NCBI GenBank assembly: GCA_009602725.1
Contig: WELB01000025.1
Span: forward strand, 709,184-755,568
Length of the DNA: 46,385 nucleotides
Reading direction: 5' to 3'
Source of the DNA: Spirogloea muscicola
Lineage: Eukaryota; Streptophyta; Zygnematophyceae; Spirogloeales; Spirogloeaceae
The position numbers and the translations under genes were made by a program. Within the stretch, counting starts at the first letter, position 1. Each line of letters opens with the position of its first letter. Positions 1-46,385 of the stretch are shown piece by piece. Under the pieces are notes generated by a model. It worked only from the letters and a program-made list of their open reading frames with translations, was not told the origin of the DNA and did not search any database.

Positions 1-139
1 CCTTCGCCGCGGCGCTCCGGGGGAAGCGCCGCGAGGCCCGGCGCAGGCCGCGGCGGGGAGCCCGGGCGCCGCTCGGACGGCCGGGATGGGGCACACTTCG
101 AATCGGACGGCTACGGCGGCTCACCAGGATGGCCGGGGC

Positions 140-181
140 GGGGTTTAAGGGAACCCTTCCGGGGTCCAGTCCTTAAACCCC
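140..181. repeat. 11-bp perfect inverted repeat upstream of the P0 gene
   Basis: The arms ggggtttaagg (140-150) and ccttaaacccc (171-181) are exact reverse complements separated by 20 bases. They lie about 140 bases before the P0 start codon, in the presumed promoter or 5' UTR. If transcribed they would form a GC-rich hairpin in the leader. A regulatory role is possible but is not shown by the sequence. Confidence 0.6.
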
Positions 182-320
182 CGGGGGTTAAAGCGGCAGC
201 GGCGCAGCCGGCGCCGCCGCCCGCCTTGCGCCCTCCGCGCCGCCGCGCGCGAGAGGCCGCTTGGTCCCCGCCGCCGCCGCCGCCGCCAACGCCATCGCCG
301 TCGGCGCCGCCGCCGCCGCC

Positions 321-2199
321 ATGGGGTTCAAGGGGACCAAGGCGGAGAAGAAGCAGGCGTACGACCGCAAGGTGTGCGCGCTGCTGGACGGGCACACGCG
401 CGTGCTCACCTGCACGGCCGACAACGTGGGCAGCACGCAGTTCCAGGCCATCCGGCGGGGCCTGCGCCCCGACTCCACCGTGCTCATGGGCAAGAATACG
501 CTCATTAAGCGCTGCATCCGCGCCTACGCCGACCGCACCGGCAACGACGCCTTCCTCGCCCTCTTCCCGCTCCTCGTCGTACGCCCCCGCCGCCCCCCCC
601 CTCTTCTCGGGGCCCGAGACGACGCTGTTGGGTCTTTGAGACGACGTTGTTGGGGCCTTGAGACGACGTTTGTGGGTCCAGCACGTTGCTGTTTGCTCTC
701 GGAGTCAGGCCGCCAAATGCTGTGTCCCTTGTGCCGTGAGCCGCGCGACACTGGCCGAGAGCCCTGCCGCTGCCCTCTCCGCCGCAGCAGCCGGCACCAC
801 GGGTGCGGTTCTCTTGTGGTAGCGGCAGTCCTGTTGCGGCCTGCCGTTTGCACCATCTTGCCGGAACCTGTTCACACCTCAAACCCAAACCTCGGGCTGG
901 GTGCGTCAGCGGTGGCTTCGACGTGCCTCTCGCTTTGCCTAAGCGGCACGCCGCTGGAGGGCTCTTGAGCCGCGCTTGCTGCCTCCGCAGCCTGAAGGCC
1001 TAGCTGATGGCAGCCCTTCCAGCTTTCACAAGCTTGTATTGCCTTGTCACAAGGAAAGTATACACTAATGCGTCCATGGCCTCAAATTAAGCAAGTATTG
1101 AAATACATAACCCATAACCTCCTTGCTTCTGTATTTGCCTCGCAGGGTAACGTCGGGCTCATCTTCACCAAGGGCGACCTGAAGGAGGTGAGCGAGGAGG
1201 TGGAGAAGTATAAGGTGGGCGCGCCGGCGCGCGTGGGCCTCGTCGCGCCCGTGGACGTCGTCGTGCCCCCCGGCAACACGGGCCTGGACCCCTCCCAGAC
1301 GTCCTTCTTCCAGGTGCTCAACATCCCGACCAAGATCAACAAGGGCACGGTGGAGATTGTTGCGCCCGTGGAGCTCGTCAAGGCCGGCGACAAGGTCGGG
1401 AGCTCCGAGGCCGCGCTGCTCGCCAAGCTCAACATCCGGCCCTTCTCCTACGGCCTCATCATCCAAAAGGTGAGTGTGACATTGTGCTAGAGTACATCCT
1501 CAGCTAATGAAGGATCCGGTTTAAGAGGTGCTCAGTAAGCTGGCCTTGGTCTTCTTGACTAATGCCCTTGTCTTCGACGATGCCAGGTCTATGACGACGG
1601 GTCGGTATTCCAGCCCAGCGTGCTGGACATGACAGACGATGTCCTCATCTCTTCCTTCGCCGCCGGCGTAGGCAACATCGCCGCACTCTCGCTAGGCGCC
1701 AACTACCCGACACTCGCCTCCCTGCCCCACACGCTCGTCAACTGCTACAAGAACGTCATTGCTGTTGCATTGGGCCTGGAGAACTACTCCTTCCCCGCTG
1801 CTGACAAGGTCAAGGAGATTCTCGCGGTGAGATGTCCTGGCCGGGCTTTCTGGCCGAGCCTTCTGGGGTTCCTGCTCAATTTCCTATGGCTCTAATCAGA
1901 GGTTGCTCAACATCTAATCAAGACTATCTGACTTTTAACCTCTGACTAATTTGGACATGCAACCTGGCAGTCCATATCTTCCTCAAGTCACCAGATGCAA
2001 GATTGTCAGGCTGCCAGTGAGCCACTGTCTGAAGTTAGGCCGTTCACGTGTACAGGATCCTTCAAAGTTCATGGTTGCAGCAGCGCCGGAGGCTACCACT
2101 GACGCTGCGCCAGCGGCGGCGGTGGAGGCAAAGGAGGAGGAGAAGGAGGAGGAGAAGGAGGAGTCGGATGATGACATGGGCTTCAGTCTCTTTGACTAA
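321..2199 (+). CDS. RPP0: 60S acidic ribosomal protein P0 (stalk base)
   Basis: P0 binds 28S rRNA in the large cytosolic ribosomal subunit and carries the P1/P2 dimers that recruit elongation factors. Four exons join in phase 0: 321-578, 1146-1469, 1587-1826 and 2056-2199, giving 321 aa, the usual P0 length. Each intron starts with GT and ends with AG. Exon 1 has the L10-type RNA-binding region ([14 protein letters not shown]..., then [11 protein letters not shown]). Exon 2 carries [12 protein letters not shown] and the conserved [13 protein letters not shown]. Exon 3 has the [13 protein letters not shown] junction and the YPTLASLPH segment. The C-terminus is the alanine- and glutamate-rich hinge followed by the diagnostic acidic tail [11 protein letters not shown], which contacts translation factors. 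The start at 321 gives the conserved N-terminus; a longer in-frame alanine-rich extension from 261 is unlikely to be used. Exon 1 is much richer in GC than the introns and the 3' flank. Confidence 0.95.
616..681. repeat. 22-bp tandem repeat, three copies, in P0 intron 1
   Basis: Three consecutive copies of a 22-bp unit beginning gagacgacg start at 616, 638 and 660, differing at a few positions. They lie just after the first exon of the P0 gene. No coding role is seen. Confidence 0.7.
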
Positions 2200-3806
2200 G
2201 CAAGCACGTCCCTCTTGAGCGTGCTTTTCCGCCTCTTTTCACATATACAAGCAATCTTCTTGGATGCTTTGTCCTCGATTTCTCACTGTTGGTACTTGTG
2301 GGGGCTTACCATCTGGTTAATTCAATTGCATTCACTTGAGCTGCTGAAGAATCTCCTACCATCGTCCTCAAAATTATCACCTCTGTTGCTATATATTTCC
2401 CCCCATTTTGCAGTCAAGTTTGTCAGGGGTCCAGGTCTGATCTCCTGCAAGGCTTGAGCTCGTCACAGGTGGCTCGTTCGACTCAGGGGCTGCTGTGTCC
2501 TGCAAGGCGTGCTCAATTGATGATCTAGGAAGTACAATGAACGCTGCGTGTATCTAGACCAGGCTCCAGCTCTTGGTCAATGAGCCTGCTGCAGCCTGTC
2601 CAGTGCTCTCTTGTGTTGGAGCCAGCACATGAGGAGTCTTCATCAATGCTTGTCAGATACGCCAAGCAGTTGTCACATTCGCCAGCAGCAACTTGCGTGT
2701 TGTGACCAGTTATTATGCACTGCTCCGTGCTTCATTGTGAGCGTTATCTTCAGAGGGGGCAGTGCAAAAGCAGGTGTTTGCTCAACGTGCTCCTCAAATG
2801 GTTTAACGAGTTACATGTCTACGTCAAGATTGGGCACATCACAAAGTGACATATCTGCCACAATGCACTTTGGTGCTGCTAAAGCTGCCCCTACAGCTAA
2901 CTCGAACTGACCATTCCTCTGCATGGGCCTGGTAGGCTACTTATGTAGGTGGAGGTACAGTGCACTAGCCGTTCCTTCGGTGACACGAAATTCACAAGTA
3001 TGATCTGGTTGACTACTTGCCACAAATTTCATGTGCTTGACAGCATCTAGCTGGAGGCGTGGCAAGTGCAGCGTAGGGAAGGAAGCCACTGCTGAACTGA
3101 GTTGGGTTCCTGTCAGCTAGCCCCACTCCTGCATTGCGAGCATATGCAAATGGGGCTACTTTACTGCGACAGTTGCAGTTTAGGTGGTATCTAGGCGATC
3201 GGAGAAACCTGGCTGCGACCAATGCCTCCTTGGCGGCCCACTCTGCATGAAAGCCATGTACCTTGCCAGCAAACACCATGATAAGGACCTGCACTGTGAC
3301 AGCATTGCACTGCAGCCTCAGTAAGATTGTCAAAGAGACTGAAAAAGTTGGCCATAGGTGCCATGAGCAGGAACATACAGTCAGCAACATTGTGCAGCAG
3401 GAAGCCAGACTCACATGTAGACGATTGTCAGCAGTGTGCCAAGCTGAAACCTCGCAACTCCGGCCATCATCAGAGAGTTGTCCTGATTGGCATAACTCCT
3501 CAAGCTTTGCTGATTGGCCTACAACAGTACAACTCCACTAGTAAGACAGGTACATAAATATTATGCCCAAAGTCAAGGGTTGATCAGCAGTCGCCACAAT
3601 CTGACTTGCTCTTAGCCTTAATATGAGCAGCTTGCTGGCTATCTCTCGACCCTTTCGCAACAGAGAGCATGGTGACAGTCCCAATGAGAAGGGGACATCC
3701 AACATACAGTTGCAGCGGCAGGCAGCAGGGGAGAACAGACCTTATGAGCATACCACCTGCTTTGCCCTACATTATTGATGGAGTAGGTACGATTGGGAGA
3801 ACCACC
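2200..3806. other. Tail-to-tail spacer between P0 and PIN, no gene recognised
   Basis: This stretch separates the 3' end of P0 (+) from the 3' end of the PIN gene (-), so it should contain both 3' UTRs. A 133-codon open frame exists on the minus strand at 3013-3414, but its product resembles no family I recognise and has no neighbouring exons that extend it. I see no LINE hairpin tail here. Confidence 0.5.
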
Positions 3807-6800
3807 TCACAGCCCAAAGAGTATGTAATACACAATGAGGATTGGAATGGAGATGACCGTGCCGAAGCTTACCCTGTGCTCAAGCAAGACAATCCAAAAC
3901 CCATCAGACCAGATCACTTTGATCAAAAAGCGACCAGTATTTTCTGTCCAAACTGCATCCAATGGTGGTCTACATACTCCTAGGATATTGCCCGGGAATT
4001 TACTTATTATTGGAAATTGAAAAAGTTATATCTTAGTGTAGGACTCCAGCCTTAACTACAATCCACTGCAATCACTTCCCCCACAGACGAATTGCAGAAG
4101 ATTATGCAGAGTCAAAGAGGACGGGTCCCTACCCAGTGCTGAGCACTTCTGCATGGACCTTATACTCATTGGCAAATACAAAAGCCACAATGCCCTGTGG
4201 AAGCGCTGCCTGGCAAGAGTTGCAGAGCAGTCATCTCACACTAGAATTAGGCTTTGTGAGCATAGGAAACTGCTCCAATATCACAACCTTGGACAAATTC
4301 AACACAAAACAAATAATACAACAACAACAAAAAACAACAACTACTACAGCAACAACAGCAACTTATGCATCATGTACGCTTGGGGAGAACAAGGCAATGT
4401 GCACCTGAAGAGTTGCAATGCGAAGGGTGTCGCCGCGGAGGCCGCATGCCGCGGAGATGCCTGCCATAAGGGCAGGCCCAGCAATGAAGCGCGTGGCGAG
4501 GGTCCAAGCGGCGATGCATGCGCCGCATGGAACCAGCGTGTTCTGACTGCCCATGAAGAGGCCTGCCAATGTTGCAGTGATGGGAGAGTCAGGCAAATAC
4601 TGCTTTGTCATATAAATTCTTGTTGGCAGGTTATCTTGATTGACCTGCATATATGTTTCCAACTAGAATAGAACTTGGTCACGCTAGTCTGATGCTTGCT
4701 TTTAGGCACTGCTAGAACCTGAACCCTGAATCTCACAGTCCTTTGTCAAAGTGGCTATAAAGGCACCCCTTATGACTCAAAGCCATACTGACAACAAGCT
4801 TGGCCCCATACTACCTAGGCTGTACATTGACATGCCCAGGCCAGTGCGAGAAATGATGTCCAAGGTGTTCCGTAGCATCAGCGGCATGCCAAAGTCAAAG
4901 CTGTTGGACACAGGGGGGATGCACAGAATTGAGAAGCATTATAAGCACAGCCCTGCAGGTCTCCAGGAATCTGTTCACAATGCATAGGATGGAAACAACA
5001 GGGAAATGCAGAACTGCACACTTCCCTGCATACAAGGACTACTCCGTCACATGCCAGAGCTTCGCAGAAGACACTAGTCGACCATGCATAAGCAATGTCC
5101 TTCATGAAGCTCTTCCTTTACGGACAAGGCTTTAATATCATTGACGGCATGTGAGGTAGTCTCAAATTTTAGCATATATTCATTGTTGTCGGACAAAAAG
5201 CTCACCCAAACGATAGCAGTGAATATGCAACACCAAGAGTGCTTGAGTACATGTTGGGGTTTGCAATGAGCTTCCGAGCCAGTATTTTGAGTATCAGGCG
5301 CCACGAGGACTTCGGCCTCAGAGCAGCCAGTGAGCGCGAGGACGCCTCGGCAAAGCTGACACCGGCAACACCCCTCCCGCCTTTACTTGTAACCTCCTCA
5401 GATACCTTGTGACCTGCCTCACAGTCACTTTCCGATCCATTCATTTCCCCTTGATCGGATCCTCCGTGTCCTGCAACAAGGATGGGCACGGTCAGACGGA
5501 CAGGAATGTCAGCCCCCTTCATGCTACCTCTGTGTTAGATGTTCGGATTGAAGTGCCAATGCTGACCGCAAGCCCGATCTAAGTGTGCATCATGGCACAA
5601 TAACAAGTGCTTACTGCAAATGATGGAGCTTACTGCAAATAATGGCCCTTAGGTTTGACCTGAATCTGCAGATGACAGCTCATAGGCCTGCCTGGCAGGG
5701 TTGCAAGTACTTTGCTTTACTATCACAAGTATACCTCATGATCTGGCACAGACTCCAGTGTCATGTGTCAAGATCTTTCAGCACGAGCTTACCCATGCTG
5801 TTGCAGGAGCTTGCTTGGTCAGGGGCTGGTCCCGAGCCGGCGTCCTCGCCAGGGGGGCATTGACTTTCTGCCGCCTTCAAAGGTGGCGGCAGAGCCGTGC
5901 ACAACGTGGTCGGGGTTTGGTATCCATCACCCTCCATTACTGCTGTCAACTCAGCAAGGCGTGGCGGGATAGAGAGCACCCGCACACTCTCCGAGATGGC
6001 CGCTCGGCATTCAAAAGCCACGATGAGAAAGGAGTACCATATGATGACCTGCCGTCAAGAGGGACAATGCTTGCTGCTTATCACAGGCAGTGAGACTTGA
6101 AACATATTCATGAACTCTTTGCAGCTGAATCCTAGTCAAGGAGCGCTGCAGACGCTGTTATGACTGATCTTCTTTTCTGGGGTGCTTACGGGGGTCAGGC
6201 TTTGGTGTTCAGGGGCTGTGCTCAGAGCTTTGAGCGCAGGCTCTACGTGAAAGCTACCACATTCTCAATTGTTATGTGATGAAAGTGCCAGTACTAGCAA
6301 GTGTTTACTGGATTGTAGAAGGTGCCCAACTTCTAAAATTTCCATGTCACGAGGGGTGTGGCAGAGGTTCCCTGACCTACATGACCTTGCACGAGTGACT
6401 GAATGCGGCCTTACTTGGGCAACAACAATCTGGGCAATGAGGTTCCCAGCACGAGCACCGTACATGGCAGTAAGCACCGGAACACCTGAGAAGCCGCCAT
6501 AAGAGCTGCAGAGTAAGGCCACGGACAGGTTTACATTGGACGTACCAAGCAGAGGAGGTGGATTCATGTGAGCATGTGAGCACGAACACACTGCTGGGAC
6601 CAACTAAGACTTTAAAGACCTAGAATTTGGTTGGCAGATCTGTTTGAGGTGCTATACTCTTTATTCCAAAGCAAACCAATTGAGGCTCTGGATTGAAATT
6701 TGTGAAGTGTGCTGAATCTCACCAATGATGAGCGTGTTGGGCAGCGTGGCGACCATGAAGATGGTGAGTGACCAGTCGTAGGCCCACGCGCGGAGGCGGT

Positions 6801-7317
6801 GAGCAGAGGACAGGGTGAAGCGGTGCAGCCACCGCTTGGGCGCCCAGAAGGCGGCGGCCAGGAGCGAGGCCAGGACCACAGCCTTGCTCACGGTGTCCGC
6901 CAAAATGAAGAAGTACTCGATGTGGTAGAGGTTCGTCTCTGCAATGAACTGCCGCAAGTAGGAGGGCGACTAAGTATGGTTCTCGGACTCGACGCTGACA
7001 AACTTCGAGGCCCCAGCTTCGACTCTACAGTCAGGGGCTGGAGGACTGAATTGAGGGTTTAAGCTTGTGAATTGGCACTCGCTTCCAGAGCGGAAGCCAT
7101 GGCTGGCGACATTGGCGGCTGCATGTGAGCAGTGGGCAGTGCAGACCTGGAAGCCGAGGACGGGGACGGCGACGAGGGCGACGACGCGGTTGACGCCGGC
7201 GACCTGCTCGGGCGTCAGGATGTGGAACAGGCGCACGGACGCGTAGCCGAGGCCGATGGCGAAGTAGAGCGGCACCACAGCGCTGAGCACGTGGTATGCG
7301 TCGCTGCCGGTGATCAT
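3807..7317 (-). CDS. PIN: PIN-family auxin efflux carrier (complete, 9 exons)
   Basis: PIN proteins export indole-3-acetic acid across the plasma or ER membrane using ten transmembrane helices in two bundles of five. Nine exons can be joined by hand with consistent phases: 7317-7147, 6969-6723, 6485-6415, 6048-5793, 5470-5206, 4900-4815, 4562-4405, 4209-4133 and 3873-3807, giving 465 aa. Exon 1 starts [20 protein letters not shown] and contains [17 protein letters not shown]. Exons 2-3 give [18 protein letters not shown] and [19 protein letters not shown], the most conserved PIN segment. Exon 4 has [16 protein letters not shown], the end of helix 5. The hydrophilic loop runs from about residue 177 to 304, roughly 128 aa, between the long plant loops and the very short ER type. 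The second bundle has [56 protein letters not shown] and ends VYYILFGL-stop as in plant PINs. I see no in-frame stop or frameshift. A PIN-LIKES (PILS) protein is excluded by these motifs. Confidence 0.93.
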
Positions 7318-7479
7318 GCCTTCCTCCCCTTCTCAACGCCACCCCCACCTCCGCCCGCCGTCGCCGCAGCATCTTCTGGCGAGCATCGACGTCGGCGCGG
7401 CGGCGCAGCGGCGCTTGCGCTCACACTGACGACCACTGCAGAGTGGGGCGAAGAAGAGAGGCTTGCACTAGATGGGCGA

Positions 7480-7525
7480 TGCTGCAAGTTGGCCAGCCCA
7501 GAAAGGAATGAACCAAGTTCGAAGG
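7480..7525 (-). mobile_element. LINE 3' tail (hairpin end), degenerate
   Basis: Read on the minus strand this gives cttggttcattcctttctgg followed by gctggccaacttgcagc. It matches the family pattern of a 'cttgtccattcctttgggct' stretch followed by a GGCTGG...CAGC hairpin. The hairpin loop has diverged. It lies upstream of the PIN gene. Confidence 0.5.
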
Positions 7526-7967
7526 TGCCAGAGGAAGCGCAGCTCTACAGTGACCCGAGTGGTGACAGTCTCCGTCGACGGAGACGAGTGTGTCACGGAG
7601 TCACTGCTCGCTTCCCAGGCTCAACCTCGTGGCACACGCTTGACGGCCACCACCCCCGAATGATATGAAGTCTACAGCGACCAAGCTTGGGTAGGATGGC
7701 TCACTTGGTACAGCGAGAAAGCCTTGACACTGGCGAATGCACTCAGCCTGACCAGCTTCCTTGGTCAGCATCCCCGGATTCCACGAGCAGTCTTGCCCGG
7801 GGTGGTTTGTGATGGAAGGTATCACAAAGTGGGGCAATGACTGTGAGAAGGCGCGCGGTGCGCATGAAACGAAAGGATGGCCAATACAAGCCAAGACGCT
7901 GTTCAGGCAAAGCTAGTGCCATTGGTGGGGCTACATGAACCGAAGCCCTATGCTAAGGTGGCTAAGG

Positions 7968-8150
7968 CTAAGGTAACAGTGTGACGTTGATATGCACACG
8001 GAGAGCAGATTCAAAGCCGACAGGCTGACTTAGGGAGCTGCCATGGAAGCTGGTGGCCGCACTTAGAGCGCGCCCTGCTTGCTGATGAATAGCCAGAGCT
8101 CGGAACTTACAAATATTGAGATATTGGCAGGCTTGGCAGCGCTGCAACAA
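7968..8150 (-). mobile_element. LINE ORF C-terminal fragment
   Basis: The minus-strand frame reads RALAIHQQAGRALSAATSF, which aligns with ALHLRAGRALAAASG in the copies at 29425 and 41700 and with ALHQKAGRALVGS in the copy at 21549. The usual SDLxLxxRGY end is not preserved, so the fragment is decayed. Confidence 0.6.
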
Positions 8151-8214
8151 GCCAGCCCAGCAAAGCAGTCCTATTCATTGTAGAACATTATACCTGTATT
8201 GTGAGTCCTATGTT

Positions 8215-8270
8215 TCAGACCTTGTCCACTCTTTGGGGCTGGCCTCTCACAGCAACCAGTCAATTTGGAA
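8215..8270 (+). mobile_element. LINE 3' tail (hairpin end)
   Basis: This contains cagaccttgtccactctttg, then gggctggcctctcacagcaa and ccagtcaatttgg. These match the tails near 37370, 21377 (minus) and 29335 (minus), including the shared end CCAGTyAAwtTGG. No ORF remnant precedes it, so the copy is almost completely 5'-truncated. Confidence 0.7.
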
Positions 8271-8896
8271 GCGTTGTACCTCTATTGAGATGCCACTCCT
8301 TCACAATGTCACGTGTGGAAATCTGCTGATGTTGCAAGGTCATGCAGATGACTCTCTGCTGTCGGCATCAGTTGCTCTGACATATCATGTCCCAAACCCC
8401 CAAAGCACCATCGCTTTGCTAGGTTAATGCCCATCAATAAAGCTTATGTCCAATGTACAGTGCATGCCAGCAACTTACTGCCTCGACTGGTCAGCCACTG
8501 GACGACGCAAAAAGTAAGCAGGTCGGGAAAATTTTCCTTGACATGGTGGAAGGCAACTGATCCCACTTCATATGGCACTGGACGCATCACCCCATACGGA
8601 TTTTTTGGGGACTTGCAACATCAATGGCGTTTCGCCCAGTACTAACCTGTCGGTGGTGAGGTTGCACAAACACTATGCTCATGCCTGGCTTGCCAGTGGT
8701 GCAGATGGTGTGTTTGCATCATCACCATAAAACCATCAGCACCACTTGCAAGCCATGCAGGACTTCAGCTTGCTAAGACATGGTCCTGCTACTACCAATC
8801 TGGCATTGCCTATTGGTCTTTCTGGACCACGTTGTGCTAAAAGGGGGTGGCAGGCTGAGCAGAGTTGCTGCTTTGGATGCTAACACTTGGTCCTGG

Positions 8897-11800
8897 TCAA
8901 AGAATGCTATCCATCTCCTTGAGGGGTTGCAGTTGACCCCAAGAGGAACCTACTCGTACTTTCACATGCAAGGGAACTGCAAGAAAGACATGCATTGTCC
9001 AACGAATGTCACATACTGCAAATGGTCACTAAAGCACTTGTGACGCAGGCAATGACCACTCGAGCGAAGGTGTTCTCGGTGTAACATGGCACACGTCCTT
9101 TCCTCATAATACTAAGGTGAGGCATTATAAGGCATAGAATGAGAGCTCTCACCACGGAGGCTTGCAGCACTCTCCATGCAGTGGCGGACTTCTGCGGCTG
9201 CTTGACGAAGGACCGACTGGTGGACTTCAAGCAGCAGTTCATCATGCATCTGCACACAGATGAGCAGTTCATAATAAGGTTCACTGTTGTGAGGGCCACC
9301 CATGTCTGACAACTTCTATGAGCGTCATCAAATGCTACTGTAACATCCTGTGGCCCTACTATGTGCTTGCTGGTCACCTGGAGCAGCAAATGAACTTTGC
9401 CTTCTAGCTCCTTAACAGTAACTTTATCCTCTGTATCTGCTTCTTTGAGGCTGCCAATACGTGAGTGTAGGTTGAGCATGGCAACCTTGATGATGTCTGC
9501 TGCAGAGCCCTGTAGTGAGAATGCCATCAGCATTAAGCTCAGCAGTCTTAGTCTCACTTCTGCGAAGCCAGCAATTCACTTTTGTCTAACACGGTAACAA
9601 CAAAGGGGTTGCTTACTTTTAGCAGGTCCTACCAGGTAAGCCTGAGGGCAAATCTTAGATAGCACACCTGGCAGATTGAGTTGACAGACTGCCGTCTGCC
9701 TTTTGCTCGGTCATGGTGAGTCCAACTATTGATCTTGTCTATGAATCGTTTCCGCCCATTCAAGGTTGCAACGTACCTGCGCATCAGTCCATCCTAGAAT
9801 GATGAGAAAGCAGAAGTATGACATGCTTATTGTGCCCAGATGAAGAGCAACAACCAGCAAGACACTCCTTGCTGTATGTGCTCTGAGTGCTGCTCAAAAA
9901 CAGCCGCTGCTACAAGCATACGACCTCACAAGTAAAACAAGACAAAAACTCGAAGCCCAGAACTTGCTCAGGAAACTGTATGTGTGCATCAAAGCAACAT
10001 GTACAATCTTGTGAAAGATTGTATGAGAATCAGTCTCACCCTCTTTCTTTGCATGAGGCAATCTCTTGTGCCAGCCAAGACCTGACTCCAGGGTACATAT
10101 TCAGAAACTCCTCTTTGCGCTTTGTGGCTTCCTCCACACAGCACCCGAGCTTGTCGGCAAGAGCATCGCATCCCATCCCATAGAGAATGCCATAGACCAA
10201 CCTCTTTGCTTTTTCGCGCTCCTTCACTGTGACCTCACTGCTGTCTCTTTTCAGCCAGCTGATGGCAATCATATGGAAAAGGTCACCTGCCAAGGGCCAC
10301 ATATACAAATGCTTGAGTCCAGTAGTTGGCATTTCAAATATCCTTGCACTCTACAATCAGGACCGTGCTCTTCACAGGAACCTCCACACGACCTCCACAA
10401 TTGGATGACTGGCTGATGGTTTAGCTATTTCTTAGGAAAGGCTATATTGCTCCTACCGGCAGGTTCACAAAGAATATTGATAAGAGCCCCATCATTTGAA
10501 AAATGCGCCATCAATCGAACTTCAATCTGGGAGTAGTCGGCTGACAGTAAGACCCAGTCTTTCTGCACAGGCGTTTGGTTTCTCTCAGACGTCTTGCAGC
10601 AGACTCGTTACCCACTCAAATGCTGCACTGCTTGACTTCTACCCAGGAAAACACTCAAACTTGTTACTCCTGAGTACATCAAGTGCAATGTAGATACACA
10701 TATATGATATCTACCTATATCAGCATGTCCTGCGCAAAAGCAAACCTAAATGGCTCCCAAATAGTTAACAGGATAGGATGCCCATGACACAAGGAGACAC
10801 TGTACCTCATGAGGGAGGAAGAAGCTTCGGGGATTGATTTGCAAGCTTGTCACACTGTTGTCCTCATCTTTCCAAGTGAACGTAATGGCATGCTCAACGC
10901 ACTGCTCAACGGCACACATTCCAAGTCTATCAGAGGTCGTGGTTGAGCTACTTGTGGGGGCAAGCCCGAGGTCAATGAAAGAACAAGGTGCATGGAAGCA
11001 GAAGGGAAGGTTAGTCAATTTCTTTCTCTAGAACTTTACATCTTTCCAAGTGAACGTAATGGCATGCTCAATGCACTGCTCAACGGCACACATTCCAAGT
11101 CTATCAGAGGTCGTGGTTGAGCTACTCATGGGGGCAAGCCCGAGGTCAATGAAAAAAGAAGGTGCATGGAAGCAGAAGGGGAAGATTAGTCAATTTCTTT
11201 TCTCTAGAACTTTACATTGGGCAAGCCTGGCACCTATCACTTCAAGCTCTGACCTGCAAATTTGGATCTTCCATGGCAAGTCGTCCCGTTGACGACGCAG
11301 TCTGTTGCCAAGTACCATATATGGTAAAATCATCACTGGCTTTCAAAGTTGCATCCAGACCCTCAGTAGCACTGCATGTATCTCTGTTCATGTGAAGCCT
11401 GCAATCCTCTGTTGGTTTCTTGACGGCAAGTGTACTGTCAGCATCTTTGCAAGGTTTTGCATAGTGGACTAAAGTCTCGAGGGTCCCATATAGTAGCTTG
11501 GAGAGGCTGCGGTGCTCCTGGATGATCTTCACCACTGGGTGCGTACCTCTGTAGAAGTAAGGCCAGAAGTAAGTTGTTACGGACAAGCGCTTGCATGATG
11601 ATTGAACGTGGCAGGTCAACGTCAAGACTGAATTGTTTACTATGCAAGTATTAGAGCCATCATGAGACTGGCAAAAGCCAGCTCATGATGTGTTGTTAAG
11701 GTTGGGATTCAGCTTACTTCAGGCACTCTAATGCCTGCTTATCGGTGCTGAAGTGTCGCAATCCTTTACTTGCTCCTGGAGGCACAGCAAGCTTGAGATG

Positions 11801-14800
11801 CGAGTAGAGGACCTCTGCCACCTCAGCAGGGGTAGAGACTGAGAAAGTTGTCCCTGAAAGCTGGTGTGCACAGCTCTCTAGTTCCTTGAGCTTCAGCTCC
11901 ACGGCCTTCTGGCTTTCTTTGCAGGCCTGTTTGTCAAAGCGAATGCCATGCAGCTCCATGTCCGCCAAGACCCGTACCTACACATGATCAGCCCTCACGG
12001 CTGTTACCGAACTCGTCGCAACCATGACAAGGCAAGGCAGGTGACTGATTTCTGCCTTACATCGGCAGAACGACTTACCAATGGCATCTCCACGGAGGAC
12101 AGTGATATCTGGAGATCTTCTGAAAGAATCATCTTGCCAAGAACGCCATGCAGGGCTCGCACTTGTGCGACCCGCCTGCAGCAGCCATCATGAGAAACCC
12201 TTCCGACTTGCCGGGCCCACCTCCCAGCTCTGGCTGCAGATGCAGCCACTTCAGGTGGAAGGTGCTGCACCACTTTCTGTTCCAATGAGCTTGCTTGTGC
12301 TCTCACAGAGCTTTCACGGTCAGGTGATAAGATCCACAATGCAATCCTCAGGTCAACAATAGGGTCGTTGAGATGGACGGCCTTCAATTCCAGCAAAGAG
12401 TCCTTGTTAGTTGGCAGGTTAACTCCCTGGCTTGCAGTATGAGGCCCTTGCTCCCAGCTCCCGTACGGCAGCCGCACCACTGGCTTACGGAGAACTTTGA
12501 CTTGCTCTTTCAGATCCCACCCAATCTTCCTTACACAGCTCCTTTCGAAGATGCTTCCGAGAGCCTGCCACCGCGTCAGACTTCCAGCAATCACATTGTG
12601 ACTCCCTGGGCTTTCTTGTACATTCTTGGCTTGGCCTGGCGATCCATCCGGTGCCTGGATGTATTTGCTCCTTGCTAGTTTGAAGTAGTGAACCCGAGAG
12701 CCCTCCCAGCACATTGCAACACCCTCTAGAATCGGGCGAGGCAGCTTTTTGCTGATGTGTAAGTCAAAGAAGACATCTTTTGCACCAGCCGAGGATGCAA
12801 TGAATGCAGGCAATCCTCCTGGCATTTTCTCAATGTTCACGGGCCCCTGGTCTTCTTTGCCCGCATGACACAAGACAAGCCCTGCTTCTGATGCAGAATG
12901 CTCTTCCTTTCCAAGAACATCATGTGTTGCCTTGACTTCAAAGAGTTTATCTGCACTGCCCTGTTGAGAAGCAATCTTCTGTACTGTGTCACGCCGTTGT
13001 CTGGCCATCTCGCCTGATGAGCCATTCCTTGCCGCATCTTTGTCTTTGACTTCTGGCGCCAGGAGAGAGGACGCAGCTTTCTCGTGCAGCGGCACCAATG
13101 TGATAGCACCTTGAGCATTTTGTCCACCTTCAAGCGCACTTAAGCTGGAGTCTTGAATAGGTGATGATAGTGCCGAAGGAACAGGCAGACCTAGAGTCTG
13201 GAAGGTCAACAAGGCCGACAACCTTGCCTCCTCTGCCTTCTCCAAGACCAGCCGCATAGCACCTGAGACCAAAGTATTCTTCAATCTTAGCTGGTCAATG
13301 TGCAACAAAAAAATTTTGCAGCATTTAGCCCCCTTATGCAAGGGGATAGAAGTGGGCTTAAAGGGTAAGCAGACCGCTTGCTGAATGTAAAATATGTAGA
13401 CTGTCAGGCCAGACATCACACGAGATCTTACCCTTCTTGATCTTATGCGCGAGAGAGACTAAATTTCTTTGTTTGGCTTCACTGCTATCTCCTCCTGCCA
13501 AGGCCTTCACGATTTCTCCTGAGGATGCTTCTGCCACAGCCTGAGGTGTTCGATAATTTGCCTTGTACAAAGCTCTTGCTCGTGACGCCTGACTTGCACA
13601 GATCAGGAGCCTGATCAGCTACGATTGCTGAACTAGAGTACTATTTTCAGCAGGAACCATGTCCTCATGCACCTTCCATAAAGCTGTTGAGCATATGTTT
13701 CCAGGTGAATGTAAGAACCTTGACCTGCAAACAAGTGGGGATATCCTTTTCTGCAAGGCTCATACCTTGACCAAAGGGATGCTTGTTAATTCAACAATTT
13801 CTTGCCGTACTCCATAAGAAACCCTGCGCTGGAATTTCGAGATCAAGCCTTCCAGATCGTGCCAACCAAGCCTTTCGCAGAAGGTGCAAACCATGCCAGC
13901 AAATTTACCAGCTGCATCCTGAAGACCCTGGACCATGCCTCTCTGCACACCGTAGGTGTCACAGATGGTTGCCAAAGGTACCTCCTGTTGCAGTCAAGGC
14001 TCGATGCTGCTTGTTAATATCTTTCCTGCCCAGATTCTCAGAATTGTCTCTCTCGAGCAAAAACAAGCTTGCCTGGATGTCTCAACCTCAATAACACAAA
14101 CTGAACACAATTACTAGCTCAGCAAAGCCACACTGGCAATGTCAGGCTACACAATTCCAAGAGACTGACCTGAACAACTTTGGCTAGAAGAAGCGAGACA
14201 TAAAAGCGCCTGCATATGCGTAGAGTCCCCTCTATGTCCTTCTCGTCCTTCTGAAGCCCGTTGAACTTCATGCTCTTGACTCTCCTCCTCATATTTTGGT
14301 TCTTGATCTGCCCAATGTGAAGCATCCGCAGTAAAAACGATTCTGTAACCCCTACTCTGACACCCACTGCCTGTTTACAAGATGATGGAAAGGTCAGGCG
14401 CTGACAAATTAAAGGCTTGCAGACTTGGTACTCCTGGATACCTTGCAGACAGTGAGCTGCAGGCTCAGCTCTCCTGTGGAGAATTAAGGCAAATATCAGG
14501 CTGCGGAAATCAAGCATTGGTACAACAAAGAAGTGCCAAGGTTAGGCAGCAACTCAAGACCTGATCCTGGGGTGAGAGCCTTAGGAAATGACTGTAGTAC
14601 TTGCTCCAGTCAGGCTCCAAAGTGATGTAGACAGGAGTTACCTATGAGCAACATAAACGGGCAAGTTTGTAGAAGGTCAACAGAGGGCGAATGGTGCTGC
14701 TTAACGTGCTGGGATTGTAAGCTTGTCCAATGTAGGTCAATCAAACAAGCTGAAAGTTGAGTGCTGTGAACATTCACAAAGACCAACTTGAATGAAGGCA

Positions 14801-17800
14801 GATGAGCAGATAAGGAAGAAGCATCTTCTATCTTGGTGGACAATGATGTAGGACCACTACCTGGTACAGAAGGTGGAGATCAGTGGACAGAACAAAGCCG
14901 TCTCTGGCAGTTTTGAGATCGTCATACACAACAAGGGCCTCGTCTGGTGGGAGGGAGGAGCCAAAGACAGCCCGGCCTAGTGGAGTTGCATCGTACTCTG
15001 CCTTAACAGTGTCCCACCTGATTAGCTCTCTGTGACACAGCCACTTAAGTGCGGCCCGTGCAGAAGCATACACCTGGACCCATGAGGTATTCATGATCTC
15101 ATGATCAAAATACACAGAAGACACAAGTCCTCTCAAAGAGAACGTAAGTACTAGATCTACCGCAAGGAGAACGCAGCAACACAACTAAGAGGGCTCACGG
15201 TCATGCCACAAGTTCCCTCAATGCGTCGCTAGTGGCTCTAGCTTCTGGATCCGCGCTTTGAAACCCTGAGCATGCTGGACAGGCGCGCTGACCTCTTCAA
15301 CAGAGCTTGTGATATGTAGCAGAGTGCATCGAACAAATCGCTGGACATCGGCGGGTGTCAAGACCGATGAACCTGCTACAACCTCCAACAATGCCCTGGT
15401 AAGGCCATTTTTCTCCTCACTAAGACATGATTGCAGAGGTTTGCAATCTCCATTCAGAAGTCGCTCGACCCGCTCAATATCTCCTGGCTTGCACATCACA
15501 ATCTGAACAGAAAGACTTCCAGATACGAGTCACTTCTCTTGATCTGTCCACCACTCCAGACACAATATCCTGAGACCCAACATCATTCACCATCTTGCAG
15601 TGCTTCTGATCAGTCCATGAATCACACGTCTGCTCCTAAGCACAAACTGCTGCCCTTGACATGTCAGATCATACATTTGAGTATGTCATAGAGAGCCCAC
15701 TACAGATTTATAGATACTCTTGTTTGAGCAGCAATTAAGGGACTCACGCATTCGCCCTTCGTGTCAATTCCTGCACGACCAGCACGACCAGCCATCTGCT
15801 GGTACTTGGTGCTATCCAAAAAGTCAAGCCCAACTCTAGGTTGTCTGAAGATGACTCGTCTGGCTGGCAGATTGACTCCTGCCGCAAGAGTGGAAGTGGC
15901 ACATAATACTTTCACGATACCTCTTCTGAAACAGGTTTCTACCATCTCCCTCTCCTCTCCCTGCAAGATAGCTGATCATGTCAAGGTGGCAGTCCTAGAA
16001 GTCATTGTGACTACCAAAACTTGTTGCCACCAGTGTAGCTGCATAAAAGCATTGTGGCTGGAAACGGGACTCACAGTCAAGCCAGCATGATGGTAAGCGA
16101 CTCCTTTTGGTACTGTTTTAGCTAAAGTAGGGTCAAGGCCACTGGGGCCTTTCTTCAAATCAGCTACTATGTCCTCCCAACCGGCCTGTAAATTCCCGCT
16201 GCTAGGTAGGTACTTGGCCACATGTCGAGCAGAGGACTCACAGTGACTCCGTGTTGAACAGAAGATAAGCACTGAGTGCCCATCTCTTATGACCTGCTCA
16301 GGAAAGGCCAGCGAAAGCAAGAGCCGGGTAAATCATTGGTGTCCATTCATTGTCAAGAAGAGCTTGACTTTCCATTCTTCTCAGCAGACCAAACATGTCC
16401 AAGGTGCAATAGATCTTCCTAGCGTGGCTATATTTGTGCTTCGGATGAAAAGCAGATCAACACTCTATGCTATTTGCTGCTGGACATGGTTAATGGAGGG
16501 CAGGTCTTACTTCATGACAAAGTTCCACGAGTTGATCTGGGTCTTTGCCATCAATAGTAGCTTGCTTTCTTAGCACCCTCACGCGCTTCATCTTTTTATC
16601 ATAGATTGTCTCACCAAGCTTCACATATTCCTCTAAAGGAACGGGCCGGTAATTGGTCTCAAACATCACAGCCTGCAGACAAGCAGCAAGAGTTGTCCAA
16701 TCAAGCTGGCGTCTAAGTACTTGCAACACACATTGACTGGCTAGACGCTCTTGCAGCCAAATAAAGCCCAAACAGCCTCAGAGAAGTCTGAGATTACCAG
16801 ATGCTGAAAACAGTCATTGAAGGATGGAGCAGCAAGATAGCCAATAATTATGCAAAAGGGACACAGAGTCAGCAAAGGCCCGCTTTTGCTGTAGAAAGTC
16901 CTGCGAGACTCTGGAAAGGCAGAGTAGCAAGCTAGGCTGGGTTGATAGATATGATGTCTTACATGAAGCCAGGTAGCCACTACAGACGTGTTTGGTAATG
17001 TGGCACTCATGCCAACTAGTTGCAAACCATCCCCGGCTTCGCTCTTGCTACTGCTGCCCGCGGCATCAGCCAGGGGTGGGCTATTTCCAGACCCAGCTGC
17101 TGTATGCGCGACCGGCTCCCCAAATCCAGCCGAGTACTGCAGTTTCGTGAGAAGCAGCTCCAAAAGGTAACCGCGGTCTTCATCTCCAATCTGTCACACC
17201 AGCCAGATCAGTGTAAGCGAGATCTGAGAAAGGGGCTGAGACGAAAGGGGTTCACGATTGAAGAGTCAGATGATATCTGTAAGTACATCACAACTGGTAA
17301 TTCTCGATGATAGCAAGCCAATTTGCATCACTTCAATGATGACCAATAAAGGGTGATCTTCGTCTCATTCCTCATAGGCATACCATATGCATCTCATCCA
17401 CCACAATGATAGCAATCTCCACAAGCCTTCCCTCCTCAAGGAGCTTGTTGACCACTGTATTGGCCTTCTCTATTGTGCAGACTGCTACAGCACAGTCCTT
17501 TGGCAAGGAAGGGCCTCCTTGGGATCCAAAGAAGCAGACCACTCTTTTGGACAGCGGCTCAAGGAGTGCCTCCATGTGTGCAGCCTGCATTACCACAGTA
17601 TGCATACAACATCAGACTATGCCATGCTTCTCCTCAAGGCGAGAGGATATACAGAAAGCCTTCATCAAAGCCAACAATCATTTGCAGTCTACTACCTTCT
17701 CTGCAGATAAAGCCACAAAAGGTAACACTATAATGGCCTTCTTATTAGTGGCCATGATTCTCCTTATCATAATGATCTCTGCCACCAGGCTTTTTCCAGC

Positions 17801-20397
17801 ACTGACATACATAGGCAAGAAACTTGGTCAGACATAAGCTGCTTTTGCACCCAGGGAAAGACTCGCAGACAAACAATTATCGACCTTCAAACCTTCGACC
17901 AGGGAAGGAAGAAGTGGCACTCCCAATGGGGGCAAGGGCTGTGAAAAGCCAGCCCGAAAAAGAATTGACCAAGGGAAGGAAGAGTTAGTACATAAGTTGG
18001 ATGCCAACAAGCATGTCCAATTGCTTGATTTAGTTTGACACATCACAAGAGTCTTCTTACACACCCTGGCTATCTAGCATGTTAAGTGTGGAGCCAATAC
18101 AAATAAGGCATGCCCGAGTTTGATGAAGACTACCTAGTAGAGGCACAATAGACGAGGTTTTTCCCAAGTAACACACCATCAAGCTGCAGGCATTCCACTT
18201 GCCATCTGTACAATGACTTCACTCCCTTCTCTGCATAGACCTTGCACACGTCTGGTGGCAGCCAGGCACCAAGGTCTGTATCCTCATCCTTTACAGCGGT
18301 CACTCTTGCAGCATCAACTGCACACGGACTTGGCATCGTAGATGGCACAAAATCTCCTGATTGCACAGTGTGTGCTTTCCTGTCTTTCAAGCCAAGCACC
18401 AGGGCCTGCTTGGGTGGCAGCTCTGACGTCATCGTATCCTGTACAGCTGGCTCAGCTCCTTCATTTTTCGTATGATCATGCGTGCAAGTTGGCAAGGGCT
18501 TGAGAGTAGCGGGCTGTGACTCCAAGAAAGCTTCCTTTGCTACTGTGAGGAAGGTCTGCATTCCAGTGGATGTGTATGAGCCAGCCTGAGCAGCTGCCAT
18601 CTCCATGCATCTCTGATAGGGCAGTCCGGTATCAGGTTCTGAAGCAAGTGCTGGACATTCTAACTTTGTGACTTGCCCATCTGGTACGAGAAGCGAAGCT
18701 GCAGCAGAGTTTGCGCTGCTTGAAGGAGAACTTGGTCTGCTTTGCTGAATCATGTTTCTTTCACGGCCCAAAGAACTGGGATGTGACTTCACAATACAAT
18801 CTGGCAAATTCTGTGTAATTGGCGCGAGCCCAGTTCTATCCGGCTGGCTGACTGCAAAACAATAGAGAGCACATGCGTGTCACCAGATGCACCAATCAAT
18901 CTCTGGCATGGAAGCTCTCATTGAACATCCACATTCAATTGCACATTTAGCTAAAGAAAGGAGCAATACTTAAGCCAGACCATGTGTGATCAGTGCATGA
19001 AGCATCATGGACAGCTTGTCGCCTGTCCTGTCTTGGCATGGCAGGCTGCTTGACTGAAACATACCTGTTTTTCTGTTGTCGAGAGTCCTGGCCCTTTCCT
19101 GCTCCATTGACCTGGTCTCTTGCTCAATCAATGCACTACTTGGTTGCTCTATACAGCAAGTGGTTGGTGGCTCTGCCACAAGGGCCTCGCACTGTAATTT
19201 GAGCTTGCCATGTGCACCCTCAACTCCTAACCTGTCTGCCAGGTGTATGCATGCCTCCCAGAAACCGTCACCAGGAGAACCGTCACCTTTTGCTTCATCA
19301 GAAGAGGGCCAGCCAGCCTCTAAGTCCACCACATTCTGATTGTTGCCATTGCATCTCCTGTCTCCCGTTGGACTCTTAGGAGCCACAAAGCATAGAGTTG
19401 AGGGTTCCTCCTTTGCCAAGATAGCACTGCCAATCCTTCTGACCTGCTATTAAAACAAACACTGATCAAAATAGCCCTGCCCGAGTAACTGACTTGCTGA
19501 GCTCAAGCGCCGTGAAAATGACAAGTCGTACATTGTGGTGGTGGACTTGAGATTCTTATATTTTGAAGCTTGCAGTAGCTTGCTGGAAGACGATCACACC
19601 TCTTCTGCTGCCAAACCCTCTTCCAGACACTGCTTGCTGAGTATGCCTATGTTGTCATTGTTTACCAAGTCTTCTTGAGCTGCTGGTGGCCCTTGAGGAT
19701 CTTTCCTGCAAGGCGGAGACAGGAAATACCTGGATGTGTCTGCTGCATTGGCTTGTCTGCCATGCCGGCTTACTCACATGCGTGCATCTAACTAACCACT
19801 TTGTATCAACAAGAGCTTGACGAGAATGCAAGTACACTCTCCATAAGCTTCAAATCTCAAATTGCTACAGGGCATGAGTTACTGGTCTTGCCTGCAATAC
19901 ATGCCAAGGAAGTCATTGGCGCAATCCACCAGGAGTCCCTCAACTCCCCCCTGCTCGCTCTGGCAGGTGGCCTTGTCACAGTCTGACGTCTTTTTACCGG
20001 TGCTTGTACTTCTGTCCAGTCCTCCTTCGTCTGGATGGGCCTCAGGCCTATTCGAAGCTGTGAATGTGCATGCCTTCAGCAATGGCAGTAATCTCTGCTT
20101 GACAAGGTGCTGACCCACCAGGCCAGCATCGTCAACCCCTCGCTTGAACCCTTCCCCAGGTTCACATGATTTCTGCGAGTTAATCAAGAGTCCTTTACTG
20201 CTGACTTCTGTTATATCAATGGGGGTGCTCTTATCAGCTGCCAATAATGGGCTTCCGCTGGGCTGAGCCTTGAAGTGGACATGCTTGACTTTGTTGACGG
20301 GTTTGACAACAAGTGGCCTGATCTTCTTTGCCGCAAAGAACTGCACAGGCAGACAGTATGCATCATGTTGTGCACAGCTCACAACAAGGCGATGCAA
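8897..20397 (-). CDS. POLQ: DNA polymerase theta (helicase plus family A polymerase); N-terminus uncertain
   Basis: Pol theta (TEBICHI in plants) performs microhomology-mediated end joining in the nucleus. Many exons on the minus strand cover both enzymes. Helicase: an exon ending at 18134 joins one starting at 17801 to give the Walker A motif TSAGKS. DEMH (motif II) lies near 17390, SATLPN near 17000, FCSTRSHCE near 16250, and [10 protein letters not shown] near 15780. A winged-helix region follows ([20 protein letters not shown], near 15000), then a helical region ([18 protein letters not shown], near 13880) and a helix-hairpin segment ([14 protein letters not shown], 13540). A 471-codon open exon (13419-12004) holds the linker and the degenerate exonuclease-like part. 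Polymerase: [12 protein letters not shown] (11960), [20 protein letters not shown] (about 11310-11255), motif A DYSQIE (10538-10521), motif [17 protein letters not shown] (near 10200), [25 protein letters not shown] and motif [11 protein letters not shown] (9260-9230). The last exon is 8976-8897 and ends [19 protein letters not shown]-stop, joining exon end 9153 in phase. Upstream of the helicase, open stretches at 18807, 19419 and 20397 look like low-complexity N-terminal coding. A GC-rich frame starting at 21013 could be exon 1, but I cannot prove it. Confidence 0.93.
10866..11215. repeat. Direct tandem duplication (174/176 bp) across a POLQ exon boundary
   Basis: Copy 1 is 10866-11039 and copy 2 is 11040-11215. 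They are nearly identical, with a few substitutions and small indels. Copy 1 contains the splice acceptor and first 36 bases of the real POLQ exon 10901-10806 (minus), which encodes [12 protein letters not shown] and onward. Copy 2 repeats that acceptor and the same 36 bases at 11075-11040, encoding [12 protein letters not shown], and is followed at once by GTAAAG. Confidence 0.92.
17870..18000 (-). mobile_element. LINE 3' tail inside a POLQ intron, second subfamily
   Basis: On the minus strand it reads attctttttcgggctggctt then ttcacagcccttgcccccat then tgggagtgccacttcttcc. A copy at 41470-41550 is very similar over about 70 bases. The insertion lies within the 17802-18133 intron, between the exon that ends before the Walker A motif and the one that completes it. 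It is in the same orientation as the gene and makes up much of that intron. Confidence 0.8.
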
Positions 20398-21374
20398 TCA
20401 TTATCGCGCTTTCTGAAATATGTAACACTCGGCACATCTGTACCAGCAATTGTATACAAGGGCACTCTCACTGCTTTCACTGACCTCCCGCTATTGTGAC
20501 ATATGAAGTCAAACCATCGGTAAGTATCGCATAATCCACCATCTGTACTAACCTTTACTACCCTGATCAAGGTCTGACTCTGGCATTCTATAGACCTTAA
20601 CGATGGAGACCTTGACGAATTAAATCACTTGCTGAAACTCTCAGCAATACCGTGCGGAAAAAACAATATCATTATACCGACTTAGATATCCATTAGCCTC
20701 ACCCCGTCAAGTCTCGCCACCTTCCGCTTGATTGGAACGTCTCCTGTGTGCGGTGCACTGCCCTCCATACTCTCAGCAGTGGCAAGCGCGGCCACCTCGA
20801 GAAGCCGCGCTGGACACCGTCAGCACGGCACGGCAGCCGCGGCCGCATGCTGGTCGTCAAGACCACCGAGAAGCAGCGCGTCCTCACGCTTGCAGATATG
20901 GCAGCGGTCACTGGCTCGCTGCCGGCGGCTGCCAGTGCCGCAGCCTCAGCGCCAGGCCCTAAGAGGCGATCCTCGCCTCCCGGAGCTCGCACCGGAGTCG
21001 GGGGCCTCTCCAAGCCCTGCGCGAGACGGCGGCGGGCGCTGCGGCGCCGCCGGTGGCGCCGGCGAGCGCGGCGCGCCCTGCAGCGAGCGCGCCAAGTGTC
21101 AACAGTACGCTGCAGTGGGAAAGCTCATGCAAGTTCCGAAGGGAACCCACGACTATCGAGTCGCGCACTGATGGGAAAGCGGTCGTTAATAACGACGGGC
21201 GGCTGTCGGGACCGGCCAAGTGGCTACAATCGTGCGCCTATGGTGGTGCTCCTATCGCAACGGCCACTAGCCGTGCTGCGAAGCAGGTCAATGGCAAGAC
21301 AATCACACAGCTCCGCAAGTGGTTGAGGGCTGTCGAAAGAAGGAAAGCAACAGCCACATAAAAACAACAGCGCT
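20398..21374. other. GC-rich region upstream of POLQ, possible first exon
   Basis: GC content rises sharply at about 20720-21110, as at other gene starts in this window. A minus-strand frame from 21013 begins MERPPTPVRAPGGEDRLLG and reaches a GTGAGG donor after about 40 codons, so it could be POLQ exon 1. A plus-strand frame from 20748 is also open. Codon evidence does not decide between them and neither resembles a known protein. The section 21115-21374 shows no gene. Confidence 0.35.
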
Positions 21375-21376
21375 GC

Positions 21377-21911
21377 CAATTTGACTGGTGGCTGTGAGAG
21401 GCCAGCCCAAAAGAATCTACAAGGTCACATAATTATAACAAGGTCAAAGAAAAAGATTTCGTGTATTTGGAACAAACGAAGGCCAAATGGCCAAGTACAA
21501 AGGCACGCACATCTTAAGACCTACATAACCTACAGTAGATTGACCCGCTCAGAAACCACGGGTCGAAACATAAAGGTCGCTAACCGATGCCTGGATACTA
21601 GATGGCAGATACGAAGCCCTTCTGCTACCAACTAGAGCTCGCCCAGCTTTCTGGTGCAAAGCATTAGCCTGAGCACGCTGCAAACAGGCCGAAACTCGTT
21701 GTCGCAACAACGACAGATAAGCAGCTGGCAAGCCCATCTCAGCCGGGAACACATCTGCATGTCGTGTGTAGCCTAGATTGGCTATGTTTTGAAGGAGAGG
21801 AAGGAAACAAGGACCTAAGCAGCCAAAGATGTCGATTGCTGCTGGCAAGAGCTGATCACATCGGGGGTAATCGGAGTAGTGCTGCAACTTTCTTTGCTCA
21901 GCACTGCCCAC
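21377..21911 (-). mobile_element. 5'-truncated LINE: ORF C-terminus plus 3' hairpin tail
   Basis: The minus-strand frame ending at 21549 carries AAIDIFGCLGPCFLPLLQN, then RQRVSACLQRAQANALHQKA, then GRALVGS and the terminal SVSDLYVSTRGF-stop. It aligns along its length with the copy at 41700-42079. This is the post-reverse-transcriptase C-terminal region typical of algal LINEs; no reverse transcriptase catalytic motif is present. About 120 bases after the stop comes the tail, gaccttgtagattcttttgg then gctggcctctcacagccacc, ending near 21377. The copy is truncated at its 5' side. Confidence 0.82.
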
Positions 21912-21959
21912 TGCGTGGCCAGCGATGTGTGTCGATGCTGGACCTTTATATGCCCTTTA

Positions 21960-22364
21960 TAGGAAAAAGGGGCCGAGGGCTGTTAAAAGACAGTCCAGAG
22001 GATAGTGAACAGAAGAAAGAGCCCCTTCTCTTTTGCAGCAGCTCTTGAGTGTAAAGGGAAAGAGGGAAAGGTGCGCGATGCTCATGTAACTAAATGTAAA
22101 GCCATCCAACAAGCTAAGCTAAGGAGCCAGAGCACCACCATGCAAGCCATTAGCCTGGCCTAATGGGCGCCCAGCACGCTGGTGTATCGCAAATGCCTGG
22201 GAGCGCTGCAGCCTCAACGAAAGCTGCAATCTACAGCAAGCTTGCAGGACGCTAGAATGCCCTAAGCTACCCGTCCAACCACGATCACGGCGGGCATCGA
22301 CAAGCTGTGCCAGGCGATGGAGGAGGGAAGACCACTCTGTACCATAGCCGCCATACATATCCAT
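21960..22364 (-). mobile_element. 5'-truncated LINE: decayed ORF C-terminus plus tail
   Basis: The minus-strand frame contains WSSLLHRLAQLVDARRDRGW and then CCRLQLSLRLQRSQAFAIHQ followed by RAGRPLG. This parallels WLELLNQLSRQAIARRF and MRLAVSLQRSMARALHLRAG in the 41.7 kb copy. The frame ends at 22119 without the usual terminal motif. A degenerate hairpin, ggactgtcttttaacagccc on the minus strand, lies near 21985-22004. The copy sits directly upstream of the previous one in the same orientation. Confidence 0.72.
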
Positions 22365-22754
22365 GGCGCACGGGAAGAAGTAGGCTCACGAGGTAAAAAC
22401 CACAAGGCCACACGCCCACCTCTATGTGGGGCACCCCCCCAGTGACTGTAAATCTAGTAGTGTCAGTCAGCCACATTGCCTTGACCCCTCTTAGCAGGGT
22501 TTGCACGCAGTAGTATTCACTTAATCTCGTATTTTCGCTTACAAATGAACTGCATAATGTGATCCGCTTAATTCCTGCAGCTATGGCAACCGCGTGACCA
22601 GCCTTACTGGCCGCTAGACTGAGTTGCTGCGGTCAGAATGTAAGTCCACTAGTAACGCATCAGTGAGATGTGCCGGCCACTGCCAGGCCTTAAGCCAACC
22701 AAGATCGCCTTGCCGTTTCAAGTGAGCTAGAGCTTGAATCCAATGAGCATAGTT

Positions 22755-22800
22755 CTGTCTCCTTGTCCATTAGTTTCTGGCTGGCCTTTCATAGCATCCG
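22755..22800 (+). mobile_element. LINE 3' tail, degenerate
   Basis: It reads tccttgtccattagtttctg then gctggcctttcatagcatcc, matching the family pattern of a 'ccttgtccatt' block followed by a GGCTGGCC...AGC hairpin. No ORF remnant precedes it. Confidence 0.5.
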
Positions 22801-23097
22801 CCTGCTTCGAATGAGCTTACTTTCTCTGAATGACATCTGGATGGAGCCTATTTCCTTGACTTCGCAGGCACTGCCCTTAGACGTCCTGCTGCTAGTCAAT
22901 CTGCTACTGATGATCAGGTTACTAGAATCTTCGTGGTCTCTCTGTTCTCTTCAGATTGACGCCGTCAGGCCGGGAAAGCGCATCGTAGCTGGGCAAGGGT
23001 GTGAGAAGCGCGCTCCGCGAAACGGGCGCCGAAGCTGGGAGGCAACGCGAGACGCGCAGCAGACGCTTGCGCCCGTTCTGGAAGGCGCACCGAAAGG

Positions 23098-23150
23098 GGC
23101 GGTGGCATGTGAAAACCCAGCCCAGGAAAGTCGGACGAAGTTCTGTCAAG
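23098..23150 (-). mobile_element. LINE 3' tail, degenerate
   Basis: On the minus strand it reads actttcctgggctgggtttt then cacatgcc, a diverged form of the GGGCTGG...CA hairpin end. The supporting match is short. Confidence 0.4.
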
Positions 23151-23701
23151 GTGCCGTGGGGTAATGGTCTTTGTATCGATTTGTATTAAACAGACAAACC
23201 GGATTTTGCAACCCCTACACTCGGCCCGTGTGGACCGGGCCCGGTCCAAAGGAACAACCTCGGTGCGAGAAACGGTGTATTTGGTGGTGGTGAACGCGTA
23301 CCGAGCAGACGGACCGAAACGGCGCCACCGACCCCCAGTCTGGACCGGCCCGGTCGTATTGGCAGCCCACTGGGAACCGGGAACGCGTAAGTGGCAGTCG
23401 TCGGCCATCCCCCGACAGGTGCCAGGGTTAATCTACGAGTGCCGGGCGCCCGACAAGCCCGACAACCCCGAGCGTTGCTCAATGGCAATAATGGGCCGGG
23501 AGGCGGCAACCGCCCAAACTCCCCGTCTGGGATTGCCGCTTCCGGCCCATTGGCATTGGCCGCTTTGGCCCATCTACCGCTTACGACACGCCACTCCCCA
23601 ACTCCCATAACCCCAAAGCCCCCCCTCCCGGCTCCTACACCGCCCGCCCCGCCGAGCCAGGCGCCGCACCGCCCGCCGCCGCCGCCGCCGCCGCCGCCGC
23701 C

Positions 23702-24591
23702 NNNNNNNNNNNNNNNNNNNNNNNNNNNNNNNNNNNNNNNNNNNNNNNNNNNNNNNNNNNNNNNNNNNNNNNNNNNNNNNNNNNNNNNNNNNNNNNNNNN
23801 NNNNNNNNNNNNNNNNNNNNNNNNNNNNNNNNNNNNNNNNNNNNNNNNNNNNNNNNNNNNNNNNNNNNNNNNNNNNNNNNNNNNNNNNNNNNNNNNNNNN
23901 NNNNNNNNNNNNNNNNNNNNNNNNNNNNNNNNNNNNNNNNNNNNNNNNNNNNNNNNNNNNNNNNNNNNNNNNNNNNNNNNNNNNNNNNNNNNNNNNNNNN
24001 NNNNNNNNNNNNNNNNNNNNNNNNNNNNNNNNNNNNNNNNNNNNNNNNNNNNNNNNNNNNNNNNNNNNNNNNNNNNNNNNNNNNNNNNNNNNNNNNNNNN
24101 NNNNNNNNNNNNNNNNNNNNNNNNNNNNNNNNNNNNNNNNNNNNNNNNNNNNNNNNNNNNNNNNNNNNNNNNNNNNNNNNNNNNNNNNNNNNNNNNNNNN
24201 NNNNNNNNNNNNNNNNNNNNNNNNNNNNNNNNNNNNNNNNNNNNNNNNNNNNNNNNNNNNNNNNNNNNNNNNNNNNNNNNNNNNNNNNNNNNNNNNNNNN
24301 NNNNNNNNNNNNNNNNNNNNNNNNNNNNNNNNNNNNNNNNNNNNNNNNNNNNNNNNNNNNNNNNNNNNNNNNNNNNNNNNNNNNNNNNNNNNNNNNNNNN
24401 NNNNNNNNNNNNNNNNNNNNNNNNNNNNNNNNNNNNNNNNNNNNNNNNNNNNNNNNNNNNNNNNNNNNNNNNNNNNNNNNNNNNNNNNNNNNNNNNNNNN
24501 NNNNNNNNNNNNNNNNNNNNNNNNNNNNNNNNNNNNNNNNNNNNNNNNNNNNNNNNNNNNNNNNNNNNNNNNNNNNNNNNNTCGCAGGCGG
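23702..24591. other. Assembly gap (890 N)
   Basis: A run of N flanked by CCG/GCC trinucleotide repeats on the left and GC-rich coding sequence on the right. It hides the 5' part of the U-box gene. A separate single N at 29139 interrupts a GCC run in the zinc-finger gene. Confidence 0.98.
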
Positions 24592-27331
24592 CGCCGGCGG
24601 TGGCCGGCGGGGCCAGGCTGCGTCGGCCGCCGGCGACGACTGGCGGGACTGGTGGGAGCGGCTGGCCTGCTGCAAGGAGTGGGGCGGCTATGCTTTGCTC
24701 TGGCTCTGGCCCGCCACCGCGCATCTCCAGGGCCATGGCGAGGACGGCGGTGGCAGGGGGAGCCCGCGGCGGGCTGACGGCAGCGACGACTGTGGCAATG
24801 ACTGCGGCGCTGCGGACCGCCGGCGGGCACAACGGACGCTGGCCGGCGGCGTCGGCAGCGGCGGTGGTTTGGAGGAGAAGGGCGAGCGCTCGCGACGCAA
24901 GGCGCAGGAGCGGCAGCGCGCCAAGGCGGAGCGCGAGGAGCTGGAGGCTGAGGAGGCGCGGCAGCGAGCGGAGGTGGCGCGTCTTGTGGAGGAGCGGCGG
25001 CAGGAGCTGGAGGCGGAGCGGAAGCGCAGCCTCGAGGCCGAGCGGCAGGAGCGCAGCCAGGAGCAGGAGCACGAGCAGGAGCAGCGCAAGCGGGAGCTGG
25101 CGCATGAGCTCGAGCAGGAGCTGGAGGGGAGGAGGGAGAGGGAGAGGGAGAGGGAGAGGGAGAGGGAGCGGGAGCGGGAGCAGGAGAGGGAGAGGGAGAG
25201 GGAGAGGGAGAGGGAGAAGGTGAGGGAGGGGGAGACTGGGAGGCCGAGAGTGGCGGAGAGGCCTGCAGCAGCGGCCGCCAAGGTGGCCGCCAACACTGGC
25301 GTGCCACATGGGCCTCCAGTTGCCGGTGGCGCAGGGCGGAGGAGAGACAGAGGTTCCCGAAGAAGCGAGGCACGGCAGGACAACCGGGTCCCCGAGCAGG
25401 GCCTCGCTGCCGGCGGGCGAGCAGCGCCGCCGGCTGTCCGCTCGAATGCCCACGTGGCGGCTGCCGTCAGCGCCAAGGGGCCCCCTCCGGTGCGGCTGAG
25501 TGGCGTGAAGGCCACGGCTGCATCAGGGGCCAAGAGCCCGAGCACAGCCGGCGGCGGTCGACTTTGGGGCCGCAGGTTGCCACTATTGTCCGAGCACGGC
25601 GGCGCGCCGGCGGCTCGGCGGCCGGAAACGGCGGCGCCCGTTGGGGCTGGCCATGCGGCGGCGCAGCAGTCGCCCGGGCCAGTGCCTCGCTCGCCGCCAC
25701 ACCGGCAGCCTGTGCTGCCGCCAACGCCGGAGACGCCAGCAGTGAGCGCTGCGGCGCAGCCGCTGCCACAGGCGCCTCCCCACCCTGCCACCACGAGCAA
25801 GCCGTGGCACCGACTCTTCTCCGTGGTAGCCAGCTCCGCGCCGGCACCAACGGACCCAGTGCTCCCGACGCCGCCACCCAAGCGTGGGCCGCCGCACCTG
25901 CAGCAGGTGTGGCCGGCTCCACTGCTGCCGCCGCCGCCGTCTCAGGAGCTGAAGGTGTCCAGCGGCAGCGGCGATGGCGAGCTCGGTGTGCCCTCCTCGT
26001 CGCCCTTCTTCTTCGGTCCTGCCGCGACGCTCTTCTCGCCGCTCGTCACGTGCGCCCTGGACGTTCCGAGCTTGCGCAGCGAGCAGCCGCCGCCGGCTGC
26101 CAGCTTGGACCAGCCCCCAGATTTCGACCGCCTGCCGCACGACTTGCTCGGGGACGACTGGATGCTTGTCAGTACGACGACGCCTTCCCTGGGACCGCCA
26201 AAGAGCCCGGGTGCCGCGATGGCTGCCGACAGCGACAGGGGCGGCTGCAGCAGCGACGAGGGGTGGCAGCTGTGGGGTCCTCCGACGCCGCAGCTGGCAC
26301 CGCCACTGGCGGCCTTCCGGCCTGCCATTGGCAGCGGCGGCAACAGCAGCACGCTCTCACACACCGCCGCGCCCTTCACACCTACAGCTGCCATTGCCAC
26401 CGCAGCCAGCGGCACTGTGCCAGCGGCAGTATACACTGCTGAGCCTGGTGGCCTCCTTCGGCAGCTGTCCTACCAGGCGCAGCCCTTCATGCCTGCCTCC
26501 TCTGCCGCTGCCGCAGTCACCACCCCCTTTCCACTTCCTGAGGGCATCGCCAGCCCCGCATACCTTCATGGGCGCCAACCTTCGCTTCTGCCGCAGCAAT
26601 TTCCGGAGGATGAGGCCGCAGCAAGGCTCCCCACGTCTCTCTATCCCCTCATCACCAGAGACGAGGAGTTGTCTGGCAGCGATGACAAGTGCTGCTTTAG
26701 CGGCTCGCCTGGCGCTGGGGCGCTGGCTAGCGAGGGGGGTGATGGGCGGCACGAGCCAGTCATTGTTGCGCACGACGAGGAGGCGCATTACCTGCCGGCG
26801 GAGTTTGTGGACTGCATCACCAAGGAGGTGATGGTTGACCCAGTCATCACCGCTGATGGCCACTCGTACGAACGGTCCGCCATTCAAGTATGGTTGAGGT
26901 GAGGGCGCCTCGCATACTCAACTCTCCCATAAGTCACAGCGTCGATGCACTGGCAACTTGATGCTCTAGTCGCCCTCTTTGTGCCATGAGACTTCTGATC
27001 TCTCAACCTCGCTGCTCCCTCTTGAGACCGCGTCAGGCACCACGACACGAGCCCGATGACAGGCGAGGTGCTGCCGGCGCCACCACCAGGAGCCGGCCTG
27101 GGCGTTGACAAGACGCTGCGGCCAAATCACATTCTACGAAGCCAAATACTGGAGTACCGCGAGCGCCTGGTGCGCGGGTCAGTTGTTGCAGTTTGTGCCC
27201 AACTGGAGCTGCTTGATGATGCGGACTACCTTGTATACATGCAAGCATCCCCTGCTTATGGCCGCCCAGGATTTGGGTGGCATGCACTTGCAAGCAGTGC
27301 TGCTGCTTGCTTGCGATCAAGTGGGTGCTGA
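24592..27331 (+). CDS. U-box E3 ubiquitin ligase, 5' end missing in the gap
   Basis: U-box proteins act as E3 ligases that pass ubiquitin from E2 enzymes to substrates. Two exons are visible: one open from the gap to 26898, and one at 27037-27331, joined in phase through AG/G (Arg). The U-box spans the junction: PAEFVDCITKEVMVDPVITA then DGHSYERSAIQVWLR in exon 1 and HHDTSPMTGEVLP...TLRPNHILRSQI in exon 2, which matches the family core. N-terminal to it lie a tryptophan-rich stretch (DDWRDWWERLACCKEWGGY, near 24640-24690) and a long Glu/Arg coiled coil (about 24870-25225). A long Pro/Ala/Ser-rich low-complexity region follows. The frame upstream of 24695 stays open to the gap edge, so the start codon is not in view. 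No kinase or ARM repeats are visible after the U-box; the protein ends about 50 residues beyond it. Confidence 0.85.
25125..25222 (+). repeat. (GAGAGG)n-type microsatellite in coding sequence
   Basis: A nearly pure run of gagagg/gagcgg hexanucleotides encodes an alternating Glu-Arg tract in the coiled-coil part of the U-box protein. Because the unit is six bases, length changes keep the reading frame. Confidence 0.85.
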
Positions 27332-27897
27332 TTTAGGACGATCCTATGCTGTTGCAGTTTTGACCTGAATTCTACTTGTGGTGCTTAAGTTATGGGCTGC
27401 TGACACTCTGCAATCCATCGCTTGATCGCAGGTTGGCAGTCTCCCACGATCCTGCTCCACTTTCTGCAGCTCTCCCGGCCCGCCTCTTGCTGGACGATAG
27501 CTTGTGAACTTCCAGGTCGGGCAGCTTGTAGTAAGTCATGCTAGATTCCACAGCTTTTGGCGCTCCTTGGCCCACGCTGAGAAGCTGCACAAGGGCGGCC
27601 TCACTTCCAAGCCTGTGCTTGAGGAGCCACCCTAGGGTGGCCCAATTCTGGCCGGCGATTGAGTGCTGCCTGCATGCAGCTACTCTGTGTTCTCCAACGT
27701 GACACTAGAAGCTGCGGTGCAGTCCCCCGGTTCTTAGTTTGCCACCGTGTCCGCATTTGCTTTGCTGGAGCCGCTTTTCCGGCTCCTGCTTCCGAGTTGA
27801 TTGACTTGGCAGGACTGCTGGCAAGCAGTCAGGAAGGAGGGCAAAAGAGGCCCAGCTAATCAGGTCCGATATAATCAGAGTAGGTCGCAACATGCGT
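27332..27897. other. Tail-to-tail spacer between the U-box and zinc-finger genes
   Basis: It contains the presumed 3' UTRs of two convergent genes. A 66-codon plus frame (27659-27859) and a 66-codon minus frame (27390-27590) show no family resemblance. No LINE tail is clear. Confidence 0.5.
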
Positions 27898-29178
27898 TCA
27901 TAAGATGGCCATTGTAGTCCTGCCCTTGCGCTTCTTCGGCATGGCCAAAGGCACGCCACTTCCATTTGCACCGGTGCCTGCCTGGGAGCCAACGGCCTGA
28001 GCCAGCCGCTTGTGCTTGCTGCCGCTGAGGTGGTCCTTAAAGACCTTGGCTGAGAATGCCTTGACCGAACACGTGGAGCAGAAGTATCTGCACTCAACAC
28101 AACAAGCAGCGCGAGCCCTGTGCGCTGCGTGAGCTCGGTGGTGCTGATGAGGGCGCCATTTCAGCGGCCCTGAGCATGCTCTTCCTCTTCATGGCCACTA
28201 AGAGCATGAATACTTCTGATTGCAGCGGGCTGCTAGGCAGCCTGTGGCATCATGGCCAGCTAAGGTGCGGCGGTTGGGCAAGCAGGTGGGGGCTGCAGAC
28301 TTGGGCTTTTGCTTGGCAGTCGCAGCAGGGCGCTCTTTGACGACGGCCTCCTGAGCAAACGGCAGCAGCTTCTTCCTCTTTGCCTCGGGCGGGCCAGCCG
28401 AGAGCTCCTCCTGCTGCTCATCGTCCTCCTCATCGTCCTCCTCCGCTGCATCCTGCGCCCGCAAAAGGACCTCGGCTGCTGAGCCGCGCAGAAGAGAAGG
28501 ACAGGCCAATCTGGCACTGCAGGCCGTGTAAGTGCCACTAAGCACCGCAGGGGATGTCCAAGATAAGCGCAGCGCCGGCTTTGTAGCGCCCACCTCAGGG
28601 TCCGAGAAGGACTCCACGTGCGTTACCTGCACGCCGCGCGGGTGTGCTCCACCTGCAGCACCGGCAGCGGCCCCGACGACCACCACCGATCACAAGGCTG
28701 CGCTTTTGGGTACTGGGCGCCCAGAGCAGACTCAGACGGCAGCGAGGTAGCCCCATCGGAAAGTGCCGCGGCAGGGGGCGCACAACGTAGGAGCCAGCGC
28801 TTGGGCGCGTTGGCGGGAGGCTGCCACACAGCCCGGAGTCACGAGGCGGGGCGACCACCGCTGCTTTGACGCGGCCCGAGGCCAGGGCCTCGCAACGAGG
28901 GCTGGCATTGTCTACCACGTCGCCTGCAGGGTCGAGGAGATGGAGGAGGAAGGCGCGGGCCGGGTGCCTGTGATGGAGGTCTTGGCGCTGTGCACGGCGA
29001 GCTCGACGAGGTCCGGGTCCAGCGGCGCGCCGCCCGAAAGCTTGCGCCGCAGGAACTTGGCCAGCGCCGTGGCCTTGTTCGTCAGCAGCGGCCCGCCGGG
29101 GTGCGCCAGCCGCGGCGCCGCCGCCGCCGCCGCCGCANCGAGCTCCGCGAGCGACGCCGCCGGCCGCGGCGGCGCCAT
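27898..29178 (-). CDS. Small protein with a U1/JAZ-type C2H2 zinc finger
   Basis: The likely start at 29178 reads MAPPRPAASLAEL, then an alanine run (interrupted by one N) and NKATALAKFLRRKLSGGAPL, with DPDLVELAVHSAKTSITG following. Later exons include VTHVESFSDPE (near 28610), an acidic stretch DAAEEDDEEDDEQQEEL with a basic KRKK signal (about 28460-28370), and a final exon after an AG at about 28090. That exon encodes YFCSTCSVKAFSAKVFKDHL then SGSKHKRLAQA, a C-x2-C-x12-H-x5-H finger of the double-stranded-RNA-binding/U1 type. It ends with a basic tail MPKKRKGRTTMAIL-stop. A nuclear or nucleolar RNA-binding role is inferred from the finger type and basic tail. Intron junctions in the middle are approximate. 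I do not recognise an orthologue. Confidence 0.68.
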
Positions 29179-29203
29179 GGCGGCCCCCCCCAGCCCCGGC
29201 CCG

Positions 29204-29213
29204 AACCCTAACC
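29204..29213 (-). promoter_or_regulatory. Telo-box-like motif upstream of the zinc-finger gene
   Basis: The plus strand reads aaccctaacc, 26-35 bases before the ATG at 29178. In land plants the motif AAACCCTAA near the start of genes for translation and cell growth is known as the telo-box. Its function here is inferred. Confidence 0.4.
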
Positions 29214-29334
29214 TTAGCTCTGAGCAAGGGCTTCCAACCTCCGGACCCTAGCCCTGACGCGCCAACAACCCACCTTCCCGTACCAACCCCCGCGCCTAAA
29301 GCGTGCACCTCGACAAGTGAGCAAGCGCGGTCAG

Positions 29335-29393
29335 ATTAACTGGTCGCTAGGAGAGGCCAGCCCAAAGTAATGGACAAGGTCTGAGGGAGCCGA
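29335..29393 (-). mobile_element. LINE 3' tail (hairpin end)
   Basis: The minus strand reads cagaccttgtccattacttt then gggctggcctctcctagcga then ccagttaatctgac, close to the tails at 8215 and 37365. It lies back-to-back with the plus-strand LINE remnant that begins about 30 bases further on. Confidence 0.78.
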
Positions 29394-29424
29394 CAAGTGA
29401 ACAGTGTGCCCCGTGGCAGCTCAA

Positions 29425-29665
29425 ACCATCCGTGCACTCTCGTCCCACGCCTTGCACCTGCGTGCCGGCCGTGCTCTAGCTGCAGCCTCTGGCTTTCGTC
29501 AAGGGGACTGCTTTCCGGCGGCTAGTCTTCCTGACTTGCGGCTGCAAAGTAGAGGTTACTAAGTGATTATCCTACATGGTACTTGCTTCTTCATGTGTTT
29601 CAGCGCTTTTCGGTCCCTTCAGACCTTCCATTTTTTCGGGCTGGGTTCTCAGCAGCAACAACCCA
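29425..29665 (+). mobile_element. 5'-truncated LINE: ORF C-terminus plus tail
   Basis: The plus frame reads ALHLRAGRALAAASGFRQGD then SLPDLRLQSRGY and stops at 29560-29562 (TAA). It is nearly identical to the C-terminus of the 41.7 kb copy (ALHLRAGRALAAASGSGQGT ... SLSDLRLLSRGY). After about 55 bases of 3' UTR comes cccttcagaccttccatttt then ttcgggctgggttctcagca. The hairpin has lost some pairing. Confidence 0.8.
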
Positions 29666-30316
29666 TTACTTTTGTACACAAACAACAGGGCATCGAAGAC
29701 GACGCCGCCCAGACGCGGGCTGGGCTGCCTGTTCGTAATATTACGTGGCTGAAAGAAGGCACATCATTCTCCCGATCAGCTCATCTCGCGCACGTCTACT
29801 AAGGCGGTTAGATCGTCTTAGTGTAAACGAGTGATGATGCTAGAATTGGCAAAGAAATCTGGGGCGTCCTGATTTGCAGTGTCCCTCCTTCCCATCGCCT
29901 GGCCTATCGCGATTTGTGCCCGTAGTGTGCCCTCGGGCAACTGTACAAGCCCCTATGTGCTGCAACAAGCCCCTCTTATGACTCAAGGACAGTGGAGCGG
30001 AGGCTGTCTGCAGACTGCATCTGGGCCACCGTTAGCCGCCACGGCCAGGCATGAAATGAAATACCTCAGGACACGTTGGCTACTCACACGCTTTGCCATG
30101 CCTTTGCCTCCAAGCTCAGCGTTCGCCTTCTGCAACAGTGACGTGGCTTGTTACAATGAGCTTGCGTTGCATCAAGACCCCTTGCTGCCATCGCTGCATG
30201 ACCCCAGACGAACTTCTACGACCCCTGTAAGGAGACCGCTGTTGCTGTCGCAGCTGTCAATGCAACCCAAGTCTAGGCTTTTAGGCAGGGCCGCCACTCA
30301 CCTGTAGGTAGGAAGG

Positions 30317-30364
30317 GAGGGCCTTCTCCGCCCTCGTGCTGAGGGCCTTCTCCGCCCGCGTGCT
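30317..30364. repeat. 24-bp tandem duplication
   Basis: gagggccttctccgccctcg with tgct (30317-30340) is repeated at 30341-30364 with one mismatch. No gene overlaps it convincingly. Confidence 0.75.
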
Positions 30365-30620
30365 CTGCATCTGGAATCCTACTGCCGTTGCAAACTCTGC
30401 TGCAAGTCAATCTGCTCCCTACAGTGCTGTGGCTCGGTTCCAAGCGTGCAGCGGTTGGACCCTCGCAGCGCTAAGCCTCTGAAGTGAGCCGCTAAGTCAT
30501 GAGTTGGCCATACGCGGGCAGTACCACACAGGGTGTTATCGATGCCACTCTTGCCTATCTGGGCGGCAACCTTCAAGTGAGGTGCATACCGCCTATGTCA
30601 TGGCGGATTGCGAGGCCCCA

Positions 30621-30663
30621 CCCTTCACCCAGAAGCCCTGGTCGCCCAGGTCTGGGTGAAGGG
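30621..30663. repeat. Perfect 12-bp inverted repeat
   Basis: cccttcacccag (30621-30632) and ctgggtgaaggg (30652-30663) are exact reverse complements around a 19-base loop. It could form a stable hairpin. It does not match the LINE tail hairpin. Confidence 0.75.
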
Positions 30664-31827
30664 ACTTGGCTGGGTCTGGACGCGATAAGACTACTGTGAA
30701 GGAGCTTACCAATGCTGTTTGGTTAGGTATTGCCACAGTGTAGCTACTCGACGAGACTTACTTGTCGGGCAGCAGGACTTCACAAGAGCAGGGCTGCCTT
30801 CTAGGCGCTTCTGTTCCTATGAGGACGCAGTGTGGGACAGGCGGCCAACACCCTGTCAGGCGATTGGGCAGGGGCTTATCAGTTTTCAGAGTAATCAATT
30901 GTCAGAGGCTTGGGTTGTTTGTAGTCGGAATTAGGGAACAATTAAGACTCGCGACTGAAGCCCTAGTCGCGGCTTTTAGCTCACTTCTCTCATTGTACGC
31001 GCATGCGCCACCCCTACTGGTCTTGCATTGAGTTCCAGTGGAAGCATTCTTCCCGCACAGCATGGCCCGTGGGCGTCTGGCAAAATGTCAATGTACATCT
31101 TGAATTACAGCCCTTTCGCTTACCAAATATTGGTAAGAAAGTGATTGTATAAGCAGGACGAGCTTCGAGCCTACGGCCTAGAACAACTGATGCCAATCAC
31201 GTGGCTCGTCTATCGTCCTCTGCATGCGTGTCAGTGTAGCCCAGTATCTCTGTTGCAGAGTGCAGGAAGGCTTGACAAGAAATTGCAAGCAACTAAGCTG
31301 CAAGCAAGGCCTCTTGCAACGCATGTCAGGGCTTGATGCACACAACACTCGTGCCTTGAGGATTTTGGCGGAATGAAAAGCCAATGGCCCACATCTCTTT
31401 ATGTAAGCCTGTAGATGCTTATCGACGGTAAGTTGAGCCACAACAGCAAAGGTAAGTATTGAGACAATGCAAGGAGCATGTTGTGAAAGGGTCTCCAAGC
31501 TTTTTCTGCAAATTGACCATGTCTGAAGCTGATCAACCTCAATGAGGGCGACTACATGACCATTCAGAACAAGTGTCTCTTTGCTGCTTATTCACGTAGT
31601 TTTGTGAATTGCTAAAGCGTATCTATGCGTTCATCCGTCAGAAAGAGTGCATGAATTTGCAAGCGCATATACAAGACCAGCAACAATTATTTTGCTGGAA
31701 TCTATACCCATGCCTCTCGTGTCAGGTGCCTTTAAAAGAGAGCTGTCAGCTGTAGGGTCTAGCTTGGGGGTGCTCCAGAGGGTGGAAAATTAGCAGCGTA
31801 GTCAAATGGAGGATGCATCTGTCAAGC

Positions 31828-32608
31828 TTAATTAGGTGGATAAGCGGGGCCGTAAGCAGGCTGAGGAGGAGGTGGATATGCTGCTGCTGGAGGATATGCA
31901 AATGGTGCCTTTGGGTACATGTCTGGGTTTTGAGCAGCCAACACAGCAGCAACTTGTGCGTCCTTCTCCCTGGCCCTTCTTAGCGCACATCTCCGCAAGA
32001 AAATGATTGTGATGATTGCAGCAAGACAACCAACGGCCACGATAACCCAAATGATGATTCTGGTTGTGCAACCAGAGCAACTACTGCTGCTGGGAGTATC
32101 TTCAGTGTAGTCGTAGTGCTCCACAAATGCCATACTGTCATCCTGAAGCTCTGCCGTAGAGAAAGCTTGGCTTCCAGCCTCTGCTTGTATCTCTTCTCCC
32201 AGCAACCGACGTGCATGTGAATGCGCAGCCCCTGCATTCATTGCATATGCAATTCGAACCAATGAGCGGAGCCTTTCGTAAGCAACAGTGACAAAGATGT
32301 GCAGACAATAACATCCCCACAATGTGATGTGCAGCATCAGGCCGTGGCCATCAGCCCATCAGCTTCGCATATAATGCAACCTGACTGGCGTCTACCTTGA
32401 AGCTGACACGGGAGTGAATGGTGACTACAGTACTCCGATGGCACGCCGCCAAAAGCACTGCAGACTGGAGACCTCGGCGCCGACTAGGCTCACGCAGAAA
32501 GTAATGGTGCAAGGCCGCGGAGAACGCACCTGCTGCGACGGCGTGGGCGGTGGCGAACGAGCAGAGGACGGCTGCGAGCACCAGCGGGGCGACGCAAGGG
32601 CGAGCCAT
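31828..32608 (-). CDS. Single-pass (type I) membrane protein with a Pro/Tyr-rich tail
   Basis: Two exons, 32608-32530 and 32231-31828, join in phase 1 to give 160 aa. Residues 1 to about 26 form a signal peptide (MARPCVAPLVLAAVLCSFAT...). A short lumenal or extracellular part follows, with HARRLLGEEIQ and several acidic and serine residues, ending in CSGC just before the membrane. Residues 85-105 form one hydrophobic helix (RIIIWVIVAVGCLAAIITII). It is followed by a basic stop-transfer stretch (RRCALRRAREK) and a cytosolic tail of Tyr/Pro/Ala repeats (YPPAAAYPPPPQPAYGPAY). Such tails resemble WW- or SH3-binding tails of membrane adaptors. No family name can be given. Longer open frames upstream of 32231 in the same frame are intronic, because the exon 1 join restores a proper signal peptide. 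Confidence 0.72.
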
Positions 32609-33561
32609 CTCGGGAAAGGAGCTCGATAACTAGCAAGCGGTGGGGAAGCCTGGCGATCAGTGAGAATGGGGGCAGCGGAGGTCGTACGCCGGGGTTGCGG
32701 CAGCGGTATATGGTCACTGGGAACGCGGCGGTGGGGTTATGGGCGATTGGCACTGGGGCTCGAGAAGGAGTGAGGAGCCAGGTCTCTACATATGCTCGAG
32801 GGCAGAGGGGCAGGTGTCAAGGCAAAGTCAAAGGGGGGGGGGCGCCCGGCCGGGCGAGATGGTCAAGCACCACATGGGGGCGTGCCGCCGGTCTGCTGTG
32901 TGCCGTCCGATGCGCATCCGGCGGCCGTTGTGCCCTCGGGGTTCGTGCCCGGGCGTCTTGCCGCGTTCTTCGCAGGGTTGCTCTTCCCGCCGCGGTCACG
33001 ACTCGGTCTCGGCGGATGGAATATCTCACTGCCGGTAGGCTCCTCACAGTCTGTCGCTCAGTTTATGGCAGGCTGCGCTTCATCGTGGCCTCCCTTTGTT
33101 ATTGGTAAGCGAGCTGGTCGTGGTGGCCACCTGGGCCCAATCCTGCCCAATCCTTTTGGGTTGACCTCCCTCAGCCGCAGGAAGACTTCTGCAGAAGAGG
33201 GCGATGCCTGTGGTTGGCCAGCCCAGATGACAAGATTGAACGAGAAGATTGCGGCTGCCGAAACAAACAAATAAACAGCGCAGGTCAGGATAACCAGTCT
33301 CCGGGTAGCGGGTCCCCTGTCTATAGCCAGATCCCGGCCCCTTTGGAAGAGCTCACTTCATCCAATCCCAGCCCACAGAAGAGTGCACAAGGACCAAAGT
33401 AGTAGGAAAGTGGAGTAGATTGCGGGCTTCGTGAATGCCAGGGTCAGCTGAGGTCGATGGAAGGTACCTTGCAAGGCCTCGTGGTGCGGCTCGCTGGCGG
33501 CTTCAGCCGTCCCGAGGAGCGTCCGGCCGACTTGCGTATTATTTGGCACCTTGCTGCCCTA

Positions 33562-33608
33562 TCAGCCCTTGTTCATTCCTTTGGGCCAACCTCTCATAGC
33601 CGCTGTCC
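33562..33608 (+). mobile_element. LINE 3' tail
   Basis: It reads cccttgttcattcctttggg then ccaacctctcatagccgc, the family pattern with changes in the hairpin arm. Confidence 0.6.
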
Positions 33609-33867
33609 TACGCTTAAAGATAGACTGCTGCTAGCGTCAGTAGGCTTTGAATGAAGTATGAACGAATCAACGTTTCGCTGCCATGGGGGCTCTTAAGCAC
33701 TTCATGAGTAGTAGCCGTCCACTTATGGGCAGGCCGCACCTTGGCTGCTGCGTTCAGGTTCTGACAGGGCACGCTTCTTCGCTCTCTACTTTTTGCGATC
33801 TGCATTCACTGAATAATATTACTGAGCGCCCATTCGCAGAAGTAATGGAGTAGTTGCATGTTTTGCA

Positions 33868-33932
33868 CCTTCCGGCCCTTTCAAACCTTGTCAAATCCAT
33901 TGGGCTGGCCTCTCACAGCCATTGCCGTACAT
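33868..33932 (+). mobile_element. LINE 3' tail (hairpin end)
   Basis: It reads ccttccggccctttcaaacc then ttgtcaaatccattgggctg then gcctctcacagccattgcc. The GGCTGGCCTCTCACAGCC hairpin is intact. A minus-strand tail follows immediately, so two insertions face each other. Confidence 0.75.
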
Positions 33933-33954
33933 TGGGAGAGCTATTTCTTCCTTT

Positions 33955-34022
33955 TCTTTCTGTGAGAGACCAGCCCACAGAAACAGCTCTTTATTTTCTG
34001 AGTGGCCACTTACAGCCATCGC
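33955..34022 (-). mobile_element. LINE 3' tail, facing the previous copy
   Basis: On the minus strand it reads ctgtttctgtgggctggtct then ctcacagaaag, a decayed GGGCTGG...CAC hairpin, preceded by ggctgtaagtggccactcag. It lies tail-to-tail with the plus-strand copy ending near 33932. Confidence 0.5.
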
Positions 34023-34462
34023 CCTCATGATACCGTTGTTATATCCCTGTATCTGTGCTGTATCCACCATCATCATTTAGCAAGTTGTTGAGAGGCTCTG
34101 CAGCATGCACAGCAGGCATCACAAACACGCTGGTCTTATTTGCTGAAGCCTGGAAGCAGATCCAACTCAAACTTTAGTATGCGCTCTATCACATTAACGC
34201 TATTTCATTCCTTCCTACACTAGTAGTAATAATGAATTCATGGATATCCCATAGTCGATCACAGTGGCTGCAAAGAGCACACCTGCTTACTAATGAGATA
34301 GCTCGAGGCAGTTTGCCTTTCGCATGACTGCATGATGTGTAATGATCCAGTGTAGCTATTGCAGCTACGGCAATGGCTTACGGCCGTGCTTCAATTAGTT
34401 GAGCACGGTTGTTATGTAACATTGCTTTGACATAGTTGGTCAATTTCAGTGATCACAAGACA

Positions 34463-36684
34463 TTATAAGAAAAGGAGATTGCTTGAAAGGCTGACGGCGA
34501 ATGGCTCAACCAGAAGGCGAGTGAGGAGGTAGAAGGTGATGCCGAGTGCAATGGAGATGGGCAGTGCCGGCAGTGCCTTCTTGTGCAGCGCTAGGAGGAT
34601 GAGTGTCAAGCCGAGGCCAGCAATCACGGCCAGGTAGCACGCGTACACGGTCATGAGGTCATACATGGCCGCGCGCCCGACAAGCACGCTGTAGAAGATG
34701 AAGTCTCCCAGGCCCAGCTGCACTCATGTATGGCAAAGTGCTGGGCTCAGACTTGCTGAAGCAGCCTAGACCAACAAGCTTGGATTTAATGTGAATTTGG
34801 GCTTGCTGAAAGAATTTGACCTAGTGCTAACAATCTTACAGTGTGCAGCATGGAACTTTGCCAGCGGACACAGCAGAAGCTAGGCTGTTTATGTCAGGGA
34901 TGACTATGGTATACCTTGATGGCATCTCTGAGCTCGAATTCGCCCACGCCATCATCGTCGCTCTGATCCGCTTCCAGCACAGGTATGCGCCGCTGAACAA
35001 GGTCAGCACCGGAGGCAACAGGCAGCGCCATTGGATGCACGCGCCCCGGGCCCATCGTCGACTCAGTCGTGCTTGCGACTGGCGGCAGCTGCTCCAATAT
35101 GAGAGGCCTCAGCTCCTCCTCAGCCGGCGTGCTCTTTGGGTCACTTAAAGGCACCGAGGACGACAACGGCACGGTCCTTGTTCCACTACCTCTGCCTGTG
35201 CATTCCATTGCACTGCAATGGTTATTCTTGCTGCTCAGCCCAAGTCCACAGAATGGCTGCTAACATCAGCTGGTTCGTACATTTTGCGGTACGGCAAATG
35301 CATTTCGCAGACGACAAGACCCACACGTGCTTTTCAAGCTAGAGCACCTTCATAGTTAGGAGTGGAGCTAGAAGCGTCGGTAGGAACTTGGACTTCCGGC
35401 TTGCCCTGCAACCCTTCCAAAGCCAGCGGCTCACCCTCATGCTGCACGTCACCATTGCTTCTCAAAATAAATTCTCCACCTTCTCTGGTAGGACGAAGAT
35501 TCACTCGGGCCGCCTGCAGGCGCTCCCTACGGCCGGTGTGCAAGGATGGAGAGGATTCGCTGCGCTCAGGGTCTCTGGGCTCGCTCGCAGGCGGAACTCG
35601 CCGCACGACGGAAGAGCGGGCCTCGTAGACGAGAGCAGGAATGTCCTCATTTCGCTCCATGGCCATCTCTACCAGCATCTTCAGGGGTCCTCCTGTGTTG
35701 ATATAATGTTCAGGCCAAGGATGTCAACGATAAGATGATTGAGCAATTAAGATCAATTCCATGGCTGCCGGAGCTGGAAACCTAGTGGTAACAGGCTGCT
35801 TCTTTCTTATTGGGCTCCCAACCTGACCCTCAGCAAGAATGCCTAAGCCTTAAAGCCTAGATTGAACACACAACAACAGGGAGTAGTCTAAGCCCAACTT
35901 GACGCAGTACACATTATGGAGCACAGCAGCTGTGTATGGTGCTTGTTGAAGCGGATCAATAGAGGTGGGAACTGTCTGTAGGTGGAGTACCTGGGACGAG
36001 AACGGCGACGAGGTCATAGACGGCCATGGCAGCAAGGAGGAGCCAGGTGGTCCACTCGGGCAGCTGTGTGAACCAGAAGGCGACGACAGCTCCGATGGCA
36101 ACGAGGTACGACTGCGTGAGGAGCAGCGGCAGCACCGGGGAGAAGACGGCGAGAACGCCGACGACGGCAAAGTTGTAGAGCAGGATGGCGAAGGTGACGG
36201 CGTCGACAGGCAGCGAGAGCGCCTGGACTAGCTGCACGGCAACGGAGCCGCCCATCCAGGCGAGGATGGTGAAGCCGGAGAAGGTCATGTAGGCCCAGAT
36301 GAGGCGCGTGCAGCGAAGGTAGAAGAGGCCGACGAGCGCAAAGGTGACGACCGCGATGGCGCCCACGAAGACGAGCGCGTTGAGGAGCGCGCCCACGAGC
36401 TTGGCCCCCGGTGGGTCTGACGCTCGCTCCTGGTACACCAGCGTGGCGATGGCGGGGCCCGCCTCGGGCGCGCCGCCTGGCAGGAGCACGCAGACCAGCG
36501 CCACGACCAGCACCATGCACAGCGACACCGGCGCTATGATCGCAGTCAGCTGCCCCCCGAGGCCGTCCAGCACGCTGCCGCCGGACGGCTCAGCATCCTC
36601 CAGGTCCGCCGCCGTCGCCGTCGTGTCTGAAGGCTCGGCCGCCATCGCTGGCGCGGCCTCGTCGTCCCGCTCGTCTCGCCTCAT
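34463..36684 (-). CDS. PSEN: Presenilin, catalytic subunit of gamma-secretase
   Basis: Presenilin is an intramembrane aspartyl protease of the ER and endosomal membranes, active with nicastrin, APH-1 and PEN-2. Four exons join in consistent phases: 36684-35991, 35692-35348, 35195-34915 and 34717-34463, giving 524 aa (511 aa if the second Met, at 36645, is used). Exon 1 has a variable acidic N-terminus, then six transmembrane helices ending with the first catalytic motif [15 protein letters not shown] (Asp224). Exon 2 starts [20 protein letters not shown], the conserved segment after helix 6 near the autocleavage region. The hydrophilic loop (exons 2-3) is unconserved. Exon 4 opens with [17 protein letters not shown], containing the GxGD motif (Asp445), and later has the PAL motif at residues 490-492 ([11 protein letters not shown]). 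Both catalytic aspartates and PAL are intact, so the protein should be active. The gene starts in a GC-rich exon. Confidence 0.95.
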
Positions 36685-37249
36685 GGCGGCGGAGACGGCC
36701 GAGCAGCAGAGCGTTGCTCAGCTCTCGGAGTCCCAGTGGCGAGCCATTGCCAAGCGCCGCAAGTAGATGGCAGTTGAAGCGGTCAGAGCAACGCCAAGAC
36801 CTGCGCCAGCGTCGGCGCCCACCTGGCTCGGCAGCGAGCGGCACCGCCGCCGCACGCCTGCCGCGTCGGGTTTAGGGTTTAGGGGTCGGGTTCCGGGCTT
36901 AGGGCTTATGGTTCGCACAGCCTGCTGCACGAGGTCTCCGAGGGCTGCGCCGCGCTGCGCAGGGCGTGGCGACATCCGGCGACGGACCCCCCAGGAGCGT
37001 CGAGCGCCGGCCTTGCCGTGGAGACCTGGGCCTCGTCCATGGCGGAAGGGCGGGCTGCCAATCCTGCCGTCTGGTGGCTCAGGTCCCACACTTCAGAAGA
37101 CCATTGCGGCTGCTCTTCCAATAATAGAGCGGCTGTAGAAGCCAGCGAGATACGTACAGATGCTTTTAATGACTACATTAGCGGAGCCACAGACAAGGCA
37201 GACAAGGGCGCCCTCTTAGTATCCTCAATGGGCAAGCCCTCCTCTTAGT
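36685..37249. other. GC-rich upstream region of presenilin, with an unassigned plus-strand frame
   Basis: This should hold the presenilin promoter. On the plus strand a short frame at 36688 ([20 protein letters not shown]..., 27 codons) is followed by a GTAGAT that could be a donor. A second open frame from about 36905 to 37248 contains LLHEVSEGCAALRRAWRHPA. Together they might be a small divergent gene, but neither matches a family I know and the junction is unproven. Confidence 0.3.
36868..36884 (+). repeat. Short plant-type telomere-like repeat
   Basis: The sequence gggtttagggtttaggg holds two TTTAGGG units, followed by related gggtt/gggctt variants up to about 36907. It lies about 185 bases upstream of the presenilin start codon. 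It may be a telo-box type promoter element or an interstitial telomere remnant. Confidence 0.6.
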
Positions 37250-37425
37250 ACCCCTTTGTCAGTCAGGCGACGTCTTTCCGCCTGCTAGCTATCAGACTTG
37301 CATCTACTGACTAGAGGTTACTGAGAGTCCGCTTGCTGCTGTCTTAGTCCTTAGCACTCCGGCTCCTTCAGACCTTGTCCATTCCTTTGGGCTGGCCTCT
37401 CCCAGCCACCAGTAAATCTGGCCGC
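37250..37425 (+). mobile_element. 5'-truncated LINE: ORF end plus 3' hairpin tail
   Basis: The plus frame ends LSDLHLLTRGY with a TGA at 37322-37324, matching SLSDLRLLSRGY-stop in the 41.7 kb copy; an in-frame TAG just upstream shows decay. The tail follows: ccttcagaccttgtccattc then ctttgggctggcctctccca then gccaccagtaaatctgg. This is the clearest example of the shared 3' terminus. Confidence 0.82.
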
Positions 37426-37524
37426 GCTTGCTTTGCTTGTCAGTGGTAGGACGAAGTGCTCTCGAGGTCGGGTGCTCGTTGAAGGGATATTCAGGTGCGA
37501 GAGCAAGGCCGCCACCAGTGAGAC

Positions 37525-37650
37525 TCACGAGCTGGGCTTTTCACAGCCCTTGCCCCCAGGGGCTCTTGCCCCCAGAGAAGCGCCCCTGGGGTCAAGGGCA
37601 CCTTGTACAGTCCTTTGCCTGGCCTTCACACGCTGAAGGCGTCTGCTCGA
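37525..37650 (+). mobile_element. LINE 3' tail, second subfamily, with an extra inverted repeat
   Basis: It reads acgagctgggcttttcacag then cccttgcccccaggggctct. The match to the subfamily-2 tails at 17900 and 41500 covers the hairpin and the following ccttgcccc. A perfect 10-bp inverted repeat (ccccaggggc, 37554-37563; gcccctgggg, 37582-37591) follows. Confidence 0.6.
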
Positions 37651-38132
37651 CGAAGCTTCTTCTCTCTCTTTCATAACACCCGTTGGTTGTGGAAGGTTAG
37701 CTTGCAAGGTCTGCATTGATTTGCAGATGGAGTGGGTACAAGAACAAACAGTATTGCGGCAATATGCTCATGCCTGCGTCTGAACTAGCAAGCAACAGGA
37801 GTCAAGCTTAGCAAATCGTAGCAATCTCGAGGCACGGCAATGTTGAGACATGGCATGTGACTACAAATTAGCCGCTTGAGCCCTTTCAGAGTTAACTCAG
37901 CGATTGTATAACGCCTTGCATGGGCACTGGCACACAAGCGAGGTGCACAGCCTAGGCGTAAATTGCTGCAATAGATTAAGTGCTCAGTAACGAGCCAAAA
38001 TACAGCCACGGGACAATGGTGAGTGCCTAAACTACAAACCAGGTACAACGCAGTATATGATAATCCTACTGGACCATACGGACAACTAGTGGTGTACAGG
38101 GTATGCTTAAAATCATAGCACCAGAGACTTCT
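37651..38132. other. Spacer, presumed PLAC8-gene 3' UTR
   Basis: I see no gene or repeat of note in this AT-richer stretch. It lies downstream of the minus-strand PLAC8 gene. Confidence 0.5.
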
Positions 38133-40379
38133 CTAGCGATGTAGCGGCTGCATGCGAAGCGGCGCTTCCATCTGGCCAGCTTCCAGGTGCTGGTCTCGCG
38201 CATAGGCCTCAAGGAGTGCTGGGTCAGCTGATGGTATTGTGAACAGCGGCCGATGCTTTGACACTTTTCTACTGTCCTCCTTGTAAGGCATGGGCCCATC
38301 GTCGCTGCTAGATTGCCCGCCTAAAGGAATCTCTCCCACTGGTTTGGCTTGCTTGATGAAGAGCTTGTGGTCGCCAACCTCGTAGTACTCGGCAGTCCGT
38401 ACCTCCTGACTCAGTGCACAGCAGCTGCAGAAGAGCCAGAGCGTGCAATCACTGGCGTTGGCACTGCAACAGCACCACGTGTACGCTGGCAGCCGGTACC
38501 GCACCCGCGTCTTGATGCGCCAGTAGCCGCCATAGAGCACGCCGACGAGCGACAGGATGATGCCTGTCACGCCCAGCGCAGTGCGGACATCGCCATCGAG
38601 GTTTATAGCGGCGAGGTTGAAGATGAGGAAGGGCGCGGAGAGAAAGAGCACAAATGTGACCATGTGGAGGAACTTGTTGCCCCAGCCGAGCCGCTCTGCA
38701 TTGATGCCAAATACGCACACAAGGCAGAGGGAGGAAAGCAGGGTGACGCGCCAGTTGCTGGCACAGCCGCGCAGGGCCTCGCCACGCCACTCAGGTTCGT
38801 CCACAATCTTGCCGTGGTCTGACATTGTCGCCTGGCGCTCCAGCCAGGGGCTCATGCTTCGCTCACTCGCATTGCCGTCGAAATCATACTCTCTGCCCAG
38901 CGGGCTAAGGATGTTGTACAACCCTGCTGCTGCGGCGGACCCGATGGCGGCACACAGGCACAGAGCAACACCGATTGCTGGCCGTGTGTGGCGCGGGTAG
39001 CTCCAGTTCAGCCCAGCTAGGCAATACTGAGACAACATTGACGAGCAAACAATCTGCGTCAGCTTCTACACAGTGAGTGTCTACCTGAAGAATTGCTCAA
39101 GTGTTGTGGACACTACAAGGGCCCCCATCCATTGTATATGACAGGGTTGATGGACCACCACATCGACTTCTCAGAAGAAGCTCAGCAAGGGAAGCAAGAA
39201 GAATCAAGAACATCCATGCATGTGTGCCTTCAGCTGACCATTGATCCAATGGCATGCATAGAAAAGCAAGGGCGTGCAAACAACACAGAGCCACACAGAG
39301 GGACAGTGTCTCACCTGTGAGACACAGTTGAGATTGAGGAGAAAAACGACAACTAGCATGTGATACCACTCATTGGGCTTTCGTGTGCTGTGCTTGCAGT
39401 AAATCTTTCGCATTTTCTGCACGTCCCTGGGTTGCCAGTTGTGCAGCCAGATGGCGTGCTGCACCCGTCCTGGGTGAAGCACCACACACAGCAGCGTAAA
39501 TAGTCCATTGAGGATCTGCATTTCCCAAGAAACATGAACAGAGTAAGCAATGGGGTCGCCCATTGTAGCACGGCCGGCACAGCACTATCTGTTTGTCACC
39601 AAGTCATGTTCAGACAGATCACCTTGACCTCCATGATACTTATACTTTTGCAACAAGGACTTCATAGAGAGTCAGCTCCTTCTGGAGGGCTTACGCCTTG
39701 GGGAGTGCTTTATGGGATGCCACAGGGTGGTGAAAAGGGTAATGCGGACCTGGTTGCATGCCTCAAACCACGCATTGCGGTCGCTCTTGCGAGGGATCTG
39801 CGAGTTGAGGATGCCAGTCATCACAAGGAAGAGGATGCCGCCCGAGACAGCGACCGCCACGATCCACAGAAAAAGCAGCATGTTCTTGGGGTGCTGAATC
39901 CAGGCCCAGCAGTCCCGCCGAAGGTCTGCCCATAGCACGTCGCCAACGGCAGGGAGGTGGATGCCTTCGCTGAGCGGTAACCGCTCTGACGGTACCTGCG
40001 CCGACACCTCCTCCCGCTTCTCGGCCAGGATCTGCATAGGGGCCAGAGCAGGGTGGGGGATGCTGAGCCATGACCGCCCTGCTCTTCCAAGCTGAAAGTC
40101 AGGACCAAATTGGAAGAATGACTGAGCTAGATGGGCGCAACGCTAGGCTTCTGTGCTGCAGGAGCTGACCTTTATGGTGGTGGACGGCCGCAGAAGGAGG
40201 TCCTGAACGCGCACAGACGAGCTCCTCGACAGCGAGTTGACGCTACATACAGGCCCCTTATCAACTGGTGCTGGACTTGACGTCCCTGGCTCTGAGGCAG
40301 GCCCGACGGCAGCCGTGCCCGTCAGCCCTGGGCTCAGGTCCCCGCTGTAGAGAGAGTCCGCTTGACCACGATCCGCCAT
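38133..40379 (-). CDS. PLAC8 / DUF2985 membrane protein, plant type
   Basis: Four exons join in phase 0: 40379-40170, 40031-39750, 39515-39315 and 39026-38133, giving 528 aa. The order matches the plant proteins that combine DUF2985 with a cysteine-rich PLAC8 motif. Exon 1 is a disordered Ser-rich N-terminus (MADRGQADSLYSGDLSPGLT). Exon 2 has WIQHPKNMLLFLWIVAVAVS, the first membrane helix. Exon 3 has QILNGLFTLLCVVLHPGRVQ-like sequence with RKIYCKHSTRKPNEWYHMLV and VVFLLNLNC, the DUF2985 core. Exon 4 has RPAIGVALCLCAAIG, LYNILSPLGREYDFD and further helices, then the PLAC8 cysteine cluster WCCCSANASDCTLWLFCSCC followed by ALSQEVRTAEYY, and a polar tail. Related PLAC8 proteins act in metal tolerance, calcium entry or organ-size control, but this subgroup has no settled function. 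The Met at 40442 is an alternative start. Confidence 0.88.
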
Positions 40380-41464
40380 AGGCGGCGCGGCTCTGTCACG
40401 GGGCCGAACACAGCACTCTCGTTTCCACCCTGCGCAGGACAAGTAACGCCACCTGAGATATGAAAAGGCTCAAAACTGATGAGAAAATGAGACTTTGCAT
40501 GCCTTGTCAGGCCTTATCGCGACTGCTGAGATTATTTGAGAGAGCAGCTTGCCATGAGCATGCCGCAGGCCGCCAGCGGCCAGCAATTAATCGACATCCT
40601 TAGCCTCTCAAGTATCTGACCAGCAGCTGACCAGCAGCCACTCACAGGTCTTTGGACAATCCTGCGAGCAAAGGGGCGTTCCCGATGAGCAGCTTCACGC
40701 AAAGTGTCTGCTGTGGTGCAACTAGACGAAGGCAGTTCCTCTGTAAAGCCCTCGGCTGTCTGGATCGCCCGGGCTGGCACAGACTAGCGTTTGTCCCTGA
40801 TGTGCACGTCAAATTTGAGCTTCGGAGGACTGGCAGCAGTCGTCGTGCGATGTTGAGCCGCGTCGGCGCACCGCTCGATGCCACAGCAGCGGCTCTCTCA
40901 CAGCCAGCGCCCGGCGCCCGCAGGTCGAGACTCAGGCCCTGGCTGCCGCTGTCGCTTCTGCCAGAGCCCGCCGGGCCCCTCCGCCAGCAACTTCTTGCTC
41001 CCCGGACGACCGCGCCGGAGGCGGCTCCCGGCTGACGGCGGGCGAGCACGAGCTTGCGTAGTGGAGGCGACTCGCCGCCGCCTTCGCCGTCGTCGCCGCC
41101 GCGGCCGCCGCGGCCGCGTTCGCCGCCGAGGTCAACGGCCGCCAGCGGCGGCGGCCGAGAATGGAGTTTGTACCGAGTGATAGACGGAGGGCCTGAGCGG
41201 CTAAGTACAGAGGTAAGCCCATTGAGGGGGAGGTATGCGTTCAGGAAGCTACCCGGCAGGCGGCCGCGACGATGCCTGGGCGCCACGTATAGCAATCCAG
41301 CGCACCGTTGCCGGGCGCCAGCGTGGCAGGTGCTCCCCTCCAGCGTGGCAGTCGATGCCCGCTCGAGGACTCCACGTCGGACCACAGGGTCCGCCGTGGC
41401 GGGACGGCCCGCCCTGGCCCTTCCGGAAGCGGGAGCCGAAATGCGCCCCCCCCAAACAGCCGCC
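40380..41464. other. GC-rich unassigned region upstream of the PLAC8 gene
   Basis: Open frames exist on both strands (minus 40642-41556, plus 40652-41035, plus 41054-41548), a sign of high GC content rather than coding. None shows a known domain. Part of the minus frame at its 5' end is LINE tail translated by chance. A first exon of an unknown gene cannot be excluded around 40860-41200. Confidence 0.35.
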
Positions 41465-41555
41465 CGTCGGCCGGTAACGAAGAAGTGGCTTTCCAATGGG
41501 GGCAAGGGCTGTGAAAAGCCAGCCCGAAAAGAATTGACAAAGGTTTGAAGGGGCA
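41465..41555 (-). mobile_element. LINE 3' tail, second subfamily
   Basis: The minus strand reads tttgtcaattcttttcgggc then tggcttttcacagccctt then gcccccattggaaagccact. It is very similar to the copy inside the POLQ intron (17870-18000). No ORF remnant precedes it. Confidence 0.8.
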
Positions 41556-41650
41556 AAGTGCCGGAGGGGCCTAAAGTGCTATGTTAGAACGGAAACGAGG
41601 CCATTGTCAGCGATCAACTTGTTCACTTTCCTTATCTCGCTAAGGGGATA

Positions 41651-42215
41651 TTGATGGGGCACACAGCGGCCGCTTGGTTCGCTGTGTGCAGTTTCCGGTC
41701 AGCCACGTCAGTCGCTGTTTGCTTTAGGGCTTCAGCCAAGGAGCTAAAATACGCAGATCTCTCGCGGGAAGACAAGTTCTTCCCGCTCGCCATCGATACG
41801 CACGGGGCGCTGGGCGCTCGGTGGCTCGAGCTGCTCAACCAGCTCTCTCGTCAAGCCATTGCCCGCCGCTTCCATGGGGAGCCGGTGGACTCCCATGCAG
41901 CAGGGTCGCTAGCGCAGGTGTACCGCATGCGCTTGGCCGTCTCGCTGCAGAGGTCTATGGCCCGCGCGCTGCACCTGCGTGCAGGCAGAGCCCTCGCTGC
42001 TGCCTCTGGCTCTGGCCAGGGGACCCGCTTCCAGGAACCCAGTCTCTCTGACCTGAGGCTGCTTAGCAGGGGTTACTGAGTGCTTCGTAGCTGCTTCGTT
42101 TCTTTTCTGTGCTTGTTGTTCTTCGTACTTCCCCTGGCCCCTTCTCGTCCTTTGTACATTCTTTTCTGGGCTGGCTTTTTCCAGCCCCTATCCTCAATGG
42201 GCGAGCCCTTCTCTT
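41651..42215 (+). mobile_element. 5'-truncated LINE: longest ORF C-terminus plus 3' tail
   Basis: A 142-codon open frame ends at 42079. The LINE part is recognisable from KELKYADLSREDKFFPLAID through THGALGARWLELLNQLSRQA and MRLAVSLQRSMARALHLRAG to the end SLSDLRLLSRGY. This is the C-terminal region after the reverse transcriptase in many algal non-LTR elements; the reverse transcriptase itself is absent. About 70 bases of 3' UTR follow, then tttgtacattcttttctggg with ctggctttttccagccccta. The intact frame suggests this is the youngest copy in the window. The first 35 or so codons may be fortuitous. Confidence 0.82.
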
Positions 42216-42560
42216 CAGCTGGCGCCTTCGACCCTTTCCTTCATTCTTTTTCCCAATCACAGCCATCGCCCCCTACTGAAAGCGTCTCTCTCGATTAGCT
42301 ACCGTCTGACGGTGATCCCGCCCGTGCGGGGGGCATCAAAAGTTCCTTATCCACATGATTGTGTTGCACGTCCCCCAGCTTCGAAGGCCGCCACGGCCCC
42401 ACCGCTTCTCCGCAAATTGGGCTAATGCAAAGCACACTCCACCATCCGGTTACCGGTGGGCGCCACGGCCGTCTCGACATACGTGGCGATCTTGCACAAC
42501 TCGACCATCCCGTGCTCCGCCGCCACCACCGCCGCGAGCGGGACTCCCCGAGCGGCAGCC

Positions 42561-43423
42561 ATGGCGGGCCTCCGCCTGGTGGCGGCCCCGACGGGTCCCC
42601 TCCTCTCGGCCGCCGCCGCCGCGCCAGCGAAGGAGCCCCGGAGAGCGGCCCTGGCCCGCCTTCCCCGTCCGGCGGGCGAGTGCCGTGCCACCTCCGCTGC
42701 CAACGACGAGGCAGCCGAGACGTCCCCGAAAGTAATGGCGGCGCCGCTCAGAGGGACGACGACGCGCAGGTCCTCAACGCTGTGAGTCGTGCTCACTGCA
42801 AGCCAGGCCTGCCTCCGCGCCGGCCGCCTAGGCTCGACCCAAGCGAGGCTCTAACAGAACAAACACTTCATTGCCCCAGCATAAAGCCGCGGCTGCTGGC
42901 CTTCGCCCGTCGCAAGAGCTGCTCATGCATGCAGGAGCACTAGCAAATGACTGTCGACTGCCGGCATCTCCGGCCTGGCGGGCGCAGTGGTTTTGAAGCA
43001 CAGCCCACGAATCGCGGCAGCAAAGCTTGTGCCTGACCATAGCCCTGAATGTATCTCCTTGTGGGAATGGCTGGCGCCTGCGCAGGACTGCATTGACCAC
43101 TGGTCAGACCTGACTGCCACGCTGTATGGCTTCTCCATTGTAGGGTGGCTTTCACAGCCGTGCTCCTGGCCTTGGCGGCAGACGCTGAGGTGGCGCAGGC
43201 GGCGGGCAGGCGGAAGATGCCTCCGCCGAAGAAGGAGAAGGAGGACACGGAGGGCCTGTCGGCTTACGAGGCCAAGCTGCTCGCCAAGATGAAGCGGCGA
43301 GAGGCGATGAAGGAGAGCGTGGCTGCCAAGCGCGCGCAGGGCTCGGGCCCAGTCTCGGCTGCTGGCGAGGCCATTGGTGACGCCGGGGCTGCTGTAGCCT
43401 CGGCCATCAGCGGCTCTTCCTGA
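42561..43423 (+). CDS. Small thylakoid-lumen protein with twin-arginine signal
   Basis: Two exons, 42561-42781 and 43144-43423, join as CT/G (Leu) to give 166 aa. Residues 1 to about 45 look like a chloroplast transit peptide: MAGLRLVAAPTGPLLSAAAA followed by Arg- and Ala-rich sequence with no acidic residue before Glu25. A second signal follows: TTTRRSSTL (Arg69-Arg70) at the end of exon 1 leads directly into a hydrophobic core from exon 2 (VAFTAVLLALAADAEVAQAA), with an AQA/A cleavage site near residue 93. This bipartite layout is that of a lumen protein using the Tat pathway. The predicted mature part is only about 72 residues. It is basic and helical (RRKMPPPKKEKEDTEGLSAY, EAKLLAKMKRREAMKESV) and ends in a small-residue tail. 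Plant plastids contain similar short proteins with a 'GLSAYEAKLLA'-like core; I cannot name its function. Upstream, 42216-42560 shows no gene. Confidence 0.75.
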
Positions 43424-43573
43424 ATGCCCTCGGTTGCAATTTTGATTCCTGCTCCAAATCTATGGGCAGAAGACTTGAGTGAAAGCAGAGAATGAGAAGA
43501 AGAGCAGTCTGCTGGACTTCTTCTCAAAAGCCTCTCGCGTTTCTTATTTAGCAGTTACAGAGGATGTCGATGC

Positions 43574-43645
43574 TGGCGAATCCGGGTTTGAACCGTGTTT
43601 TCAAATCCATTATGTGACGCTTTGACCGACTAAGCTATACTCACC
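43574..43645 (-). tRNA. tRNA-like sequence, probably degraded
   Basis: The minus strand starts ggtgagtatagcttagtcgg and ends ggttcaaacccggattcgcc-a. It has a D-arm-like part (TAGCTTAGTCGG with GCTT/AAGC), a T-loop (GGTTCAAACC) and end sequences that can pair (GGTGAGT with ATTCGCC, two G-U pairs). The length, 72 bases, is right. The anticodon loop has no U33 in any good fold and the T-stem has mismatches, so no anticodon can be assigned. A pseudo-tRNA or a tRNA-derived SINE head is as likely as a functional gene. The rest of 43424-44277 shows no other feature. Confidence 0.35.
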
Positions 43646-44277
43646 TGTACTCGCTATTGATCTTGAACCGAAACCAGAAGGAGCAGATTTTGCGGCTGCC
43701 GTGTTTACCCATTTTACCAAGCGAGTTGCTCACTATCGGACTTGATTCGATAAGCAGAAGGGACAGAATTGAAGTCTGTCGTGTTTACCAATCTGCTCTG
43801 CAAAACTCTGGCCTGCTCCACTGTGTTGAAATTGATCACAAAAACGGCATGCTCAACAATTTATGCATAAAATGCAATGATCTTGCAGTAGCAGCAGGTT
43901 GCAGGCTTACTTCGTGTCACATGATATATTCGGGAAAGCAGTATGCCTATGCATCGCTCATTCATCTCGAAAGATCTTTCTTGTTTTTATTGAATGGCAT
44001 GCCACCATCATACATATGCCAGTGGTCACACGAGTGAGAAACGCGGGCAATGGATGTTCCTTACAACAAAACCGCCTGGTGTTACTGTGTGGGGGTTCAG
44101 ACGAGGATGACCTAAGTGGACCTGGTGCGAGGTCCTCGGTAACTCCTTATTGGAGCCATGATGGGCATGCGACAGGCAATAGACCTGTAGCCAGCTCTTG
44201 CATTACTGGCCACGAGTACTTTTCGTCCTAAGCCGCAGCTTATGTACACAAGGCCACAACACTCAAGCCACACCAAG

Positions 44278-46336
44278 TTAAGCAAGTTCTAGCTCCAGGA
44301 AAGCGAGGAGGGAGTCAAGATCTCGGGGACCAAGGTGGGAGGCAACTGGCTGCGAGCGCCGGAAGAGCATGAGTGTTGGGAAGCCTGGGACCTCATATGC
44401 GTCTGCCATGCGTGGGTACTTGTAAGCGTCCAGCTGCGCCAGCTGCGCAACATGGGGCAGCACAGGGCTTGAGTCAGCTCTTCAGAGCCATGACTCTTGG
44501 CTGTAGTCAGGAAATCCCCATGTGAGCCTGCAATGCTTGTGGCTGCTCCTTCAAGCTGAGCTCTTGCTTAGGGATGGCGGCAGGGGGGGCAGCAGGAGGG
44601 GTGGGGGGACAGAGACCTGGACAACCATGCCCTGGCGAGCGAGCTGCCGCGCGAGCTCCTGCCACGTGCCCTCCAGGCGCTGACAGTATGGGCACCACGG
44701 CGCGTAGAACATCACAAACGTCGGCCTGAGGAAACAGATGGCGGGACACCAAAGCCCGAGGACAAGGGTCATGCCGGCCCTTCAGGTGTGCGCCCGCGGA
44801 CGCCGCAGCGACGAAGGTAGGCCAGCAACATGCACAGCCGTATCACTGCCACACCGCAGCTCCTTATGAACAAGTCTGACCTCAAGCGCAGCATCTCGTA
44901 GAAGTTTGCTGGGTGGAGCTCCATGACGCCAGGCCGCGCCTCGCGCCTGCAAAAGGTCCGAAGAAGCTGCCATTGGCTTAGGACAGAGCCCAATGAGTGG
45001 CACCAGAGTGAGGGCTTGCGTTAAATAAGAGGAGAAAGGAAGAGTCTATCTCACAAGAGCGGCGGCACATAGGCGCCATCGGCTGCTGGAGCTGCTGCCG
45101 ATGTCAAGGGCAAGCGGGCTGGTGCACCGCGGCGACCACCGACATTCAGTGCTGCAGCGGCAACAGCTGCAACCAGGACCAGAGCGCCAGCTGCCAAGCC
45201 GCTGTGGCCCCACAGAGGCCCTCGGGCATCGGCGAAACGGCTCAAGCCCGGTGGCCCCTGCCGCCTCGGCAGCATCTGCCGCAGAGTCGCTGCCGGCCCG
45301 GAATCACCATCTTCGGCTGCTGCTGGCGCTGCCCAGCTGCCTTGCTTCGATGGGCTTGCCGGCGCTCGCCAGGCACCTGCCTCGCCGCGAGCGTCGGTGG
45401 CGTGATCGGGCTGGGACGGCTGCGATGATGGCCTGAGTGACGGCAGGACCGGGAGCAGGGCAGCATCTGTGCGGCGAAGCGGCGGCGGCGTTGCGCCGAG
45501 CCTGAGCTGCAGCGGCTGCAGCCCACCAGGCGTGCTGCCGGGGTATGTGAGTGCGGCCAGCGGCACCGCTGGCATTGCCGCCGCGATCGCCGAGACCTGC
45601 GAGCAGTCAACATGCAGGATGCCACCTGAGGGGCAGTAGCGCTTCACCATCTACCGCAGAACGCTGCTGTGACGGAGCCCTGCAGTCAGCCGGAAAGGGG
45701 GAGGGAGGGCAAAGCTGCAGGCGAGGAGGGAGGGAGACGTTACGTTGTCTCTGGCTGCGGCTTTAGCCACGCCGGCGTCTGCGGCAACGGCTGCCTCTGC
45801 CGCCTCAGCCTCGAGCAAGCGCAGCATCATCTGCGCCGCACGAGGCCGCCATGGAGGCGACTCGGCACCGGCTCTCAGTCCCGCCGATGTGGCCATTGTC
45901 AGCCAGTGAAGGAGCGCTGCGGAGGCTGCACAGGGCCTGCACGCCTCACCTGCAGCGACTCCACCTCGCGGCGCATGCCGGCGACCTCCGCCAGCATCGC
46001 CGCACGCTCCTCCTTCCACCGCTGCTCCGTCTCCATGCGCCGGCCCCGCAGCTCGCGCCACTGCGCGTCCGCCCATTGGGCCTGCCGCCGCCGCCGCCGC
46101 CGCAGACCGGCGACGCCCTCCGCGTCTGCCTCCATGGCCTCCTCAGCGGCGGCCTCCCCCTCCTCCATCCCAGCTGATCTGACAGCGTCATCCGGCCGGT
46201 ACTCGAGGCCATGGCCAGCAAAGTCCCGCAGCGTGGCGCCGCCGCCGTCCGCCAGGGCGCTCCCGATGCGGTCCAGAATCTCGTGCCGGTGCGGCTGCGC
46301 CTCCGCGCCCAGCGCGCTCCGTACGGCCTCCATCAC
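44278..46336 (-). CDS. Membrane-anchored thioredoxin-fold protein with CPYC site
   Basis: Six exons join with consistent phases: 46336-45950, 45830-45744, 45650-45055, 44946-44881, 44725-44617 and 44442 (or 44433)-44278, about 466-469 aa. The N-terminus (MEAVRSALGAEAQPHRHEIL) has an Arg/Glu-rich, probably coiled-coil stretch (ETEQRWKEERAAMLAEVAGM). Exon 3 is a low-complexity linker ending in one hydrophobic helix (GLAAGALVLVAAVAAAALNV). The C-terminal third is a thioredoxin fold: GVMELHPANFYEML, then FVMFYAPWCPYCQRLEGTWQ with the redox pair Cys390/Cys393, and the cis-proline loop VPGFPTLMLFR. It ends RDLDSLLAFLELELA-stop. The Trx part resembles both PDI-type domains and the C-terminal domain of plant APS reductases (APWCPFCQ, RDVDSL), but no APS-reductase catalytic domain is present. 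A role in disulfide exchange at a membrane is inferred. The gene may start further right, beyond the window. Confidence 0.72.
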
Positions 46337-46385
46337 GCCGCCGCCGCCGGCATCGGCGTGGCCGTTGGCGGCGGCGGCGGCGGCC

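Follow-up and report, generated by a model that had tools for sequence, protein, structure and literature searches.

A divergent PIN-FORMED auxin efflux carrier gene with a hydrophilic loop of intermediate length, most likely of a streptophyte alga

In Arabidopsis PIN8 (AtPIN8), the auxin carboxylate is reported to contact Asn117 and Gln145 beside a proline-proline crossover, and alanine at either of these positions abolishes transport. A support site is formed by Asp75, Gln78, Lys79, Gln145 and Gln320, all of them essential with the exception of Gln320, and mutation of Ser146 is described as having no effect (PMC9477730). Regarding the general build of the family, Bennett et al. 2014 give a C-terminal domain of 154 aa in 235 of 241 complete PIN sequences, and an N-terminal domain of 158 aa that can be extended by an insert near N97/N98, of up to 18 aa and found mostly in grasses (PMC4104312). 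According to the same source, the hydrophilic loop measures 32-120 aa in the noncanonical clades and exceeds 150 aa in those long clades for which data are given, canonical PINs are further recognized by an HC1-HC4 consensus at 50% identity or more, or at 70% similarity, and the algal PINs known in 2014 were neither canonical nor truly noncanonical.

Algal PINs have been described in Klebsormidium, Mesostigma and Chara (PMC11982790, PMC7027972), with two PINs reported for Mesostigma and none for Chlorokybus (PMC7027972). The Klebsormidium protein (KfPIN) is described as giving clear auxin export in tobacco cells and Chara PINs as giving ambiguous transport in the same cells (PMC11982790), and the localisation of KfPIN in Arabidopsis roots is given as non-polar and lateral (PMC6677796). 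The ambiguous transport of the Chara PINs indicates that auxin export is not guaranteed by a PIN sequence. The protein described here, an algal PIN as well, is likened to those of these three algae by description and not by sequence.

The window analysed, a stretch of DNA of 46,385 nucleotides, contains a gene that appears to encode a functional PIN-FORMED auxin efflux carrier and to come from a green alga, most likely a streptophyte, a reading to which a probability of about 0.85 is given. The gene lies on the minus strand, from 7317 to 3807, and its nine exons (Table 1) can be joined in one frame without an internal stop; all eight introns have GT-AG borders and measure 195-366 bp each (2134 bp in total, 267 bp on average). 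The original prediction had placed a complete PIN gene at these coordinates, without its strand, with nine exons in phase running through VYYILFGL; the single open frame, the splice sites and the full-length family profile matches agree with it in all these points. Its product of 465 aa has to be corrected to 458 aa, the longer form presumably having come from an exon 2 start at 6969, 21 nt upstream of 6948, which adds SPSYLRQ between GFQ and FIAETN. This insertion falls in a conserved block where PIN1, PIN3 and PIN8 align without gaps to the 458-aa form, for which reason the 465-aa form was rejected and its exon-2 junction is probably wrong by seven codons; because the pyrimidine run is also better before the 6948 acceptor than before 6969, as judged by eye, 458 aa is taken as right. 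In vivo, the nine exons would be spliced as listed.

Table 1. Predicted exons of the PIN gene (positions in the window)
Feature	Coordinates	Strand	Length	Remarks
Exon 1	7147..7317	(-)	171 bp	Begins at the first ATG of its open segment; ends ...VLGFQ; phase 0 after residue 57
Exon 2	6723..6948	(-)	226 bp	FIAETNLYH...TLIIG; D75, S78, K79 and first crossover (P127, N128); insert at about residues 92-108
Exon 3	6415..6485	(-)	71 bp	Last residue Q156 (Gln145 of AtPIN8)
Exon 4	5793..6048	(-)	256 bp	Includes first half of hydrophilic loop
Exon 5	5206..5470	(-)	265 bp	Starts with second half of loop; ends ...SFG
Exon 6	4815..4900	(-)	86 bp	Size as reported for olive PIN exons
Exon 7	4405..4562	(-)	158 bp	Ends ...RIATLQ; size as reported for olive PIN exons
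Exon 8	4133..4209	(-)	77 bp	Second crossover (P415, Q416); size as reported for olive PIN exons
Exon 9	3807..3873	(-)	67 bp	Includes TGA; size as reported for olive PIN exons

A gene for the 60S acidic ribosomal protein P0 (RPLP0), with introns, occupies 321-2199 on the plus strand and is arranged tail-to-tail with the PIN gene.

The predicted protein was matched in hmmscan by a single NCBIfam model, TIGR00946 (auxin efflux carrier; E 5.4e-81, 272 bits against a cut-off of 246, profile positions 1-336 of 336, residues 1-458), and by a single Pfam family, PF03547 Mem_trans (E 1.8e-63, 215 bits against a cut-off of 25.7, profile positions 1-343 of 343). Fifteen PDB sequences were matched at E <= 0.1, headed by auxin efflux carrier components 3, 1 and 8 with 308, 293 and 248 bits (E 9.8e-91 for PIN3), which we take to be the Arabidopsis proteins; the remaining 12 are chains of the lysosomal cholesterol signalling protein/GPR155 and reach at most 26 bits. 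Plasmids gave one match in 72,556 records, an AEC transporter with 49 bits (E 1e-3, 25% identity, 29% of the query covered). Relatives were also sought in viral_contigs and genome_contigs, with two short peptide patterns in each scan; a pattern occurred in 32 and 59 stretches, respectively, none of which was confirmed, a weak negative. Over the columns common to all four sequences, the protein is 52% identical to PIN3, 50% to PIN1 and 43% to PIN8, while PIN1, PIN3 and PIN8 share 54-79% with one another, values that would fit a branching point outside the Arabidopsis paralogues. Of 164 positions common to PIN1, PIN3 and PIN8, 108 are kept and 56 differ.

Domain lengths, measured with the borders of Bennett et al. 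2014 (PMC4104312), agree with those of the family. The C-terminal domain comprises exactly 154 aa (305-458) and aligns without gaps to PIN1 and PIN3. The N-terminal domain has 174 aa against 158, the difference being due mainly to the insert in exon 2, which is situated within a few residues of the known N97/N98 place. The sequence appears to be that of a complete, divergent PIN gene, an ordinary addition to a known family that gains with it one complete genomic algal PIN.

With the same borders the hydrophilic loop is 130 aa long, and with narrower ones 127 aa, in line with the approximately 128 aa of the original prediction. Since 130 aa lies between 32-120 and more than 150 aa, the loop fits neither the canonical nor the short class. 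It exceeds the noncanonical range with both sets of borders, and it is without either the modular loop of more than 150 aa or the TPRXS sites of canonical PINs. The 127-aa stretch holds one TP, two RxxS matches and 19 Ser, but a search of it for TPRXS(N/S) phosphosites gave 0 matches, in agreement with the earlier impression that long Ser/Thr phosphorylation repeats are lacking. The description of the gene as a canonical PIN is weakened by the loop length, the missing TPRXS and a local alignment that reaches only the loop end, restarting at residue 292 with PIN1 (approximately the last 13 loop residues) and at 264 with PIN3 (approximately the last 41). The end of the loop may bear a short likeness to GLGGAEASQR of PIN3. 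An NPxxY match is kept at 312-316, just after the loop. Compared with Arabidopsis PIN1 and PIN3, the protein has 130 aa where just under 300 residues separate the aligned parts of PIN1, and its N-terminal domain is 16 aa longer; in PIN8 about 33 residues lie between the aligned parts. In length, the loop stands between the PIN classes defined in land plants, as has been remarked for other algal PINs. As the PINOID-type sites are missing with TPRXS, no switching by AGC3 kinases would be expected, and the protein may reside non-polarly in the plasma membrane and/or the ER.

PIN8 of Arabidopsis belongs to the same fold family and has the same site. Of the 16 compared positions that are named or mutated in the AtPIN8 paper (PMC9477730), 12 are identical to AtPIN8 and 14 to at least one of PIN1, PIN3 and PIN8. 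The equivalents of AtPIN8 D75, K79, P116, N117, Q145 and Y150 are all retained, so that the crossover and auxin-site residues are present as P127/N128, P415/Q416, Q156 and Y161, while V51 and I418 are the residues of PIN1 and PIN3. Two residues match none of the three proteins, S78 in the place of Gln78 and V157 in the place of Ser146, the latter being Ser in PIN8 and Cys in PIN1 and PIN3. The D75/Q78/K79 support site is thus incomplete, with D75 and K79 kept and Q78 replaced by Ser, a difference from PIN1 and PIN3 as well; a complete support site is a functional feature of AtPIN8 and not a criterion for the family in the cited papers. With 12 AtPIN8-identical positions and two more shared with PIN1 and PIN3, the elevator-type auxin export machinery seems to be in place with one substitution, Gln78 to Ser. 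The protein would function as a homodimeric elevator transporter, as shown for AtPIN8 and suggested here by the conserved residues. Ionised auxin, the probable substrate as judged from the sequence, would be bound between the scaffold and transport domains by Asn128 and Gln156, next to the crossover of Pro127 and Pro415, and would leave the cytosol as the transport domain rotates.

The sizes of PIN exons are conserved. The last four exons of the present gene measure 86, 158, 77 and 67 bp, and in olive PIN genes the last four exons are described as usually constant, with 86, 158, 77 and 67/73 bp (PMC9312197). The junctions of the algal gene were fixed before this comparison, and the literature search on exon sizes was made with the sizes already found in it. 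The equal 3' exon sizes are evidence for four of the eight introns that does not depend on the protein alignment, and they speak for a single gene structure handed down vertically in one unbroken PIN lineage; they are also usable as an annotation check. Towards the 5' end the structures differ: olive PINs have one intron (six-exon type) or none (five-exon type) before exon 5 and the present gene has four; by the reported exon counts, its 5' half exceeds that of canonical olive PINs by three introns (PMC9312197). Chara PINs are reported as intron-less or with introns of several to 20 kb (PMC11982790), in contrast to the 195-366 bp found here. The mean intron of Mesostigma, given as 1142 bp (PMC6947507) against 267 bp in this gene, counts somewhat against a Mesostigma origin, in a comparison of one gene only with an average.

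The Ser in place of the essential Gln78, the 56 of 164 shared positions that differ and the ambiguous transport by Chara PINs count against a working auxin carrier, and other readings of the protein have to be considered. As the Pfam domain PF03547 is common to both, it could be a PILS protein or a generic bacterial-type AEC transporter misnamed as a PIN. This is very unlikely in view of the scores, which are 248-308 bits with the three PINs but 26 with GPR155, of the single weak bacterial match among the plasmids, and of the C-terminal domain of exactly 154 aa. While PIN scores and geometry set the protein apart, PILS entered the comparison by description only, and they are reported as too divergent from PINs for adequate alignment (PMC4104312). 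Bacterial-type AEC identity was rejected on the same scores and geometry, and the original prediction was right in preferring a PIN to a bacterial auxin-efflux-family protein. The change of one essential residue, the Gln78 equivalent, could also mark a recently decayed or unexpressed copy; nine exons that are all open, GT-AG splice sites and conserved domain lengths leave only a slim chance of this. Moreover, the protein might be a PIN-fold exporter whose substrate is no longer IAA but a different organic anion, such as a phenolic acid or some other indole, a shift that would be due to the Ser at the support site and to the changed pocket neighbour. Q78S does affect a position essential in AtPIN8, V157 stands where PIN8 has Ser and PIN1 and PIN3 have Cys, and PIN/PILS proteins are described as not yet screened for other substrates (PMC9330825). 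Nevertheless, both crossover motifs and the equivalents of D75, K79, N117, Q145 and Y150 are kept, Ser is still able to hydrogen-bond and the S146 mutation was without effect in AtPIN8 (PMC9477730), which makes such a shift rather improbable. For the gene taken as that of a working auxin efflux carrier, Q78S in the support site would offer a natural test of the residues required for auxin transport.

The lineage of the gene is most likely a streptophyte alga. The product of the neighbouring RPLP0 gene matched 56 PDB sequences, the best being 4v7e with 425 bits and 4v3p with 411, presumably the wheat proteins, followed at 272 bits by what is presumably an animal sequence; these scores point to the green plant lineage and do not tell the branch. 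Late-branching chlorophytes use TGTAA as their poly(A) signal. Counted from the approximate stop codon, the first TGTAA follows RPLP0 at 1624 nt, PIN at 991 nt and presenilin at 476 nt, and the PLAC8 gene has none within 2 kb, so that three of the four genes examined have no TGTAA within 900 nt; this spacing counts mildly against a core chlorophyte. A chlorophyte PIN, whether it goes back to the common green-plant ancestor or was gained by transfer, would be compatible with an identity to Arabidopsis PINs of only about 50%, with the PIN claimed in Chlorellaceae (PMC7027972) and with a review that finds PINs 'less frequently' in chlorophytes (PMC8524130). Apart from the TGTAA spacing, this origin is made unlikely by the reports that give PINs from charophytes and not from chlorophytes (PMC4104312, PMC4844313), and by the four angiosperm-sized 3' exons, which fit the land-plant lineage, although an ancestral structure would look alike. 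If the gene nevertheless belonged to a chlorophyte or one of the earliest streptophytes, a doubtful supposition, a PIN with the four 3' introns (86/158/77/67-bp exons) would already have existed at or near the green-plant root, and an ancestor with a medium loop without PINOID sites and with a Ser support site would have been the source of the long plasma-membrane and the short ER PINs.

Elsewhere in the window, ARAGORN gave 0 tRNAs and Rfam 0 matches at gathering scores. An 880-base N run at 23702-24581 indicates that the window is part of a scaffold with a gap. Pieces of a DNA polymerase theta-like gene lie at about 9000-17600 on the minus strand; eight open segments were scanned there, giving DNA_pol_A, Helicase_C and POLQ_helical once each above the cut-off and DNA_pol_A once below it, with none in the other four. 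The same region holds a 142-bp direct duplication (10865-11006 and 11039-11180; 96% identical, spaced 174 bp). On the minus strand, a presenilin gene at 34493-36717 has an N-terminal part (35959-36717) and a C-terminal part (34493-34723), both PF01080, and two open segments at 38136-40142, DUF2985 (PF11204) and then PLAC8 (PF04749), probably belong to a single gene for a membrane protein. Dispersed repeats of 38-60 bp occur at 8214-8273, 17923-17960, 21369-21426, 29324-29381, 33880-33939, 37367-37426 and 41493-41530, with a varying core GGCTGTGA(G/A)A(G/A)GCCAGCCC or its complement, and the copies at 17923-17960 and 41493-41530 are identical. Additionally, GAGAGG-rich repeats with a 12-bp step are found at 25077-25262, in the same place as Glu/Arg-rich open segments.
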